From NCBI GenBank assembly GCA_016342655.1, contig JAEINL010000003.1, forward strand, positions 1 to 64,000: 64,000 nt of DNA. The letters are read 5' to 3'. The notes under the pieces are model-generated. The model was given only the letters and a program-made list of their open reading frames with translations, searched no databases and was not told the origin of the DNA. The DNA is from Sphaerochaeta sp. GTDB taxonomy: Bacteria; Spirochaetota; Spirochaetia; Sphaerochaetales; Sphaerochaetaceae. Of this stretch, positions 1 to 64,000 are shown one piece after another (position 1 is the first letter of the stretch; every line of letters begins with the position of its first letter). The position numbers and the translations under genes are program-made.

Positions 1-88
1 GAAACCATTAAAAATAACTCATCCACGGCGTTTTTTGTCAATCCCGATGCAAAATCCTTTTTAAGCGATTGCCCTGGCAACAGAACGC

Positions 89-130
89 TTGACCTTTCTT
101 ACTTTCGCGATAATAATGAAAGTGCGAAAG
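89..130 (+). promoter_or_regulatory. Promoter with overlapping palindrome
   Basis: TTGACC (89-94) lies 17 bases before AATAAT (112-117), a fair sigma-70 promoter. The interval is overlaid by inverted repeats: ACTTTC (101-106) with GAAAGT (118-123), and CTTTCGC (102-108) with GCGAAAG (124-130). An operator for the downstream AlbA_2 regulator itself is the simplest inference. Confidence 0.45.
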
Positions 131-154
131 AACGCAAGAAAGGAACGAAAGCAA

Positions 155-1510
155 ATGAACCTGATCGAGAATATGGACACAGAATTCAAGGAGCTCAACA
201 GAAAGGACAGCAGCATCCCGGATAGTGCAATCAAATCAGTGGTCGCTTTCTTGAACACACAAGGAGGGACGCTGTACTTTGGAATACGGGATGATGGCAG
301 CATATGCGGCGTTCAGGATGCAGATGATGCCTCCACACGGCTGACCAATATGGTTCATGATGCGATATTGCCAAATCCCATTCCCTTTGTCAGGGTGCAG
401 ACTGTGAACTTGGAAGACAAACATGTGATCAAAGCGGAGATCTCAGTTGGAACTGAAAGGCCATATTATCTTGCAAAAGCAGGTTTGAAGCCAAGCGGTG
501 TGTTCATGCGCTCAGGCAATGCCTGCATACCCATCAATGAAGCTGGAATCAGAAACTTAATCATGGAGACCTCAGGGAAATCCTTTGAGGAGTCAAGGAG
601 CCTGAATCAAGATCTGACCTTTGAGACCTTGAAGCAGGAAATGGTCCTCAGACAATTAGAATTTGGAAAATCACAGATGAAGACACTTAAGATGATTGGC
701 GAAGACAAGCTATACACTAATCTTGCAATGCTTCTCTCTGACCAGTGTAACTATTCGATCAAGGTAGCCGTTTTCCAAGGGAAAACCAATGTGGTTTTCA
801 GAGACAGGAAGGAATTCACAGGATCCATACTCAAACAACTTTCCGACGTGTTTGAGTTTCTATGCAAATATAACAAAATTCGAGCAAGCTTCAAGGGTCT
901 TCTCAGGCAAGACCGGATGGACTATCCAGAGGACGCCATGCGCGAAGCACTCTTGAACAGTATCGTCCACCGTGATTATCTGTTCTCAGGCAGCACCATC
1001 ATCAACCTGTTCGATGACCATCTTGAGTTCATATCCCTAGGGGGCCTCGTGAGAGGATTGTCCATGGAAGCCATACAAATGGGCGTATCTCAATCCAGGA
1101 ATCCGAATCTGGCTGCTGTGTTCTATAGAATGAGACTGGTGGAAAGCTATGGCACCGGAGTGAAGAAGATTCTGATGCGGTATGATGGCTGCCATCAATC
1201 ACCTGTATTCAGAACTGCAGAAGGAGCATTCACCGTTGACTTGCCGAATATAAACGAAGTGGAGCCTTCCTCTAAGAGGGCTGATGTGGCAAGCGAAAGA
1301 AAATCCGAAGAAAAAGCCATTCTTTCTTTCGCAAAAGAAAAGGGAAGCATAACGCGAAAAGAGGCAGAACAGCTTATAGGAAGCAGGACAACAAAAACTT
1401 ACCAGCTTCTCATCAAGCTGTGCGAGGAAGGGCTTCTGAAGCAGGACACCCAGGGAAAACTTACACGTTACCTCTGGGTTCCGCTTGTGGAAGAATCCCA
1501 TCATCAGTGA
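155..1510 (+). CDS. AlbA_2-domain ATP-binding transcriptional regulator
   Basis: A 451-residue protein of the Schlafen/AlbA_2 putative transcriptional regulator type. The N-terminal AlbA_2 region (about residues 5-125) carries TEFKEL, then NTQGGTLYFGIRDDG. The middle has an ATPase-like segment with ALLNSIVHRDY (about 275-285) and the SYGTGVKKI motif, and the C-terminal 60 residues form a winged helix (ITRKEAEQLIG). The ATG at 155 is chosen because homology begins there; an in-frame start at 89 would lie inside the promoter palindrome. The gene stands alone, convergent to the inositol operon. Some family members act in phage defence or stress, but nothing here shows that. The family is clear, the function is not. 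Confidence 0.75.
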   Translation: MNLIENMDTEFKELNRKDSSIPDSAIKSVVAFLNTQGGTLYFGIRDDGSICGVQDADDASTRLTNMVHDAILPNPIPFVRVQTVNLEDKHVIKAEISVGTERPYYLAKAGLKPSGVFMRSGNACIPINEAGIRNLIMETSGKSFEESRSLNQDLTFETLKQEMVLRQLEFGKSQMKTLKMIGEDKLYTNLAMLLSDQCNYSIKVAVFQGKTNVVFRDRKEFTGSILKQLSDVFEFLCKYNKIRASFKGLLRQDRMDYPEDAMREALLNSIVHRDYLFSGSTIINLFDDHLEFISLGGLVRGLSMEAIQMGVSQSRNPNLAAVFYRMRLVESYGTGVKKILMRYDGCHQSPVFRTAEGAFTVDLPNINEVEPSSKRADVASERKSEEKAILSFAKEKGSITRKEAEQLIGSRTTKTYQLLIKLCEEGLLKQDTQGKLTRYLWVPLVEESHHQ

Positions 1511-1619
1511 TTTGTGAAAAGGATAGGTACCCGTGGTGTGGCATGATTCATCCGGGTTCTTTCAAGTCTCATATCATTGCAGTGCGAAAGGCCGGTATGA
1601 TACGTGTGATTCTCATGAG

Positions 1620-2897
1620 TTATTGCACCTGTTTCACATTCGGCACTGTCACACACCCGTCAGGCAGGACCAGTAGCTTTGGCTCTGGCACCCCGTTCTG
1701 TCTTGCCCTCTCCAATGCCCTGTCCACAGCCTCCTGCAGATCATGCACAGGTTCTATGAATAGGCCTGCTAGGGTAGCATCCTTGAGCATGGTGAGACCC
1801 TGCACCTGCATCCTTTGGGAGATGGCTGCCATTTTGGCTGCCTTATGGTATCCAAGCTTGTAGCCTTGCTCAATCTTGCTGATAGCCTTCTGTGGCGTAT
1901 CTGCCCCACTGAGTAGCTTGGCGAACTCCTCATCACCCAAGCCCTCCCTACAGGAGGAGACCAGGATGAGGGTGCCTCCATCCTTGGTTGCCAGGGCCCC
2001 GTTGTCTATTGCCTTCTGTGACTGGTAGAGGTTTATGTCCATAGGGAACTTTGCTACAGAAACCACCACATCGGCCTTTTGGGGGATGTCCACACAGAAG
2101 ATTTCCTTGGCAACCTCCACTGCAGCATGGAAGGCCGCTGTCAGGTCCCCACTGGTTGCGGCGGCGACCTGCTGTTCCTTGTTCAATACTGCCATCAGGG
2201 AAAAGATAGGAGCCTTGATGTGGGGCAGGGCATCCATCATATCCTCGTGGACAGGATTGCCTTCCAAAGCGAGGGCATGTGCCCTGTTGCTGAGGGCGAG
2301 CTTGTGGTTCTCTGTAATGGTCTCATAGCTGGCGACCCCAGGCAGGAATGCCTTGCGTCCGCCGGTGAAGCCTGCAAAGTAGTGTGGTTCCACACTGCCT
2401 GTGACAATGATCCTCTCTGAGGCAAAGAGCCGTTTGTTGAGGATTATGGGGGTCCCGTTTCTGGTATCGCCCAGATGGATGAGATCCTCTGTCTGTCTTG
2501 CATCATGGGAGACGCAGCATCTTGTCAGTCTCGGGGCAAACTTGCCAAGAAGTTGTACAAACTCCTTCTCTGTCGCTCCACGATGAGCCCCTGTAGCTAT
2601 AAGGATGGTAATCTCTGTGTCTGCTATCTGGTGCTTTTGCAGATAGGGCAGTAAAGCCTCAAGCATCGCAGGGGTGGGGGTGGGGCGGGTGGCATCATTG
2701 ATGATGATGAGCACCCTCTTTGCACCCTCTAGGAAGGCATCAAGCGATTCTGATCCTAGGGGATTCCTGAGAGCCTCAGTGATGATGTTTTCGTTACTTG
2801 TTGTTAGGTCATTTGGCTCAAAGATGCCCAAGAGGTTGCTCACGGCAACCTCCAGGGAGAGAGCTTCTTGCAGATACGGAAGCGTTATGTGTTTCAT
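1620..2897 (-). CDS. LarA-family nickel-pincer racemase/epimerase
   Basis: This 425-residue protein belongs to the lactate racemase (LarA) family, which uses a nickel-pincer nucleotide to racemise or epimerise 2-hydroxy acids. The expected residues are visible: DATRP (68-72), His105 in ATGAHR, His172, Lys182 in GGRKAFLPG (the cofactor-attachment lysine of LarA), and His198 in ENHK. It is the last gene of the iolGBDE-gap-pgk operon, 8 bases after the kinase gene. LarA homologues vary widely in substrate, so the lactate racemase label should not be assumed; the context suggests a hydroxy acid or sugar acid produced by the upstream enzymes. The cofactor-maturation genes larB, larC and larE are not in this window. 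Confidence 0.8.
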   Translation of the reverse strand: MKHITLPYLQEALSLEVAVSNLLGIFEPNDLTTSNENIITEALRNPLGSESLDAFLEGAKRVLIIINDATRPTPTPAMLEALLPYLQKHQIADTEITILIATGAHRGATEKEFVQLLGKFAPRLTRCCVSHDARQTEDLIHLGDTRNGTPIILNKRLFASERIIVTGSVEPHYFAGFTGGRKAFLPGVASYETITENHKLALSNRAHALALEGNPVHEDMMDALPHIKAPIFSLMAVLNKEQQVAAATSGDLTAAFHAAVEVAKEIFCVDIPQKADVVVSVAKFPMDINLYQSQKAIDNGALATKDGGTLILVSSCREGLGDEEFAKLLSGADTPQKAISKIEQGYKLGYHKAAKMAAISQRMQVQGLTMLKDATLAGLFIEPVHDLQEAVDRALERARQNGVPEPKLLVLPDGCVTVPNVKQVQ

Positions 2898-2905
2898 TGA
2901 TTATC

Positions 2906-4198
2906 CTAAGCTTTGCTTTTCATCTTCAGGTTACGCTCATACGCCTTTTCCATGGCTACGATCAGAGGCAGTCTCTTTCCTGCTAGGAAGCGGACCATAG
3001 CCCCTCCGGCTGTACAGACATAGGAATATTTGCCCAGGTCGGTGAATTTGGTGGCTGCTGTTATGGTGTCCCCACCCCCTACAACCGTATACCCTTGTGC
3101 ATCGGCTATCGAGTTCCATATCTCTCTGGTACCCTTCTCCCACCTGGGATCCTCATAGACTCCGGCAGGCCCATTTACGAAGATTGATCCAGCTTTGGCG
3201 ATTTCCTGCTGGTAGCGCTCTATGGTCTTCTGCCCAATATCGGGAAAGAGCTTTTGCTGGATTCCTGGGTTTGTTGCTACTTCTGTTGCAACAATCTCGA
3301 CCCGTTGTCCATCGCTTTCATAGGCCAGGTCCTCGGGAATGAGGAACTTGTCCTCCCACTCCTTCAGCAGGCCTTTTGCCTCATCGACGAACAGCATGAG
3401 GTCCTTATCCTGCAAGAACGTTGTTGTTGCAGGACCTAGGTCAATACCTTTGGCAAGTAGCATCACCAGTCCGGTGATTCCTGTGGTTAGGATCTTGTCA
3501 GCACTTTTCTCGGACAGGACATTGCGCATCATGCCGAAGGCATCGGAGATTTTTCCGCCACCTAGGACAAAGATACAGGGTCTTGCAGGGGTTGCCGCTA
3601 CCAGCGAGAGGGCGGTGTACTCTGCTACCAGCTGCCTTCCTCCCGCGGTGGGAAGCAACTCCTGGAATGCAACCATTGAGGGGGCGCTGCGGTGTGCCGC
3701 TGCAAAGGCATCATTGACATAGAGCTCTGCTATGGGGGCGAGACTTCGGATGAGCCAGGTGTCGAGCATCTCCTCTGGCTTGAGCTTCACTTCCTTTTCA
3801 AAGGCTGTGATCTCCTCTGAAAGGTAACGAAGGTTACCCAACAGGACAGCTTCCCCCTCCTGCAGGTTTTTTACCCTTTCTACAGCAGCCGGTCCACACA
3901 CATCATCGATATAGGCGATGGGGTAGCCGGTGAGCTCTTCCAGGATGGTGGCGTGTTCTGCTAGGGGGATGAGGTTCTGGTAGTCCAAGGTATCGCCCTG
4001 ATGGGCGATGATGGCTACCTTTGCCCCCCCGTCAAGCAACGCCTTAAGGGTAGGGGCAGCCTTCTGGAGGCGGTTGGTGTTGACGATTCTCTTCGTCCTG
4101 GCATCGATCGGTGAGTTGATGTCGGGGCGGAGGATAACCGTCCGCCCCTTCAGGGTGAAGTCCTCGAGGGTCTTCATCCTTATGTTGTTATTTTCCAT
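2906..4198 (-). CDS. pgk: Archaeal-type phosphoglycerate kinase family protein
   Basis: A 430-residue phosphoglycerate kinase fold. The N-domain has RPDINSP (24-30, the RVDFNVP motif), GNLRY and VNDAFAAAHRSAPS; the C-domain has FVNGPAGVYED and GGGDT for nucleotide binding. The canonical SHLGRP loop reads AHQGDT (65-70), so an aspartate stands where classical enzymes have a 3-phosphoglycerate-binding arginine. This subtype resembles archaeal PGKs. It overlaps the end of the GAPDH gene by 19 bases if the ATG at 4198 is used; the next ATG (4177) has a poorer ribosome site. The pair would conserve ATP from an acyl phosphate. Whether the substrate is 1,3-bisphosphoglycerate or an analogue is open. 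Confidence 0.8.
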   Translation of the reverse strand: MENNNIRMKTLEDFTLKGRTVILRPDINSPIDARTKRIVNTNRLQKAAPTLKALLDGGAKVAIIAHQGDTLDYQNLIPLAEHATILEELTGYPIAYIDDVCGPAAVERVKNLQEGEAVLLGNLRYLSEEITAFEKEVKLKPEEMLDTWLIRSLAPIAELYVNDAFAAAHRSAPSMVAFQELLPTAGGRQLVAEYTALSLVAATPARPCIFVLGGGKISDAFGMMRNVLSEKSADKILTTGITGLVMLLAKGIDLGPATTTFLQDKDLMLFVDEAKGLLKEWEDKFLIPEDLAYESDGQRVEIVATEVATNPGIQQKLFPDIGQKTIERYQQEIAKAGSIFVNGPAGVYEDPRWEKGTREIWNSIADAQGYTVVGGGDTITAATKFTDLGKYSYVCTAGGAMVRFLAGKRLPLIVAMEKAYERNLKMKSKA

Positions 4199-5220
4199 TT
4201 TCCAATTCCCAGGTATTTGTTTGTTTCGGCGGTACCCTCATCACGGGTCTTCTGCATTTCCATCGCCGCCCGTATGGCATCGATGTTCTCAGGGATTACC
4301 ACAGCCTCCTGAGGGATGTTGATGGCGAACATGATGTCCTTGCCGCTCTTCACCACAGAGTCGCTCCACAGTGCGATCTCATACATGTCCCCCCTGGAGT
4401 TGCCCAGGTCGCGTGCATACCTGAAGAGGCTTGCATTGCCCAGGAAGCCCTCGTCTATGGAGACTACCCTGATGCGGGGATGGGCCCTGAATATCTCAAT
4501 GGCCTCTTCAACGGAGATGTCCTTCTTGGGAGTCAGCACGACGGTGATGATGTGCCCGTGGGTCACCGGAGTGTGGACCAGGATGCCGGTTGCCGCAACG
4601 TGGGGCATGATGGTCATCAGGTCCAGGGCCTGGTGGCTGGGGGCCTTGTCGATCTGCAGTGCATTGGTAAGCCCACGGTGGTAGTCACCGGGGTCTGCGA
4701 CTCGGCGGATGATCGTGATGGCGACCTTCTCAGCCCCAACAACCCTGTCCAGGCAGTCCACAGCCCTGATGAGGCCGGTGGTGTTGCAGGAGGTGAGCTT
4801 CAGGTAATCAGCGCCAAGACCAGCTTCGTAGTTTGCATACCCATGGAAGAATACATCGGCTACAGAGTTCTTCTCCCCTCCCTGGAACACAGCCTTCTTG
4901 CCATACTTCTCATACAGGGCCTTGTTCTTCAGCCCAACGCCTGCACTGGTGGCATCGAGCATGATGTCCACCTGCTTGACCAGGTCCTCCAGCGTCCCGC
5001 TGATGGGTATTCCGGCATCATCGAGAGCCTTCCGGTTGTCAGGGGCAGCAGTGAAGAGCTTGTAGGGCATGCCCTTCTCCTTCAGTGCCCGGACACTGAG
5101 CGTTGGTGCCACATCGGCCACTCCCACCAGCTCCATATCGCCTTGCAGGGCAACGCCGTCGGCGAGCCTCTGTCCTATCACCCCATAGCCGGCTACACCG
5201 ACCTTGATTTTCCTTGCCAT
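4180..5220 (-). CDS. gap2: Type II (archaeal-type) glyceraldehyde-3-phosphate dehydrogenase
   Basis: A 346-residue NAD(P)-dependent aldehyde dehydrogenase of the archaeal GAPDH family. It begins with a Rossmann motif (VGVAGYGVIGQRLA, residues 7-20) and has the catalytic cysteine at 145 in SCNTTGL. A phosphate-binding-like RRVADPGDYHRG segment and a histidine-rich VTHGHII segment follow. Such enzymes oxidise glyceraldehyde 3-phosphate to the 1,3-bisphosphate that PGK uses. It sits 9 bases after iolE in the inositol operon and directly before the matching archaeal-type PGK. A bacterial inositol operon is an unusual place for this pair. A related aldehyde (a tetrose phosphate or semialdehyde) is possible. 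Confidence 0.85.
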   Translation of the reverse strand: MARKIKVGVAGYGVIGQRLADGVALQGDMELVGVADVAPTLSVRALKEKGMPYKLFTAAPDNRKALDDAGIPISGTLEDLVKQVDIMLDATSAGVGLKNKALYEKYGKKAVFQGGEKNSVADVFFHGYANYEAGLGADYLKLTSCNTTGLIRAVDCLDRVVGAEKVAITIIRRVADPGDYHRGLTNALQIDKAPSHQALDLMTIMPHVAATGILVHTPVTHGHIITVVLTPKKDISVEEAIEIFRAHPRIRVVSIDEGFLGNASLFRYARDLGNSRGDMYEIALWSDSVVKSGKDIMFAINIPQEAVVIPENIDAIRAAMEMQKTRDEGTAETNKYLGIGKWKITT

Positions 5221-5229
5221 CTTGTACTC

Positions 5230-6123
5230 CTATATGTTTGCAGTCTTGCGGATATATGAGCGTGCCATCTGGGCATACTCAAAGGCGTTTGCCAATGCTG
5301 GGTCCTGTTCCGCTTCAACGACCCACCAGCCAGAGTAATCCGCTTGCTTCAATGTCGCAAAGATGGGTGCAAAATCAATGCAACCATCACCGGGGATGGT
5401 GAACACCCCCTCTTTTACTGCCCTCAGGAAGGACCACTTCTCCTGCTTTGCCCTCTCAAGCCTTTCCTTGCGGACATCCTTGAGATGTACATGCCAGATC
5501 CTGGGCATCCACTTGCTCAGGGTGACCATCGGATTCTCACCAGAGAATACCAGATGTCCTGTGTCGTACAGCAGCCCTACCAAAGCAGGGTCTGTGTTTT
5601 CCATAAGGCGATCAATTTCAGCATTGGTCTGGATACCAGTTCCCATATGGTGGTGGTAGGTAAGGCGCAGGCCTCTCTCCTTTGCCCTGATACCGAGCTT
5701 GTCCAAGCCTTCGGTAATCTTTTTCCACTGTGCATCGGTGAACGTTGGTTTGGCATCAAAGACAGGAAGGTCCTGTCGCCCTTGGATCGAGTTGCCCTGT
5801 TCGGCAACACCGACTACCTTGGCTCCCATCGTTTTGAGGAAGTCACAGTGGGCAATGAAATCCTTCTCAACCTGCTCGTAACTCTGGCTGGTAAGGAACA
5901 TGCTGAACCATGCATTGCAAATCTGCAGGTCTCTCAACTTGAGGGCCTTCTTGAGCACCTCAGGATCCTTGGGGTACTTGTTTCCCACTTCAGATCCCTT
6001 GAAACCTGCAAGTGCCATCTCACTGATACACTGCTCAAAGGTATTTTCCCCTCCAAGTTCAGGTAGGTCATCATTTGTCCAAGCGATGGGGGCAATGCCC
6101 AGTAAAATTTTCTGATCGCTCAT
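5230..6123 (-). CDS. iolE: Myo-inosose-2 dehydratase
   Basis: IolE dehydrates 2-keto-myo-inositol to 3D-(3,5/4)-trihydroxycyclohexane-1,2-dione. The 297-residue TIM-barrel protein has the family signature PIAWTNDDLPELGGE near its N-terminus and metal-ligand motifs in later strands (TYHHHMGTG, DTGHLVF, HLKDVR). Length fits the family. It lies 14 bases downstream of iolD and is co-transcribed with iolG, iolB and iolD. The assignment is firm from sequence and context. Confidence 0.95.
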   Translation of the reverse strand: MSDQKILLGIAPIAWTNDDLPELGGENTFEQCISEMALAGFKGSEVGNKYPKDPEVLKKALKLRDLQICNAWFSMFLTSQSYEQVEKDFIAHCDFLKTMGAKVVGVAEQGNSIQGRQDLPVFDAKPTFTDAQWKKITEGLDKLGIRAKERGLRLTYHHHMGTGIQTNAEIDRLMENTDPALVGLLYDTGHLVFSGENPMVTLSKWMPRIWHVHLKDVRKERLERAKQEKWSFLRAVKEGVFTIPGDGCIDFAPIFATLKQADYSGWWVVEAEQDPALANAFEYAQMARSYIRKTANI

Positions 6124-6137
6124 CTCTTTCTTCCTCT

Positions 6138-8003
6138 TTAGAATTTTCTTGTCGTAACAATTTCAAGCTGCAGTTCTTTCCAGGCCTCAACCACTTCAGG
6201 GTTGCTCGAGACCTCAGCAGTTCCAACTCTCCACCAGGACTCATATCCATTGGTCATGGACTTGGGTGCCACATGCACATGGATAACACAGGATCGCTCC
6301 TCCTTGAGAGATCTTTCGGTAGCCTCCTTGAGTTCTGCTAGTGTGGAGGCTGTAAAGCCTGCGGCCCCCCAGCTCTGTGCATTGAGTGCGTAGTCGACAG
6401 TAAGTGATGCTCCGGTAAGTCGGCCTGTCTTTTCTTCTCTCTTTCTCCACTCATTGCCATAGTGAACGATACCCTGGCTGTTCTGCAGGTTGTCGATGCA
6501 GTGGAACCCAGCATTGTCCAAGACAAAGACGATGATCTTCTTACCCTCCTGGATGGAGGTCAGCAGTTCTGTATGGAGCATCGTATAGGCCCCATCGCCA
6601 ATGATCACCACAATGTCCTTTTCAGGGTGGGCAATCTTTGCCCCTAGTGCCCCTGCTACCTCATAGCCCATGCAGGAGAAGGCATACTCCATATGGTAGG
6701 TGCCCTCTTTCCTAGTTCTCCAGATGCGTTGCATGTCACTGGGAATCGAGCCGGAACCCGAGACCACAATAGTGTCGGGAGGAAGGAGCCGGTCATTGAG
6801 TTCCCCAAGGACCCTTCCCTGGGAGAGGGCATTGGGAAGCTCTTCGCTGTAGATTCGGTCGACTTCCTTATCCCAGAGAGCCTTCTCCTTTTCAATCTTC
6901 TTGCCCCACTGTGAGCGGTAGGCTTGGGCCATGAGCTTTTCTGTTATGGAGGTCAAGGTAGCCTTTGCATCGGCAATGATGGGGATGCTGTTAAGCTTGT
7001 AGGCATCGAAGCTTGCAACGTTGATCGAAAGAAACACAGCCTCGGGATTCTGGAAAAGCCACTTCGAGCAGGTGGTGAAGTCGCCCATCCTTGTCCCTAC
7101 CGCCAGTATTAGGTCAGCTTCCTTGGCGAGACGATTTGCACTCTGGCTTCCTGTGACTCCGATACCTGAGAGGTTGTAGGGATTATCCCAGAGGATGGTT
7201 CCCTTACCTGCCTGAGTCTCCCCAAAGGGGATGTGGAAAGCCTTGCAAAAATTGCTCAGCTCTTCACCGGCCTCAGAGTAGCGTACCCCTCCACCGAGGA
7301 TGACAAGAGGTTTCTTTGCCTTCGCGATAGCCTCAACACTTCTCTCTACCTGTGAAGGGGTGGGGAGGCGCCTTTCGATATGGTGAACTCGTTTTTCAAG
7401 GAACTCAACGGGATAGTCGAACGCTTCACCTTGCACATCCTGGGGAAGGGCAACGGTTACAGCGCCTGTCTCTGCAGGGTCGGTAAGGACTCTCATTGCA
7501 TTGATCATTGCACTCATCAGCTGTTCGGGACGGTTCACCCTGTCCCAATATCTGCTGACCGAGCGGAAGGCATCGTTTGCGCTGTTAGAGTAGTCATGAG
7601 GTGTCTCTATCTGCTGGAGAACAGGATCAGGTTGCCTTGAGGCAAACACATCACCGGGGAGCAGAAGCACGGGAATATGGTTGGCACTGGCGGTTCCCGC
7701 CCCTGTAATCATATTCAAGGCACCAGGACCTATGGAGGAGGTCACCGCCATAATCTTCCTGCGGTTGTTCTCCTTTGCAAAGGCCGTTGCAGCATGCACT
7801 GCACCTTGCTCATTCTTAGCCTGGTAGAAGGGAAGGATGTTTTCTTTTGCTGCAAGGGCCTCTCCCAAGCCTACCACACATCCGTGGCCAAATATGCCGA
7901 ACACCCCTTCTACGAATTTTGTCTCAACTCCATCGAACATCACATACTGGTTGTCTAGGAATCGAAGAAGGGCCTGTGCCATTGTCAATCTGATTGTTGC
8001 CAT
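6138..8003 (-). CDS. iolD: 3D-(3,5/4)-trihydroxycyclohexane-1,2-dione acylhydrolase
   Basis: IolD is the thiamine-diphosphate enzyme that opens the inositol-derived ring to 5-deoxy-D-glucuronate. At 621 residues it has the full three-domain acetolactate-synthase-like architecture: an N-terminal PYR domain (GVFGIFGHGCVVGLGEAL, then TSSIGPGALN), a central domain, and a C-terminal PP domain with the ThDP signature GDGAYTM followed by LDNAGF. Its position between iolB and iolE matches canonical inositol clusters. Confidence 0.95.
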   Translation of the reverse strand: MATIRLTMAQALLRFLDNQYVMFDGVETKFVEGVFGIFGHGCVVGLGEALAAKENILPFYQAKNEQGAVHAATAFAKENNRRKIMAVTSSIGPGALNMITGAGTASANHIPVLLLPGDVFASRQPDPVLQQIETPHDYSNSANDAFRSVSRYWDRVNRPEQLMSAMINAMRVLTDPAETGAVTVALPQDVQGEAFDYPVEFLEKRVHHIERRLPTPSQVERSVEAIAKAKKPLVILGGGVRYSEAGEELSNFCKAFHIPFGETQAGKGTILWDNPYNLSGIGVTGSQSANRLAKEADLILAVGTRMGDFTTCSKWLFQNPEAVFLSINVASFDAYKLNSIPIIADAKATLTSITEKLMAQAYRSQWGKKIEKEKALWDKEVDRIYSEELPNALSQGRVLGELNDRLLPPDTIVVSGSGSIPSDMQRIWRTRKEGTYHMEYAFSCMGYEVAGALGAKIAHPEKDIVVIIGDGAYTMLHTELLTSIQEGKKIIVFVLDNAGFHCIDNLQNSQGIVHYGNEWRKREEKTGRLTGASLTVDYALNAQSWGAAGFTASTLAELKEATERSLKEERSCVIHVHVAPKSMTNGYESWWRVGTAEVSSNPEVVEAWKELQLEIVTTRKF

Positions 8004-8018
8004 TGTGCACTCCTTGTA

Positions 8019-8825
8019 TTAAGATTTTTTCTTTGGTTCCCAGATCTGGGCATCAGAGGCAGTCACCCACTGGTATTGTGGAGGTACTGTCTGAATTCCG
8101 TACCGGTCATTTTCAATGTGTCTGATCACCCACAGATACCACAGCGCATAGCCGGGAGCCGCAACATGGGGATGGACCTCTCCCTCATGGATAAGGATCG
8201 TATCCTTGTCTCGGATCACGTGGGGTGTCTCTCCGATGAGGCACATACCGAATCCCTGGGAGGGAAATACCCTGTAGTGGTAGATCTCAGGCTGCCGGTG
8301 GTGGTGCGGCGGATAGCTGGACCACTTGCCGGGAACCCCGATAACCTCCCCGATGACCAGATTTGACTGGGGACGGTTCGTATCGTCAAAGACGGTACGG
8401 ACTATCCTTGTCGAGGTCTCGTTCATCATCCCTTCGCCCCTGAATTCGCTCTTGCATTCGGAGGGGGTGTAGAGGTGGGAATCAAACTGGGTCTGGTTGT
8501 CGGTTGCACAGCGGTAGAACTCCGCCCCTTCTGATCCAGCCTCAATAGTCACCTCTACGGAAGAGGGAACAGAGAGTACCCAGGGTTCATCATTCAACAG
8601 GTCGGTTCGTTCAATCTCCTGTGATTCGTTCCCCCACCTGATAGTGGCACTGCCCCCACTGAGCAACCAGACGCGTTCTTCTCCACTTCCTGTAGGGTCG
8701 TGATGCACCTCGCCCTTGGTAAGGGCGAGGACGCCGAAGCTCATCATCATATCGCTGGTGGCACCACTAGGTGATACCAACTCTGTATACCCATGAATAA
8801 ACGGACCTTTATGACTCATCTGCAT
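8019..8825 (-). CDS. iolB: 5-deoxy-glucuronate isomerase
   Basis: IolB converts 5-deoxy-glucuronate to 2-deoxy-5-keto-gluconate. The 268-residue double-cupin protein has the family's SYPPHHHRQPEIYHYR metal-binding stretch (about 170-190) and HPHVAAPGYALWYLWVIRH near the C-terminus. The start codon overlaps the iolG stop as TAATG, so the two are translationally coupled. The next steps (IolC kinase, IolJ aldolase, IolA dehydrogenase) are not encoded in the window. Confidence 0.95.
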   Translation of the reverse strand: MQMSHKGPFIHGYTELVSPSGATSDMMMSFGVLALTKGEVHHDPTGSGEERVWLLSGGSATIRWGNESQEIERTDLLNDEPWVLSVPSSVEVTIEAGSEGAEFYRCATDNQTQFDSHLYTPSECKSEFRGEGMMNETSTRIVRTVFDDTNRPQSNLVIGEVIGVPGKWSSYPPHHHRQPEIYHYRVFPSQGFGMCLIGETPHVIRDKDTILIHEGEVHPHVAAPGYALWYLWVIRHIENDRYGIQTVPPQYQWVTASDAQIWEPKKKS

Positions 8826-9850
8826 TAGTATACACCCAACTCCTTTTTCATCTCTGCAATGGTTACCGGTCTTCCTTCCTTGAGAGATTTCCCAGCAGCA
8901 AGGGCTGCCACCATATCTTCAAGGCCATCCTCACCGGAGACCACCACATCACAATTTTTCTCAATTGCCTCAACAAAAGAGGATATCTCATCGACAAAGG
9001 CCCCCTTATACCGTTCTAGGAAGAAGTACAGAGGCTTGTCGCTGGTCACACCTTCAACGGTAGAGAGGGAGACGCGTGTTGGGGTATCGTTCTCGGCCCG
9101 GGCTGCACCCTTGGAGCCAAACACCTCAACGCGCTGGTCGTAGCCATAGACTGCTTGGCGTGAGTTGTCGATGACGCCGATGGCGCCATTGGCGAATTTC
9201 AGCGTAACGATTGCCGTATCGATATCCCCAGCCTTCCCGATCTCAGGATCGACGAGGACTGCCCCCACCGCAAAGACTTCCACAATCTCGCTATTCGCCT
9301 GGAAGCGTGCCATATCGAAGTCATGGATCATCATGTCCAGGAAGATTCCCCCGGAGACAGCCACATAGGCAGGGTTTGGGGGTGTAGGATCTCTGCTTGT
9401 GATCTTCACCACATGCACGTCCCCAACCTTGCCGGCCTTGGTCAGGTCGGAGACCTGTTTGAAGTTGTGGTCAAAGCGTCGGTTGAAACCCACCTGGAGT
9501 TTGACCTTGTGCTGTTTCGCTGTATTGATAGCTTCCAGTCCCTTCTTGACAGAGAGGTCAATGGGCTTCTCACAGAAGATGTGCTTGCCGGCCTTTGCAG
9601 CTGCAATGGTAAAGTCGGCATGGGTGGAGGTGGAACTGCAAACGATGATGGCCTCGATATCAGGATGGTTGATGAGCTCTGTCGGGTCTGCTGTTACCAG
9701 AGCAATGCCCAGGTTTTTTGCCCAGCTCTTCAGTTCGTCAGTCATATTGACATCGGAAATGCCTACAATCTCTATGCTTTGCACCAAACGTGCAATATTC
9801 TCCGCATGCAGTCGCCCGATTCTTCCGGCACCAATAATTCCAATCTTCAT
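8825..9850 (-). CDS. iolG: Inositol 2-dehydrogenase
   Basis: IolG oxidises myo-inositol to 2-keto-myo-inositol with NAD+. The 341-residue Gfo/Idh/MocA protein starts with GIIGAGRIGRLHAENI (Rossmann fold), has the EKPIDLS motif (about residue 94), and MIHDFDMARF holds the conserved aspartate/histidine region. It is the first gene of the seven-gene minus-strand operon, read from the promoter near 9931-9958. Activity on related inositol isomers cannot be excluded. Confidence 0.92.
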   Translation of the reverse strand: MKIGIIGAGRIGRLHAENIARLVQSIEIVGISDVNMTDELKSWAKNLGIALVTADPTELINHPDIEAIIVCSSTSTHADFTIAAAKAGKHIFCEKPIDLSVKKGLEAINTAKQHKVKLQVGFNRRFDHNFKQVSDLTKAGKVGDVHVVKITSRDPTPPNPAYVAVSGGIFLDMMIHDFDMARFQANSEIVEVFAVGAVLVDPEIGKAGDIDTAIVTLKFANGAIGVIDNSRQAVYGYDQRVEVFGSKGAARAENDTPTRVSLSTVEGVTSDKPLYFFLERYKGAFVDEISSFVEAIEKNCDVVVSGEDGLEDMVAALAAGKSLKEGRPVTIAEMKKELGVY

Positions 9851-9908
9851 GGTTTTTACCTCTCCTGTATTCGATGCGTTAGGTAAGGGGTTTCATTTGC
9901 CTTTCTTA

Positions 9909-9922
9909 TGAAAACGTTACCA
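9909..9922. promoter_or_regulatory. LacI-type operator upstream of iolG
   Basis: TGAAAACGTTACCA has a LacI-family half-site and central CG. It lies just downstream of the iolG -10 element, a repressing position. A near-identical site (reverse complement TGAAAACGTTATCA) is at 10439-10452, in front of the genes for the TIM-barrel isomerase and the LacI regulator. Confidence 0.65.
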
Positions 9923-9930
9923 TATCTTTG

Positions 9931-9958
9931 AGTATACTACCTGAAAGGGTTTTGTAAA
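9931..9958 (-). promoter_or_regulatory. Promoter of the iol operon
   Basis: On the minus strand TTTACA (9953-9958) is followed after 16 bases by TATACT (9931-9936), a good sigma-70 promoter aimed at iolG. The operator at 9909-9922 lies a few bases downstream. Confidence 0.6.
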
Positions 9959-10400
9959 GGGTTTTTTCTATGTCTTTGGGCGAAAGCCCCTCATTTTTTG
10001 GCATTTCTCTTGGGATTGCTTTGCTATGGTGTCTAGTCTGGGTCGAGAGGAAGAATTGCCTAGATCTCTCCCTTTAGTACGTTGCACCAGCTAGTCGGAA
10101 ATTATGATTGCCTGCCCAGTGGCTACAGATACCTTGTACAGGTCCTTTCTGGTCATTTTTAGCTATTTTACTTCCATTTTTACATTGAAAGTTCTTCATG
10201 AATGTATATACTCTCGAGTTATAAAGAGCTTGGAGTCATTCTACCAGCAGTGTCTGTTCCTCCATCAGAAAAACCTCAAATGGGACTGTAGGTTCCATTC
10301 AGATTGCTCTGGTATCGGAGAGAGGAAACCACAGGCCAAGCATCCTTTTGCATGTTTCTTGCAATACTTTATTCGGTTTTAGGCTCAATTGTATAAGTAA
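9959..10400. other. Intergenic stretch with no recognised gene
   Basis: About 440 bases between the divergent iol promoters. A small GGGC-gaaa-GCCC hairpin followed by T-rich sequence lies near 9977-9998. Short open frames here lack ribosome sites and family resemblance. I see no RNA gene. Confidence 0.5.
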
Positions 10401-10438
10401 TGTTTGACAACAGTATGATTCAGTGCCACCATTACTAT

Positions 10439-10452
10439 TGATAACGTTTTCA
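10439..10452. promoter_or_regulatory. LacI-type operator upstream of the TIM-barrel gene
   Basis: TGATAACGTTTTCA is the inverted partner of the site at 9909-9922, about 530 bases away. The pair could allow repression by looping and would place the iol operon and the 10515 gene under one regulator, most simply the LacI protein at 11385. Confidence 0.65.
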
Positions 10453-10514
10453 GAAATACATGATGTATTTCTTTCTTGCAATACCTGCTTGCAGGCGCTT
10501 TCAAGGAGTAGCGT

Positions 10515-11312
10515 ATGCTTCGGTTTTCTGCAAATATTGAGATGCTTGGGACGCAGGTGGACTTCTATGACCGCTTTGAGCTTGCCAAACGGTCTGGCTT
10601 TGATGCAGTGGAGTTCTGGTCCCCCGAGGGGAAGGACTTGCAGAGAATAGCTTCCCTGAGTAAGGAGTTTTCCCTTCCTGTCAGTTCCCTTTCAGGTGAC
10701 GGTCCCTCTTTCTCCCTCTGTGACGACTCCCATCGCAAGGGGTACATAGAGTATGCACAGTCTGCAATTGAGGCGGCCACCCTTGTAGGAGCTCCACTCA
10801 TCGTCCTCCATTCCAATGCATTGGGGGAGGGGGGTGTGGTCATGGACAGCTATGCTGATGTCTCAGAGCATCGTCTCTATATGAACATGGCACTGACGCT
10901 CTCCCTTCTTGCCCCCTATGCCCAGAAGGCTGGTATCAAATGTGTGCTCGAGCCTCTGAACACCCATGTCGACCACAAGGGGAACCTGCTTCACACCATC
11001 GCAGACGCTGTCGAGGTGGTGCAGGCTGTCGGATCTCCTGCTGTACAGGTACTGTATGACCTTTACCATATGCAGATTGAGAGTGGCAATCTGCTTTCTG
11101 TTTTTGCCCAGAACAAAGAGCATATCGGACATATCCATATAGCGGACAATCCTGGGAGGCATGAGCCAGGGACTGGAGAGATCAACTACAGAACTGTCTT
11201 AACAGGATTGGAGGATCTTGGGTATGAGGGGGTGGTGGCTTTTGAGCTTTCACCGCTTTCGACCTATGAAAAGGCTGTAGAAGCTATCATGGCACTGAAA
11301 ACGTTTGTATAA
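10515..11312 (+). CDS. Sugar isomerase/epimerase-like TIM-barrel protein
   Basis: A 265-residue xylose-isomerase-like TIM barrel, closest in appearance to the hydroxypyruvate isomerase family: FSANIEML start, VLEPLN with the metal-binding glutamate, LYDLYHMQIE, GHIHIADNPGRHEPGTGEINY. Metal ligands (Glu, Asp, His, Glu) are all visible. The AAGGAGTA ribosome site precedes the ATG. It shares the operator region with the iol operon, so an inosose isomerase (IolI-like) or epimerase role is plausible, although the sequence motif alone favours a hydroxypyruvate-isomerase label. The exact substrate is unknown. Confidence 0.75.
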   Translation: MLRFSANIEMLGTQVDFYDRFELAKRSGFDAVEFWSPEGKDLQRIASLSKEFSLPVSSLSGDGPSFSLCDDSHRKGYIEYAQSAIEAATLVGAPLIVLHSNALGEGGVVMDSYADVSEHRLYMNMALTLSLLAPYAQKAGIKCVLEPLNTHVDHKGNLLHTIADAVEVVQAVGSPAVQVLYDLYHMQIESGNLLSVFAQNKEHIGHIHIADNPGRHEPGTGEINYRTVLTGLEDLGYEGVVAFELSPLSTYEKAVEAIMALKTFV

Positions 11313-11384
11313 TTGATTATTGTGTTTCAATTCATCTTTGGGGTACTATGCACAGAGATGAATCAAAAGGTCAGGGTGTAGTTC

Positions 11385-12392
11385 ATGGTTAGTATCAAGG
11401 ATATTGCAGAGATTTCAGGGGTATCAGTCTCAACTGTCTCTCGGGTCATAAACGGTAAGGACTGTGTGAGTCCTGAGAAGCGGGCCAAGATTATGCAGGC
11501 TGTGAAGAGTACCGGGTATGTTCCCAACAGGGCAGCACGCGACATGGTTCTGAAGCAGACCTTCAAGGTTGCCATCATCATTCCTGAAGGGTTCAACATG
11601 TTCCAACGCCAGCTCTTTTCCGACATAGAGCGCCATCTGCATCAGTTTGGCTATCGGTCGAGCCTATACTTCTCAGCAGTCGGGCCAGTTGGGGAAGCAG
11701 ACTGCCTACGCAGACTCAAAGGGGAACGCCTCGATGGGGTTATCTTTCTCCATGAGATTGCGATTCCTGAGTTCCATGAATTCCTGGACAAGAACAACAT
11801 CCCTACAGTTTTGGTAACCTTTGAGAAGGAGGAGCTTGAAGCGACATCCATCCATATCAGCGAGGGCGAGGCCGCTGTGGCGGCTGTCGAGCATCTCATC
11901 AATCTCGGTCATCGTGATATTTGCCTGATCGGGAGCAACAAGTACTCCTTTGGCATACAGCGTTTGCAAGGCTACAAGGATGCACTGGCAAAGGCGGGCA
12001 TAGCCTACGATGAAGCTAGGGTAGCTTTTGTAGAGACGTATGGTGTTCAGTATGGCATTGAGGGCATGAAGAAGCTCATGGACCGTAATATCCGATTTAC
12101 CGCATTGTTCGCCATCACCGATGAGCTGGCTCTAGGTGCCATCAGGCACCTCAAGGACAGGGGATTCTCTGTCCCTGGTGATGTGTCGGTAGTTGGATTT
12201 GATGACATTGAAATCTCATCCTATACCATACCCAGCCTGACCACGATCCGTCAGCCTGTCACAGAGATGGGGCAGACTTCTGTCGCACTGCTACACTCAC
12301 TCATTGCCAGCAAGAACCATATGAATGTGAACATAGCCCTGCCCTTCACCTTTGTGAAGAGGGAATCAACAGCCAGACCTAGGAATACGTGA
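11385..12392 (+). CDS. LacI-family transcriptional regulator (probable iol regulator)
   Basis: A 335-residue LacI/GalR repressor with an N-terminal helix-turn-helix (IKDIAEISGVSVSTVSRVIN, residues 4-23) and a periplasmic-binding-like sensor domain ending in the typical VVGFDDIEISSYTIPSLTTI segment. It lies 72 bases after the TIM-barrel gene. The operators at 9909 and 10439 fit this family, so it probably senses inositol or a derivative. Its 3' end overlaps the convergent PHP gene by 14 bases. Confidence 0.85.
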   Translation: MVSIKDIAEISGVSVSTVSRVINGKDCVSPEKRAKIMQAVKSTGYVPNRAARDMVLKQTFKVAIIIPEGFNMFQRQLFSDIERHLHQFGYRSSLYFSAVGPVGEADCLRRLKGERLDGVIFLHEIAIPEFHEFLDKNNIPTVLVTFEKEELEATSIHISEGEAAVAAVEHLINLGHRDICLIGSNKYSFGIQRLQGYKDALAKAGIAYDEARVAFVETYGVQYGIEGMKKLMDRNIRFTALFAITDELALGAIRHLKDRGFSVPGDVSVVGFDDIEISSYTIPSLTTIRQPVTEMGQTSVALLHSLIASKNHMNVNIALPFTFVKRESTARPRNT

Positions 12393-13677
12393 GATAGACA
12401 GGGTTGGTCATCGCCTCCAGTAAAGACATGCCTAGTGTTGTCCGATGGAGTTCTGCGCGATAAAAGAGCTTCTTTTCCACAGGAAAGGAGAATTTTACCT
12501 CTCCCTCGTGCTCAATTGTCCATGTATGGATGACCCCATCGGGGTGTATGAGGGAGAGCCAATCTCCCTTTTTTGCTTTCTTCAGTGAAACGCTTCCCTC
12601 CAGTCCCTCAGAGAACACTCCCTCATCACCCAAACCCCATTGTCCCAGATGGAGATCCAACAGGGCTGAATCGGGCGAACTGGCCAGAAATGACCGCCCT
12701 TCCTTGAGGGCCTGAAGGATGTCTGCAGGGCTTTTTGAGAGGGAATATACCCAATTGCATGGGCATCCATAGGAACGGCCCACTTGGATGTGATGGGTAT
12801 CGGAGCCTGCAACAGCAGCAAGCCTCTGTCCTTCACAAAGCCTCTGGTGCCACCACGCTCTGGCCTTGTGGTCGCTAGGTTTGATGAAGCCATTCCAAAT
12901 TTCTACTAAGTCATAGGGTGTATCTTCAAATCCAAACAACCAGGGGCAATCATCATCGGTGATATGGTTGAGGCAGATGGTTGCCCCATTGGTTCTCCCT
13001 TCGTTGAAGAATTGCAGCATCTCCTCGGTAGTGTTGGAAAGAGGGCTGGTAGCAAGCTGGGTGTATGTATCTGAGAAGAAGAAGTTGGCATGTCCCTGGT
13101 AGTTGGTGTACTCCATCGCTGGCAGTACGGTTATGCCTTCAGGATTGCCGATCTCCTTGTTCTGTTCAGTGTTGTTGTGGTCGGTCAGTGCAATGAAGTC
13201 AAGTTTTGCATTTCTTGCATATTCGATCACCTGGGCTGTACTGTACCAGCCGTCGCTGTTGAGGGTATGCATGTGCAGATCCCCACAGAGCCAGGCCGCT
13301 TGTTTGGGGTGAATGGCTAGGTGAATGGTTACTTCGACACTCTCTTCAACCTTGTAGATGCCCAGGGCTACTGCCCAGGTTCCCTCCTCAATTGCCTGTC
13401 GTCTGTAGCCGGGGGTTGCACTGTGCTCGCTGATGTGGACTGAATTCCTATCGGAGCCTGACCAGCCTCGCAACTGGTTGTGTGCATCGATAAGCCCTAG
13501 GTCAATGATGTTGCTCTCATGGGTCTGCCTTTCGAATTCAGTCTCCTTGTATGTGTATCTCAAGTAGGAGTAGGTGACTTCAATCTTTTCCGTTTGTGGG
13601 GGCACTTCAAATGGGAGGGTAAGATACTGCTTTGTTTCGGTTTTGTCGAAGGTCCGCCTTAAGGTGAGTTCTTTCAT
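12379..13677 (-). CDS. CehA/McbA-family PHP metallohydrolase
   Basis: A 432-residue protein. The C-terminal two thirds is a PHP domain: LHMHTLNSDGW (metal ligands HxH), ALTDHNNTEQN, PAMEYTNYQGHANFF and AGSDTHHIQVG. The first 130 residues form a separate beta-rich region. CehA/McbA proteins hydrolyse carbaryl in some bacteria, but most relatives are phosphoesterases of unknown substrate. It follows the interrupted solute-binding-protein gene on the same strand, with a hairpin terminator between, so it may once have belonged to a sugar or phosphodiester uptake cluster. No signal peptide is evident. Confidence 0.75.
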   Translation of the reverse strand: MKELTLRRTFDKTETKQYLTLPFEVPPQTEKIEVTYSYLRYTYKETEFERQTHESNIIDLGLIDAHNQLRGWSGSDRNSVHISEHSATPGYRRQAIEEGTWAVALGIYKVEESVEVTIHLAIHPKQAAWLCGDLHMHTLNSDGWYSTAQVIEYARNAKLDFIALTDHNNTEQNKEIGNPEGITVLPAMEYTNYQGHANFFFSDTYTQLATSPLSNTTEEMLQFFNEGRTNGATICLNHITDDDCPWLFGFEDTPYDLVEIWNGFIKPSDHKARAWWHQRLCEGQRLAAVAGSDTHHIQVGRSYGCPCNWVYSLSKSPADILQALKEGRSFLASSPDSALLDLHLGQWGLGDEGVFSEGLEGSVSLKKAKKGDWLSLIHPDGVIHTWTIEHEGEVKFSFPVEKKLFYRAELHRTTLGMSLLEAMTNPVYLTYS

Positions 13678-13706
13678 AGGGTCTCTTTATTCCTTTCTTT
13701 AGTAAA

Positions 13707-13733
13707 AGGGCGCAGCACAAAGTGCTGCGCCCT
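13707..13733 (-). terminator. Hairpin terminator after the solute-binding-protein gene
   Basis: AGGGCGCAGCAC (13707-13718) pairs perfectly with GTGCTGCGCCCT (13722-13733) around a 3-base loop. On the minus strand it is followed by TTTTA, as in an intrinsic terminator lying between the binding-protein gene and the PHP gene. Confidence 0.75.
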
Positions 13734-13756
13734 ACCTTACACACATCGATCACAGG

Positions 13757-14886
13757 TCAGTCTATGATCTTGTTTGCCCGGAGCTCTTTTTCAGCACCCT
13801 TGATGGCGGTGGTTGCATCGGTCTTGCCCATGATGCAATCACTCATCCACTTGGACATGATATCATAGTACTTGCGGGTGTCCAGCTCTCCATTGGCATA
13901 CCCCATAGGAGCCACTTCGACATCGGCTCTCTTGCCTATTGCTACAGACTCAAGGGTTCCAGGATTCATCGTGCCAAGCTTGCCAAGGTCGAACTTGGTG
14001 GAGATGGGGAATGGTGCCCCATGGTCCTTTGCATGTTTCTTCCCAAGGTCTGTGTACTCAACCTTGCCATTCACCACATTGTAGTCATTGCCTTCGATTC
14101 CAGCTGATAGGAGCAATCCTCCCTCTGCTGTGGCCATGTACTCGATGATCTTGAAGGCTTCCTTGGGGTTTTTTGCATTGGAAGGGATCGCCCACAGTGA
14201 GGCTCCACCCTGTTCTATGTAGTATTTCCCGCTTGGGCCCTTCAGGCCAGGGAGGCCGACTACGTTAACCTTGTCTGGATAGGTGCCGGCACTCATGGCG
14301 TTGTTGTTATACAAGCCGGTCCATGCTGCCCAGTCAGAGTCCATGACGATGTCCTGTGACTGCCACATCTTGCTTCTCATATCACCAGTCTTGCCGGTAA
14401 AGGAAGCAGGGTCCATCAAGCCTTCCTTGTAGAGTTTTGTCAGCCATTCCCATACGGGTTTTGCTTTCATATCTACATAAGGGGCGTACTTCTTGCCGCT
14501 AGCGTCAAGGAACACACCGCGTCTGAGTCCTACAGAGGAGAACCAGGGCTGCATGTCCCAGATGTCGGGCATGTAGACGGGCTTACGCCCTACAGTATTC
14601 TCCATGTAGGATTTTACCTTCTTGAGCATCTGATAGTACGCATCAAGGCTATTGAGGTTGTCCAGATTGATGCCGACCTTGTCGGTGATTACCTTGTTGA
14701 CGTTTACCAGGGGGTATACTTCCAGCTTGTTGAAAGCAGCGTAGTACTTGTCATTGTACTTGATCTTCTCCAGCTCGGCGCGGTCGACATTTTCCTTGTA
14801 AACCGCCGAGTTGCTGATCCAGTCAGTGATGTCCGTGAGCGCCCCTTGCTTGGCAAGGGAGTACATCTGGAACTGATTCAGGTGAC
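13757..14886 (-). pseudogene. Sugar ABC transporter solute-binding protein, C-terminal part, split by IS605-type element
   Basis: This segment encodes the C-terminal ~375 residues of a family-1 extracellular solute-binding protein, with a typical GGASLWAIPSNAKNPKEAF segment near the middle. Its in-frame beginning (S-H-L-N-Q-F-Q-M-Y-S) runs straight into the right end of the transposon at 14887. Joining it to the short segment at 16531-16668 restores one frame. An internal ATG at 14866 could yield a fragment without signal peptide, which would not be exported. The gene is therefore inactive as a transporter component, and no partner permease genes are next to it. Confidence 0.85.
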
Positions 14887-16142
14887 TTACCCATCAGTAA
14901 AGACCGATGGGCTTCCTGCTTCACAGAATACTGCATAGGAACCGAAGTTTCTACGTCTAACACACTCTCCACAGGCTCAGAGGGCTCGCCCAGAGCCAAG
15001 ATATCCAAACCTACAGTACGCAGGTTTTTTTCAGCATTTTCATCACGGGAATGTTCTGCACCACAATTTGGACAAGTCCATGTGCGATCATGAAGTCGGA
15101 GCGCACTGTTCTTGTACCCACAAATGTTGCAGAGCTTGGAACTGGCAAACCATTGATCCGCTTGGATTACATGAGTCCCTGTCGTTTCAGCTTTCTGTTT
15201 CAGTTTTGCTACAAACTCAGCATATCCAAGATCATGAACTGATTTACCTAATCTCAATGCTCGTGACATCCCTTTCAACGAAAGGGTTTCGATGCAAATC
15301 GCATCATAGTTGGTTACAAGGGAGGTTGCGAGCTTCCTGTTGAAATCGGCACGAGCGTTGGCTATCGTCTCGTGCACAAGAGCAACTTTATGCTTTGCCT
15401 TATACCAGTTTTGTGAACCTTTCTTTTTCTTGCTCAGTCTCCTTTGGGCTTGAGCAAGGTGAGTTTTATATCTTTGTGTGTTCCTGGTGAATCCAGGAGT
15501 ATTCCCCTCATGATCGACATAGAAGGTTCCCAGAGTCATATCCAGTCCTATTACCTTCTTAGGATCAGTTACAGTCTTCTTCTCAACTTCCTCTCCTTCT
15601 GTTTCAAAAAGTACCGATGCAAAATACTTACCGGTAGGGGAACGGGAAACCGTAACGGATTTGATCCTACCTTCCGCGGAGTTTCTTTTGTCCCTGAAGC
15701 TTACCCACCCTACTTTAGGGAGTTTGATCCGTTTAGGTTCAAAATCAACCCTAATATTATTGTTGGTAACAACAGACCGATACGAACTCCCTGTTTTCCT
15801 CTTCTTATATTTGGGGAAGCCAACGGTTTGTCCTCTTCTTGCACCTTTCAGTGATGTGAAGAAGTTAGAATATGCCTGTGACAGATCAGCCTTACTTTGT
15901 TGTAGAGCTACAGCATCAACTTCTTTCATCCATGCAAACTCTACCTTGTACTCTTTTTCTGTTTTGTATTTGTGTCCATTGACTACTTTTCGGTCTTCTT
16001 TATTCTCCTCAAAAAATGATATTCTTTCATGCAGCATCATATTGTACAAAGCACGACACGAGCCGAGTGTCTTATCAATGAGGGTTTTCTGATGTAGGGT
16101 TGGATATATCCGTACCTTCAGTGCTTTATGCCGCTTCTTCAT
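14823..16142 (-). CDS. tnpB: TnpB RNA-guided nuclease of an IS605-family element
   Basis: A 439-residue TnpB. The N-terminal helix-turn-helix region KALKVRIYPTLHQKTLID is followed by the split RuvC nuclease: Asp201 in VIGLDMTLG, Glu285 in AICIETLSL, Asp367 in HSRDENAEKN. A four-cysteine zinc ribbon (CNICG, CPNCG) lies between the last two. All catalytic residues are present, so the nuclease may be active. The element has no stop codon in this frame before its right end, and the last 21 residues are read from the flanking binding-protein gene. TnpB cuts DNA guided by an RNA from the element's right end and favours element retention. Confidence 0.92.
   Translation of the reverse strand: MKKRHKALKVRIYPTLHQKTLIDKTLGSCRALYNMMLHERISFFEENKEDRKVVNGHKYKTEKEYKVEFAWMKEVDAVALQQSKADLSQAYSNFFTSLKGARRGQTVGFPKYKKRKTGSSYRSVVTNNNIRVDFEPKRIKLPKVGWVSFRDKRNSAEGRIKSVTVSRSPTGKYFASVLFETEGEEVEKKTVTDPKKVIGLDMTLGTFYVDHEGNTPGFTRNTQRYKTHLAQAQRRLSKKKKGSQNWYKAKHKVALVHETIANARADFNRKLATSLVTNYDAICIETLSLKGMSRALRLGKSVHDLGYAEFVAKLKQKAETTGTHVIQADQWFASSKLCNICGYKNSALRLHDRTWTCPNCGAEHSRDENAEKNLRTVGLDILALGEPSEPVESVLDVETSVPMQYSVKQEAHRSLLMGKSPESVPDVLPCQARGAHGHH
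14887..15050 (-). ncRNA. Predicted omega RNA (reRNA) of the TnpB element
   Basis: TnpB guides derive from transcripts covering the 3' end of tnpB and the right end. A right-end hairpin is visible just inside the boundary (CCCATC/GATGGG on the minus strand, about 14889-14910). The guide would read the flank beginning GTCACCTGAATCAGTTCC at 14886 and below. Extent at the 5' side is a guess; only the position relative to the right end is supported. Confidence 0.4.
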
Positions 16143-16229
16143 GCTTCAAACATACAACACTTAACAAATGAATAGTAGTATTTTTTACCATTACTATCAA
16201 ACAATAGTCAAGAAAGTACCTTTGTGGAA

Positions 16230-16493
16230 ATGAGTCAATACAATTCTAAGTCGCACTGCAAATATTCGTTAAAAGCAAATCTAATCTTCATATGCAAATA
16301 TCGGAAGCAACTGCTTCGAGGCGCAGACTTAAAACCATGACAATTGTTAATATTTGGAAGAACTTTGAAACCCAATTGAGCCGTACCTTCCTTCTGGAAA
16401 GAACAGACTTTCTGGTCAGATGGTTATTTTGCATGTTCTGTAGGAGATGCCTCAACTGATACAATTCGGAAATACATTAAAAGTCAAGGCTGA
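16230..16493 (+). pseudogene. tnpA: Internally deleted tnpA (IS200/IS605 transposase)
   Basis: The reading frame from ATG at 16230 gives a normal TnpA N-terminus (MSQYNSKSHCKYSLKAN, then CKYRKQLLRG) and stops at 16338-16340. The C-terminus resumes out of frame, with TIVNIWKNFETQLSR and, after a frameshift, FWSDGYFACSVGDAS ending in IRKYIKSQG and TGA at 16491-16493. About 264 bases remain of a gene usually near 400, and the central part with the HUH motif and catalytic tyrosine is missing. The transposase cannot work, so the element depends on a transposase elsewhere or is fixed. Confidence 0.85.
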
Positions 16494-16530
16494 TTCATCC
16501 CAGCCACTAAAAAGGACTGGATTCTCTCAT

Positions 16531-16668
16531 TTAAAAAAGGGTAGATCAGGTCGTACGCCTCGCCTGCCCAGAGCTTTTGCATCAAGACCTGGCCATAGCT
16601 TGCAGGAACCTTCTTCCAAGAGATGTTCAGAGCAGTAGCCTTTTCCATCGCCTCTCTTATCGATGAGG
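16531..16668 (-). pseudogene. Solute-binding protein, N-side fragment left of the insertion
   Basis: Minus-strand translation reads IREAMEKATALNISWKKVP, then SYGQVLMQKLWAGEAYDLIYP, a typical early segment of family-1 sugar-binding proteins. It ends exactly at the element's left end. Toward higher coordinates the resemblance stops near 16660-16680, where the opposite-strand DUF5054 sequence begins, so the signal peptide and first strands are gone. The upper boundary is approximate. Confidence 0.7.
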
Positions 16669-16669
16669 C

Positions 16670-17390
16670 CTTCGGTGAGCTTGTCGGTAAAGAGGGGCTG
16701 GGAGTCTACCGCTACCAGAGCTTCAGTGCGGAAACCTATCAGAGGTGGCACCACACCTACAATCGTGACTATGAGGAAAATAAGCAATGGCTTCTTGCCG
16801 ATTTTGGGAAACCGGGCATGGAGCATGCAATCCCTCAGGCTACTGATACACTCTTTCCTGCTGTCCTCACAAGCCTCATCGAATACAGGTCCGAAGGCAA
16901 GCTTGAGGTTGTGTCTACCTTGGAAGCCACAGAGGATACCCCTCGTGGGGCTCCAAGAAATGTGATCATCACCTACGGCTTTTCTCTTGAAGGCAGATTG
17001 GAGACGATCGCCCTGGATTGGTTTGACAAGGAGGCTACCCGCCTCCCTGAGGCTCTCTGGCTTTCTGTCGGATTCTCCATGCAGGACAAGGGCGGGTGGA
17101 GGATGGTGAAGATAGGGCAAAGCCTTCCTCTTGGGGCGACGGTCTCCAGGGGTGCACGCTCGATCCACGCGGTAGAGGCCTTGGAGTATGATACCAGGCT
17201 GGTAGTGCAGAATCTGGACTCACCTTTGGTCTCTTTGGGCAAGCGCAAACTGCTTGATTTTGACGATGCTCCTGCTTTGGAGAATGGGTGTTTCCATTTC
17301 AACCTCTGTAATAATATCTGGGGAACGAACTTTCCCCTCTGGTATGAGGAGGATGGAAGAAGTCGGATACACCTTGAGTGGAAGGCCTAG
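16670..17390 (+). pseudogene. DUF5054 (glycosyl-hydrolase-like) protein, 3' fragment
   Basis: About 240 residues matching the C-terminal part of DUF5054-type proteins, which I recall as glycoside-hydrolase-38-like. Recognisable pieces are YRYQSFSAETYQRW, LWLSVGFS, NNIWGTNFPLWYEEDGRSR and a final RIHLEW. The frame is open from 16599 and an ATG lies at 16623, but the region before about 16670 is solute-binding-protein sequence on the other strand. It is therefore a 5'-truncated gene fused to a scar, not an intact small protein. A strong terminator follows at 17415. Confidence 0.65.
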
Positions 17391-17414
17391 CTTTCCCTCC
17401 GGTTACCGCTATAA

Positions 17415-17462
17415 CAAAACAAGAAGAGCCCTACGTTTGAACGTGGGGCTCTCCTTGTTTTG
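17415..17462. terminator. Bidirectional terminator hairpin
   Basis: CAAAACAAGaAGAGCCC at the left pairs with GGGCTCTcCTTGTTTTG at the right around a short ACGTTTGAACGT top. A- and T-rich ends on both strands suit the convergent genes at 17390 and 17529. Confidence 0.85.
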
Positions 17463-17528
17463 CCATATATTGTACTCTCTTCACCTTTGATATGATCAAA
17501 ATTGAGCGGATGCTGGTATGAGGTACTC

Positions 17529-18302
17529 TTAGCCCCTGCCGAAGACTTCAAGCTGAGTAAGAGCCGGGAAGGGAGTGTCGTCTCCCTTGATGAGCTTGCC
17601 TATCTTGATGCTGGTAATCGTCTTCTCCTTCATGGGGAAGCTTTGGGGCGATTGGTCTTTTTTCAGGGTGCAGACCAAGGTCTCCCCATCATTGAAGGTC
17701 AGTGTTGCCTCCTTCCACCAGGAGTCATGGGGCCAGTCAGCTCTGAGGGTTATCCTTACCAGGTCAACATGTACAGGGCGTCCGAACTCGATGGTGAGCT
17801 CCGCCTTAGGGTCTTGGTTGATGCCCCAGCTTGTATAGGGATACTTACCGTGGCTGCGGTTTTCCAGAACTCCATCTATTGCATTGCGTGCGGCAAACTG
17901 CATCTCGTTTCTCGTCTCCACATTAGCTGAGGCATGGGGGGCCATACCAAGGGTGTGGTGGTTGTCATAGGGGTTGAGAGCAAGGTTCCTATAGGATCCT
18001 TGTGACTTTGCCTTTGCAAGGGTCAGCAGGTGTTTCTCCCCGCTGAATGCCTGGAGGGGGAAACAGGTCTTTTTCTCTGCTTCAACAGGAATCTCGTAGG
18101 TTGCCGTATCCTTGATGTATACACAGTGCTTTCCCAGTGCTTCATCAAGCTGTATGTCATAGAGACCTTGCTCATCGACAGTGAGTACGATGTGGTCTCC
18201 GCTTGTATAGGGTGGAGCATGGACTAGTGCAACGCCGTCACCACTTGCACCACTGGTTCCCAGTAGTGTTTCTTCCTTATCGAATATCTGTATTTGTAGC
18301 AT
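17529..18302 (-). CDS. Discoidin-like (F5/8 type C) carbohydrate-binding protein
   Basis: A 257-residue protein without signal peptide. The first ~110 residues form a beta-rich domain of no known family. Residues ~115-255 look like a coagulation-factor-5/8-type or similar galactose-binding-like domain (RNLALNPYD, AARNAIDGVLENRSHG, YTSWGINQDPKAELTIEFG, DLVRITLRADWPHDSWWKEA, LEVFGRG). Cytosolic discoidin-like proteins of this kind occur near glycan-use genes in gut and anaerobic bacteria. Binding or enzymatic role is unknown. It stands alone, convergent to the DUF5054 remnant. Confidence 0.6.
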   Translation of the reverse strand: MLQIQIFDKEETLLGTSGASGDGVALVHAPPYTSGDHIVLTVDEQGLYDIQLDEALGKHCVYIKDTATYEIPVEAEKKTCFPLQAFSGEKHLLTLAKAKSQGSYRNLALNPYDNHHTLGMAPHASANVETRNEMQFAARNAIDGVLENRSHGKYPYTSWGINQDPKAELTIEFGRPVHVDLVRITLRADWPHDSWWKEATLTFNDGETLVCTLKKDQSPQSFPMKEKTITSIKIGKLIKGDDTPFPALTQLEVFGRG

Positions 18303-18390
18303 CGATTGCCTCCTCAGTGGACTATAGCATAGGAAGGCGTCTTTTTGCCAATCTCTTGACTTCCTTTTTGCTATAGCCCATCGTAAGAGT

Positions 18391-19071
18391 ATGAAATTGA
18401 CTTATATACACCACAGCTGTTTTCTTCTGGAGACAGAAAAGGCGTCTCTCTTGTTCGACTACACCGAAGGAGAGTTGCCTCTGTTTGATGTGGATACGAG
18501 CCTATACATCATCTCAACCCATAGGCATGGGGATCATTTTTCTGAAAAGATATTCTCCCTTGCCAAAGATGTAAAGAAGATGTATTACCTGCTCTCGTAT
18601 GACATCCCTAAGGAACGCATACCCCCTGCACTGGCAAAGGATGTCCATTCGTTGGAGAGCAATTCCAAGTATCAGGTGGGGGACCTGAAGATTCTTACCT
18701 TCAAGTCGACTGACGAGGGTATCGCCCTGGTCATAGAGGTTGCGCTCAAGAAGCTGTATTTTGCCGGGGATCTGAACCACTGGCATTGGGAGGGGGAACC
18801 TGACTGGTGGAATCATCAGATGGCCAAGGACTATCTCTCTGAAATTGAAAAACTGCCTAAGAAGCTTGACCTTGCTTTTGTCCCTGCAGATCCCCGACTA
18901 GGTAAATCCTTTAGCCTCGGATCTGCTGAGCTACTTGCCCACACTGAGGTTTCTCTTCTTGTGCCCATGCACTTTTGGGGTGATTTTTCCGTATGCGCGA
19001 GGTTGCAAGAGACAACAGATACGAAGATTTTACAGATTGCACATACAAACCAAACATGGAGGCTCTCATGA
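18391..19071 (+). CDS. MBL-fold metallo-hydrolase
   Basis: A 226-residue metallo-beta-lactamase-fold protein. It begins MKLTYIHHSCFLLET, carries the metal-binding motif STHRHGDHFSE (about residues 47-57), and has FAGDLNHWHW and VPMHFWG for the later histidine/aspartate ligands. The small size and motif order resemble the UlaG/YtnP-like hydrolases. The substrate cannot be told from sequence. It overlaps the next gene by ATGA, so the two are translationally coupled. Confidence 0.8.
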   Translation: MKLTYIHHSCFLLETEKASLLFDYTEGELPLFDVDTSLYIISTHRHGDHFSEKIFSLAKDVKKMYYLLSYDIPKERIPPALAKDVHSLESNSKYQVGDLKILTFKSTDEGIALVIEVALKKLYFAGDLNHWHWEGEPDWWNHQMAKDYLSEIEKLPKKLDLAFVPADPRLGKSFSLGSAELLAHTEVSLLVPMHFWGDFSVCARLQETTDTKILQIAHTNQTWRLS

Positions 19072-19442
19072 AATTTCATTTTGCACACAATAACTTCAAC
19101 GTAACCAACCTTGATGCATCCCTTGCCTTTTATAAGGAGGCCCTTGGCCTTGTGGAGGTTCGTCGAAAGGAAGGCCCTGAAGGCTCCTTCACTCTGGTAT
19201 TCCTAGGTGACGGCTCTTCCAAACACCAACTCGAGCTAACTTGGCTGAAGAACTGGGAGAAAGGCGTCTATAACCTTGGGGACAATGAATTTCACTTGGC
19301 CTTCGAGACCGATGACCTCCAAGGGGCGAGAGAAAAGCACCGGGAGATGGATTGCATCTGCTACGAGAACATAGAGATGGGGATATACTTCATTGCCGAC
19401 CCTGACGGGTATTGGATAGAGATCGTCCCTGAGAAGAAATAG
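19068..19442 (+). CDS. VOC-family lactoylglutathione lyase-like protein
   Basis: A 124-residue single vicinal-oxygen-chelate domain resembling glyoxalase I. Probable metal ligands are the early histidine (FHFAHNNFNV), Glu in QLELTW, His in EFHLAFE and Glu in YWIEIVP. GloA normally detoxifies methylglyoxal conjugates. The ATG at 19068 is chosen because homology starts there and it overlaps the upstream stop by four bases; a longer in-frame start at 18993 would lie inside the MBL gene. Confidence 0.85.
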   Translation: MKFHFAHNNFNVTNLDASLAFYKEALGLVEVRRKEGPEGSFTLVFLGDGSSKHQLELTWLKNWEKGVYNLGDNEFHLAFETDDLQGAREKHREMDCICYENIEMGIYFIADPDGYWIEIVPEKK

Positions 19443-19555
19443 GGAACTACCTACATTTTTTGTCATATTTACAGTAAGTGTCTAGATTGTTGTATTGTTT
19501 TACCGAAGGGTATAGACTCAGCGCCATCACATACAATTGATAGGATGGCGTTGGG

Positions 19556-21187
19556 ATGGCTAACAAAGGTACGTTTTTAGGCGTGTCGTTTTTTCACAAC
19601 TTGCAGAAAGAATTTTCAGGATATAATGGAACGAAATTTTCCAAGGACCTGTTGGCAGGCCTTACCGTAACAGCGGTTGCCCTGCCACTGGCACTTGCCT
19701 TTGGTGTAAGCTCCGGCTTGGATGCCGCCTCTGGCCTCATCACAGCCATTATGGCGGGGTTGGTCATCGGGTCGTTGTCCGGAGCCTCCTTCCAGATTTC
19801 CGGGCCGACCGGGGCGATGGCTGCGATCCTGGCCGGGCTAGCCGGTTCCCATGGACCTGATGGGGTTTTTTTAGCTGGTCTGATAAGTGGCATCATACTG
19901 ATAGCTGTGGCTGCATTGAAGGTGGGTGCATTGGTGAGTTATATCCCCACTCCCGTGGTGACAGGCTTTACCAGTGGTATAGCCGTCATCATTGCCTTGG
20001 GGCAGATAGATAACTTCTTCGGCACTTCCTCTCACGGCGAGAGTGCACTGACCAGACTTTTTTCGTACAGTGAGCTTGGCTTTTCCCCTAACCTCTCTGC
20101 CCTCATGTACGGGATGTTGGTTGTGTTGCTTATGGTGTTCTGGCCAAAGAAGTGGAATGCAAAGGTGCCTGCCTCTCTGATCGGCATTATAGCAGCCCTT
20201 GTCCTACAGATATACCTCGACCTTGAGGTTGGGGAAGTGGGGGCAATTCCCCGAACCCTTCTTGGTGAAAACCGTCTCCATTTTTCTTTCATCACCTTGG
20301 GAAATATCAAGACGTTCCTCTCTCCTGCTATAAGCATAGCCGCCTTGGGTATGGTTGAGAGCCTGCTATGTGGTTCTTCTGCTGGAAAGATGAAAGGTGA
20401 CGAAAAGCTCAATGCTACCCAAGAGCTTTATGCCCAAGGCATTGGTAATACCCTCATTCCCTTTTTTGGGGGAATCCCTGCTACTGCGGCAATTGCTCGT
20501 ACCAGTGTGGCCATCAAGAGTGGTGGACAAACCCGTCTGACTGGCATCATTCACGCCTTAGGCCTGCTTGCTTCCATGTTTCTCCTTGGCTCGTATATGA
20601 GTCGCATCCCTCTCGCTGCCTTAGGTGGGGTGTTAATGGTCACCGCCTGGAGAATGAATGAGTGGAACGCTATCAAGCAGATCTTCAGTAAGCGTATTAA
20701 AACGTCCATGGCCCAGCACCTCATTACCTTGGTGGCTACGGTGGTCTTTGACCTTACCATGGCCATTCTCATCGGTATTGTATTCTCCATGGTCATGTTT
20801 GTGATTCGTAGTAATAAGATAGCCATTGAGATCGACGATGTCACCAAGGATTTGGTCGACACTACACGCAAGACCAAGGTGGTCTATGTCGATGGATCGC
20901 TCTTCTTCGGGTCACAGGATCTTTTGACCAAGGAGGTGGAACTCATGATCACCCAGAAGGTCAAGCGGATCATCTTCTCAGTAAGAGGAGTACCCAACAT
21001 CGACCACAGTTCTGTCAATGAGTTTGTCGAGATTGTGAAGATGTGTAGGGAGAATTCGATAGAGGTGCTTTTTTGTGGGGTGCAACCTCCGGTAATGCAC
21101 ATGTTCGAACGACTGGACTTTGTCGAATATCTGGGTAGGAACAATTTCTACTCCAGTGCCGTCATCGCCTTGGAGTCCCTTAGTTGA
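19556..21187 (+). CDS. SulP-family inorganic anion transporter with STAS domain
   Basis: A 543-residue membrane protein. About 10-14 hydrophobic segments span residues 25-420, with the SulP hallmark GLTVTAVALPLALAFGVSSG and the FQISGPTGAMAAIL segment. A cytoplasmic STAS domain occupies about 440-540 (VVYVDGSLFFGS, SVRGVPNIDHSSVNEF). Family members carry sulfate, bicarbonate or dicarboxylates, often with Na+ or H+; the substrate here is not identifiable. It overlaps the convergent AraC gene by 8 bases. Confidence 0.9.
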   Translation: MANKGTFLGVSFFHNLQKEFSGYNGTKFSKDLLAGLTVTAVALPLALAFGVSSGLDAASGLITAIMAGLVIGSLSGASFQISGPTGAMAAILAGLAGSHGPDGVFLAGLISGIILIAVAALKVGALVSYIPTPVVTGFTSGIAVIIALGQIDNFFGTSSHGESALTRLFSYSELGFSPNLSALMYGMLVVLLMVFWPKKWNAKVPASLIGIIAALVLQIYLDLEVGEVGAIPRTLLGENRLHFSFITLGNIKTFLSPAISIAALGMVESLLCGSSAGKMKGDEKLNATQELYAQGIGNTLIPFFGGIPATAAIARTSVAIKSGGQTRLTGIIHALGLLASMFLLGSYMSRIPLAALGGVLMVTAWRMNEWNAIKQIFSKRIKTSMAQHLITLVATVVFDLTMAILIGIVFSMVMFVIRSNKIAIEIDDVTKDLVDTTRKTKVVYVDGSLFFGSQDLLTKEVELMITQKVKRIIFSVRGVPNIDHSSVNEFVEIVKMCRENSIEVLFCGVQPPVMHMFERLDFVEYLGRNNFYSSAVIALESLS

Positions 21188-22043
21188 ACCTGCTGGTGAA
21201 GATTTTCTGATAATCCTTGGGGGTTGTATCCATAACCTTGCGAAACTGTCTGGAAAAGTAGTTCGGGTCAGCAAAGCCTGTTGCCTCTGCCACTTCAGTA
21301 ATGGATAGCCCCCTTTTTTGTATCAGGGCACAGGCATAGGCAATGCGCTTGTGCAGGTGGAACTCGATGGGGGAGAGCCCGGTGGCAAGCTTGAAATAGC
21401 GATTCAGGGTGCTTGTACTCATGTTTGCTATCCCCGTAAGGTCCCCAGTGGTAAGGCTTCTGTTCTTGTTTTTCTCCATGAAGGCCATCACATTCCAGAG
21501 GCGGTGTGCCATCTGGTTGTTTTCCCTGGGTGTCTCGTCATAGAAGCGCGAAAGCAGGACGATGAGGTTGAGCAGGTAGGAGTAGGCTAGGGTCTTTGAT
21601 CCCGAGCCAAAGCTCTGGTCATTAGATTCCTTCTCCATATTCTCCAGGATAGGGATAACCTCCGAAAGCTGGGTCGGATTGAGCAAGAGCGTGGGTATCG
21701 TTTCATCAGCCTTGAAGAATGAGTTGAAGCCAGGAATTTCTGACAAGTCGAGAAAGTTATGGGCAAGCATGGTCTCACCTATGAGGATGTTGTACAGGGC
21801 AAGGTCCTGCACATCCTTGTATCCGTGTTGCACCCCTGGGAGGATAAAGAAGACACTGCCTTCCCCTAGCTGAAACTCCCCATTCTTGGAGAAGTGTGTT
21901 CCCGCTCCCCTGGTGACAATCACCAGTTCGTTGAACTCATGGCTGTGGAGGCGGAAAGGGAGCTCCGGGTCACGTTTGACGACCTTCAGCTGTAGCGAGG
22001 GTTCGTGAAAAAAGATATTTTCTGTGAGAATGGGGCCGGTCAT
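21180..22043 (-). CDS. AraC-family regulator with N-terminal cupin
   Basis: A 287-residue regulator. The N-terminal cupin sensor contains LPFRLHSHEFNELVIVTRGAG and the LGEGSVFFILPGVQHGY metal-site region. The C-terminal ~100 residues have two AraC helix-turn-helix motifs (GDLTGIANMSTSTLNRYFK, then ITEVAEATGFADPNYFSRQFRK). The ATG at 22043 is preferred over the in-frame 22325, since the longer frame would run through the divergent transaldolase-like gene. Such cupin-AraC proteins usually respond to a sugar; the target is probably the divergent gene at 22152. Confidence 0.85.
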   Translation of the reverse strand: MTGPILTENIFFHEPSLQLKVVKRDPELPFRLHSHEFNELVIVTRGAGTHFSKNGEFQLGEGSVFFILPGVQHGYKDVQDLALYNILIGETMLAHNFLDLSEIPGFNSFFKADETIPTLLLNPTQLSEVIPILENMEKESNDQSFGSGSKTLAYSYLLNLIVLLSRFYDETPRENNQMAHRLWNVMAFMEKNKNRSLTTGDLTGIANMSTSTLNRYFKLATGLSPIEFHLHKRIAYACALIQKRGLSITEVAEATGFADPNYFSRQFRKVMDTTPKDYQKIFTSRFN

Positions 22044-22151
22044 AGGTGTATGTTCTGCTATTGTCTGTGTTTTGTCAATAAAAGCTACGTATCCCCTCTT
22101 CTTGTTCTCTGCTTCATAGTGTGTCACTATGAAGCTAAGAGAGGAACAAGT

Positions 22152-22829
22152 ATGCGCCTGATGCTCGATAGTGCGAACCTGATGGACATAGAGAGGGCCC
22201 TGGATATCTATCCCATACGTGGAGTCACCACAAACCCTCAACAGATACAGAGTGAGGGATGCATCGATTTCTTCGCTCACCTTAAAAGTATCCGTAGACT
22301 GTTGGGAGCAGAGCGTAGCCTGCATGTGCAGGTTCTGGGCAGGGACAAGGCTACCATCATAGGGGAAGCAGAGAAGATATGCTCAATCCTAGGGGAAGGC
22401 ACCTACGTCTCGATTCCAGTCACAGAAGAGGGGCTCAAGGCTATCCACGTCCTTGCACAACGGGATTTCAACATAACCGCTACAACGGTCTTCTCCACTA
22501 TCCAAGGAATTCTTGCGATGCTCAGCGGTGTAAAATATATAGCAGTCTTCTATGACAGGATGCTCAACAATGACATTGATGCCCCACGGGTCATTAGAGA
22601 ATTGAGTAGCTTGCTCTGGACCAATACCAGCAATACCCAAGTGCTTGCAGCAAGTTTCAAGAATGTTTCCGAGATTACCACATCCTATGCCAGTGGGGCG
22701 GGGTGCTGCACCGTACGCCCGGAAATCCTTTCTACAGGTCTGAACATGCCCTCCATTCAGAAGGCTGTCATCGACTTCAGGAAGAACTGGGATGAAATCT
22801 ATGCAGGGAAGACTATTCTGGATTTGTAG
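22152..22829 (+). CDS. Transaldolase/fructose-6-phosphate aldolase-like protein lacking the Schiff-base lysine
   Basis: A 225-residue protein of the small transaldolase (FSA/TalC) family. It has MRLMLDSANLMDIERAL, VTTNPQQI, NITATTVFS, VLAASFKNV and a C-terminal IQKAVIDFRKNWDEIY. The segment that holds the catalytic lysine in FSA (VVKVPVT) reads YVSIPVTEEGL here, so Ser87 replaces lysine. The YVxPYxxR segment is also altered to IAVFYDRM. It probably does not act as a normal Schiff-base aldolase. It abuts the stop of the sugar-kinase gene and is divergent from the AraC regulator. Confidence 0.8.
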   Translation: MRLMLDSANLMDIERALDIYPIRGVTTNPQQIQSEGCIDFFAHLKSIRRLLGAERSLHVQVLGRDKATIIGEAEKICSILGEGTYVSIPVTEEGLKAIHVLAQRDFNITATTVFSTIQGILAMLSGVKYIAVFYDRMLNNDIDAPRVIRELSSLLWTNTSNTQVLAASFKNVSEITTSYASGAGCCTVRPEILSTGLNMPSIQKAVIDFRKNWDEIYAGKTILDL

Positions 22830-24311
22830 TCACGCGTTGGAAAGCGTCATGTGAACAGCTTTGAGCCATCCCCTGTATTTGGATTCTGCTTTTTCTGCAG
22901 GAAGGAGGGGAAGGTATTCTGATTGTACCCTACCTGGGAATACCCTCTCGCTACTGAAGAACCCCAGCTTTTTCCCAGCTAGGATTGCAGGACCTTGTCC
23001 GGAGAGTTCCTCAAGCGATGCCACCCCCACAGTTGCCCTGACTATATCTGCCTGAAACTGCATCAGAAAGGCATCCTTTGTTGGCCCTCCGTCGACTTGA
23101 ACCCTGTCTATGGGGTATCCGCTTTCCTTCTTCATAAGAAAGAGGATGTCTGCTATCTGGTACGCTATTGACTCCTCAGCTGCTCTGATGATCTCATTCT
23201 TGCCTGTTGTCCTACTCATTCCTGAGATTGACGCTCTGGCCTGCTCCTTCCAATAAGGGGCCCCCAGCCCTGAGAATGCAGGCACAAGATAGAGATCTGG
23301 TGAATCATTGGCCAGAGCGGCCAGCTTGCCAGCCTCTTGGGGAGAGCCTAACAGTTTGAGGTCCTCAACAAGCCAGGTTATGGTCGCCCCTGTATAATTG
23401 ATGTTCCCTTCCAGCACATAGGTGGGTACCCCCTTGGAGCACCAGGCAATGGAGGTCACCAAATTCTTGGATACAGTCGGTTTCGATCCGATATTCATCA
23501 TGATAGACGATCCTGTCCCATAGGTTGCCTTTACCATTCCCTCTTGTGTGCACCCCTGGGCAAACAGGGCTCCCTGGGAATCTCCGAGGACCCCACATAT
23601 GGGGATAGGCTCTGTAAGCAACCCTCCAAGGGTCGTATGGCCGAAGATTGCATCGGAGTCTACGATTGCAGGCAGTTGTCCTGCCCTGATCCCGAAAAGG
23701 GTGCATAACTCTTCATCCCATGAGAGGTTGTGTATGTTTAGTAACTGGGTTCTGGAGGCATTGGAGGGTTCTGTCAGTACCACATGCTCTTCACTAAGGT
23801 GATAGAGCAGGAAGCTGTCGATGGTAGAAAGGATCAGGGAGTTGTTTTCAGCCAGTTTTTGGACAAGGGGAACCTCTTCAAGAAACCACGCAAACTTGGC
23901 AGCGGAAAAGAAAGGGGATAGGTTCAGTCCTGTCTTTTTCTTGATTATTGTAGCATGACCTTCCTTATTCTTGCAGATATCGGCGGCGCGTCCGCACTGC
24001 CAGACAATAGCATTGTGTGCAGGTTTTCCAGTGCTCTTATCCCAAGCAATGGATGTCTCGCGCTGATTGGAAAGGGAGAGAGCAAGGATTTGTTCAGGTT
24101 CAATTGCAGTCTCTTCAATGACTTTCCGAATGGCCATAAAGACATTCTTTAGGATTTCTTCCCCGTCATGTTCAACCCATCCCAGTTCGTTAATAATCTG
24201 TCTGTGGGGAACGTCCGAGCGTCGTACCAGGTTTCCCTCCTTGTCAAAGAGGAGGGCTTTGGTTGTTGAGGTGCTTTGGTCCACGGAAAGGATGTATTGC
24301 TGGTCATGCAT
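22830..24311 (-). CDS. FGGY-family carbohydrate kinase (glycerol-kinase-like)
   Basis: A 493-residue FGGY kinase. The N-domain has SVDQSTSTTKALLFD and SNQRETSIAWD, close to glycerol kinase. The C-domain contains the adenosine-binding TYGTGSSIMMN and the VDGGPTKDAFLMQFQADI motif. It is the last gene of the isomerase-transketolase operon; its ATG at 24311 overlaps the transketolase stop by 8 bases (an upstream ATG at 24350 gives a longer overlap). In this setting a ketose such as a pentulose or apulose is a likelier substrate than glycerol, but the glycerol-kinase-like motifs keep that open. Confidence 0.8.
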   Translation of the reverse strand: MHDQQYILSVDQSTSTTKALLFDKEGNLVRRSDVPHRQIINELGWVEHDGEEILKNVFMAIRKVIEETAIEPEQILALSLSNQRETSIAWDKSTGKPAHNAIVWQCGRAADICKNKEGHATIIKKKTGLNLSPFFSAAKFAWFLEEVPLVQKLAENNSLILSTIDSFLLYHLSEEHVVLTEPSNASRTQLLNIHNLSWDEELCTLFGIRAGQLPAIVDSDAIFGHTTLGGLLTEPIPICGVLGDSQGALFAQGCTQEGMVKATYGTGSSIMMNIGSKPTVSKNLVTSIAWCSKGVPTYVLEGNINYTGATITWLVEDLKLLGSPQEAGKLAALANDSPDLYLVPAFSGLGAPYWKEQARASISGMSRTTGKNEIIRAAEESIAYQIADILFLMKKESGYPIDRVQVDGGPTKDAFLMQFQADIVRATVGVASLEELSGQGPAILAGKKLGFFSSERVFPGRVQSEYLPLLPAEKAESKYRGWLKAVHMTLSNA

Positions 24312-25266
24312 GGAAGCCTCGCTTGAGATCAAATAGTCTGACAGCCGCATCTGTTATCCCCTTTGCATCGAGGCTATAGTAGGCAAAAAGCTCAAGGGAT
24401 TCCCCTGTGATCAGGTACTCATCGGGGATGGCTAGGTTTTTCACCGGTACTGGGTGGTTGCTACTTACCACTTGGGTGACAATGCTTCCCAAGCCTCCGT
24501 ATATGCTATGCTCCTCTATGGTGAGGATAGCTCCGGTGTCGATGGCTGCTTCGGTGATCGCCTGCTCGTCAAAGGGCTTGAGGGTAGCCATATCAAGAAC
24601 CCGCGCCTGGATGCCTTTCTCCCTGAGCAGCTGGGCTGCCTGTAGGGTATGGTAGACCATCTCTCCACAGGCCACAAGAGTTAGGTCTGATCCTTCTCTC
24701 AAACGATTAGCCTTGCCGAGGATGAAGGGTTCTCCGGAATAGTGCTCATTATAAATTACAGGAACTTTCCCACGTCCAACACGGATATAGGTGGCGTCGG
24801 TGCCCTGTTCAATGGCTTGCAGCATAGCTCTGGTCTGCACTGCATCCGATGGAATGATTATCTGCAGGTCAGGGAAACAGCGCAGCACAGCGATATCATG
24901 GAGTGTGTGGTGGGAGGCACCCAGTGCCCCATAACTTATCCCCCCGCTGACTCCAAAAATCTTCACATTCTGGTGTGAGTAGGCAACATCGACCTTGATC
25001 TGTTCCAAGGCACGTGCTGTAAGAAAGCAGGCTGGGGCACAGACGTAGGGATGTTTTCCCGACAAGGCCAAGCCCGCGGCGATACCCACCTCATTCTGTT
25101 CGGCAATGCCGACCTCTACGAACTGGTTGGGTAGCTCTTGTACATACGTGTTCAGGGCGCAGGAGCCCCGGGAATCAGAACTGATGATAAGGATATCAGG
25201 ATTCTGTCTGGCCAGCTTGAGCAAGGCATCAGTGAAGGCCTCCTTGCAGGCTTTGTATTCAGGCAT
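24304..25266 (-). CDS. Transketolase, C-terminal subunit
   Basis: A 320-residue subunit with the Pyr and C-terminal domains of a split transketolase: FVEVGIAEQNEVGIAAGLALSGKHP (ThDP-activating glutamate in the IAEQN motif), YGALGASHHTLHDIAVLRC, and TIEEHSIYGGLGS near the C-terminus. It overlaps the N-terminal subunit gene by 8 bases. Two-subunit transketolases of this kind are often dedicated to one sugar pathway rather than the pentose phosphate cycle; apulose-4-phosphate transketolase AptAB is a known example. Confidence 0.88.
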   Translation of the reverse strand: MPEYKACKEAFTDALLKLARQNPDILIISSDSRGSCALNTYVQELPNQFVEVGIAEQNEVGIAAGLALSGKHPYVCAPACFLTARALEQIKVDVAYSHQNVKIFGVSGGISYGALGASHHTLHDIAVLRCFPDLQIIIPSDAVQTRAMLQAIEQGTDATYIRVGRGKVPVIYNEHYSGEPFILGKANRLREGSDLTLVACGEMVYHTLQAAQLLREKGIQARVLDMATLKPFDEQAITEAAIDTGAILTIEEHSIYGGLGSIVTQVVSSNHPVPVKNLAIPDEYLITGESLELFAYYSLDAKGITDAAVRLFDLKRGFHA

Positions 25267-26092
25267 GGGTAAGCTCCTCCTCGAGTCTGTCCAGTTGGGC
25301 CATAGTACTGGCGAATAATTGGGTGTTAGGGACACCATGGTGCCATTTTGCTAGGTTTTCCATTTCCCTGACCCCTTTACCCTTAAGGGTATGGGCGATG
25401 ATGAGAGACGGCTTCCCTTCCTCAAAGGGTGTTTTTGTCAGGCTGGATACAACCTCCTGCATATTGTTGCCGTCAATTTCCCTGACGCTCCACCCAAAGG
25501 TAGCCCACCGCTCGGAGAAGGGCTCGAGATTCATGACCTCTGCTGTCGTTCCTGAGATCTGCAGATGGTTCCTGTCTACAATGGCGACCAGATTGTCCAA
25601 CTTGTAGTGGGATCCCGCCATGGCAGCTTCCCAGACAGAGCCTTCGCCTTGCTCTCCGTCTCCCATAAGGACAAAGACACGATTGTCCTTATGGCTTTTC
25701 TTAAGCCCGAGGGCAGTTCCCACGGAAATGGACAGCCCGTGACCAAGGGCACCGGTATTCATTTCCATGCCGGGAATCTTGTTGTTTGGGTGTCCTATGA
25801 GCCTGCTTTTATACTGGCTGAAGGTCATCAGCTCCTCTCGGGGGAAGAATCCCCTCGCTGCCAGAACCGCGAGGTACCCTTCCACACAGTGCCCTTTGGA
25901 GAGGATGAAGTAATCACGCCCTTCCCAGGTGGGGTTCTGGGGATCTATGTTCAGCACTTCATGAAAGAGTGCTGTCATGATATCTGCCGAGGAGAGAGAC
26001 CCTCCTGTGTGGCCTGTCTTTGCATTGTGGATCATGGTAAGCAGGTCCCTTCTGGTTCTCACCGCTTGCAGTTCCAACTCTCTGATGGTCAT
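25259..26092 (-). CDS. Transketolase, N-terminal (ThDP-binding) subunit
   Basis: A 277-residue ThDP-binding subunit: GHTGGSLSSADIMTAL, YFILSKGHCVEGYLAVLA, the ThDP motif GDGEQGEGSVWEAAM with LVAIVDRNHLQ, and AHTLKGKGV. The start is taken as ATG 26092, because the in-frame GTG at 26101 overlaps the AAAGGTGA ribosome site. With the next gene it forms one enzyme that moves two-carbon ketol units. Confidence 0.88.
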   Translation of the reverse strand: MTIRELELQAVRTRRDLLTMIHNAKTGHTGGSLSSADIMTALFHEVLNIDPQNPTWEGRDYFILSKGHCVEGYLAVLAARGFFPREELMTFSQYKSRLIGHPNNKIPGMEMNTGALGHGLSISVGTALGLKKSHKDNRVFVLMGDGEQGEGSVWEAAMAGSHYKLDNLVAIVDRNHLQISGTTAEVMNLEPFSERWATFGWSVREIDGNNMQEVVSSLTKTPFEEGKPSLIIAHTLKGKGVREMENLAKWHHGVPNTQLFASTMAQLDRLEEELTHA

Positions 26093-26122
26093 CTTTTTCA
26101 CCTTTATTCCGTACCTGGGTCC

Positions 26123-26140
26123 TGCAGTACTTGTACTGCA
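26123..26140. promoter_or_regulatory. Intercistronic hairpin
   Basis: TGCAGTAC, two bases, then GTACTGCA: a perfect hairpin in the 78-base gap between the isomerase-like gene and the transketolase genes. No T-tract follows, so RNA processing or stability is more likely than termination. Confidence 0.4.
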
Positions 26141-26170
26141 CAGGTGGTTGCTATGTTACTTCTTCTGTAC

Positions 26171-27592
26171 CTACTGCATGCTCGGTATGTCTTCACCCCT
26201 CAGGTATGCCTTGACATCCTCTTCGACTGGGTCATAGAGATCGGGTTTCACTCCGATGTATTTGCAAGCCTCATATAGGATGGGTACGATATTCTGATGG
26301 ATTCCGACACAATGATGGATGTACGGCCCTGTTACGATTTTCTCTTCCAGTCTTCTGATGTTTTCAACTTCGATCCAGAGATAGGTTCCCATACACTTTG
26401 GTCCGGATACGCCTTTTGCATTGCCCAGGAGTAACGAGTACTCACCGTTGTCCCCATCGAAGCGGCAAAGGGTTACCTTGCCGCCCTTGGCTTCAGCTGT
26501 AAGGCTGCCCGGATGATCGAATGCAAGGGGATATCCAAGCACCGGTTTTTCTTTGGCAACAGAGACCGGCCAAGGCCCGCAATGCTGCAGCAGTTCCCCG
26601 TTGGGGATGTCGGGGTGGCGGATAGTCCAGTCAGCGAAGAAGGACCTGCTCTTGTCCATGCCCGCCGCTTCCACCAGAAGAGCTGTGATAGCCCCATGGA
26701 TATCTGTCTCACAGACAACAGGAATTCCCTCATCATTGAGCAGCGCGTTGGCTGCACAGGGCATAATTCCTAATTCTTCCTGCAAGGCGTTCCAACACTG
26801 TATGGCGATAGCCTTGCAGCCGTAGTGCTTGGCTAGGTCGCTCATGGCCACCTTCAGAGCCGCTACAGTCTCAAGCTGCTGATCAGTGATTTTGATGACC
26901 ATGGATTCTCGGACATAGTCGATGACCTTCTGCACGGCTGCCTTTTTCTCTTTCTTTGCCAGTCTGACCTCTGGGGTCAGCTCGGGCATGGGGATAGGGG
27001 CAAGCTGGATGTTGAAGCGTTCGAGCAATTCCCCCTCATTGCACATGGTTGTCCAGAAATCAAAGGGACGGGTGGATATCTGGAGGATCCTGATGGATCT
27101 GAAGGACTTCACCGTATTGCAGACCGCCATAAAATCCCTGACTCCCCGTTCGAACTCAGGTTCTGTGACCCTGCAGTTGGTCATATAAGTAAAGGGGACA
27201 CCAAAACGCCTGAGTACCTTGCCAGTCGCAAAAAGCCCGCACTGGGTGTCACGTAAGCGTACCCCATCGGGTTCGGGCCTTTCATCCAAAGGACCCCAAA
27301 GCAGGACGGGAACTCCCAGCTTCTTTGCAAGACGCGCAACGACATACTCTGTGCCGAAGTTGCAGTGAGGCAGGAACAGTCCGTCAACCTCCTCTTCCTT
27401 GAACTTGTGCTCTATCGCAAGTATGTCCTGGTCGTCATAGAGGAGGCCTTCTTCATTGATGTCTGTTATGTCAACGAACTCAATTTCCAGTTCCTCCAAT
27501 CGCTGTGCAGTGATGTTGCGGTATTTGATGGCGTCGGGTGCGCTGAATATGCTTCTTCGTGTGGGGGCAAACCCCAGTTTGATGCTGGCCAT
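26171..27592 (-). CDS. L-fucose/L-arabinose isomerase-family protein
   Basis: A 473-residue protein with the fold signature of the FucI/AraA superfamily: an N-terminal Rossmann-like part (LGFAPTRRSIF, FLPHCNFGTEYVVARLAKKLGVPVL), a middle domain ending in CETDIHGAITALLVEA, and a C-terminal barrel with DWTIRHPD and GPYIHHCVG. Many members of this branch do not have the classic fucose isomerase substrate. As first gene of an operon with split transketolase and an FGGY kinase it should feed a ketose to the kinase. The start at 27592 has a strong AAGGAGAGGA ribosome site. Confidence 0.78.
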   Translation of the reverse strand: MASIKLGFAPTRRSIFSAPDAIKYRNITAQRLEELEIEFVDITDINEEGLLYDDQDILAIEHKFKEEEVDGLFLPHCNFGTEYVVARLAKKLGVPVLLWGPLDERPEPDGVRLRDTQCGLFATGKVLRRFGVPFTYMTNCRVTEPEFERGVRDFMAVCNTVKSFRSIRILQISTRPFDFWTTMCNEGELLERFNIQLAPIPMPELTPEVRLAKKEKKAAVQKVIDYVRESMVIKITDQQLETVAALKVAMSDLAKHYGCKAIAIQCWNALQEELGIMPCAANALLNDEGIPVVCETDIHGAITALLVEAAGMDKSRSFFADWTIRHPDIPNGELLQHCGPWPVSVAKEKPVLGYPLAFDHPGSLTAEAKGGKVTLCRFDGDNGEYSLLLGNAKGVSGPKCMGTYLWIEVENIRRLEEKIVTGPYIHHCVGIHQNIVPILYEACKYIGVKPDLYDPVEEDVKAYLRGEDIPSMQ

Positions 27593-27635
27593 GGTCCTCT
27601 CCTTACCTTGAATTGTGGATAACAAGCTCAGTACT

Positions 27636-27664
27636 ATCCTACGCTAATATTTTGTCATCGTCAA
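27636..27664 (-). promoter_or_regulatory. Promoter of the isomerase-transketolase-kinase operon
   Basis: Minus-strand TTGACG (27659-27664), 17 bases, then TAGGAT (27636-27641). The DeoR-like repeats lie directly upstream. Confidence 0.55.
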
Positions 27665-27672
27665 TTAAAAAG

Positions 27673-27703
27673 TTTCGTTTGGTTTCATTTAGTTTTCATT
27701 TGG
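27673..27703. promoter_or_regulatory. Tandem DeoR-type operator repeats
   Basis: Three 10-base direct repeats, TTTCGTTTGG (27673), TTTCATTTAG (27683) and TTTCATTTGG (27694), spaced 10 and 11 bases apart, one helical turn. DeoR/GlpR proteins often bind such phased TTTCRTTT repeats. The divergent DeoR gene at 27913 is the obvious candidate. Confidence 0.6.
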
Positions 27704-27912
27704 TTACTATTTTTTTGGGGGGGTATGGAGCAGTTACCCTGTATTCTTGTAACTGGCCTATGTACAAGTGTACAGAAAATCGGGAGGAACCCCATGAGTA
27801 TTAGTTTCTATTTGCACAATTACTGAAGATAGTACGCGTATAAACAAAAGATTTCTTTTCTTTTTGTTTGTTTTGCTGTATGATTTCGAAGAATTAGAGG
27901 AGGAGAGCCACT

Positions 27913-28674
27913 ATGTTTCAAGATCAGAGAAGAGAGAAAATTCTGCAACTCCTCCAAGAGAATGGTAGTTGCCGGGTCCAAGAGCTCAAGGAGCTTTTTT
28001 CAGTGTCCGAACCAACTATCAGAGCTGATTTGGAAAGCCTTGAGAAGACAGGACTCATCACCCGCCAGCATGGAGGGGCCTTCATCAACAACCTCAGCTC
28101 ACAGGCCGTTTCGCTGAACTTGCCTTCCAGGGGAAAGGAAGAGCAAAAAGCCAGGATAGGGAGGAAAGCTGCATCCTATGTTGGCAATGGGGACAATATC
28201 ATCCTCGACTCTGGGACTACCGTCACAGAGATGATACAGCATCTTGGCGACCGTACTAATCTCACCATAGTCACCAATGCACTGAACATCGCCCTCCATT
28301 TGGGGATGGAGCCTACCAATCATGTTCTGGTTGTCGGAGGGGAGTTCAAGCCCCCAACGCTCTCTTTGACTGGGGAAAAGGGCCTTTCCTTATTTGAAAA
28401 CCTCTATGTGGAGAAGCTGTTTCTTGCTACAGGGGGCTTCTCCCTAGACGCAGGGCTCACCTACCCGAGCTTCAGTGACATCGCCCTCAAGCGTGCAATG
28501 ATAGCATCAGCTAAGACTGTGTATCTGCTTGCAGACTCCAGTAAGCTTGAGAGGATCCAGTTCGCTTCCTTGGGTTGTGTAGACAAGATAAAATACTTGC
28601 TCACCGATGATGGCATAGATCCTGAATATGCCAAGAAGCTTAGAGCCGCAGGGATTACAGTTGTAATCTGCTGA
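27913..28674 (+). CDS. DeoR/GlpR-family transcriptional regulator
   Basis: A 253-residue DeoR regulator. An N-terminal helix-turn-helix (LLQENGSCRVQELKELFSVSEPTIRADLESL, split here for length: recognition helix SEPTIRADLES) is followed by the RQHGGAF wing and a sugar-phosphate-sensing domain with ILDSGTTVTEM and VVGGEFKPPTLSLTGEKG. It is divergent from the isomerase operon and probably represses it until a sugar phosphate appears. The ribosome site GAGGAGGAG is strong. Confidence 0.88.
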   Translation: MFQDQRREKILQLLQENGSCRVQELKELFSVSEPTIRADLESLEKTGLITRQHGGAFINNLSSQAVSLNLPSRGKEEQKARIGRKAASYVGNGDNIILDSGTTVTEMIQHLGDRTNLTIVTNALNIALHLGMEPTNHVLVVGGEFKPPTLSLTGEKGLSLFENLYVEKLFLATGGFSLDAGLTYPSFSDIALKRAMIASAKTVYLLADSSKLERIQFASLGCVDKIKYLLTDDGIDPEYAKKLRAAGITVVIC

Positions 28675-28756
28675 TGTAGGTATACTCATTTGTGACAAAT
28701 AAAGAAAAATGACACGAAACTAAAAGAAAGAGTAGAAAATCTAAAACTACTACAGC

Positions 28757-28791
28757 AAACTGCCGCATAGGGTCATCCTATGCGGCAGTTT
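28757..28791. terminator. Bidirectional terminator
   Basis: AAACTGCCGCATAGG (28757-28771) pairs with CCTATGCGGCAGTTT (28777-28791) around a 5-base loop, between the convergent DeoR gene and the glycyl radical enzyme gene. Confidence 0.85.
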
Positions 28792-28816
28792 CCAGAAAAA
28801 GCTGAAGAGACCTATG

Positions 28817-31234
28817 TTACTTCTTCAGGCTGAAGTTCATCCTATCGATCACATCATTTTGCAACTCAGTGTTCAATGGGGTGAAGAATGCGCTGTACCC
28901 TGCAACCCTGACCAAAAGATCCTTGTACTCTTCAGGTTTCCTTTGGGCTTCCCTTAAGGTTTCATTATCCAGCACATTGAACTGGATATGGTACTGGTAG
29001 TTCTTGAAATGCGTTTTCACCAAGGCCAGGATTCGCTTCCGTGACTCTTCAGATTCAAAGGAATCAGGGGTGAGCCGCATGTTGAAGATTGATCCTTTCT
29101 GAAACCAGATGCTTGGAAGTTTGCTCTCAGAATTGATGGTTGCAGTGGGGCCGTTCTGCTCCGATCCGTTGGCAGGAGAGACGCCATTATTTACGGGTAA
29201 GGATGCTTTTCTCCCGTTTGGCAGAGCCCCAACCGACTTTCCGAAAGGAACGTTACCTGTTACAGAGCTTTTGCTGAGTGCAAATGTTGCAGGGATAGGT
29301 CCTTTGCCATATCTTGAGCTCTTGAAGGATCTCTGATACGTGGATCCGAGAAATTCACTGATTTGTACAGTCCATTTGTCAGCATACTCATCATCATTGC
29401 CGAATTTAGGAACCTTGTTGACCATCAGGAGCCTGATCTCTTCTCCGGTAGGAGTTGTTGTGCCATCCTCAAAATTGGTCTCCAAGGCATGCTTCAGCTG
29501 GGAAGCTGTGAGAATCTTCTTGTCGAAAAGGATGTATTCCAAAGCTGCGAAGGAGTCCCCCACGCTGATGGAACCCGCAGTCGGACCTCCATCAGCAGTG
29601 TAGACTGCGCCTCCCTCGATCAGGGACTTTCCCCGTCCTATACAGTCATCGATCAGGGAGGACCTGAACGCATTCTGGTCATGGAGAATGTGCATCTCGT
29701 CAGAGATGTGTTCTACAATGACTTGCAGGCGCATGTAGTGGAAAAGCTGCTTCTTGAAAGCCGTCATGATCTCCTGCATTGTCTTGAAGGTGGTCAGGTC
29801 GCCATCTCCTTTGAGAAGGGTTACTCCAGTAGCAGGATCGGTTCCATTATTTAGGGTGATTTCAAATACCTTGGCTACATTTAGCCAAGAGCCTTTTGCA
29901 GCGAAATCCCATTTCCCTGGTATGGATGCTTCGATACACCCTACGGGTGCCCAGTTGTACAGGTCTTCCTTTGCAATACCCATGTTGTCGAGGATTCGCA
30001 TGACCCCAAGGTCATTATAGAAGGCAGGCTGTCCTCCCTTGTGTATCGCTACCACCTGCAATGCCTGGTCCATCAGCTTGTCGTCAGTTCCTTCGAACCA
30101 CTTGAACGAAACCGATGGTTTGGGCAGTCCCATGTCGGCTGTTGCCTGCAGCACTATGCTGGTGAGGGCATTGGCAGCATCCTTACCGTCAGATGTCTGG
30201 CCTCCAATGGCAAGGTTTTCTGCCAAATGATACCCTGGGAAGTATTCGCTATCGGGCCATGAACGGAGTTTGTTGATTTCGTTGGCCTTGATGAAGAAGC
30301 TTTCTACAAGTTCCAGAGCCTCAGAATCTGTAAGAGTGCCATTTTTGGCATCCTTTTCCAGATAGGGAAAGAGGAATTGATCAAATCTTCCCAAAGAGAT
30401 TGCATGACCATTTGTCTCTATCTGCAGAATGAGCTGGATGAACCATACGGTTTGAACAGCCTGCCAAAAGGTCTTTGCGGGTTTTGCAGGCACTTGCCTG
30501 CAGTTTTCTGCCATGGTGGTCAACTCTGCTTTTCGCTTTGGATCCTGCTCTTTCTCGGCCAGTTTTTCCAATAGCTCTGCGTACCTCTCAGCAAATCTAA
30601 TGACCGCTTGATTGGAGAGGATGACAGCCTGTAGAAACCATGACTGCTTGATCGTATCGGGGTCAGCGAGGTCAAGGGAATCCAGTCGGGCTTGGGCTCT
30701 CTCAATGATATGCTCCAAGCCATGCTCAAGGATTACAGCATGGTCTGGGAGAATATTTCCTAGGCCAGCTGCAGCACACCATGTATCGTCAATCGCATTG
30801 ATCTCCCATGCTTTGCGTGCATCGTCTGGCAGCTCGCGCCATACATTCTCTATAAGAGTCTTGCCTTTCCAGTAGTCTATAGTCTTCAGTACTTCTTGTT
30901 TTGTCTTCTCTGAATAGGCGAATTGATCACAAGGACGCTCTGGGAAGGCATAGGGTTTTCCAGCGAACTCCTCTTCAATCCATTTGTAGGAGTATTCAGG
31001 GAATACTGGTGCTCCTCGAACAGTGCTGGCCTGGTTTCCTACCAACAACTCCCCATCACGTACAAAAATCGTCATTGTATCGAGGATTTCATACAATGCC
31101 TGGGCACGTCTCTTCACAATGGGAGCGCCTTCGCTTCTTTTCATAGCTTCTGTAAAGAGAACGGCACGCTCGGAACAAATCTCCGGTGTTATATCCAGCA
31201 ATTCCTCTCTCAGCTTGTTGATTCTTGTGTTCAT
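28817..31234 (-). CDS. Glycyl radical enzyme, PflD/YbiW-like
   Basis: An 805-residue glycyl radical enzyme. The catalytic cysteine is Cys433 with Glu435 in VGCIEASIPGKW, the Cys-x-Glu arrangement of dehydratase/lyase-type members rather than the Cys-Cys of pyruvate formate-lyase. The radical glycine is Gly779 in RVAGYSAFF. Overall it resembles E. coli PflD/YbiW more than choline or glycerol lyases. I recall one member of that branch being assigned as 1,5-anhydroglucitol-6-phosphate dehydratase (unverified memory). Oxygen-sensitive, cytosolic, requires the activase at 34096. A LacI operator lies 19 bases before the ATG (31234; ribosome site GGAGGAG). No microcompartment genes are nearby. Confidence 0.88.
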   Translation of the reverse strand: MNTRINKLREELLDITPEICSERAVLFTEAMKRSEGAPIVKRRAQALYEILDTMTIFVRDGELLVGNQASTVRGAPVFPEYSYKWIEEEFAGKPYAFPERPCDQFAYSEKTKQEVLKTIDYWKGKTLIENVWRELPDDARKAWEINAIDDTWCAAAGLGNILPDHAVILEHGLEHIIERAQARLDSLDLADPDTIKQSWFLQAVILSNQAVIRFAERYAELLEKLAEKEQDPKRKAELTTMAENCRQVPAKPAKTFWQAVQTVWFIQLILQIETNGHAISLGRFDQFLFPYLEKDAKNGTLTDSEALELVESFFIKANEINKLRSWPDSEYFPGYHLAENLAIGGQTSDGKDAANALTSIVLQATADMGLPKPSVSFKWFEGTDDKLMDQALQVVAIHKGGQPAFYNDLGVMRILDNMGIAKEDLYNWAPVGCIEASIPGKWDFAAKGSWLNVAKVFEITLNNGTDPATGVTLLKGDGDLTTFKTMQEIMTAFKKQLFHYMRLQVIVEHISDEMHILHDQNAFRSSLIDDCIGRGKSLIEGGAVYTADGGPTAGSISVGDSFAALEYILFDKKILTASQLKHALETNFEDGTTTPTGEEIRLLMVNKVPKFGNDDEYADKWTVQISEFLGSTYQRSFKSSRYGKGPIPATFALSKSSVTGNVPFGKSVGALPNGRKASLPVNNGVSPANGSEQNGPTATINSESKLPSIWFQKGSIFNMRLTPDSFESEESRKRILALVKTHFKNYQYHIQFNVLDNETLREAQRKPEEYKDLLVRVAGYSAFFTPLNTELQNDVIDRMNFSLKK

Positions 31235-31252
31235 ACAGATTCTCCTCCATAC

Positions 31253-31266
31253 TGAAAACGGTTTCA
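31253..31266. promoter_or_regulatory. LacI-type operator before the GRE gene
   Basis: TGAAAACGGTTTCA, a near-perfect LacI-family palindrome, lies 19 bases upstream of the GRE start. Matching sites occur at 33038-33051 and 36642-36655. Confidence 0.75.
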
Positions 31267-31316
31267 GGGTTCCTGCTAACGATACCACGGCTCAATTGAG
31301 AAATCAACACATTAAT

Positions 31317-32093
31317 TTATATCACTTGTAGCACAGTTTCTTTATCTTGCAGAAACTTCCGATGTTTCTCTTGCAGGGAGTTGTCAGTAAGTATCAGGTC
31401 AAACTCTTCCATACCTGCAAAATAACAAGAATGCACAAAGCCAAACTTAGTTGAGTCCACTACCAGGATTTTTTCCAGGGATGATTCCATGGCTGTCTTT
31501 TTTATGACACATTCGCTCTGGTTGGCACAGGTGACTCCCAGTTTTTCATGGACACCCCCAGCGGAGATGAATGCTTTTCGAATGCGATTGTTTCGAAGGA
31601 TTTCTGAATCCATCGACTGTTCCAAAATCATGGTCTTCCTATTGTACATTCCTCCAATGAGGATAACATCGATATTTTTCTTATTAGCTATGGTGAGGAA
31701 TACATTGATGGAGCAACAGACTACAGTAACATGGAACTCTGAAGGAATAAACTGTGCAAGGAGCTCTGTCGTTGACCCTCCATCCAGAAAGATAATGTCA
31801 TTATCCTCTACCAGAGAAGCAGCATACTGGGCTATGCGTTTCTTCTTTTCCTTGTTTTGGCTCTCTGCAACAGCAAGAAGATAGTCAGAGAGACTTCCCT
31901 TAGCCTCATCACCAGTAAAGATTACAGCACCGTACAAGACCTTCACTTCTCCTTGATTTGAAAGGAACTCCAAGTCCCTTCTCGTGGTCATGGGAGATAC
32001 TCCAAGGCGTTCTGATATTTCTGTTATCTTCAAAGAGCCTTCCAACTGTAAAATCCTTATCAAGGACTCAAGTCTAGCTTTTTTTGTTGTCAT
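31317..32093 (-). CDS. DeoR/GlpR-family transcriptional regulator
   Basis: A 258-residue DeoR protein. The helix-turn-helix contains ITEISERLGVSPMTTRRDLE, and the sensor domain has IIFLDGGSTTELLAQF, ILIGGMYNRKT, FISAGGVHEKLGVTC and VVDSTKFG. It lies immediately upstream of the GRE gene on the same strand and is divergent from the class II aldolase gene. Being inside the cluster it likely senses a phosphorylated intermediate, as a second layer on top of the LacI regulator. Confidence 0.87.
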   Translation of the reverse strand: MTTKKARLESLIRILQLEGSLKITEISERLGVSPMTTRRDLEFLSNQGEVKVLYGAVIFTGDEAKGSLSDYLLAVAESQNKEKKKRIAQYAASLVEDNDIIFLDGGSTTELLAQFIPSEFHVTVVCCSINVFLTIANKKNIDVILIGGMYNRKTMILEQSMDSEILRNNRIRKAFISAGGVHEKLGVTCANQSECVIKKTAMESSLEKILVVDSTKFGFVHSCYFAGMEEFDLILTDNSLQEKHRKFLQDKETVLQVI

Positions 32094-32150
32094 AGCTATG
32101 AGTATAATAAGGATTGAAATAAAAGTAAATCACAAAAACATGTTCAACTA

Positions 32151-32178
32151 TTGACAAATTGCGTAAAATAGATAAAAT
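32151..32178 (+). promoter_or_regulatory. Promoter of the class II aldolase gene
   Basis: TTGACA (32151-32156), 16 bases, then TAAAAT (32173-32178). No LacI-type palindrome is visible here, so DeoR control is more likely. Confidence 0.5.
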
Positions 32179-32221
32179 AAGAACAATAATATGGTTTACA
32201 TTTACCATTTAGAGGGGAAAT

Positions 32222-32896
32222 ATGCAAAAAGCTACTAAAGAATCGTTCAAACAACTCATTGTTGATACTGGAATGGAAATGCTTGCTACAGGCTTGACTG
32301 TAGGGACTTGGGGAAACATAAGTGTTCGGGATCCTGAGAGCGGGTATATCTATATAAGCCCAAGTGGAATGGATTACAAGATAATTAAAGCCCATCATGT
32401 TGTGGTGCTTACAGACACCTGTGAACTTGTTGAAGGTGAATGCGAACCTTCAATAGAAAAACACATGCATGCAGCAGTCTACAGAGCTAGAGCTGATGTC
32501 AATTCAGTAATCCATACACATCCAATCTACTCGACACCTTTTGGCCTTACAAACACGACTATGATCGGAGTAAGTGAGGATTTTATCCAGATTGTTGGTG
32601 ATGAGATATATCCTGCCTATCCGTATGAGTTGCCTGGAACCGAAGAGCTTGGTGTAACGGCTGTCAATGCATTGAAGGGAAAAAATGCTGTCCTCCTTCC
32701 TGGCCATGGCTTGCTGGCGGTTGGCTCATCGTTAAAAATGGCCTTCAAGATATGTACTGTTGTCGAAAAGAACGCTCAAATCTTATTGTACACCAAACTG
32801 CTTGGAGGTGAGATAAGGCGTTTTACCCAGCATGAAATTGATGCAATGCAGAGCTTTGCTAAAAACCATTACGGGAAAATGAATCAAGAAATGTAG
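32222..32896 (+). CDS. Class II aldolase/adducin-family protein
   Basis: A 224-residue class II aldolase of the fuculose-1-phosphate / ribulose-phosphate epimerase-like family. TVGTWGNISVR contains the phosphate-binding loop, YISPSGMDY follows, VIHTHPIYSTPF supplies two zinc histidines and LLPGHGLLAVG the third. Fuculose aldolases split a ketose 1-phosphate into DHAP and an aldehyde; others cleave or epimerise tetrose or pentose phosphates. With the rhamnulokinase-like enzyme at 41376 a DHAP-yielding split is the likely role. Start chosen from a GAGGGGA ribosome site. Confidence 0.85.
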   Translation: MQKATKESFKQLIVDTGMEMLATGLTVGTWGNISVRDPESGYIYISPSGMDYKIIKAHHVVVLTDTCELVEGECEPSIEKHMHAAVYRARADVNSVIHTHPIYSTPFGLTNTTMIGVSEDFIQIVGDEIYPAYPYELPGTEELGVTAVNALKGKNAVLLPGHGLLAVGSSLKMAFKICTVVEKNAQILLYTKLLGGEIRRFTQHEIDAMQSFAKNHYGKMNQEM

Positions 32897-32923
32897 TCTG
32901 TTACATCAATTTGTATAGTGAGG

Positions 32924-32954
32924 CACAGGTTGTAGTGATTACAGCCTGTGTTTT
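32924..32954 (+). terminator. Intrinsic terminator after the aldolase gene
   Basis: CACAGGTTGTA (32924-32934) pairs with TACAGCCTGTG (32940-32950), one G-T pair, followed by TTTT. Confidence 0.75.
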
Positions 32955-33037
32955 AGTTCTAGGCAAAGAGGGGCTGTTTGGTCGTATGTTTTTCTCTGTT
33001 GACAAACTGAGACCTCAATCCTATCCTATTAGCACAC

Positions 33038-33051
33038 TGAAAACGGTTTCT
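33038..33051. promoter_or_regulatory. LacI-type operator before the LacI regulator gene
   Basis: TGAAAACGGTTTCT, one mismatch from the site before the GRE gene, just upstream of the ribosome site of the LacI gene. It indicates autoregulation. Confidence 0.75.
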
Positions 33052-33068
33052 AACAGGAGGTGAGCCCA

Positions 33069-34082
33069 ATTAAATATACCATAAATGAGCTAGCCAAACT
33101 ATGTAAGACATCCCCTGCTACCATATCAAGGATTACCAATAATCCTGAACTGGTTTCTCAACCATTGAGAGAGAGGATTGAGAACACAATGAAGGAGGTT
33201 GGGTACAAGCCCAATCCTTTTGCTTCTCGGCTAAGTTCCAACTCCACCTGGGGGTTGGGTCTTTTTGTCTTCGACATCCTCAATCCCTTCTTTGCATTGA
33301 TTGTGAGAAATATCAGTCATCTTGCCATGGAAGAACAGATTCCTCTTACTGTGTGTGACACTGAGAACAACGAGGAGAAAGAAAATCTCTATTTGGAATA
33401 TCTTTTGGATACCAAGGTGGAAGGGATTATCTTTGCTGAAGGAATCTCCCTGAAAACAATCGAGAAGGCAAAGAAATACACCCGTGTTGTGCTGATAGAC
33501 AGCCATTACCATCATGGTTCAATTTCTGAAGTCCATAGTGATAACTATGGTGGCGCTTGTCTTGCTGTCGAGCATCTGATTGCTCTGAATCATACCAAGA
33601 TAGGATTTGTTGGGGGGCCAGAAGATTGGCCGACTGCCCATGATCGTTTCCTTGGCTATGAGGGCACGCTTCGCAAACACAATATCCCTATCCGTTCTGA
33701 CTTTTTTTTCCCAGGTGACCTCCGCTTTGAATCAGGAGGGGATGCTATTGATACCTACATATCTTTGCAGGATAAGCCGACAGCCATCTTTTGTGCGAAC
33801 GACCAGATGGCATATGGGGCTCTTGCTCGGGCAAAGAACTGCGGCATAGCTATTCCAGGAGATCTTTCCATTGTCGGGTTTGATGACATACCCCTCTACA
33901 ATGTCTTTGATACCAAGCTGACAACGGTACACCAGGATATACAAGCGTTAAGCGAACACTCGTTCAATTTGCTTTTCCCAAAAGACAAGAAAAGCGACTT
34001 TTCCAATAATCCAAAGGAGGTAACAGTCCCCACCACCTTAGTGCCGGGACAGACCTGTAGGGCTTTGCCTTCGAATCATTAA
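33069..34082 (+). CDS. LacI-family regulator of the GRE regulon, possible ATT start
   Basis: A ~337-residue LacI/GalR regulator: helix-turn-helix YTINELAKLCKTSPATISRI, and a sensor domain with FANxx-type segments such as AIFCANDQMAYG and SIVGFDDIPLYN. The ribosome site AGGAGGTGA (33055-33063) is a perfect 16S match. An in-frame GTG at 33060 lies inside it, too close to work well. ATT at 33069, five bases past the site, begins the sequence where relatives usually start (M-K-Y-T-I). No ATG is available nearby. It probably binds the three TGAAANCGGTTTC sites. Thirteen bases separate it from the activase gene. Confidence 0.8.
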   Translation: MKYTINELAKLCKTSPATISRITNNPELVSQPLRERIENTMKEVGYKPNPFASRLSSNSTWGLGLFVFDILNPFFALIVRNISHLAMEEQIPLTVCDTENNEEKENLYLEYLLDTKVEGIIFAEGISLKTIEKAKKYTRVVLIDSHYHHGSISEVHSDNYGGACLAVEHLIALNHTKIGFVGGPEDWPTAHDRFLGYEGTLRKHNIPIRSDFFFPGDLRFESGGDAIDTYISLQDKPTAIFCANDQMAYGALARAKNCGIAIPGDLSIVGFDDIPLYNVFDTKLTTVHQDIQALSEHSFNLLFPKDKKSDFSNNPKEVTVPTTLVPGQTCRALPSNH

Positions 34083-34095
34083 GGGAGCATCACCG

Positions 34096-34998
34096 ATGAA
34101 TGTTTTTACCATAGAACGATTTGGGACGAAAGATGGGCCTGGTATCCGCACAGTTGTATTTTTCAAGGGGTGTAACTTGCGTTGTGCTTGGTGTCAGAAC
34201 CCAGAATCACAGCTGGCAAAGCCACAAGTAATGTATACTCAAGCGTCCTGTGTTGGATGTGGAAAATGCGCAGAGGTCTGTCCGGTTGGGGCTATTACGT
34301 ATGATGAAACCTTTGGATTTATCTCTGATTCCAATCTCTGCGTTCTCTGTGGGGCTTGTCTGGATGCTTGTCTGTATGATGCCCGTTCGATAGTGGGGAA
34401 AGAGTGGGATGAAGACCTTTTAGTGAAGGAGCTGCTCAAAGATAGACAATTCTTTAGTGAAAGTGGTGGAGGTGTGACCTTTTCTGGTGGAGAGCCCTTG
34501 CTACAAGGCAAGTCTTTGGTTTCTTTGTCCGCTGCTCTGAAGAAGGAGCATATCAATCTAGCAATCGAAAGCGCTGCTTGTGTGCCATGGCCTGTGCTTG
34601 AGCCTTTTCTTCCGCTTATTGACCTTTTTTACATTGATATAAAACACCTTGATTCTGAAAAGCACAAGAAGTATACAGAATCTGATAATTCTCTAATCTT
34701 GGAAAATATCATTGCACTGGATAGGAACGGGGCGAATGTAATCATACGGGTTCCCATTATTCCAGGGTTTAATGATACCGCAGAAGAAATGCGCAAAACC
34801 TTTTCTTTCCTCAAGGAAAACACTTCATTGCAGAAAGTTGAACTTCTCCCTTTTAATCGGTTGGGACTGGCCAAGTATAGGGGCTTGGGTAGGGCTTATG
34901 CATATGAAAAAACACAGAACATGGTCAATGAAGATTTGACGGATTTGGTTCTCCTCGGGAAGGAGTATGGGCTCTTGGTGCATGCAGGGGCACTTTGA
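34096..34998 (+). CDS. Glycyl radical enzyme activase (radical SAM)
   Basis: A 300-residue radical SAM protein that installs the glycyl radical on its partner, most likely the GRE at 28817. The SAM cluster motif is CNLRCAWC (about residues 31-38). A two-cluster ferredoxin insert follows (CVGCGKCAEVCPVG, then CVLCGACLDACLY). GGGVTFSGGEPLLQ is the usual SAM-contact motif. It is co-transcribed with the LacI gene upstream and overlaps the DUF4037 gene by one base (TGATG). The GRE gene itself is 3 kb away on the opposite strand, which is unusual. Confidence 0.93.
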   Translation: MNVFTIERFGTKDGPGIRTVVFFKGCNLRCAWCQNPESQLAKPQVMYTQASCVGCGKCAEVCPVGAITYDETFGFISDSNLCVLCGACLDACLYDARSIVGKEWDEDLLVKELLKDRQFFSESGGGVTFSGGEPLLQGKSLVSLSAALKKEHINLAIESAACVPWPVLEPFLPLIDLFYIDIKHLDSEKHKKYTESDNSLILENIIALDRNGANVIIRVPIIPGFNDTAEEMRKTFSFLKENTSLQKVELLPFNRLGLAKYRGLGRAYAYEKTQNMVNEDLTDLVLLGKEYGLLVHAGAL

Positions 34999-35927
34999 TG
35001 AAAGGGTTGCAGGTATCTGAGCTTTTCTATGAGCAGGTGGTGCGCCCTTCGTTCATGAAAGAACTTTCTACCCAAGAGTTTGGATGTCTGTCCTTCGGTC
35101 TAGTAGGGCCTGGATCGGAGTGCTATGGTTTTGATGATGAGTTGTCTAGAGATCATGATTGGGGTCCCCGAGTCATGGTTTGGGTTCCTGACACTACTTC
35201 CAAGGATACGGTAGCGAGGTATCAGAGGATATACGACGGGTTGGATCCTCACTTTCTTGGATATGGGTTCTCCTGCAAAGTGGATAGGTCTGTAATCCGT
35301 CAAGGGGTCCTTCCCGTTGGAGGCTTCTTTTCCTCTGTACTTGGGTATGACCACCCTCCTGCCACCGAAATTGAATGGATTGTGGTTAAGGAGGAAGCCC
35401 TTTCTCTCGCTACCAACGGAAAGGTGTTTTATGATGGTCCGAACTTGGTCACAGCCTTCCGCCAAAGGCTCATGGCGTACTATCCCCAGGATGTGTGGCT
35501 GAAGAAACTCTCTTCCCGATGCGCCCTTATGGCCCAATATGGACAGAGCAATCTCCTTCGCTCCTATGAGCGCAAGGATGCATTGGGCGTTGGATATGAG
35601 CTGTCCATGTTTGCCAGGGAAGCTGCAATGCTTGTGTATCTGCTGAAAAAGCAATACAGGCCTTATTACAAATGGTTATATGTTGGGTTGGAAGGACTAG
35701 GTGAGCTTGGTAGTTCTGTGAGTAAGCAATTGAAGGCTCTCCTTGTGGCACGTTCTATGCAAGAGCGATTGGATAGGATTGAGAAGCTTGTAGTGTACTT
35801 GCAGGATGCAATTTCCCGTGCATTGGACCTTACCCCTTGTACTTCCTTTATGCTCCCCCTTGCAGAACAGATCCAGAGGGGAATCCAAAGTGAATTTTTA
35901 CGGGAGTATCCCGGATTGTTGGAATAA
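34998..35927 (+). CDS. DUF4037-domain protein (nucleotidyltransferase-like)
   Basis: A 309-residue protein. The N-terminal part has a nucleotidyltransferase-like signature, GPGSECYGFDDELSRDHDWGPR (cut: GPGSE, then the Asp pair in SRDHDWG), typical of DUF4037. The C-terminal ~130 residues are helical. No catalytic role is established for this family. The start is ATG 34998, coupled to the activase stop; the frame also contains an upstream TTG at 34995. The tight coupling suggests a role in the GRE or activase, for instance modification or repair. Function unknown. Confidence 0.7.
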   Translation: MKGLQVSELFYEQVVRPSFMKELSTQEFGCLSFGLVGPGSECYGFDDELSRDHDWGPRVMVWVPDTTSKDTVARYQRIYDGLDPHFLGYGFSCKVDRSVIRQGVLPVGGFFSSVLGYDHPPATEIEWIVVKEEALSLATNGKVFYDGPNLVTAFRQRLMAYYPQDVWLKKLSSRCALMAQYGQSNLLRSYERKDALGVGYELSMFAREAAMLVYLLKKQYRPYYKWLYVGLEGLGELGSSVSKQLKALLVARSMQERLDRIEKLVVYLQDAISRALDLTPCTSFMLPLAEQIQRGIQSEFLREYPGLLE

Positions 35928-35940
35928 GGTGGTCGGATGT

Positions 35941-36492
35941 ATGGATACAAAGAAAGACAGACTGATACAAAAGGTTGTTGCACTTGAGGCTGAGATGTTT
36001 GTCGGTGTTCGCAGTTCAGTGCCAGCCCCTTGCCAACAGGATTTGGAGGCCTTCTCCTTGCATCGGGAGGCGCAGGTATACCCATGGTCTGAAAAGACCC
36101 TAAAGAGGTATCTCTCTGACCTTCTTTGTGCCAAGCGACAGGGGATAAATCTCATGACCATTAAGTATGCCAGGATGGGGGAACAAATACCCCCATATTC
36201 CAGTAATCCCCTGATTGCGAAGTTGGTGGAACAATTCCTCAGATGGCAGATCGAGACTAAGGAAAAATTCCCAAAGGTGATGCAGGGCTCACGAACCATA
36301 AAGGACTTTTGCATCTATCTTGCCAGTGAGTTGGAAACCTATTCAGACCGAACACTTGAGCTTTTGGATTCTGATGTCGCCTCTTTCTTGGCTGAGGGCA
36401 AAAACATGATAGTCTCTACATATGAGAGATTAGCAAACAGGTATGGTTTTTCGTCCTTGCGTGCAATGGAAGAGCATTTTTGGAGGAAATAG
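35941..36492 (+). CDS. DUF4125-family protein
   Basis: A 183-residue, largely helical protein recognised as DUF4125-like (VALEAEMFVGV, SLHREAQVYPWSEKTLKRYLSDL, IKYARMGEQIP, LEEHFW-type end). It follows the DUF4037 gene by 13 bases; the two domains are also found fused in other bacteria, as I recall. No motif suggests an enzyme active site. A role alongside the activase is inferred only from context. The start at 35941 is chosen from homology, since the longer in-frame start at 35806 lies inside the DUF4037 gene. Confidence 0.65.
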   Translation: MDTKKDRLIQKVVALEAEMFVGVRSSVPAPCQQDLEAFSLHREAQVYPWSEKTLKRYLSDLLCAKRQGINLMTIKYARMGEQIPPYSSNPLIAKLVEQFLRWQIETKEKFPKVMQGSRTIKDFCIYLASELETYSDRTLELLDSDVASFLAEGKNMIVSTYERLANRYGFSSLRAMEEHFWRK

Positions 36493-36603
36493 GTAGGTTT
36501 CTAGGTTTTGCAATACTTTTTCATGTATATGTCAAATTATGGTAAAGATAGAACATTATTTCTGCAAATTGTCTAGGATACGAGAAAAATATTCGAATGT
36601 CAC

Positions 36604-36655
36604 TTGACATGTGGAGTTTTTGTGTTAGACTTTTACCAGTATGAAATCGGTTTCA
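36604..36655 (+). promoter_or_regulatory. Promoter and LacI operator of the ribose-type importer operon
   Basis: TTGACA (36604-36609), 16 bases, TAGACT (36626-36631), then the palindrome TGAAATCGGTTTCA (36642-36655) just after the likely start of transcription. The same promoter sequences (TTGACA, 16 bases, TAGACT) and a similar palindrome stand before the LacI gene at 59987. Confidence 0.75.
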
Positions 36656-36757
36656 GTGGAAACCAATGACCGGTGCATGAAATGCAGAATGTTGGTGTTT
36701 TGGTGAAAGTGATTCCATATACCACAGTTGTGGTGGAAAAACTAAGGAGGACTTATG

Positions 36758-37708
36758 ATGAAAAAGGTGGTTGTATTGGCTCTGGTTGTGATGTTCGTTG
36801 CAACATTCGGCGTGTTTGCTGCTGGTGCGCAGGAAGCGGCAGGTCCTGGTTTGATGGTTATTATTACTCCTGATAAGGATAATACATTCTTTACTGCTGA
36901 AGCAGATACTGCAAAAACTGTAGCCGAATCATTGGGGTACAGGACTTTGCTTGCAGTTCATGGTGATGATCCGATGAAAGAGAGTGATATCATCGATTCC
37001 GCCATTTCCAGCAAGGCTGTAGCAATCATCATTGATGTTGCTAACTCCGATGCTTCTCCCAACAACCTGAAAAGGGCAAAAAATGCTGGAATCCCAGTAT
37101 TTCTCATGGATAGGGAGATTAACACCACAGGTATTGCAGAAGCACAGTTTATTTCCAACAACTTCCAGGGCGCAACGCTCGGTGCTGAGTATTTTGTAGA
37201 GCTCATGAAAGAAAAAGGCAACTATATTGAGTTGGTCGGTAAAGAGTCAGATACCAACGCTGGTGTCCGCTCAAAGGGTTTCCATAGCATCATTGATCAG
37301 TATCCTGACATGAAGATGGTTGCACGTGAGACTGCAAACTGGGATCAGAATGAAGCGTATGCTAAAGTTGAGTCAATTCTCCAGTCCAATCCAAAGGTGA
37401 ATGGAATCATTTGTGGTAATGATACCATGGCCCTTGGAGCACAGGCTGCTATTGATTCAGCAGGAAGAAGCGACATCTTTGTTCAGGGATTCGATGGTAA
37501 TGATGATGTTCTTGATTCAATCATGATGGGCAAGATTGATGGTACTTCGATGCAGCCAAATGCCCTCAATGCTGAGATGGCTGTCAAGACTGCAGATAAA
37601 TTCATCAAGACTGGGTCTACCGGTTTGACTGAAGAGAAAGTGCTCAACGGTTGTTTCTTGATTACTCCTGAAAATGCTAGCCAGTGGAGAGGCTTCACGA
37701 AGAAATAA
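36758..37708 (+). CDS. rbsB: Ribose-type sugar ABC transporter, substrate-binding protein
   Basis: A 316-residue periplasmic binding protein of the RbsB family. A signal peptide (MKKVVVLALVVMFVATFGVFA) precedes the spirochaete-style AGAQEAAG. The mature part has the RbsB-like IDVANSDASPNNLKRAKNAGIPVFLMDRE (key piece GIPVFLMDRE) and GNDTMALGAQAAIDSAGR segments. ATG 36758 is favoured over 36755 by spacing to AAGGAGG. The substrate is a sugar or polyol processed by this regulon; ribose itself is not implied. Confidence 0.9.
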   Translation: MKKVVVLALVVMFVATFGVFAAGAQEAAGPGLMVIITPDKDNTFFTAEADTAKTVAESLGYRTLLAVHGDDPMKESDIIDSAISSKAVAIIIDVANSDASPNNLKRAKNAGIPVFLMDREINTTGIAEAQFISNNFQGATLGAEYFVELMKEKGNYIELVGKESDTNAGVRSKGFHSIIDQYPDMKMVARETANWDQNEAYAKVESILQSNPKVNGIICGNDTMALGAQAAIDSAGRSDIFVQGFDGNDDVLDSIMMGKIDGTSMQPNALNAEMAVKTADKFIKTGSTGLTEEKVLNGCFLITPENASQWRGFTKK

Positions 37709-37734
37709 TTGAATTGGCCATACTGGATTTATAG

Positions 37735-37776
37735 GGGAGCCGTAGTGAGCAATTGTTTTGGTTACGGCTCCCTTTT
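37735..37776 (+). terminator. Intercistronic terminator/attenuator after rbsB
   Basis: GGGAGCCGTA (37735-37744) pairs with TACGGCTCCC (37763-37772), then TTTT. It should lower expression of the downstream transporter genes relative to the binding protein. Confidence 0.8.
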
Positions 37777-37933
37777 ATTCCCCAACGAAGCGAGAGTAGC
37801 GGAAGCATTACCATGCTTCCATTACCGAGCAAGTGCTGGGAAAGCAAGGTGAGATAAAGCGCCCCTTGGGGCGGAAAAGGGGGCAAAACCTCCTCTTTCC
37901 AGGGTTTGCCCTGGGGTATTGATACCTTTCATT
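37777..37933. repeat. Structured intergenic repeat, copy 1
   Basis: A 157-base segment almost identical to 50632-50783. Consecutive hairpins: GGAAGCAT-tacc-ATGCTTCC, GCCCC-tt-GGGGC, a GGAAA/TTTCC stem enclosing G- and C-rich arms, and CCAGGG-tttg-CCCTGG. It sits between the rbsB terminator and the DUF2291 gene. No protein frame covers it. Confidence 0.8.
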
Positions 37934-37974
37934 CGAATTGATATGTAGTAATTTTGATGCTGTGGAGTTATCCC

Positions 37975-38700
37975 ATGAAGAATACCAAATACGTTACAAG
38001 TTGTTTTGCTGTCCTGTTATTGGTTCTGTTTGCTTGTCTCTTCTCTTCTTGTACCATTCGCAAATTGAGCGAAATTGAATCAAAGGCCTCTTGTTCAGAT
38101 GATTCAGGCTACGACTTTTCAGCGTGGACAAAAAGTGGTAGTTCCTTTAATCCAAAAGCGTATGTAGAAGAAAATTGGGATTCTAAGATTATACCCCTAT
38201 TCTTAGAAAATTCGATAGATGCGGTTACCGTTATTTCTTCTTTGAGACTAGAGGGTGCCGATACTGCGCTAGCAACCTATGGAGTAGAAAGAGAAGATGG
38301 CTCAAGGATGCAGGGGTTTAAACTCACAGCGGTGGCTACGGTAACAGAATATGACGACTCTTCTCGCAACGGCTTGATCAGAATAGATTTCGCCCCTGAG
38401 GATGGGGTATTTGACGCCATCCTGCAGGTAGGTCCGGTCATCAAACAGACCGCAATTCGAGATACGTTGGAATGCGTTGGCTTTACGGATGCGGGAAACC
38501 AGATGTTCTTTGCTGAGCTCTCGGATGAATTGAACAAGATGATGAGATTGAAGGCAATTGATCCTTTGGACTTGACTACCATCACGGGCAAGAAGATCAA
38601 GTTCTATGGTGCCCTGAAGATTAATGAGGGGGACACTGATTTTTCATCGATAGTAATCACCCCTGTGCTGATTGAAATACTTGATGATAGCCAAAATTGA
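37975..38700 (+). CDS. DUF2291-family lipoprotein
   Basis: A 241-residue protein with a lipoprotein signal peptide: basic start, hydrophobic stretch, then the lipobox-like SSCTIRKL with Cys at about residue 26. The family DUF2291 is commonly encoded within ribose-type ABC transporter operons. Its role is unknown; a membrane-anchored accessory of substrate capture is a guess from context. The ATG at 37975 is preceded by TGGAG; a longer in-frame start at 37954 is less likely. Confidence 0.8.
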   Translation: MKNTKYVTSCFAVLLLVLFACLFSSCTIRKLSEIESKASCSDDSGYDFSAWTKSGSSFNPKAYVEENWDSKIIPLFLENSIDAVTVISSLRLEGADTALATYGVEREDGSRMQGFKLTAVATVTEYDDSSRNGLIRIDFAPEDGVFDAILQVGPVIKQTAIRDTLECVGFTDAGNQMFFAELSDELNKMMRLKAIDPLDLTTITGKKIKFYGALKINEGDTDFSSIVITPVLIEILDDSQN

Positions 38701-38714
38701 ATAGGGAGAGAGGA

Positions 38715-40271
38715 ATGGATAAGCACGATGATATCCTGTTGATGGAAGCAAAAAACATCAGCAAAGTTTACCCAGGAACCAAAGCACTGAACGACGTTGA
38801 TTTTCAAATTTTCAAGGGAAAGGTGAATGTGCTGATCGGTGAAAATGGTGCCGGAAAATCCACATTGATGAAGATTGTTGCAGGTATCCAGAAGCCCACA
38901 GATGGGAAGATGATCATCTATGATGAGAGGGGGAATGGTGAAGAGGTCACCTTTTCCTCAACCCGTGAGGCTTCACGCAAAGGGATTGAGATAGTCCATC
39001 AGGAACTGAATCTTTTTGGTGATATGAGCGTTGCTGAGAATATTTTCATGAATAGGGAGATAAAGAAATTTGGCTCCTTATGCATAGACCATGCTGCCCA
39101 AGAATCCAAGGCTTCAGAGATTTTGAGGCGGCTCAAGCAAGATATTGACCCCAAGACCCTTGTTCGTGACCTCAGGCTAGGGAAGCGCCAGATTGTAGAG
39201 ATTGCAAAGACCTTGGTGGAGGACCCAAAAATCCTGATCATGGACGAACCTACTTCCTCGCTGAGCATTCAGGAGGTAGATATCCTGTTTACCATGATTA
39301 GGGAGCTGAAGGCGCAGGGAGTGGCAATCGTGTACATCTCCCACAGGCTTGAGGAGCTTAAACAGATTGGTGATTATATCACTATTCTTCGTGATTCCAG
39401 GTTGGTGCACACCGGCCTTATTAGTGAACTGACGATCAAGCAGATTGTAGCCCTTATGATAGGCCGTGACCAGAAGGATTTCTTTGCAGGCAGTTCCCAT
39501 ACGACAGGAAAAGAGATTTTGGAGGTTAAGGATATCACCCTTCCAAGGCTTGGAGGTGGATTTACCCTCCAAAAAGTATCTTTTACCTTATATGAAGGGG
39601 AGATTCTAGGAATATATGGGCTTATGGGTGCTGGGCGCACGGAGTTGCTCGAATGTCTTATGGGACTGAATGACAAGATGGAGGGTGATATTCTGCTTGG
39701 AGGAAGTTCCCTCGCGGCAAAAGACACCAGAAGTCGCATAGACCGGGGTATGATTCTTATCCCTGAAGAGCGTCAAAGGGAAGGCCTGTTCCTGAACCTT
39801 TCAGTGAAAAGCAATATATCCATGGCAAGTCTGCTCAAGTATGTTGTTTCAAAAGTACATGTGAATAGAGAAAAGGAAGATTGTGGAGTGGATTCCATGA
39901 TCAAAGAGATGTCCATCAAGGTTGCCAATAAGAATTTGACAGTCAATGCCCTGAGCGGTGGTAATCAGCAGAAGGTTGTCATTGGGAAATGCCTTCTTAC
40001 CAAACCCAAGGTTTTGCTGATGGACGAACCTACCCGTGGAATTGATATTGGTGCCAAATCAGACGTCTTCCAGATCATGGGGGGAATGGCTGAAAAGGGT
40101 TTGGGCGTGATTTTTGTTTCCTCGGAGATGGATGAAGTCTGTTCCATGTCTGATAGGATCATCGTCCTGTCAAAGGGTGTGGTTACCGGGGTATTTACTA
40201 GGGCTGAAATTTCCGAAGAGAAAATTAGGAAAGCATCTGAAATCGGACATAGTTTGATTGTTACTGCGTAA
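38715..40271 (+). CDS. rbsA: Ribose-type sugar ABC transporter, ATP-binding protein
   Basis: A 518-residue RbsA/MglA-type double ATPase. Domain 1 has Walker A GENGAGKSTLMKI, the LRLGKRQIVEIAKTL signature region and Walker B ILIMDEPTSSL. Domain 2 has the degenerate GLMGAGRTELLECL, LSGGNQQKVVIGKCL and LLMDEPTRGIDIGAK. It energises uptake through the permease at 40288. The ATG at 38715 follows GGGAGAGA; the frame opens slightly earlier over the DUF2291 stop. Confidence 0.93.
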   Translation: MDKHDDILLMEAKNISKVYPGTKALNDVDFQIFKGKVNVLIGENGAGKSTLMKIVAGIQKPTDGKMIIYDERGNGEEVTFSSTREASRKGIEIVHQELNLFGDMSVAENIFMNREIKKFGSLCIDHAAQESKASEILRRLKQDIDPKTLVRDLRLGKRQIVEIAKTLVEDPKILIMDEPTSSLSIQEVDILFTMIRELKAQGVAIVYISHRLEELKQIGDYITILRDSRLVHTGLISELTIKQIVALMIGRDQKDFFAGSSHTTGKEILEVKDITLPRLGGGFTLQKVSFTLYEGEILGIYGLMGAGRTELLECLMGLNDKMEGDILLGGSSLAAKDTRSRIDRGMILIPEERQREGLFLNLSVKSNISMASLLKYVVSKVHVNREKEDCGVDSMIKEMSIKVANKNLTVNALSGGNQQKVVIGKCLLTKPKVLLMDEPTRGIDIGAKSDVFQIMGGMAEKGLGVIFVSSEMDEVCSMSDRIIVLSKGVVTGVFTRAEISEEKIRKASEIGHSLIVTA

Positions 40272-40287
40272 TGGAGGAGGGACTTCA

Positions 40288-41343
40288 ATGGTTATTACAA
40301 ATATGAAAGAAAAGAAATCTACCATGTCTTTGGGGATGTTGGCGCTCAAGATGCGCACTGTAATCGCTCTTATTCTCGTGGTTCTGGTGTTTTCAGTTCT
40401 GGTTCCCAATTTTTTGAGTATCAATAATCTCATTGTAATGGTAAAGCACTCTGCAATATGGGCTATCCTTGCTATAGGGGTTGCATACGTCATTATTGGT
40501 GGTGGTATCGACCTGTCGGTTGGCTCGATAGCAGGGTTCTGTGGAATGATCGCCGGTGGTCTTATTGTTGAAGGATTGCGCTTGCCAATGTTCGATATGG
40601 TAATCTATTTTAAAATCCCTCTGCTCATACCAATCATCCTCTTGATAGGAGTTGGGTTGGGTGTCATCAATGGTCTTCTTGTAACCAAACTGAATGTTGC
40701 CCCGTTCATTGCTACGTTGGGTATGCTATACATGGCACGGGGTTTTGCAATGCTCCGTTCTGGCGGAAAGACATTTCCCAACTTAGTGGGAAATCCTGAG
40801 TTGGGCAATACAGGATATACCCTCCTAGGTTCTGGTACCTTCTTGGGAATCCCCTTCATAATCTGGATTGCAATTGTGTTGGCAATTATCGCGACCTATG
40901 TCTCTAAACATACTCCGTTGGGTAGGTATGTGTATGCAGTAGGAGGAAATGAGGATGCTGCTGTCCTTTCAGGTATCAGGGTAAATAGGATTAAGATGGG
41001 AACGTATATGTTCTCAGGTTTTTCTGCTGCCTTAGTGGGTCTCATACTCTCTTCACAGCTTGCGGCAAGCCATCCGGCAACCGGCGAAAGTTATGAGCTT
41101 ACAGCCATAGCTGCGGTAGTCCTTGGTGGAACTTCCCTTAGTGGTGGTCGTGGTACAATTCTAGGAACCATCGTAGGAGCCCTCATCTTAGGTGTCTTGA
41201 ATGATGGGCTGGTAATGGTTGGAGTCTCTTCCTTCTGGCAGATAGCAATTAAGGGAATGGTTGTGATCGTAGCCGTCGTAATTGACCAGTTCCAGTTGAA
41301 GAAACAGGATGAGATGGCTCTGAAACAGCAAAAAGAGGCATGA
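40288..41343 (+). CDS. rbsC: Ribose-type sugar ABC transporter, permease
   Basis: A 351-residue inner-membrane permease of the RbsC family with about eight to ten hydrophobic segments. Typical motifs are VIIGGGIDLSVGSIAGFCG, FIATLGMLYMARGFA, YAVGGNEDAAVLSGIRV and VVLGGTSLSGGRGTILGT. The start at 40288 is set by the GGAGGAG ribosome site. It belongs to the operon that runs from rbsB to the kinase. Confidence 0.93.
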   Translation: MVITNMKEKKSTMSLGMLALKMRTVIALILVVLVFSVLVPNFLSINNLIVMVKHSAIWAILAIGVAYVIIGGGIDLSVGSIAGFCGMIAGGLIVEGLRLPMFDMVIYFKIPLLIPIILLIGVGLGVINGLLVTKLNVAPFIATLGMLYMARGFAMLRSGGKTFPNLVGNPELGNTGYTLLGSGTFLGIPFIIWIAIVLAIIATYVSKHTPLGRYVYAVGGNEDAAVLSGIRVNRIKMGTYMFSGFSAALVGLILSSQLAASHPATGESYELTAIAAVVLGGTSLSGGRGTILGTIVGALILGVLNDGLVMVGVSSFWQIAIKGMVVIVAVVIDQFQLKKQDEMALKQQKEA

Positions 41344-41375
41344 GTAAGAATACTTGGAGATGAGGAATAGTATCA

Positions 41376-42854
41376 ATGAAAAAAGATTGTATCCAGTGTG
41401 TTGGTTTTGATTGTGGAAACTCATCCATTCGTACAGTTGTCGGCAGGTATGATGGCTCTACCATTGAGATGGAATTGGTGCATAAAGAGCCTAATGGGGC
41501 GGTGACCGTCAACGGGGTGCATTATTGGGATATCCTTAACATATTTACTATTATGCAGACAGGACTTTGTAAAGCAGTTGAGAAATATGGACATATAGAT
41601 TCTGTAGGGATAACTACCTGGGGAATTGACTTTGGTCTGCTTGGCTCTTCTGGGCACCTGTTGAATAATCCTTTCTGCTATCGCAATGAGTTTGGCTTGA
41701 AAGGACTGGAGTCTGTCGATGAAGGCACTAGGCAACGGCTGTTTGAACTGACAGGGATTCAGAACCATCCGATGAACTCACTCTATCAGCTGGTGGGAAT
41801 CCGAGACCTTGTTCCTGAGTACTACTCCTGTGCAAAGGACCTGCTGCTTGTTCCCGATTTGCTTACCTATATGTTTACCGGTGAAAAGGGGACTGAGAGC
41901 ACAATTGCAAGTACAAGCCAGCTGTTGGATATGAGGACACAGGACTATAGCCAGGAGGTGTTTGACCTCATGGGATTGGATCGGACGATGTTCCATCCTG
42001 TAATACCTCATGGGCAGGTCCGCGGCATGATGCTTCCTTCTATCGCTGAAAAGTTGCATATCCCTTCCGTACCGTTTATCTCGGTACCCTCCCATGATAC
42101 CGCCTCTGCTGTTGTCTCTGTGCCGGCAACCACCGATCAGTTTGTCTTCATCAGTTCAGGGACCTGGTCTTTGATAGGAACAGAACTGCCTGGCCCGATC
42201 ATTGATTCTAAGGTGTTTGAACATAGTTTTGCCAACGAGGGCGGGGCACTAGGTAGCATAACATTGCTCAAGAACTCCGCAGGAATGCATATCATCAAGA
42301 ATGTCAAGGATGAGATGTCTATAGCTTTGGGGAAATCTTTCTCTTGGGATGATTTGTTGGATTTGGCAGAGCATGCAGGGTTCTCTGTATCACTGTATGA
42401 CCCCAACAGTACAAAGCTGTTCAATCCTGATAAGATTATTGATGCTATACAGGCTTTGAGTGGGGAGTCTGAGATTTCTCGAGTTCTAGCCTCTTCCTAT
42501 ATCTCACTTGCCTGCAGCTATAGGGAAGCCATTGATTCTTTGGAAGAGATTACCGGCAGTGTATTTGAGCAGGTCCATATCATTGGTGGTGGAAGCCGTA
42601 ATGGGTATCTGAACCAGCTTGCCGCAAACATTTCGGGAAAGGTAATCGTTGCCGGACCTGAGGAGGCCACCTCTCTTGGTGTAATCGCCATGCAGATTCT
42701 CCACCACGACCCTTCACAATCCTTGGCCAGCATCAGGCGGATGATTTCCGAATCATGTAATCCTAAAATGTATTTTCCGGAAAAAGAGTTTCCCTCAGAG
42801 GCCTTGTATGCACAGTATCTTACAAAAAAAGATGGTGAAGACAGTCTGAGTTGA
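41376..42854 (+). CDS. Rhamnulokinase-like FGGY sugar kinase
   Basis: A 492-residue FGGY kinase closest to rhamnulokinase: VGFDCGNSSIRTVVG, GITTWGIDFGLLGSSG, TYMFTGEKGTESTIASTSQLLDM (key piece STSQLLDM), SHDTASAVVSVP and IIGGGSRNGYLNQLAAN. Rhamnulokinase phosphorylates a 6-deoxy-ketohexose at C1, matching the class II aldolase in this regulon. It is the last gene of the importer operon, followed by a terminator. The rhamnulose assignment is only by family; L-rhamnose isomerase is not present here. Confidence 0.83.
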   Translation: MKKDCIQCVGFDCGNSSIRTVVGRYDGSTIEMELVHKEPNGAVTVNGVHYWDILNIFTIMQTGLCKAVEKYGHIDSVGITTWGIDFGLLGSSGHLLNNPFCYRNEFGLKGLESVDEGTRQRLFELTGIQNHPMNSLYQLVGIRDLVPEYYSCAKDLLLVPDLLTYMFTGEKGTESTIASTSQLLDMRTQDYSQEVFDLMGLDRTMFHPVIPHGQVRGMMLPSIAEKLHIPSVPFISVPSHDTASAVVSVPATTDQFVFISSGTWSLIGTELPGPIIDSKVFEHSFANEGGALGSITLLKNSAGMHIIKNVKDEMSIALGKSFSWDDLLDLAEHAGFSVSLYDPNSTKLFNPDKIIDAIQALSGESEISRVLASSYISLACSYREAIDSLEEITGSVFEQVHIIGGGSRNGYLNQLAANISGKVIVAGPEEATSLGVIAMQILHHDPSQSLASIRRMISESCNPKMYFPEKEFPSEALYAQYLTKKDGEDSLS

Positions 42855-42926
42855 TACGAAGAGCCTGGATGTTGGAATGTGGATAGTGAAGATTTTAGAA
42901 AAAGATTTGAGAAAGAGATTTGAGGA

Positions 42927-42958
42927 GATTGGGTTCTGTTAGCAAACAGAACCCAATC
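42927..42958. terminator. Bidirectional terminator
   Basis: GATTGGGTTCTG (42927-42938) pairs with CAGAACCCAATC (42947-42958), between the convergent kinase and GNAT genes. Confidence 0.85.
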
Positions 42959-42981
42959 CTTGTTATTGCTTACCAGTTGTC

Positions 42982-43785
42982 CTAGAATCTCATGATTCCC
43001 CACCTGTCCACCACCTCAAAGCCCAGTCTTGTATAGATTGTCCCGGCTTTGGGGTTGTCAAAGAAAAGGCAGAGGAACTCAAGTCCGCCCTCAAAGCAGA
43101 AAGAGCAGAGTTCGCTGACCAAGGTGGATGCATACCCACGATTACGAGCTTCACTCAGTGTTGCTACCCCTACGATCATGGCCCCACTTGTTGTGGTAGC
43201 TGTGGTGTAGACACTTGATAGCAACCTGTTACCCTCAAACAGGCCAAAGCCAACTCCTCCCTGTTCGAGGTTGTTGGCAATCTCGGCAAGCTTTTCTTGC
43301 GTATGGTCTAGGTAGGGCTGGGCAAATTCCTCAATCTGTTGGTACAGGGCGACAATGGCAGGGGCATCCTTTTTGGTGAGCCTGCGTGTGGGCAGTGCTG
43401 TATTCTCTTCTTTGGCTGTAAAACTTGTCTTGTTGCAACGGCACAGGTAGGTGCCTTGGATCTTCCTTGTCGGGTACAGGGGTTGCAACTGCTTGAGCAG
43501 GGACTCTTTTGCACTGATTGCCAGAATTTTCTCTTGCCTTGCAAGCAGGGCTCCTACAGCCTTGGCATTGAAGGTTGGGCCCTTGCTGTACAGGATGAAG
43601 TCAGAGTAGTACTTGAGCAGGATGCAGTCCCAGCTCTCACCGATGGCATACAATGAGATGTTCTGGCTTTGGAGGCCATAGAGCTCCAGATCCCCTTGTA
43701 TGAAGAGGTTTGTCTCAGGCTCGCCTTGTATGTATTCATACACCTTCGCAAGGTCTTTGTTGGCTAGTTTGCGCACCTGTATCAT
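42982..43785 (-). CDS. GNAT-family N-acetyltransferase
   Basis: A 267-residue protein. The C-terminal half is a GNAT domain: IVGVATLSEARNRGYASTLVSELCSF (acetyl-CoA loop RNRGYAS) and AGTIYTRLGFEVVDRW. The N-terminal half resembles the extra domain of FR47-like acetyltransferases. Its ATG overlaps the stop of the PARG-like gene by ATGA, so the two are coupled. The acceptor is unknown. Confidence 0.8.
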   Translation of the reverse strand: MIQVRKLANKDLAKVYEYIQGEPETNLFIQGDLELYGLQSQNISLYAIGESWDCILLKYYSDFILYSKGPTFNAKAVGALLARQEKILAISAKESLLKQLQPLYPTRKIQGTYLCRCNKTSFTAKEENTALPTRRLTKKDAPAIVALYQQIEEFAQPYLDHTQEKLAEIANNLEQGGVGFGLFEGNRLLSSVYTTATTTSGAMIVGVATLSEARNRGYASTLVSELCSFCFEGGLEFLCLFFDNPKAGTIYTRLGFEVVDRWGIMRF

Positions 43786-44711
43786 AGTAATCCGTCTTTG
43801 AATTCCCTAGCAAAGGGAGCATAGTTTCCTTCGGGGTTATACCACTTGTGTGTATTGTGGTCGTCCTTTATGGCAAAGATGATCTTTGAGAATGCAGTTC
43901 TGTAGGGTTTTTCCAGAAGGACCTCCCTGAAGAGGCGGGCAATCTGGTTGGGGGGATTGCAAAAGGCCCCGCAGCCCATTGCTGATAAGATCAGAGTCTG
44001 GTGGTTATGCTGTATTGCTACCTTGAAGATTGTCCTGATCTTTTCCTTGGTAAGAGCCTGGTCCTCTTCCCCCATCTCATACAGGCCTTCAGGGTTTTGG
44101 GTCAGAGGTGGGTTGTATATGGCTGGGACTGCAATGAAACTTACCTTGTACGGTTGGTCGAGAAGAGGGTAGCCATCTTCTTCCCTTCCTCTGAATACGG
44201 TCGCTTTTGGCGAATAGACGGCTCCGTATGCCTCACGCAAGGGGTAGGATTGTGTCGCCCTGAGGATACCATACTGCTTGGAAAGTCTGTCGTGAAAGCT
44301 GTACAGGGAGAGCAGGTAGTTGGAAGAGCGGAACAGGTGCTCCTCCTGAGCTCCTGATCCCCCTTCAACCCCACCTCCTGGGGTGTTTGCATTTGCCATA
44401 TTGAGAACTAGGGGGTTGTTCTTCTCCTCTTGTGCAACGGCAAGGCAGTCAGCATTACGTACGGTTACTTCTGTTTCATATGGGGTGGTAGGGCCAGCTT
44501 CCAACTTTTTTGTATAGAGGACACTCTCTTTGGTAAGCCTCTGGTCCCTTGGCAGGAGTACGGTCTTTCCCCTCTGGCTGAGGTATTGCTCACTATGGAT
44601 ATGGTCGAGCGTATCAAGGAATACAGAGACCCTGAGGGTCCTTAGCTGGTGATATTCCCCACTTTGTACTGATTGTGAAAAACGTCGGGTATACGATTTG
44701 CTGTCCCACAT
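43782..44711 (-). CDS. TIGR02452-type bacterial poly(ADP-ribose) glycohydrolase-like protein
   Basis: A 309-residue macrodomain protein of the TIGR02452/DUF2263 family, related to bacterial-type PARG. The signature is complete: NMANANTPGGGVEGGSGAQEE (read as NTPGGGV...GAQEE), with the two catalytic glutamates, followed by FRSSN and a C-terminal ILSAMGCGAFCNPP loop. Such enzymes remove ADP-ribose from modified macromolecules. The start is ATG 44711, with GCAGGAG ahead. Coupled to the GNAT gene. Confidence 0.85.
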   Translation of the reverse strand: MWDSKSYTRRFSQSVQSGEYHQLRTLRVSVFLDTLDHIHSEQYLSQRGKTVLLPRDQRLTKESVLYTKKLEAGPTTPYETEVTVRNADCLAVAQEEKNNPLVLNMANANTPGGGVEGGSGAQEEHLFRSSNYLLSLYSFHDRLSKQYGILRATQSYPLREAYGAVYSPKATVFRGREEDGYPLLDQPYKVSFIAVPAIYNPPLTQNPEGLYEMGEEDQALTKEKIRTIFKVAIQHNHQTLILSAMGCGAFCNPPNQIARLFREVLLEKPYRTAFSKIIFAIKDDHNTHKWYNPEGNYAPFAREFKDGLL

Positions 44712-44938
44712 GGTCAACTCCTGCACATAGGTGAAAGGTCTCTCTGAATGGTAGCAGTATACGGTTTGGATGGGCCGATAGCAAGCAATCTGGTACTGTA
44801 TATTCTCTTTGGTGTTTGTACCGTATCTGTTTGACCTAGGGCTTTTCTCCCTATATGATTGATTGGTGTTGGGGGAGCTTCATAGCCTATGGGCGAAGTC
44901 AACTTCTCCCCCCATTTTTACTTCTCTGGAGGTTCTCC

Positions 44939-46075
44939 ATGAGTTTTTTATTGGTAGGTATGCTCAATACCACATGGCAACAACTTTGTATGTTTGGTGT
45001 TGGATTCCTTCTCATCTATTTGGCGATTGCCAAAAAGCTGGAACCAGCACTGCTGCTTCCTATGGGCTTTGGCTCGATACTGGTAAACCTGCCATTTTCT
45101 GGAGCCATCACACAGAGCATGCAGGGTATCGGCGAGGTCACAGGAATCCTTGATTGGCTCTTCAGTATGGGTATAGAGTCAGCAGAGGCGATGCCGCTTC
45201 TGCTCTTCATAGGTATAGGGGCGATGATAGACTTTGGCCCTTTGCTTGCAAACCCCAAGCTCATTCTCTTTGGGGCAGCTGCACAGTGGGGTATCTTCGC
45301 CACCATCTCCCTGGCCACCCTGATGGGCTTCAGCCTGGTAGACGCCGCTTCCATCGGTATCATCGGGGCTGCCGATGGGCCTACCTCGATCCTGGTATCC
45401 CAAGTCCTGGGAAGCAAGTATATAGGCCCTATAGCCATTGCCGCCTACTCGTATATGGCCTTGGTCCCCATCATACAGCCCTTTGCAATCAAGCTGGTGA
45501 CCACCAAGAAGGAACGTTGTATCAGGATGACGTACAACCCAAGGTCCATCTCCAAGCGTTCAAAGATACTCTTCCCCATCATCGTCACCATCGTTTCCGG
45601 ATATGTGGCTCCCGCCTCAGTCTCCCTAGTCGGTATGCTGATGTTCGGTAATCTGATACGGGAGTGCACTGTCTTGGACTCCCTCTCCACCACAGCCCAG
45701 ACTGTGTTGGTAAACCTTGTCACGTTGCTGTTGGGTATTACCATCGCATCTACGATGAAAGCGGAGTTGTTTGTCACAATCCAGACTCTTATGATCATGG
45801 GTCTCGGTCTTTTGGCCTTTATATTTGATACCATAGCAGGAGTCCTCTTTGCCAAGGTTCTCAACCTTTTCACCAAGACAAAGATCAATCCTATGATAGG
45901 GGCTGCCGGAATCTCAGCCTTCCCGATGTCAGCCCGAGTCATCCAGAGGATGGGCCAGCAGGCTGATCCTCAGAACCACCTTCTTATGCATGCAGTGGGA
46001 GCCAATGTGGCAGGCCAGATAGCATCCGTCATCGCAGGTGGTGTCATCCTGGGCCTGATCCCAGGACTTATCTAA
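44939..46075 (+). CDS. oadB: Sodium-translocating decarboxylase beta subunit
   Basis: A 378-residue membrane protein of the OadB/GcdB/MmdB family, the Na+-pumping beta subunit of biotin-dependent decarboxylases. Family motifs include LLFIGIGAMIDFGPLLANP, FSLVDAASIGIIGAADGPTSI (aspartates of the Na+ path) and HAVGANVAGQIASVIAGG. The start at 44939 follows CTGGAGGTTC. Only the beta and a small gamma-like subunit are here; the carboxyltransferase alpha and biotin carrier must be elsewhere. Substrate (oxaloacetate, methylmalonyl-CoA, malonate) is not determinable. Confidence 0.92.
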   Translation: MSFLLVGMLNTTWQQLCMFGVGFLLIYLAIAKKLEPALLLPMGFGSILVNLPFSGAITQSMQGIGEVTGILDWLFSMGIESAEAMPLLLFIGIGAMIDFGPLLANPKLILFGAAAQWGIFATISLATLMGFSLVDAASIGIIGAADGPTSILVSQVLGSKYIGPIAIAAYSYMALVPIIQPFAIKLVTTKKERCIRMTYNPRSISKRSKILFPIIVTIVSGYVAPASVSLVGMLMFGNLIRECTVLDSLSTTAQTVLVNLVTLLLGITIASTMKAELFVTIQTLMIMGLGLLAFIFDTIAGVLFAKVLNLFTKTKINPMIGAAGISAFPMSARVIQRMGQQADPQNHLLMHAVGANVAGQIASVIAGGVILGLIPGLI

Positions 46076-46088
46076 AGGGGGTATGCCA

Positions 46089-46247
46089 ATGAATGAGACA
46101 TTTTTCTTGTCGTTACGACTTATGGGACAGGGGATGGTCGGCATCTTTGCAGTCATCCTCATCATCTATGTGGTACTGCTGTTCTTGGGCAAGCCCAAGA
46201 GGAAAGAAGAGAAGGGTGGAGTGGATAAAGAGAAACACATGGATTGA
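46089..46247 (+). CDS. Small OadG-like gamma subunit
   Basis: A 52-residue protein (MNETFFLSLRLMGQGMVGI, then a single hydrophobic helix FAVILIIYVVLLFLG, then a charged KPKRKEEK tail). Size, one membrane helix and position right after oadB match OadG gamma subunits, which anchor the decarboxylase complex. The ATG at 46089 is preferred over 46083 because AAAGGGGG stands seven bases before it. Confidence 0.7.
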   Translation: MNETFFLSLRLMGQGMVGIFAVILIIYVVLLFLGKPKRKEEKGGVDKEKHMD

Positions 46248-46275
46248 ATTCTTGCAGGAGTAGTATTGAGCTTTG

Positions 46276-46305
46276 AGGGGGAGCGGTCACTTGACGGCTC
46301 CCCCT
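46276..46305. terminator. Bidirectional terminator
   Basis: AGGGGGAGC (46276-46284) pairs with GCTCCCCCT (46297-46305), between the small gamma-like gene and the convergent FCD fragment. Confidence 0.75.
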
Positions 46306-46311
46306 AGTATG

Positions 46312-46660
46312 TTACTGGATTGGTTCCTTGTTTTCTTCCAAAAATGACTGTACCCCATCAATGGTTGCCTGGATATGCTCTTCCATGAGTTGCTCGCATG
46401 CCGCTTTATCCCGTCTACGCATGTTTGCCAGGAGAAGACGGTGATAGCGGATACCTATCGCACATCCAAGAATGGATACGATGCTGTGATTTGCCTGGAT
46501 AAGAATGGGATTTTTTGAGGATTCAGCTATCTTTCGATGGAAGAGATAGTCAGCCTTACTGAATTTGTTGATGTCATCGTGATGAACCATCATGGAGTTG
46601 AATATCTCTTCAAGACCAACGAGATCTTCGTCGGTCAGATGCTGTACTCTCCTTGGCTGG
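46312..46660 (-). pseudogene. GntR/FadR-type regulator, C-terminal (FCD) fragment
   Basis: Minus-strand translation gives RRVQHLTDEDLVGLEEIFNS, then DYLFHRKIAESSKNP, a typical FCD ligand-binding domain, ending at 46312. The N-terminal winged helix is absent. The recognisable sequence ends near 46650-46665, where a transketolase fragment starts on the other strand. It has an internal ATG at 46593 but cannot bind DNA as a GntR protein. Confidence 0.75.
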
Positions 46661-46663
46661 TAA

Positions 46664-47299
46664 GGTTTCTGTGGTTCGAGTGCAGGGCTCTCCGACTATG
46701 GTGATGGAAAGACACACCAGAGCATCGATGATATCGCACTGATGCAGGTATTGCCGAACATGACCGTGCTCTCCCCCTGTGATGCCATCGAGACGGAGAA
46801 GATGACCAAGGCGATGGTGGAGTGCAAGGGCCCCGTATACCTGAGGATCAACCGTAACGACCTGAGTCTTGTCACCGACCCTGACGCAGAGTACCATATC
46901 GGGCAGATGACCGAGATGGTCAAGGGGAAGGATGCCGTGGTGTTTGCCACCGGAATCATGGTGCAGCAGTCTATGGAGGCCGCCAAGATCCTTGAGAAGG
47001 AGGGTGTCTCCCTTCGTGTTGTCAACGTAAGCACCATCAAGCCCCTTGATGTGCATGCATTGGAATCCTACTGTGAAGGGGTGAAGGGCATTGTCACAGC
47101 TGAGGAACACAGCATCTTCGGTGGTCTGGGAAGTGCCGTATGTTCGGCCCTATCCAAGAAGAGGCTCCCGATCGAGGTGCTTGGAATCCAGGACAGCTTC
47201 GGCACCTCTGCTGAGAACTACTCCATCCTCCTCAAGCATTATGGCTTGGAGAGTGAGGATGTCGCCAAGAAAGTCAGGGCTGTTCTGTCAGCCAACTAA
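46664..47299 (+). pseudogene. Transketolase C-terminal subunit, 3' fragment
   Basis: Open from 46664 to the stop at 47299, it encodes AGLSDYGDGKTHQSIDDIAL, RINRNDLSLV, FATGIMVQQSMEAAK and TAEEHSIFGGLGSAVCSAL, the second half of a transketolase C subunit. The ThDP-activating glutamate region normally found earlier is missing, as are a plausible start and ribosome site. An internal ATG at 46742 gives no functional enzyme. The following reductase gene keeps its own strong ribosome site. Confidence 0.8.
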
Positions 47300-47311
47300 G
47301 GAGGCCTGCAT

Positions 47312-48196
47312 ATGATGATTGGTTTTATCGGATTAGGAATTATGGGTAAGCCCATGGCTAAGAACCTGCTCAAGGCAGGTTACTCCCTTACTGTGAACGA
47401 TTTGAACAAGAGCGCTGTTGAGGAGCTTGTTGCTTCTGGTGCCGCATCTCTCCCTTCTTCTCAGGAAGTCGCTGCAGTCAGTGATGTCATTATCACCATG
47501 TTGCCCAACTCACCTCATGTTAAAGAGGTTGTACTCGGGAAGGGTGGTGTCATCGAAGGGGTAAAGCCCAACACCATCGTTGTCGATATGAGTTCCATAT
47601 CTCCCATCGTAAGCAGGGAAGTGTCGGCAGAGCTTGCCAAGAAGCAGGTGGTCATGCTCGATGCTCCAGTAAGTGGTGGGGAGCCCAAGGCTATTGATGG
47701 CACTCTGGCGATCATGGTCGGTGGTCCTGAGGATGCCTTTGCAAAGGTCGAGGCAATCCTGAAGGTTATGGGAAGCAGCGTCACCTTGGTGGGTGAGATT
47801 GGTAGTGGAAACATAACCAAGCTTGCCAACCAGATTATGGTCGCTGCGAACATTGCCGGGATGTCTGAGGCTTTGGTGCTTGCTACGAAGGCCAATGTCG
47901 ATCCTGAGAAGGTCTTCAAGGCTATCCGCGGTGGTCTTGCAGGGAGCACCGTCCTCGATGCCAAGGCACCCTTGGTGCTTGCAGGCAACTTCAAGCCAGG
48001 ATTCCGCATCGACCTGCACATCAAGGACCTGCAGAATGCCCTTGATACTGCAAAGAGTGTCGGGACCCCTTCTCCCATCTGTGAGGCTGTCATCGCCATG
48101 ATGAAGAGTCTCTCTTCCGAAGGGAAGGGAAGCGACGACCATGGTGGGCTGATCCAGTGGTATGAGAAACTGGCTGAGGTTGAGGTTCGTTCCTAG
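47312..48196 (+). CDS. garR: 2-hydroxy-3-oxopropionate reductase-like dehydrogenase
   Basis: A 294-residue beta-hydroxyacid dehydrogenase. The NAD motif is GFIGLGIMGKPMAKNLL; DAPVSGGEPKAIDGTLAIMVGG is the substrate-binding segment; GNITKLANQIMVAANIAGMSE holds the catalytic lysine. GarR-like enzymes reduce tartronate semialdehyde to glycerate; 3-hydroxyisobutyrate dehydrogenase is an alternative. TAAGGAGG overlaps the transketolase fragment's stop and sets the start at 47312 (an ATG three bases later is also possible). A terminator follows at 48232. Confidence 0.87.
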   Translation: MMIGFIGLGIMGKPMAKNLLKAGYSLTVNDLNKSAVEELVASGAASLPSSQEVAAVSDVIITMLPNSPHVKEVVLGKGGVIEGVKPNTIVVDMSSISPIVSREVSAELAKKQVVMLDAPVSGGEPKAIDGTLAIMVGGPEDAFAKVEAILKVMGSSVTLVGEIGSGNITKLANQIMVAANIAGMSEALVLATKANVDPEKVFKAIRGGLAGSTVLDAKAPLVLAGNFKPGFRIDLHIKDLQNALDTAKSVGTPSPICEAVIAMMKSLSSEGKGSDDHGGLIQWYEKLAEVEVRS

Positions 48197-48209
48197 GAGG
48201 GAATCCAAC

Positions 48210-48452
48210 TCAAGATGCATAGGTAAAGAGACCCCACACCTTCTGGACAGTCCCAGAGAGTGTGGGGCCGTCTGTATGGATGCTAGCTTTGCTGACTTGG
48301 ATGTGAGGTGTATGTTCCTGCTCATCACCATCAACTGTTGCAGTATTCTGTTGGTAGGGATCGGTTCCCAGGAAACCTACCCAGCTTGGTGAGGCAAATA
48401 GGAAGCCGGTGACAAGTAAGACAATCGTACAGAGAATCGATGTCTTTCTCAT
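48210..48452 (-). CDS. Small exported protein, possible decayed paralogue
   Basis: An 80-residue frame beginning MRKTSILCTIVLLVTGFLFASPSW, very similar to the start of the neighbouring outer-membrane protein (MKKTSMLTLLLLLFGYSVFAASSW). After about residue 28 there is no resemblance. The frame's 3' end runs through the terminator hairpin at 48232-48267. It could be a small secreted protein or the 5' remnant of a duplicated gene. The ribosome site is weak. Confidence 0.4.
   Translation of the reverse strand: MRKTSILCTIVLLVTGFLFASPSWVGFLGTDPYQQNTATVDGDEQEHTPHIQVSKASIHTDGPTLSGTVQKVWGLFTYAS
48232..48267 (+). terminator. Hairpin terminator after garR
   Basis: CCCCACAC (48232-48239) pairs with GTGTGGGG (48260-48267). 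The T-tract is poor, so termination efficiency is uncertain. Confidence 0.5.
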
Positions 48453-48572
48453 ACATTTCACTTTACCCCAATACGAGCCAGTGCTTTTTATACAGACCCA
48501 AATATTCTTGTGCAAGTTGGGTAGTTTCTTTCCTTGTTGAAACAAACAACCCATGGTGTAATGGCTTTATGC

Positions 48573-49208
48573 CTATAACGCTAAGGAAATCCCTATCTGA
48601 GCATGGACAGTTATCCCTTCAACATCAACGTTAGCCTTGTCTGTGTTATCACCTCTTGAGATTTTCCTCTGGGTATAGATGGGCAGTGAAGCCCCAATAC
48701 CGCCAACAAGGGAGAAGGCATCAGAGAGGGGCAGGAACATATTGATGGAGGATAGAAGGCTGAAGGAGTTCAGGGTTGCCCTGATTTCTGTATTGCCACT
48801 ACCTACTGCCTTGTTCATCCGCTCACCCAAGAGTCCCATGCCAAGTTCCATCGACAGGTGCCCGAATATATGTGTGTGGTATTGGGCTGACAGACTTCCT
48901 CTCCATGCCAAAGGGTATTCAGAGAGGTCAATCTCTGCCGTGCTGTTGGAAATTGAGCTCATCTCACTAGCCCCAACTTGGAATCCAAATCCAAAGGGTA
49001 ATCTTTTCACTGGGTATATCGATCCTGCAATGTTTGCCCCTGTAAGGCTTGCTACGCTCTCTCCCTCGAAATCGGTACCCCATATTGCAAGGGCAGGGTT
49101 GCTTGTGCCTGTCGTTGTGAAGGCTTGCACACCAATCCAGCTTGATGCGGCAAATACGGAGTAACCGAAGAGTAGGAGCAAAAGGGTAAGCATACTTGTT
49201 TTTTTCAT
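48573..49208 (-). CDS. Outer-membrane beta-barrel-like protein
   Basis: A 211-residue protein with a clear signal peptide (MKKTSMLTLLLLLFGYSVFA, cleavage near AAS). The rest alternates hydrophobic and polar residues, with amphipathic strands such as FGFGFQVGASEM, WRGSLSAQYHTHIFGHLSMELGMG (in pieces) and a last strand VHAQIGISLAL ending in a hydrophobic residue, as beta-barrels do. No family is recognised. It is monocistronic. Confidence 0.65.
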   Translation of the reverse strand: MKKTSMLTLLLLLFGYSVFAASSWIGVQAFTTTGTSNPALAIWGTDFEGESVASLTGANIAGSIYPVKRLPFGFGFQVGASEMSSISNSTAEIDLSEYPLAWRGSLSAQYHTHIFGHLSMELGMGLLGERMNKAVGSGNTEIRATLNSFSLLSSINMFLPLSDAFSLVGGIGASLPIYTQRKISRGDNTDKANVDVEGITVHAQIGISLAL

Positions 49209-49489
49209 GTGTTCCTCGTTGGTATGTGTTAGTACATACCTAGTAGGGGAAACATATACTGTTTTACTTCAAAAGCTTTCCCAAAGCGCAAAGCTCTTTG
49301 GATATGATTGTATCATCTTCTACGACTGGCTCTAGAGATACTAGGTCTGTTCTCCTAAACTATGTAACCGTGTAGTTGGCGTGACTGACACTTTCCAGTG
49401 AATCGATGCCCACTGTCCTGTCTATGTACTAATTTCAAGAAGTTCAGATTGTTAGTTGACTTCAATGTTGCCCGATTATACCATGTCGT

Positions 49490-50440
49490 ATGGTCCATAT
49501 GAAAGACAGGAATGAACAGAAAGCTATTGCACTTGCCAGCCGTCTTGGCAAAGAGGCTGGAGAAAAAGAGATAGCGCAGGTGGAGAATAATCTCCCTGCC
49601 ATGAATAGAGGCCCGATAGCCAAGGTGTGGGACAAGGTCCAGGACTTGTACCGGGCTTTCATGAGCAAGGATACTCCCAGCTCTCTTCGCATTCTCATTA
49701 TTGGAGGTTTGCTCTACCTGGTTCTTCCCTTCGATATTGTTCCCGATGTAATACCGGGGGTAGGGCTTCTAGATGATGCCGCAGTCATAGGCTTCATCTG
49801 GAAAAAAATGGTAGGTCTTGCCAAAGTCGGTGTAGAAGTTGCCTCAAAGGCTTTGCCCCAGAAGGTGGAGGATAAGATTACCCAGACCTATGCCAAGGCT
49901 TTTGCTATGGCCAGTGCCAAGCTTGAAGCCCTTCTGAAGAAACAGGAACAGAAAACAATCCTGAATTGCGTCATAACCCTTGGGGTTTTTTGTGTAGCCC
50001 TTCTGTTCCTTTCACTTGAAGGAGAGCTCCCGCTCTTAATCGCCTCCCTATGCATTTTGGTGACCATGCTCCGTTCCCTCTATTCTTTTTTCAAATCGAT
50101 TCCCACGATGCTACAACTTCTCAAAGTTTGGTGGAAAGAGCGTATGATTAACGGGACTATCGCGGAATATCTGAGGGTACGGTACCCCTTTCTTGTGCCC
50201 TTGGAAAAGATGAAGGCTGGGATCAAGATGCTTGATGGCATTCCCACTCTTGAAACGATGATAGGGATGCAACGTAAGGCTTTAAGAAAGACCATTCTTT
50301 CTGTTGGTATTTCCTTGTTGATTGCAACAGGACTGGTATTTATCTTGCGGCATATTCTTTTGGCACTCAATACCCCCTATACCTTCGGGGAACTTCTCTC
50401 CTATCCCTTTACCAGGCTTTGGAGTCTCCTTATGAAATAA
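49490..50440 (+). CDS. YkvA-family (DUF1232) membrane protein
   Basis: A 316-residue protein. The YkvA/DUF1232 core LIIGGLLYLVLPFDIVPDVIPGVGLLDDAAVIGF lies at about 70-105 (key piece YLVLPFDIVPD). Four further hydrophobic segments occur at about 155-195 and 260-290. DUF1232 has no assigned function. The start is either ATG 49490 or ATG 49499; neither has a strong ribosome site. Confidence 0.7.
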   Translation: MVHMKDRNEQKAIALASRLGKEAGEKEIAQVENNLPAMNRGPIAKVWDKVQDLYRAFMSKDTPSSLRILIIGGLLYLVLPFDIVPDVIPGVGLLDDAAVIGFIWKKMVGLAKVGVEVASKALPQKVEDKITQTYAKAFAMASAKLEALLKKQEQKTILNCVITLGVFCVALLFLSLEGELPLLIASLCILVTMLRSLYSFFKSIPTMLQLLKVWWKERMINGTIAEYLRVRYPFLVPLEKMKAGIKMLDGIPTLETMIGMQRKALRKTILSVGISLLIATGLVFILRHILLALNTPYTFGELLSYPFTRLWSLLMK

Positions 50441-50510
50441 GGAAAGGGAATCTGTTCCTACTCAAGGAATTTTATATCTTCTTGTTTTTTAACCCTTATG
50501 GTTGAGAAAT

Positions 50511-50533
50511 CCCAGTCCTCTTTAGGGACTGGG
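50511..50533. other. IS200/IS605 end hairpin (remnant)
   Basis: CCCAGTCC (50511-50518) pairs with GGACTGGG (50526-50533). It lies just past the stop of a tnpA remnant, exactly where the intact element at 14887-16530 has its similar left-end hairpin. It could still work as a terminator for the YkvA-like gene. Confidence 0.65.
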
Positions 50534-50538
50534 ATGAA

Positions 50539-50628
50539 TCAACCTTGATTTTCTCTATATTTTCGTATCACTTCTGTAGAAGCATCTCCAACAGAACACG
50601 CAAAATACCTATCAGAGCTGAAAGTCCG
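50539..50628 (-). pseudogene. IS200/IS605 tnpA, 3' remnant
   Basis: Minus-strand translation gives RTFSSDRYFACSVGDASTEV, then IRKYRENQG and a stop at 50539. This matches the C-terminus of TnpA and of the remnant ending at 16493. Only 29 residues remain; the rest has been replaced by the structured repeat at 50632. Confidence 0.75.
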
Positions 50629-50631
50629 TTC

Positions 50632-50783
50632 ATTCCCCAACGAAGCGAGAGTAGCACAAGCATGGTTCCATTACCGAGCGAGTGCCGGGAAAGCAAGGTG
50701 AGATACGTGAGCCTCTTGGCTCGGAAAAGGAGGCAACGCCTCCTCTTTCCAGGGCTTGCCCTGGGGTATTGATACCTTTCATT
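50632..50783. repeat. Structured intergenic repeat, copy 2
   Basis: A 152-base near-copy of 37777-37933 in the same orientation. Hairpins are kept although bases differ: GAGCC-tctt-GGCTC replaces GCCCC-tt-GGGGC, and GGAGGC-aac-GCCTCC replaces a weaker G/C stem; CCAGGG-cttg-CCCTGG is retained. The changes preserve pairing, which suggests structure matters. Confidence 0.8.
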
Positions 50784-50809
50784 TTGACCCTTTTATAGCG
50801 AAAAGTAAG

Positions 50810-51337
50810 TTATACTATATGGTCTGGGGTTTTATCATGTAACGTCTCAAAGACACCTTTTCCCTTGTTCTTCTTGCAGTTGTCCCACGTAAATATCTTC
50901 CCACTCATGGTGATATAGACACCAGGAGGCAGTAGTTGTACTGCTGTTATGGCACAGCCCAGATTGAAGACTGCATCGCTTGATTCCAAGGAGAAAGGGA
51001 TCATGGCACCGGTGAATACCACTGTATGGCTATTACTCTTGCCAAGAGCTTCAGCCACTACTTTAGCTGTGTTGCACATGGTATCAGTCCCATGGATGAT
51101 GACAATCTTTTCTTCAGCGCTGTGCATGCAGGCGTGTGCCACCTCCATGCGCTGCTCTTCAGTCATGTAGAGGCTGTCAACGGCAAGGGGGCCCTCGAGT
51201 TGGACAGTAAGGGTACAACGTGATTGTTGTAAAAGCCTGGGCAGCTGGGACTCCCTGAAGGTCAGCTCGCCGCTTATCACGTCATACTGCTTGTCAAAGG
51301 TCCCGCCTGTTGTGATTATTCGCAGGTCTTGTGCCAT
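50810..51337 (-). CDS. Single-domain asparaginase-like protein
   Basis: A 175-residue protein covering only the N-terminal domain of L-asparaginases (usual length about 330). It has ITTGGTFDK with the nucleophilic threonine, IHGTDTM with the second threonine and aspartate, and TGAMIPF. The C-terminal domain is absent and no sign of a frameshift is seen, so it may be one of the short asparaginase-domain proteins. Activity on asparagine is uncertain. Monocistronic. Confidence 0.75.
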   Translation of the reverse strand: MAQDLRIITTGGTFDKQYDVISGELTFRESQLPRLLQQSRCTLTVQLEGPLAVDSLYMTEEQRMEVAHACMHSAEEKIVIIHGTDTMCNTAKVVAEALGKSNSHTVVFTGAMIPFSLESSDAVFNLGCAITAVQLLPPGVYITMSGKIFTWDNCKKNKGKGVFETLHDKTPDHIV

Positions 51338-51553
51338 GTCGTGCTTCCTTAGTTATTGTATATGAAGGAACTATCAAGTCTCTTCAGCAAAAGGTGCTCA
51401 TGTTGTTCAACTGAGTATACATGTATGTATGTGGCTCTAAGTATAGCATGAATTGTTTCAGTAAAGATGGAAAATTGAAGAAGGTGAAGTGAATTTCAGT
51501 GTAGCCCCTTGGCAAAAGAACACCGGTTGCCGGTAACAGAAGAGTTAGCTCGC

Positions 51554-52504
51554 TTATTGAGGGCTCAGCCTTTGCAACCTTTCAGAAACCAGAAGTCTCA
51601 TACTTGCTTTCATATCATCTGATAAAAAGCTTGCAGTAATGATCTCATTGAAGGTCGGTTCCAGTTGCTGTAGTTTCTTGCAAAGGTTTTGTACTACTTT
51701 TTCTGCTATCCCCATATGCTCAGCAAGTTGGAGGAAGGTTGTATACGTCAGCTTCGCCTTTTTCCCACACAGTGTGAGGGCCATCTCCTCGGTGTCCTCC
51801 TTCAAGATGAGGTTGACTGGCAAAAGGTCATACGCGGGGGCCAGCATATGGCCTCCTGAGGCTTCTGCAATGAGAGAAAAATTCTTCAGATGCATATCAG
51901 AATTCCCTGTGACAAAAGAGAAGAGCAGTAGGTAGAAGAAGTTTGTCACATCAAGAAGAGGACGACTTGACCATTTCTGAAGAAGTTTTGCACACATCTC
52001 GTAGGAGCCCTTGTACTTGTCTTCGGTCATTTTTTCCGAAAGTTGACAAAAATCTTCCATGGCGATTCGCATGGTTCCCCTTCGGTCGATTCGTTTGGTG
52101 ATATATGCCAACATGCCATTTTCCAGGTAGAGCATAGCATGGGGGACTGTAGTGATTTCAGCAGCATCTGCCATGCGCATGACCAAGTCCTCAGCCTCAG
52201 GAAGCTGTGAAAACTCTTGTGACTGAGGTTTAAGAATGAAGGCGGTGGGTACGTCGATGATAGTTAGTCGTGGTTGTTGTCCTTTTTCTGTGACTAGAGT
52301 CAATGATAGCTTCTTCTGTACCCCCGGTAGTGTGATACCGTCTCCTATTGCTTGTGAAGCTATCGACTCTAGGTTCTGCTCTGATAAAGAGACTAAGGGT
52401 GGGACGTCTGTCCCAAAAAACTTTTTGCTGCATGCCTGATGCCACTGCCCCTTCTGGGGTGTTCCTTCAATAGGTTTTCCACAAAACAGACACCTCTTCA
52501 TCAT
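51554..52504 (-). CDS. hipT: HipT-type toxin kinase of a HipBST system
   Basis: A 316-residue HipA-family kinase lacking the N-terminal subdomain, which is encoded separately as HipS. It begins with a CxxC...C zinc-ribbon-like segment (KRCLFCGKPI, HQACSKKFF). The phosphate-binding loop is LPGVQKKLSL; catalytic motifs are GNSDMHLKNFSL and PAYDLLP. HipA-type kinases phosphorylate tRNA synthetases (GltX, or TrpS for the E. coli HipT) and stop translation. Coupled to hipS by ATGA; a start at 52501 is equally plausible. The residues before GVQ are T-L-P, without the serines I recall as autophosphorylation sites in other HipT proteins. Confidence 0.85.
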   Translation of the reverse strand: MMKRCLFCGKPIEGTPQKGQWHQACSKKFFGTDVPPLVSLSEQNLESIASQAIGDGITLPGVQKKLSLTLVTEKGQQPRLTIIDVPTAFILKPQSQEFSQLPEAEDLVMRMADAAEITTVPHAMLYLENGMLAYITKRIDRRGTMRIAMEDFCQLSEKMTEDKYKGSYEMCAKLLQKWSSRPLLDVTNFFYLLLFSFVTGNSDMHLKNFSLIAEASGGHMLAPAYDLLPVNLILKEDTEEMALTLCGKKAKLTYTTFLQLAEHMGIAEKVVQNLCKKLQQLEPTFNEIITASFLSDDMKASMRLLVSERLQRLSPQ

Positions 52505-52827
52505 AAGGCCTCCACTGAAACAGCCCCTATACAATCCCGGCAGGAAACCAGCAGTAGGCCCATGCGGTCACGAGCGTCAAGTTTCCAGTTTTTCATGGTG
52601 AGCGAGAGGAGCCATCCTTCGGGTATAAGGCCATCAAAGAAGGGGAAGAAGGTAGTGCGATGGTAGGGAGCTTCTTGCAAGGGCATCGTCAGGCTTATGG
52701 GCTGTGCATTGGCTTTGGTAAGATATTCACGATCATAGGTAAAGGTATAGCCATGATCAGTCTCCTCTAGGATTCCTGCCCTTTCCCCATCATATAGGAT
52801 CTTGGCTTTACGCACTCCTACTTGCAT
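52501..52827 (-). CDS. hipS: HipS-type antitoxin (HipA N-terminal subdomain)
   Basis: A 108-residue protein corresponding to the N-terminal subdomain of HipA: ILYDGERAGILEE, FTYDREYL, ISLTMPL and FFDGLIPEGWLLSL. In HipBST systems this separate protein is the antitoxin that neutralises HipT. It overlaps hipB by 10 bases and hipT by 4, so the three are translationally coupled in the order B-S-T. Confidence 0.85.
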   Translation of the reverse strand: MQVGVRKAKILYDGERAGILEETDHGYTFTYDREYLTKANAQPISLTMPLQEAPYHRTTFFPFFDGLIPEGWLLSLTMKNWKLDARDRMGLLLVSCRDCIGAVSVEAL

Positions 52828-53054
52828 TCGTCTTCTCCTTCCCTTGGCTTCCTGCCGGGAACAGCCATGCTGCCAAACATAGCCAGAGCTTGGTTAACTT
52901 TATCAAGGCGCACTGTAGACTTTCCTTGTTCCAGGTCTCGTATGAAGCGTAACCCCAAGCCGGAGCGGAGAGCAAACTCTGATTGAGTCAGCCCAGCCTT
53001 TTTACGCTCTCTCTGTATATAGCTACCAATAGGATTCTGTTTTTGCTTGTTCAT
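52818..53054 (-). CDS. hipB: HipB-type XRE repressor
   Basis: A 78-residue XRE-family DNA-binding protein with helix-turn-helix GLTQSEFALRSGLGLRFIRDLE. It is the first gene of hipBST and presumably binds the four operators at 53066-53203 to repress the operon. Its length is typical of HipB. Confidence 0.87.
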   Translation of the reverse strand: MNKQKQNPIGSYIQRERKKAGLTQSEFALRSGLGLRFIRDLEQGKSTVRLDKVNQALAMFGSMAVPGRKPREGEDECK

Positions 53055-53065
53055 ACCAATAGTAT

Positions 53066-53203
53066 ATACCCGTTTGGGTATTATAACAATTAATTCATAT
53101 GCAATTATATCTCCTCGGGTATACTTTACGGTATTTGTTAAATAATATACCCGTTTGGGTATGATTACACTGATTGTATATATATTTATATCCTTTCGGG
53201 TAT
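53066..53203. promoter_or_regulatory. Array of four HipB-type operators, 40-41 base period
   Basis: Sites: ATACCC-gttt-GGGTAT (53066-53081, perfect), ATATCT-cctc-GGGTAT (53107-53122), ATACCC-gttt-GGGTAT (53147-53162, perfect), ATATCC-tttc-GGGTAT (53188-53203). Start-to-start spacing is 41, 40 and 41 bases, and strong and weak sites alternate. The whole looks like an 81-base duplication of a two-site unit. It fills the gap between hipB (minus) and trpB (plus). Confidence 0.85.
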
Positions 53204-53267
53204 ACTCGTATGCATCCTTGGTGCCAATGGTGTGGCAAATTCCAGGGAAATGTTGTATTGGTATTGA

Positions 53268-53281
53268 TTCTATCTATAGAA
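53268..53281. promoter_or_regulatory. Palindrome before trpB
   Basis: TTCTAT-ct-ATAGAA, 31 bases before the trpB ATG. A longer match, TTTCTAT-tg-ATAGAAA, is before trpE at 55287-55302. It may be the operator for tryptophan control. Confidence 0.6.
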
Positions 53282-53312
53282 ACATATATGCTCGTTTCTA
53301 CCGGAGGCACAC

Positions 53313-54497
53313 ATGAAAGTCGGACGATTCGGACAATTTGGCGGACAGTACATTCCCGAAACCCTCATGCATGCAGTGATCGAACTTGAAGAGGCCTACA
53401 ACCACTGTAAGGAAGATCCTTCTTTCAAGGCAGAACTGCAAGAGCTCTATACTGAGTATGCAGGCCGCCCTTCCTTGCTCACCTTTGCAGAAAAGATGAC
53501 TGAAGATTTGGGAGGAGCCAAGATCTACCTCAAACGCGAAGACCTCAACCATACCGGCTCGCATAAGATCAACAACGTGCTGGGACAATGCCTGCTGGCA
53601 AAGAGAATGGGGAAGAAGCGAGTCATAGCCGAAACCGGGGCAGGACAGCATGGGGTTGCCACAGCTACAGTTGCAGCCCTTATGGGACTTGATTGCGAGG
53701 TTTTCATGGGAAAGGTCGACTGTGACCGACAAGCCCTCAACGTGTACCGTATGCGCCTGTTGGGCGCCACGGTACATCCTGTGACCAGTGGGACCATGAC
53801 GCTCAAGGATGCAGTGAATGAGACCATGCGAGAATGGACTGCTCGTATTGAGGATACCCACTATGTCCTTGGTTCGGTCATGGGGCCCCATCCCTTTCCT
53901 ACCATGGTCCGGGACTTCCAGAAGATCATAGGTGAGGAAGTCAGGGTCCAGATGCTCAAGAAGGAAGGCCGTCTTCCCGACTACCTCTTGGCCTGTGTCG
54001 GTGGCGGTTCGAATGCCATGGGGCTGTTCTATGACTTCATTGAGGATGCGGGTGTGCAGCTCATCGGATGTGAAGCTGCAGGCAAAGGCCTCGATACTGC
54101 ACAGCATGCAGCAACCTTAGCCAAGGGGACAGAGGGTATTTTTCACGGGATGAAAAGCTATTTCTGCCAGGATCTGTTCGGGCAGATAGCAGAGGTCTAT
54201 TCCATCAGTGCAGGACTGGACTACCCGGGGATAGGACCAGAACATGCAAACCTGTATGCAAGCAAACGGGCAACCTATGTAGCGATCACCGATGATGAAG
54301 CGGTAGACGCCTTTGCGTATCTTTCGAAACAAGAAGGTATCATACCTGCCATTGAAAGTGCCCATGCCATCGCCTATGCACAGAAACTTGCCCCGACCCT
54401 TGCAAAGGACAAGATCATCGTCATCAACCTCTCAGGGAGAGGGGACAAAGATGTGGCGGCCATCGCCCGCTACAAGGGAGAGAACCTGTATGAATGA
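53313..54497 (+). CDS. trpB: Tryptophan synthase beta subunit
   Basis: TrpB joins indole and serine to make tryptophan with PLP. It has 394 residues, the normal length; the PLP lysine is in HTGSHKINN (about residue 85), the phosphate loop is GGGSNAMG, and GPEHANL is present. The start at 53313 follows CCGGAGG. It leads the trp operon and overlaps trpA by 8 bases. Confidence 0.97.
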
Positions 54498-55269
54498 AAG
54501 AATAGAGAGTGCCTTCAACCAAGGGAAAGCCTTCATTCCCTTCATAACCTGTGGCGACCCTGACCTTGCTACCACAAAGGCCCTGATCCTCGCAATGGCT
54601 ACCCATGGCGCTGATCTGATTGAACTCGGCATACCTTTCTCCGACCCCATTGCTGAAGGGCCGGTCATTCAGGAAGCCGATGTGCGCTCCCTCGCTTCGG
54701 GTACCACCACCGACAAGCTGTTTGACATGGTGAAGGAAGTGCGAGCAGAATCCTCCATTCCCTTGGTCTTCATGACCTATATCAATCCAATTTTTACGTA
54801 TGGGAAAGAGCGATTCCTTTCCTCCTGCAAAGAGGTTGGCATTGACGGCATAATCGTTCCCGATATGCCTTTTGAAGAACAGGATGAGCTGGAAGGGACT
54901 TGCAGGGCTTACGGCATTTCCTTGATCAGCATGATAGCCCCTACCAGCAAACAGAGGATTGAGAAAGTGGCTTCACAAAGCGAAGGGTTTCTCTACTGCG
55001 TTTCCTCTCTTGGTGTGACCGGTACCAGAGATACGATCGATGATACAGCCAAGGAAATGGTCCAAGCCGCAAGACACGTCTGTAGCACTCCTTGCGCTAT
55101 CGGCTTTGGCATCTCCAATGAGAAACAGGCGGAGCATTTTGCAGCCTTTGCTGATGGAATCATCGTAGGATCAGCTATAGTGCGTCTCATCGCAAAACAT
55201 GGACAGCAGTGTGTGGAGCCGGTAGCCCTTTTTGTGGAAAGTATGAAGGCAGCGGCTAATAGGGCGTAG
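54490..55269 (+). CDS. trpA: Tryptophan synthase alpha subunit
   Basis: TrpA splits indole-3-glycerol phosphate to indole and glyceraldehyde 3-phosphate. The 259-residue TIM barrel has both catalytic acids, Glu in ELGIPFSDP and Asp in the SDPIAEGP segment, and the phosphate loop GFGIS. The ATG at 54490 overlaps trpB, giving translational coupling. Confidence 0.96.
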
Positions 55270-55286
55270 TTTTTTTAACGGATGTG

Positions 55287-55302
55287 TTTCTATTGATAGA
55301 AA
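55287..55302. promoter_or_regulatory. Palindrome before trpE
   Basis: TTTCTAT-tg-ATAGAAA, perfect 7-base arms, in the 48-base trpA-trpE gap and ending 15 bases before the GTG start of trpE. It matches the palindrome before trpB, and may be an operator or, as RNA, an occluder of the ribosome site. Confidence 0.65.
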
Positions 55303-55317
55303 TATAAAGGAGAGCCT

Positions 55318-56796
55318 GTGCAGTATAACCTAACCCTTCAAGAGGTCAGAGATCTGGCGAAACATGTTGAGGGAGACCTCATACCCCTCACCACCGAGCT
55401 TCTCAGTGACTTGCATACACCCATAACGGTCATCGAAAAACTTAAGCAGGCAAGCACCCACTGCTTCTTGCTTGAAAGTGTTGATAATCGTCAGAAATGG
55501 GGACGCTATTCCTTTTTGGGATATAATCCAAGTCTGGCCCTCACCTGCCTCGACCATCAGGTAACCCTTACAGACAGCCAGGGCCACGTTGAAGAACTCC
55601 TGAAAACTCCCCAAGAAGTCATCAGAGACCTCCTCTCGAAGAACCGGGGAGTTGTCTTGCCTTCCCTCCCTCCGTTTACCGGAGGGTTGGTCGGGTACTT
55701 TTCCTACGACTTCATCAAATACAGTGAGCCTACCTTACAGCTTGATGCCCAGGACAGCGAGCAGTTCAAGGATGTGGACCTCATGCTCTTCGACCAAGTC
55801 ATCTGTTTTGACAATTTTAGGCAAAAAATCATCCTCATAGCCAATATCCGCTTGGAGAATATCGAAGCAGAATACAAGAAGGCCCAAAGACAGCTCTCTG
55901 ATCTGCGAGAATGTATCCTAGACCCAAGACCCGCTGTACACGGTGGAGGGGAACTGCTGGGACCCTTGGAATTCCTGTTTGATAAAAATCAGTACTGCAG
56001 CATGGTCGAAGCAGCAAAGAGGTACATCTACGAAGGTGACATATTCCAGGTAGTGCTCTCAAACCGTCTGCAAGCACCTTTTCGGGGGAGCCTGCTGGAC
56101 ACCTACCGACTGCTAAGGACTACCAATCCCTCTCCCTACATGTTCTATTTCAGTGGATGTGACGTGGAGATCGCTGGAGCTTCCCCAGAGACGCTGGTCA
56201 AATTGCAGGATCGCATACTGCACACGTTCCCCTTGGCCGGGACCCGTCCGAGAGGAAAGGATGAAGAAGAGGACTTGGCAAACGAACAGGCCTTGCTCTC
56301 TGACGAAAAGGAACTCGCGGAACACAACATGCTGGTGGACCTAGGGAGGAATGATTTGGGGCGGATCAGTGAGTTCGGGACCGTAGAGGTCGAAGAATAC
56401 CTCTCGGTGGAGCGTTTCAGCCATGTGATGCATCTAGGGTCAACCGTTAGGGGAGTCCTGAAAGAAGGTTGTGATGCTTTGGACGCCATCAAGGCCGTAC
56501 TACCAGCAGGAACTCTCAGCGGGGCGCCCAAGATCCGAGCCTGTCAGATTATCAACGAGCTGGAAAACAACAAGCGAGGTTTGTATGGAGGGGCCATCGG
56601 ATACCTTGGCTTCAGTGGAAACATGGATACCTGCATTGCTATCCGAATCGCGTACAAAAAGAATGGCAAGGTCTTTGTGCGTAGCGGAGCCGGCATTGTT
56701 GCCGACAGCGTCAGTGAGAACGAGTGGAAAGAGTGTGCAAACAAGGCAATAGCAGTAACCAACGCCATTGAAGAAGCCTCAGGAGGTTTAGCATGA
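55318..56796 (+). CDS. trpE: Anthranilate synthase component I
   Basis: TrpE makes anthranilate from chorismate with ammonia from TrpG. It has 492 residues; the tryptophan-feedback motif LLES is at about residue 48, PSPYMFYF follows, and the chorismate-site motifs PLAGTRPRG and LSGAPKIRA are present. The start codon is GTG with AAAGGAG ahead. Feedback inhibition by tryptophan is expected from the LLES motif. Confidence 0.96.
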   Translation: MQYNLTLQEVRDLAKHVEGDLIPLTTELLSDLHTPITVIEKLKQASTHCFLLESVDNRQKWGRYSFLGYNPSLALTCLDHQVTLTDSQGHVEELLKTPQEVIRDLLSKNRGVVLPSLPPFTGGLVGYFSYDFIKYSEPTLQLDAQDSEQFKDVDLMLFDQVICFDNFRQKIILIANIRLENIEAEYKKAQRQLSDLRECILDPRPAVHGGGELLGPLEFLFDKNQYCSMVEAAKRYIYEGDIFQVVLSNRLQAPFRGSLLDTYRLLRTTNPSPYMFYFSGCDVEIAGASPETLVKLQDRILHTFPLAGTRPRGKDEEEDLANEQALLSDEKELAEHNMLVDLGRNDLGRISEFGTVEVEEYLSVERFSHVMHLGSTVRGVLKEGCDALDAIKAVLPAGTLSGAPKIRACQIINELENNKRGLYGGAIGYLGFSGNMDTCIAIRIAYKKNGKVFVRSGAGIVADSVSENEWKECANKAIAVTNAIEEASGGLA

Positions 56797-57380
56797 CCCT
56801 ATTGATAGACAACTACGACAGCTTCTCCTACAACCTCTACCAGGCCATAGGTGTAATGGACAATACGATTAGGGTGGTGAGAAACGACGAACTGTCGGTT
56901 GAAGAGATTACTGCAATGGGCTTCAGCCGCATCATCATCTCACCAGGACCTGGACGGTGTGAGGATGCAGGGATTTCCATCGAGTTGATACGAGAACTGG
57001 GCAACCGGATTCCCATCCTTGGAGTCTGTCTGGGACACCAGGCCATCTGTACTGCTTTTGGAGCGGTAGTGACCCATGCCAAACACCTGGTTCATGGGAA
57101 AAGTTCCTTGGTCGAGGTCGATACCACAAGTCCTCTTTTCACAGGGCTCTCTTCAACTCAGAAAGTAGCACGATACCACTCGCTTGCAGCCCTGGAATCG
57201 ACCATGCCCTCCTCCCTGAAGGTGACCTCCAGAACCTCTGACGGGGAAATCATGGCGGTTCAGCATACTACCTATCCGATTTTCGGGGTGCAGTTTCACC
57301 CTGAGTCGATCATGACAGAAAATGGCCCTGCAATGTTGAGAAATTTTATGCACATCACAAAACAAGGAGAGACCTCATGA
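56793..57380 (+). CDS. trpG: Anthranilate synthase component II (glutamine amidotransferase)
   Basis: A 195-residue class I amidotransferase delivering ammonia to TrpE. The catalytic cysteine is in GVCLGHQAI and the His-Glu pair in HPESI. It is a separate subunit, not fused to trpD as in enterobacteria. ATGA overlaps join it to trpE and trpD. Confidence 0.96.
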   Translation: MTLLIDNYDSFSYNLYQAIGVMDNTIRVVRNDELSVEEITAMGFSRIIISPGPGRCEDAGISIELIRELGNRIPILGVCLGHQAICTAFGAVVTHAKHLVHGKSSLVEVDTTSPLFTGLSSTQKVARYHSLAALESTMPSSLKVTSRTSDGEIMAVQHTTYPIFGVQFHPESIMTENGPAMLRNFMHITKQGETS

Positions 57381-58390
57381 TACGAGAAGCCATCAAGAAT
57401 TTGTGTAGGAAAGAAGACTTGGACTATGCAACAGCAAAGGCTGTTATGGATGAGATAATGAATGGGCAAGCCTCACCGGTCCAAATGAGCAGTTTTCTCA
57501 CGGCCTTATCCCTTAAAGGGGAGACCCTCGAGGAAATTACAGCCTGTGCAGCTGGTATGCGGGAGCATTGTGTGCGGTTGTTGCATCAGGTGCCGGTACT
57601 TGAGATCGTAGGGACCGGAGGAGACGGGTCCAACTCCTTCAACATCTCCTCGACCAGCAGCATCGTCATCAGCTCTTGTGGAGTTCCCGTAGCCAAACAC
57701 GGTAACAGAGCAGCCTCTTCTCAGTGTGGTTCTGCTGATGTGTTCGAAGCCTTGGGAGTCAACATAGGGGTGAGCAACGAGAAGAGTAAAGAACTGTTGC
57801 ATTCCATCGGCCTGTGTTTCCTCTTTGCCCAGAACTATCATATAGCGATGAAGTATGTCGCCCCGGTGAGAAAGGAATTGGGTATCCGTACGGTGTTCAA
57901 TATCCTTGGGCCTCTCGCCAATCCTGCGGGGGCCACAATGCAGCTGATGGGAGTCTATGACCAAAGCTTGGTTGAGCCCTTGGCTCAGGTAATGGCTAAT
58001 CTGGGAGTCGAGAACGGCATGGTGGTTTTTGGTCAGGATGGATTGGATGAAATTTCCCTTAGCAGTCCTACCAGTGTCTGTGAGGTGAGGGACGGGACCT
58101 TTACCCTGTATGAGATAAGCCCTGAGCAATTTGGCTTTCAACGATGCAAGAAGGAAGATCTGTTGGGTGGGGATGCCCAGACAAATGCTGAGATCACCCG
58201 CTCGGTTGTTGATGGAAGTCTCAAGGGACCTAAACGGGATGTCATATTGCTCAACAGCGGCTGTGCCCTCTACATCGCCAAGAAGGCAAAATCAATTCAA
58301 GAAGGTATTGACATGGCAGCAGAAGCAATCGACTCGGGTAAGGCAAAAGAACAGCTTTCGGCCTTTATCCGACTCTCCAACGAGGCCTAA
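57377..58390 (+). CDS. trpD: Anthranilate phosphoribosyltransferase
   Basis: TrpD couples anthranilate to PRPP. It has 337 residues; the PRPP site GTGGDGSNSFNISS, KHGNRAASSQCGSAD and NPAG motifs are all intact. It starts inside the trpG stop (ATGA). Confidence 0.96.
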   Translation: MIREAIKNLCRKEDLDYATAKAVMDEIMNGQASPVQMSSFLTALSLKGETLEEITACAAGMREHCVRLLHQVPVLEIVGTGGDGSNSFNISSTSSIVISSCGVPVAKHGNRAASSQCGSADVFEALGVNIGVSNEKSKELLHSIGLCFLFAQNYHIAMKYVAPVRKELGIRTVFNILGPLANPAGATMQLMGVYDQSLVEPLAQVMANLGVENGMVVFGQDGLDEISLSSPTSVCEVRDGTFTLYEISPEQFGFQRCKKEDLLGGDAQTNAEITRSVVDGSLKGPKRDVILLNSGCALYIAKKAKSIQEGIDMAAEAIDSGKAKEQLSAFIRLSNEA

Positions 58391-58391
58391 C

Positions 58392-59156
58392 ATGGATATT
58401 CTCCAGAGCCTTGCAGAGGGGGCAAAACAACGGTACGAGAAGCTCTCTGAGCAGTCCATCAGCGAAGAGGCCTTGCAAAAGGGGTCTTCACCCTTTTCCT
58501 TTAGGCAGGCTGTGGCCAAAGCAGGGCTGTCTCTTATCTGTGAAGTGAAGAAGGCTTCCCCCTCAAAAGGGATTATTGACAGAGCGTTCCCCTATCTCTC
58601 GATAGCCAAGGAATATGAGGCAGGGGGATCTGATGCGCTCAGTGTACTTACCGAGCCCTCAAGATTCCTGGGAAATGACAAGTATCTGCAAGAGATAGCG
58701 GCAAAGGTCTCCCTCCCTGTTTTGCGTAAGGACTTCATCGTCACAGAATACCAGATTTATGAAGCAAAAATCCTTGGTTCTTCAGCAGTCCTGCTCATTT
58801 GTGCCCTGCTTTCTGATGCGCAGCTTGAAAGGTACCTGGATCTGTGCGAAACGTTGGGAATGGACGCCTTGGTGGAAGCCCATGATGGAACGGAAGTACG
58901 GAGGGCTTTACGAGTTGGAGCGAAAATCCTTGGGGTGAACAACCGGGACCTCCGAACCTTTGAGGTTGACCTGCATACCAGTCTCAGGCTGAGGGATCTG
59001 GTTCCTCCCTCTGTCTTGTTTGTCAGTGAAAGCGGGATTACAGGGGCAGAGGATGCAAGGCTTCTTGAAACTCATGGGGTGGATGCAATCCTGGTAGGTG
59101 AACTGCTTATGCGTTCATGCAACAAGGCAAAAATCCTTAAGGAGCTGAGGGGATGA
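58392..59156 (+). CDS. trpC: Indole-3-glycerol-phosphate synthase
   Basis: TrpC closes the indole ring. A 254-residue TIM barrel with LICEVKKASPSKG (catalytic lysine), LRKDFIVTEYQI, GVNNRDLRTFEVD and SESGI. It begins one base after the trpD stop; a much longer in-frame start inside trpD is rejected. Confidence 0.96.
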   Translation: MDILQSLAEGAKQRYEKLSEQSISEEALQKGSSPFSFRQAVAKAGLSLICEVKKASPSKGIIDRAFPYLSIAKEYEAGGSDALSVLTEPSRFLGNDKYLQEIAAKVSLPVLRKDFIVTEYQIYEAKILGSSAVLLICALLSDAQLERYLDLCETLGMDALVEAHDGTEVRRALRVGAKILGVNNRDLRTFEVDLHTSLRLRDLVPPSVLFVSESGITGAEDARLLETHGVDAILVGELLMRSCNKAKILKELRG

Positions 59157-59752
59157 CCAAGATAAAGCTCTGTGGCTTGACCGAAGAGAAACACATACGG
59201 TGGGCCAACGAGGCAGGTTGTGACTACATCGGGTTCGTCTTTGCACCGAGTAGGAGGCGCGTCTCCTTTGAAAAGGAAAAGGAACTCAGGAAGCTGCTCT
59301 CTCCTTCTATTCTCCCTGTCGGGGTGTTTGTTGATGCGCCTATCGGGGAAATCCTGTCTCTCTGTAGGGCCGACGTCATTTCCCTGGTCCAACTGCATGG
59401 AAATGAAGAGGAAGGCTATATCCAGGAATTGAGAAAACAATGCCAGCTCCCCATTATCAGGGCTATCGATGCAACAGACAAGGAAGCACTGCGTCTTGGT
59501 CTGGATAGCAGTGCAGACTTTTTGCTTCTGGATGCCAAGAAGGGTGGGTCAGGGGTGTCTTTTGACTGGGAAATAACCAAGACCTGTACACGTCCTTACT
59601 TTTTGGCAGGTGGTCTGCATCCGGATAACCTGAAGGAAGCGGTTACCAAAACCAGAGCCTATGCACTAGATTTGAGTAGTGGTTTGGAGGAAGCGGGAGA
59701 GAAGACAAGGAGTCGTATGCTTGAGGCAACCAGGATAGCTCATGCTTTCTGA
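59153..59752 (+). CDS. trpF: Phosphoribosylanthranilate isomerase
   Basis: TrpF isomerises phosphoribosylanthranilate before the TrpC step. It has 199 residues; the catalytic cysteine is in IKLCGL and the catalytic aspartate in FLLLDAKKGGSG, and FLAGGL closes the phosphate site. It is the last gene of the operon, with ATGA overlap to trpC. Confidence 0.95.
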   Translation: MTKIKLCGLTEEKHIRWANEAGCDYIGFVFAPSRRRVSFEKEKELRKLLSPSILPVGVFVDAPIGEILSLCRADVISLVQLHGNEEEGYIQELRKQCQLPIIRAIDATDKEALRLGLDSSADFLLLDAKKGGSGVSFDWEITKTCTRPYFLAGGLHPDNLKEAVTKTRAYALDLSSGLEEAGEKTRSRMLEATRIAHAF

Positions 59753-59841
59753 GCAAAGGATATCTTGACAGGAGACACATTTCTGATGAGAGGTTGTAGC
59801 CGTTCTAGAGACCAGTAGCTAACCATACGGACAGACACTTG

Positions 59842-59880
59842 CACAGGCTTGGATCAGAAGATCCAAGCCTGTGGTGTTTT
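59842..59880 (+). terminator. Terminator of the trp operon
   Basis: CACAGGCTTGGATC (59842-59855), loop agaa, GATCCAAGCCTGTG (59860-59873), then GTGTTTT. It is a perfect 14-base stem. Confidence 0.92.
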
Positions 59881-59915
59881 GCGATATTTATCACGATATA
59901 TATGGTCATATGTCC

Positions 59916-59971
59916 TTGACAGATAGGAAATCTGTAGTAGACTGAAACTAGTTCCATGAAAGCAGTTTCAT
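59916..59971 (+). promoter_or_regulatory. Promoter and LacI-type operator of the alpha-glucoside importer locus
   Basis: TTGACA (59916-59921), 16 bases, TAGACT (59938-59943), then the palindrome ATGAAA-gcag-TTTCAT (59956-59971). The order and distances are those of the rbsB promoter. The centre lacks the CGG of the GRE regulon sites, so a different repressor, likely the gene's own product, binds here. Confidence 0.7.
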
Positions 59972-59986
59972 ATATAGGGAGAAGTG

Positions 59987-60997
59987 ATGGCACCGAAGCA
60001 ACCAACCATCTATGACGTAGCAAAACTTGCTGGTGTAAGTCCGACCACAGTATCACGAGCCATAAATTCGCCTTCCATGGTGAATAAGGAGAGACGTTCT
60101 AGGATTTTGCAGGCGATTGAGGAGTTACAGTTTGTTCCCAAGGCAGAAGCCGTGGCAAAAGCACGCCAACACCTTATGAAGATAGCGGTGATTGCACCCT
60201 TCTTCACCGAGTCGTCCTTTATGGAGCGCTTGAAGGGCATCTTTTCCATTCTCTCTGATCATCACTACGAACTGGTCATCTATTCGGTGCAGAGCAGTGA
60301 AGGTTTGGATGGGTATATCGATCTTTTGGTAGGGAGCAAGCGTGTTGATGGCCTTATCTCCCTTTGTATGTACTTGGATAGTTCAACCATAGATAAACTG
60401 AGAAATTCTGCTATTCCCGTGTGTTTTGTTGAGACTGAGGTGGAAGGCTTTGACTCTGTTGTCATCCAAAATAGAAGGGGTGGCAGGATGGTAGCTGAGT
60501 TCTTGCACAAGAATGGATACCGAACCCCTGGGTATGTGGGGGAAGCTTCCATCAGGGCCTATGCTGCACGTTCGACAGAACAGCGGCTGGAAGGCTTCTC
60601 GTCCTATTTTGCAACGAAGGGTATAGAGGTGGAGAGCCGTAATATTTGGCTTGGGGAAAACCTTCCTAATGTTTCGACAGAGGGAATTCTCAAGTTGCTC
60701 GACAGGCCTGACCGCCCTGACTGTATTTTTGCTTCCAGTGATACGTTGGCCATCAGGACCATCAAATGTGCAGTCCAATTGGGGATTACTGTCCCTGATG
60801 AGTTGGGAGTTGTCGGTTTTGATGATATTGAGATGGCTGAGTTTGTTAATCTGACTACCATTAACCAGAGCCTTGAGGATTCGGGGGTTCAGGCTGCAGA
60901 GATGGTTTTGCAGAGAATAAAGGAACCGAATCGCCCTGCAAGAAAAAGCCTTATTGACTTGAAGCTTACCAAGCGGAATTCGACTGAGTGTTTGTAG
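59987..60997 (+). CDS. LacI-family transcriptional regulator
   Basis: A 336-residue LacI/GalR protein with helix-turn-helix YDVAKLAGVSPTTVSRAIN and a sensor domain ending in LGVVGFDDIEMAEFVNL. ATG 59987 is used; a GTG three bases upstream is in frame but nearer the GGGAGAA ribosome site. It probably regulates itself and the importer genes that follow 47 bases later. Confidence 0.87.
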   Translation: MAPKQPTIYDVAKLAGVSPTTVSRAINSPSMVNKERRSRILQAIEELQFVPKAEAVAKARQHLMKIAVIAPFFTESSFMERLKGIFSILSDHHYELVIYSVQSSEGLDGYIDLLVGSKRVDGLISLCMYLDSSTIDKLRNSAIPVCFVETEVEGFDSVVIQNRRGGRMVAEFLHKNGYRTPGYVGEASIRAYAARSTEQRLEGFSSYFATKGIEVESRNIWLGENLPNVSTEGILKLLDRPDRPDCIFASSDTLAIRTIKCAVQLGITVPDELGVVGFDDIEMAEFVNLTTINQSLEDSGVQAAEMVLQRIKEPNRPARKSLIDLKLTKRNSTECL

Positions 60998-61005
60998 GTG
61001 AATAT

Positions 61006-61022
61006 GCATCACGTTGTGATGC
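61006..61022. promoter_or_regulatory. Palindrome before the importer genes
   Basis: GCATCAC-gtt-GTGATGC, perfect 7-base arms, between the LacI stop and the ribosome site of the binding-protein gene. It could be an operator or an RNA hairpin. No T-tract follows. Confidence 0.45.
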
Positions 61023-61043
61023 TTGAAGTATTAGGAGGACGTT

Positions 61044-62324
61044 ATGAAAAAACTTTCTAAGGTATTGTTATTTGTCCTGGTTCTGCTGCTGGCAATGCAG
61101 GGAGTCTGGGCACAAGGAGCGAAGGAAGCTGCGGCAGAGGACAAGACCATCCGCATCTTCGGCGCTTTCAGAGGAGAGGAAGCCGCACGCTTTGATGAGA
61201 TCATCAGGATATTCAATGAGAAGAGTGACTATAATGCAGTGTATGAGGGAAGCCCGGAATTTGAGACTCAGATTCTGGTCCAGGCAGAAGCCGGCACCCC
61301 ACCAGACATCGCAGCTCTTCCCCAGCCTGGCTTGATGCACAATTTTGCCAAGCAAGGATATATCAAGCCTCTCGCTCCAAGTGTCATTGGCATGATCGAT
61401 GCCAACTATGCACCTGTATGGAAAGACTTGGGTTCCTATAATGGCAAGGTCTATGGAGTATTCCACCGTGTTAATGCCAAGAGTTTTGTCTGGTATCCCA
61501 AAAAGGCCTTTGAAGCAAAGGGCTACAAGATTCCCAAGACTTGGACTGAGCTGAAGGCTCTTGAGGACCAGATCGTACGTGACGGGGGAATTCCCTGGTC
61601 CATCGGTTTTGAGTCCGGAGGCGCAACTGGTTGGGTAGGCACAGACTGGATGGAAGATGTCATGCTTCGCACCGCAGGTCCTGATGTATACGACAAGTGG
61701 GTTAACCATGAGATCGCCTTTGATGATCCTGCTGTACAGAAGGCCCTCGGCTATCTTGGCGAGATTTTCCTGAATCCAAAGTATGTCTATGGTGGTGCAA
61801 CCAACATTCTCACAACCAACTTTGGTGATGCTGTCAAACCTCTGTTTGACACCCCAACGAAGGTATTCCTGCACCGTCAGGGTAACTTCATTACAGGATT
61901 CATGCCCCAGAAGATCCAGGACAACCTTGAAGAGGAAGTTGGCGTGTTCGCACTTCCTTCCATCGACCCGAAGTGGGGTACCCCAATTCTTGGTGGTGGA
62001 GACCAGTTTGTAGTGTTCAACGACAAGCCTGGTGTTAAGGAGTTCATGGAATTCCTGACCACGTGGGAAGCATGTGCACCATGGGCACAGGTTGGTGGAG
62101 CATTGTTCCCCCACAAGACGCAGAATTTTGCTGACTACGGTAACAGCCTCGAGCGTGAGCTTGCTAAGGCCCTCGTCCAGGCGACAGTATTCCGCTTTGA
62201 TGCATCTGATCTGATGCCACCTGAAGTTGGAGCTGGTTCCTTCTGGACCGGTATGGTCGAGTATGTGAATGGCAAGGATGGCAAGACTGTTCTTTCCAAC
62301 ATTGAGAAGAGCTGGCCTCGCTAA
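61044..62324 (+). CDS. Sugar ABC transporter, extracellular solute-binding protein (AglE-like)
   Basis: A 426-residue family-1 binding protein. The signal peptide MKKLSKVLLFVLVLLLAMQG ends near VWA, followed by the spirochaete-style QGAKEAA. The mature part has IRIFGAFRGEEAARFDEII, GTPPDIAALPQPG, SIGFESGGATGWVGTDWME (in pieces) and WEACAPWAQVGGALFP. It resembles alpha-glucoside binding proteins (AglE-type). It heads an importer with two permeases; the ATPase is probably a shared MsmK-like protein encoded elsewhere. Confidence 0.88.
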   Translation: MKKLSKVLLFVLVLLLAMQGVWAQGAKEAAAEDKTIRIFGAFRGEEAARFDEIIRIFNEKSDYNAVYEGSPEFETQILVQAEAGTPPDIAALPQPGLMHNFAKQGYIKPLAPSVIGMIDANYAPVWKDLGSYNGKVYGVFHRVNAKSFVWYPKKAFEAKGYKIPKTWTELKALEDQIVRDGGIPWSIGFESGGATGWVGTDWMEDVMLRTAGPDVYDKWVNHEIAFDDPAVQKALGYLGEIFLNPKYVYGGATNILTTNFGDAVKPLFDTPTKVFLHRQGNFITGFMPQKIQDNLEEEVGVFALPSIDPKWGTPILGGGDQFVVFNDKPGVKEFMEFLTTWEACAPWAQVGGALFPHKTQNFADYGNSLERELAKALVQATVFRFDASDLMPPEVGAGSFWTGMVEYVNGKDGKTVLSNIEKSWPR

Positions 62325-62344
62325 GCTACTTGTTGTCTCTATAG

Positions 62345-62374
62345 GGGATTCCGCCTCTGGGCGGAATCCCTTTC
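62345..62374 (+). terminator. Intercistronic terminator/attenuator after the binding-protein gene
   Basis: GGGATTCCGCC (62345-62355), loop tctg, GGCGGAATCCC (62360-62370), TTTC. It probably limits transcription into the permease genes. Confidence 0.8.
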
Positions 62375-62390
62375 TCACAAGGGAGGATCC

Positions 62391-63470
62391 ATGCAGTTAC
62401 AGAAAGATCAGGAGAGGAAGGAGTTGGTCATACGGACACTTGTGTTCACTCCCCTCACGATACTCGTCATGATCGGAGGGTTTCTCCTACTGAGAAGTAA
62501 TCCGATGTCACAGGTTATGACCACGTTGTTCGCTATAGTATGGGGAACCTTTACTGTCTTGTCCCTGTTCTATTCGATGAACCTTATCGTGCAGCTGTTT
62601 CCCACACAGAAGTACAACAAGATCATTCCCTTTGTCTTTGTAGGCCCTGCTATCCTGATCATTGCCTGGTACTTGTTGATTCCAACGGTACGAAGCCTTG
62701 TGCTAAGCTTCATGAACAGGGATTCGACTTCCTTTGCAGGTCTGGATAACTACAAGTACATCATCATGGACTCCACCATGCGCACGGCCTTGGGCAATAC
62801 CGTGCTCTGGTTAGTGTTCGGTACAGCATTTGCAGTCTTTTTTGGTCTGATGACGGCCTTGTTGGCCGAACGATCAGCCATTGAGAAGCTGGGTAAGACC
62901 CTTGTCTTCCTACCCATGGCTATCTCCATGGTAGGCGCGGGTGTCATCTGGAAGTTCATGTATGCCTACAAACCTGTCGGGGCAAACCAGACCGGGCTGT
63001 TGAATGCCATCATGACTGGTTTGGGAGGGAAGCCTCAAAACTGGCTAGGTTCGGCACCTATGAACAACTTCTTTTTGATACTCATTTTTGTCTGGCTTCA
63101 GACAGGATTTTCCTTGGTTGTGCTCTCGGCTGCATTGAAGGGAGTCTCTGACGAGATCAAGGAAGCGGCACGTATCGACGGGGCTAAGGAGTTCACCATT
63201 CTGATGAAGATAATCCTGCCTTCCATCTATGGCAGCATTATCACCGTATCGACCACCATCATGCTTGCAGCCCTGAAGAGCTTTGACATTGTCTACTCCA
63301 TGACCAACGGTCTCTATGGAACAGAGGTCTTGGCCAGCCAGCAGTACAAGCAGATGTTCAAGTTCCTCGATTATGGACGAGGTTCGGCGATTGCAATTGT
63401 CATCCTGCTCGCTGTCAGTCCTGTCATCTATTACAACTTGAAGGAATTCAACAAGCGGGAGGTGTTCTGA
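62391..63470 (+). CDS. Sugar ABC transporter, permease 1
   Basis: A 359-residue MalF-like permease with at least seven hydrophobic segments and the EAA loop SDEIKEAARIDGAKEFTILMKIILP (core EAARIDGA) that docks the ATPase. It has extra N-terminal membrane segments (residues 13-65), as in AglF-type permeases. The start at 62391 follows GGGAGGATCC. The stop overlaps the next ATG by one base (TGATG). Confidence 0.9.
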   Translation: MQLQKDQERKELVIRTLVFTPLTILVMIGGFLLLRSNPMSQVMTTLFAIVWGTFTVLSLFYSMNLIVQLFPTQKYNKIIPFVFVGPAILIIAWYLLIPTVRSLVLSFMNRDSTSFAGLDNYKYIIMDSTMRTALGNTVLWLVFGTAFAVFFGLMTALLAERSAIEKLGKTLVFLPMAISMVGAGVIWKFMYAYKPVGANQTGLLNAIMTGLGGKPQNWLGSAPMNNFFLILIFVWLQTGFSLVVLSAALKGVSDEIKEAARIDGAKEFTILMKIILPSIYGSIITVSTTIMLAALKSFDIVYSMTNGLYGTEVLASQQYKQMFKFLDYGRGSAIAIVILLAVSPVIYYNLKEFNKREVF

Positions 63471-64000
63471 TGAAGGCAAAAGTAAAAATGACACGTGGAT
63501 CGATGATAATCACCCTCTTGCTCATCCTATTTTGTCTCATATGGACTATTCCCACAGCGGGAATACTCATCACCTCCTTCCGTGACAGTGATGCCACCGC
63601 CTCTTCCGGATGGTGGACTGCATTCTCTAGTCTCAAGGATTTTACCCTGGGTAACTATGATGAGGTGCTTGGAGGGCAACGCTTCACCGTAGGAACTGCA
63701 GGAGGGGGGACAGCAGCCAGACGAGGAGCTTCCATGGGAAGTGCCTTCCTGTCGAGCATCACAGTGACCCTGCCTGCGGTCATCATCCCAATCTTTATTG
63801 CAGCGGCTGCTGCCTATGCCTTTGCCTGGATGAGCTTTCCAGGAAGGAAAATTCTCTTTGCCATGGTGATTGCCCTGTTGGTCGTACCCCTTCAGATCTC
63901 TCTGATCCCCATCTTGCGTGACTATCAGAAGATTGGGCTCAATGGTACGTACCTGGGAATTTGGCTGGCTCACACCGGCTTTGGGTTGCCGCTGGCTACC
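63470..64000 (+). CDS. Sugar ABC transporter, permease 2 (partial)
   Basis: The first 177 residues of a MalG/AglG-like permease. It begins MKAKVKMTRGSMIITLLLIL, with a first membrane helix, a SFRDSDATASSGWW periplasmic segment, and helices from about residue 95 on; PLQISLIPILRDYQKIGL precedes the expected EAA loop. The frame is open to the window end, so the C-terminus is missing only because the sequence stops. Confidence 0.88.
   Translation, partial: MKAKVKMTRGSMIITLLLILFCLIWTIPTAGILITSFRDSDATASSGWWTAFSSLKDFTLGNYDEVLGGQRFTVGTAGGGTAARRGASMGSAFLSSITVTLPAVIIPIFIAAAAAYAFAWMSFPGRKILFAMVIALLVVPLQISLIPILRDYQKIGLNGTYLGIWLAHTGFGLPLAT

Follow-up and report, generated by a model that had tools for sequence, protein, structure and literature searches.

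Which reaction is catalysed by the oxygen-sensitive glycyl radical enzyme (GRE) encoded at 28817..31234, on the minus strand, of a 64,000-nucleotide stretch of Sphaerochaeta sp. DNA (hereafter the window)? For many abundant GREs the reaction is not known. The enzyme described here has a coherent regulon, a binding protein whose ligand can be tested, and an active site that departs from other enzymes at the His residue essential in HypD, which makes its substrate, and the part played by this His, directly testable. The initial annotation had called the reaction uncertain, and we agree: homology gave no assignment, and every curated equivalog model failed.

The glycyl radical enzyme and its clade

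The reading frame starts with ATG behind a GGAGGA ribosome site, contains zero internal stops and encodes 805 aa. The active site was located exactly where the initial annotation had placed it, with Cys433 and Glu435 in GCIEASIPGKW and Gly779 in RVAGYSAFF. Pfam domains spanned the full length of the protein (PFL-like, E 4e-186; Gly_radical, E 3e-27). Conservation at the protein level across relatives of 52-77% identity indicated a real gene and not a chance frame. The source genome contained this GRE and one PFL, and no other glycyl radical enzyme was found in it. The GRE was seen in none of the 14 same-genus genomes sampled, which implied a patchy accessory gene.

Relatives were drawn from genome contigs and, within the phylum and class, from about 790 whole genomes. 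The clade comprised 16 spirochaete sequences 52-77% identical to the GRE, with a main group of relatives at 69-77% identity and a divergent group at 52-54% (L012, L046 and L075). The CXE and Gly motifs were present in all 16 members, supporting the earlier reading of Cys-x-Glu as the mark of an eliminase. The sole NCBIfam model passed was TIGR01774, a broad PFL2/GD subfamily model (686 bits, cut-off 678), and the 52-54% relatives scored just under its cut-off. The glycyl radical motif, the CXE Cys, the linked activase and the family model together place the GRE in the CXE eliminase class (PFL2/GD family).

None of the NCBIfam equivalogs (HypD, CutC, HpfG, HpsG, PflD, and the indoleacetate and hydroxyphenylacetate decarboxylases) was passed, with scores of about half of the cut-off or less. 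The GRE reached 492.5 bits against the PflD equivalog NF007437 (AM6P lyase; cut-off 1109), 488 against the CutC equivalog TIGR04394 (choline TMA-lyase; cut-off 1050), 505 against the HypD equivalog NF043068 (trans-4-hydroxy-L-proline dehydratase; cut-off 1100), and 527 and 505 against the HpfG/HpsG models NF048009 and NF048011 (sulfopropanediol dehydratases; cut-off 1000). In a control run by the same procedure, reference CutC scored 1675 bits and reference HpfG 1644 bits.

A maximum-likelihood tree that took in YbiW, PflD, GD, PD, CutC, HypD and one HpfG reference gathered all clade members into one clade (support 100), with two uncharacterised GREs as its sister (support 93). The clade and its sisters joined the YbiW-like enzymes (UFBoot 97), with PflD, CutC, HypD, GD and PD placed elsewhere, where the deep nodes were weak. 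A six-residue YG[RK]GP insertion was common to the query clade, its sisters and YbiW and absent from the others in the alignment; this independent character agreed with the placement on the YbiW side. The clade lay outside the YbiW clade proper, having only the larger branch in common with it. The tree did not group it with any characterised GRE whose substrate is known, which is the outcome that would have refuted the initial annotation. The likeness to PflD/YbiW proposed earlier from the motif was therefore borne out for YbiW, by branch and insertion, but not for PflD, which has neither the insertion nor a place in this part of the tree.

The view of these two enzymes as uncharacterised is also outdated. 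YbiW and PflD cleave 1,5-anhydroglucitol-6-phosphate and 1,5-anhydromannitol-6-phosphate to 1-deoxyfructose-6-phosphate (PMC12441222; PDB titles 8id7, 8id0). E. coli YbiW (8id7) shares the GCIE..GKW form of the CXE motif with the GRE, at 36% identity. PflD of E. coli (8id0 is a Streptococcus homologue) is likewise a CXE eliminase and acts on a sugar-like compound, at 33% identity.

Several unassigned GREs, in tandem with activases and about 40% identical to the query GRE, were observed in L047 (G068) and L048 (G039); those of L047 were sister to the query clade. On a Chloroflexota plasmid (L070, 8968-12325), a YbiW-side GRE lay by a ROK kinase and a D-allose-type ABC importer with alsK and rpiB.

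Departures at the active site

The propanediol and glycerol dehydratases PD and GD (9rco, 5i2g, 1r8w) share the overall fold and the radical machinery with the GRE. However, the GD residues His164, Asp447, Ser282, Asn156 and Tyr339 were all replaced in it, including the diol-binding residues. With the placement in another clade and the failed CutC equivalog, this upheld the earlier view that the GRE is neither a glycerol/propanediol nor a choline enzyme.

The replacements were characteristic of the whole clade. GD position 164 was His in 38 of the 41 non-clade sequences and Asn (Asn160) in every one of the 16 members. Position 447 was Lys (Lys447) throughout the clade and never Lys outside it. 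Positions 156 and 282 were Trp (Trp152) and Ala (Ala278) throughout; Ala at 282 was also found in HypD-type enzymes. At 45 positions all clade members agreed on a residue that is rare elsewhere; many of these positions lie around 149-160, 443-450, 639-660 and 708-716, and Lys713 was likewise clade-specific. In comparison with YbiW, its His165, Thr455 and the Ser at GD position 282 were absent from 16/16 members, which carried Asn160, Lys447 and Ala278 instead.

In CXE enzymes the Glu acts as the base, and in HypD the equivalent of His164 lies next to it (PMC8473560, PMC7077986). This HypD residue, His160, is 2.5 Å from the CXE Glu, and the H160Q variant is inactive (PMC7077986). The catalytic His160 (HypD numbering) was absent from the GRE, which has Asn there. 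The exchange of His for Asn with the CXE motif kept suggested that the clade alters the acid-base environment while retaining the CXE base, and this might in turn affect which leaving group is handled. Overall, the GRE represents a real, well-conserved subfamily of its own, whose active site is distinctive and whose regulon is clear.

The AlphaFold structure predicted for the GRE, built with 13 aligned homologues, had a mean pLDDT of 57, and the Cys loop, the Gly loop and residues 149-163 were below 50; values this low at the active site make the model unfit for docking or pocket analysis. Its PDB matches, from PD to HypD, lay a few Z units apart (26.5 to 23.7), which does not separate subfamilies.

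The LacI regulon and its genes

The operator palindrome TGAAAWCGNTTTCA preceded the GRE (31253), the lacI-activase unit (33038) and the importer operon (36642). The first copy, the LacI operator TGAAAACGGTTTCA at 31253..31266, precedes the start of the GRE gene by about 20 bp; motif search gave the other two at 33038..33051 and 36642..36655. When up to two mismatches were allowed, the pattern had 8 strand matches in the window against 0.47 expected, and none of 100 shuffles reached 8. Operators at matching places were found in about a dozen relatives, and main-clade relatives had the palindrome ahead of the same units wherever the contig extends far enough. These predicted operators tie the GRE to its activase and to a ribose/apiose-type ABC importer.

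Directly upstream of the GRE is a DeoR-family regulator (DeoR2, 31317..32093, minus strand). Divergent from it, between GRE and lacI, lies a FucA-like class II aldolase gene (32222..32896); this and the following genes are on the plus strand. The LacI-family regulator (33060..34082), kept beside the GRE in main-clade relatives, is followed by the GRE-activating radical-SAM protein (34096..34998; TIGR02494 above cut-off), a DUF4037 protein conserved inside the GRE regulon (34995..35927) and the DUF4125 protein paired with it (35941..36492, start approximate). The DUF4037 and DUF4125 genes (34995-36492) co-travel in the regulon in most main-clade genomes and are absent from the divergent operons. 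The third operator unit encodes an RbsB-type sugar-binding protein (36755..37708), a DUF2291 lipoprotein identified by domain search (37954..38700) and, by homology, an RbsA-type ABC ATPase (38697..40271) and an RbsC-type permease (40258..41343). In the window this unit ends in a rhamnulokinase-like (RhaB-like) FGGY kinase (41376..42854). Both divergent operons read were on one strand, in the order GRE-activase-RhaB-RbsA-RbsC-RbsB-aldolase in L046 and GRE-activase-RbsC-RbsB-RbsA-RhaB-aldolase in L075.

The binding protein had 58% identity to RHE_PF00037 of Rhizobium etli (PDB 4ry0), named as a 'ribose transporter' protein, and 42% to a Thermotoga ribose-binding protein. At two positions, which we take to belong to the ligand region, it agreed with the R. 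etli protein in having Asp and Trp; the Thermotoga residues there are Asn and Phe. The importer with DUF2291, a neighbouring FGGY kinase and a split transketolase matched a cluster of E. coli SE15. Binding-protein similarity and this SE15-like architecture make a pentose-sized polyol or sugar the likely imported compound. In the 52-54% members the binding protein is a different one. PDB entry 5ibq, on which a literature search found no paper, is presumably a D-apiose complex.

Growth assays demonstrated that the SE15 pathway (AplK, AptA, AptB and a DUF2291-type ABC importer) uses D-apiose (PMC13001218). Its importer has the same architecture, and its kinase and split transketolase are homologous to a module adjacent to the GRE (22830..27625, minus strand; FGGY kinase, split transketolase and fucose-isomerase-like protein; 38-47% identical to AplK/AptA/AptB). 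However, the main parts of the two systems are only 38-52% identical, the E. coli cluster has no GRE, and the module here has no GRE-type LacI operator. Although linked to the GRE in some relatives, the module lies outside the LacI regulon and is only possibly part of the GRE pathway. D-apiose was considered as the GRE substrate, as suggested by the importer and the adjacent module, and rejected: simple elimination from apiose would give nothing that suits the kinase and aldolase, and the LacI operator is absent from the transketolase module, so apiose remains a hint for the importer only. The larger stretch at 22155-28674, with an Fsa-type aldolase, the FGGY kinase, the split transketolase, the fucose-isomerase-like protein and a DeoR regulator, resembles an apiose-type isomerase-kinase-transketolase pathway. 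Its isomerase-like protein matched SftI weakly, and Sphaerochaetaceae use a sulfo-transketolase (PMC13219744). A sulfosugar route for the GRE was dropped, as there were no sulfite or sulfonate genes and the IslA score was poor.

The linked kinase and aldolase are related to L-rhamnulokinase and L-fuculose-phosphate aldolase, with altered motifs. The kinase scored 334 bits against the L-rhamnulokinase model TIGR02627 (cut-off 528), and the aldolase 104 bits against the L-fuculose-phosphate aldolase model TIGR01086 (cut-off 400). The YRDxRT motif of RhaB and FucK was YRNxxG in the kinase. The PSSE of FucA was PSIE in the aldolase, with the metal His and catalytic Glu kept; the Ser pair at PSSE presumably binds the DHAP phosphate in FucA.

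A GRE-free module was found in L087, L089, L090 and L091. It consists of a DeoR regulator, an aldolase, an Lsr/RhaS-type importer with two permeases, whose relatives are annotated as autoinducer-2 type, and a kinase, without an isomerase. Its kinase and aldolase were about 50% identical to the GRE-linked ones; the kinases had YRNxxG in common, and the aldolases P[ST]IE together with the metal His and catalytic Glu. Judged by these motifs, the GRE-linked and GRE-free versions may act on the same compound. The kinase substrate would then be importable as such, and the GRE would make it from something else, as a feeder. The altered motifs held in common with a GRE-free, isomerase-free module thus favoured the order GRE, kinase, aldolase.

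Linkage of the kinase and aldolase to the GRE was not universal. Among the 15 other GRE genomes, several of which are incomplete MAGs, the kinase was missing in 10, and no kinase or aldolase above threshold was present in 9. Instead, four kinase-less genomes (L003, L004, L005 and L007) had parts of the transketolase/FGGY module beside the GRE. Transketolase co-occurrence across the genomes was uninformative, as split transketolases occur commonly in them. In L005, two aldolases named by eye lay at 12453-13892, on the opposite strand directly downstream of the GRE: one of class II, more distant in sequence, and one of the LsrF/DhnA type.

Candidate reactions

The best explanation, which we hold tentatively, is that a CXE-type glycyl radical eliminase acts on an imported sugar-like compound before the kinase and aldolase. 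The GRE probably breaks a C-O bond in this compound, after which the kinase and aldolase would complete its digestion. The importer would bring in a pentose-sized polyhydroxy compound, such as a pentitol, an anhydro-pentitol or an apiose-type compound. By analogy with characterised CXE eliminases, the activase would turn Gly779 into a radical, which would move to Cys433. The Cys433 thiyl would take a hydrogen from a carbinol carbon while Glu435 takes the hydroxyl proton, and the adjacent C-O bond would break with loss of the oxygen leaving group in a radical 1,2-elimination. Asn160 and Lys447, replacing the usual His and Asp, might handle the leaving oxygen. Back-transfer of the hydrogen would give a deoxy-ketose, to be phosphorylated by the kinase and split by the aldolase, and the GRE would stand in for the missing isomerase. 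If the GRE does feed a deoxy-ketose pathway, anaerobic spirochaetes would have a second radical sugar route beside the anhydro-sugar route of YbiW and PflD.

Several observations count against this explanation. A dehydration product has CH2 or CH3 beside the carbonyl and is not a normal FucA donor, although the altered PSIE site might accommodate a 1-deoxy-ketose. The clade-specific Lys447 and Lys713 would suit an anionic substrate. The gaps in kinase and aldolase among the 15 genomes, the differing binding protein of the 52-54% members and the low quality of the predicted structure at the active site also weigh against it. A more detailed version, offered as a speculation, is that the His-less GRE opens or dehydrates a free pentitol or anhydro-pentitol to a 1-deoxy-pentulose, which the re-purposed rhamnulokinase and the class II aldolase, with its phosphate-site Ser changed to Ile, would convert to hydroxyacetone and a phosphorylated aldehyde. 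A separate importer would then let some species take up the deoxy-ketose directly.

The kinase might instead act first, which we regard as possible but unlikely. The FGGY kinase would phosphorylate an imported anhydro-polyol, the GRE would open or dehydrate the ester to a 1-deoxy-ketose phosphate, and the aldolase would cleave it. This would be a variant of the E. coli YbiW/PflD pathway, in which an ABC importer and kinase replace the PTS and a class II aldolase replaces FsaA/B. The YbiW-side position of the clade, with insertion and GCIE..GKW motif in common, is consistent with such a variant, as YbiW and PflD act on 6-phosphates (PMC12441222), and a phosphate could be bound by Lys447 and Lys713. 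The gene at 22155-22829 also encodes an Fsa-type aldolase that scored above its NCBIfam cut-off, but in the relatives read no Fsa gene stood next to the GRE, and it was rejected as the partner aldolase. Moreover, the RhaB-like kinase is missing from 10 of the 15 other genomes that have the GRE, and the kinase and aldolase form a complete module without the GRE, which suggests that the GRE feeds the kinase and does not follow it. The earlier proposal that a phosphorylated anhydro-polyol is dehydrated and then cleaved by the aldolase survives in spirit only.

The references sampled for hydroxide elimination or ether-ring opening keep the His, and its loss in the clade raises the question of a different leaving group, such as an amine, a sulfonate or another good one. 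The residue at GD position 164 is Asp in CutC and probably Gln193 in IslA, where it binds the sulfonate (PMC8473560); this equivalence, like the mapping of the whole IslA sulfonate pocket (Arg189, Gln193 and Arg678), was made by numbering only, and the IslA bit score was far under that of YbiW. We consider this alternative improbable, since the clusters read contained no recognisable gene for an amine, sulfite or other leaving group, both importer and neighbours are sugar-type, and the CutC and sulfopropanediol models gave about half of their cut-offs.

Plain YbiW activity, as a 1,5-anhydroglucitol-6-phosphate (AG6P) lyase, is very improbable despite YbiW being the closest characterised clade by insertion and motif: identity is low, its His165, Thr455 and Ser are replaced without exception, and the locus has a pentose-type importer and no PTS. 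Least credible is the route proposed earlier in which the kinase and aldolase release lactaldehyde that becomes 1,2-propanediol and is dehydrated by the GRE, for although the GRE is linked to a kinase of the rhamnulokinase-like type and to a FucA-like aldolase, and PD and GD are among the best PDB sequence matches, the diol-dehydratase residues are replaced, PD and GD fall in another clade, no isomerase, lactaldehyde reductase (FucO), propionaldehyde dehydrogenase (PduP) or shell protein was recognisable in the window operons or in L046 and L075, and a PduP query found only an AdhE-sized homologue in the source genome.

Two other features of the window were noted. A cluster at 5230-9850 resembles myo-inositol catabolism, with IolE-, IolD-, IolB- and IolG-like proteins recognised by eye. 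At 14823-16142, a TnpB-like (IS605-type) frame runs into an ABC substrate-binding-protein gene at 13757-14866, whose start is truncated where the two overlap, as though an insertion had interrupted it.
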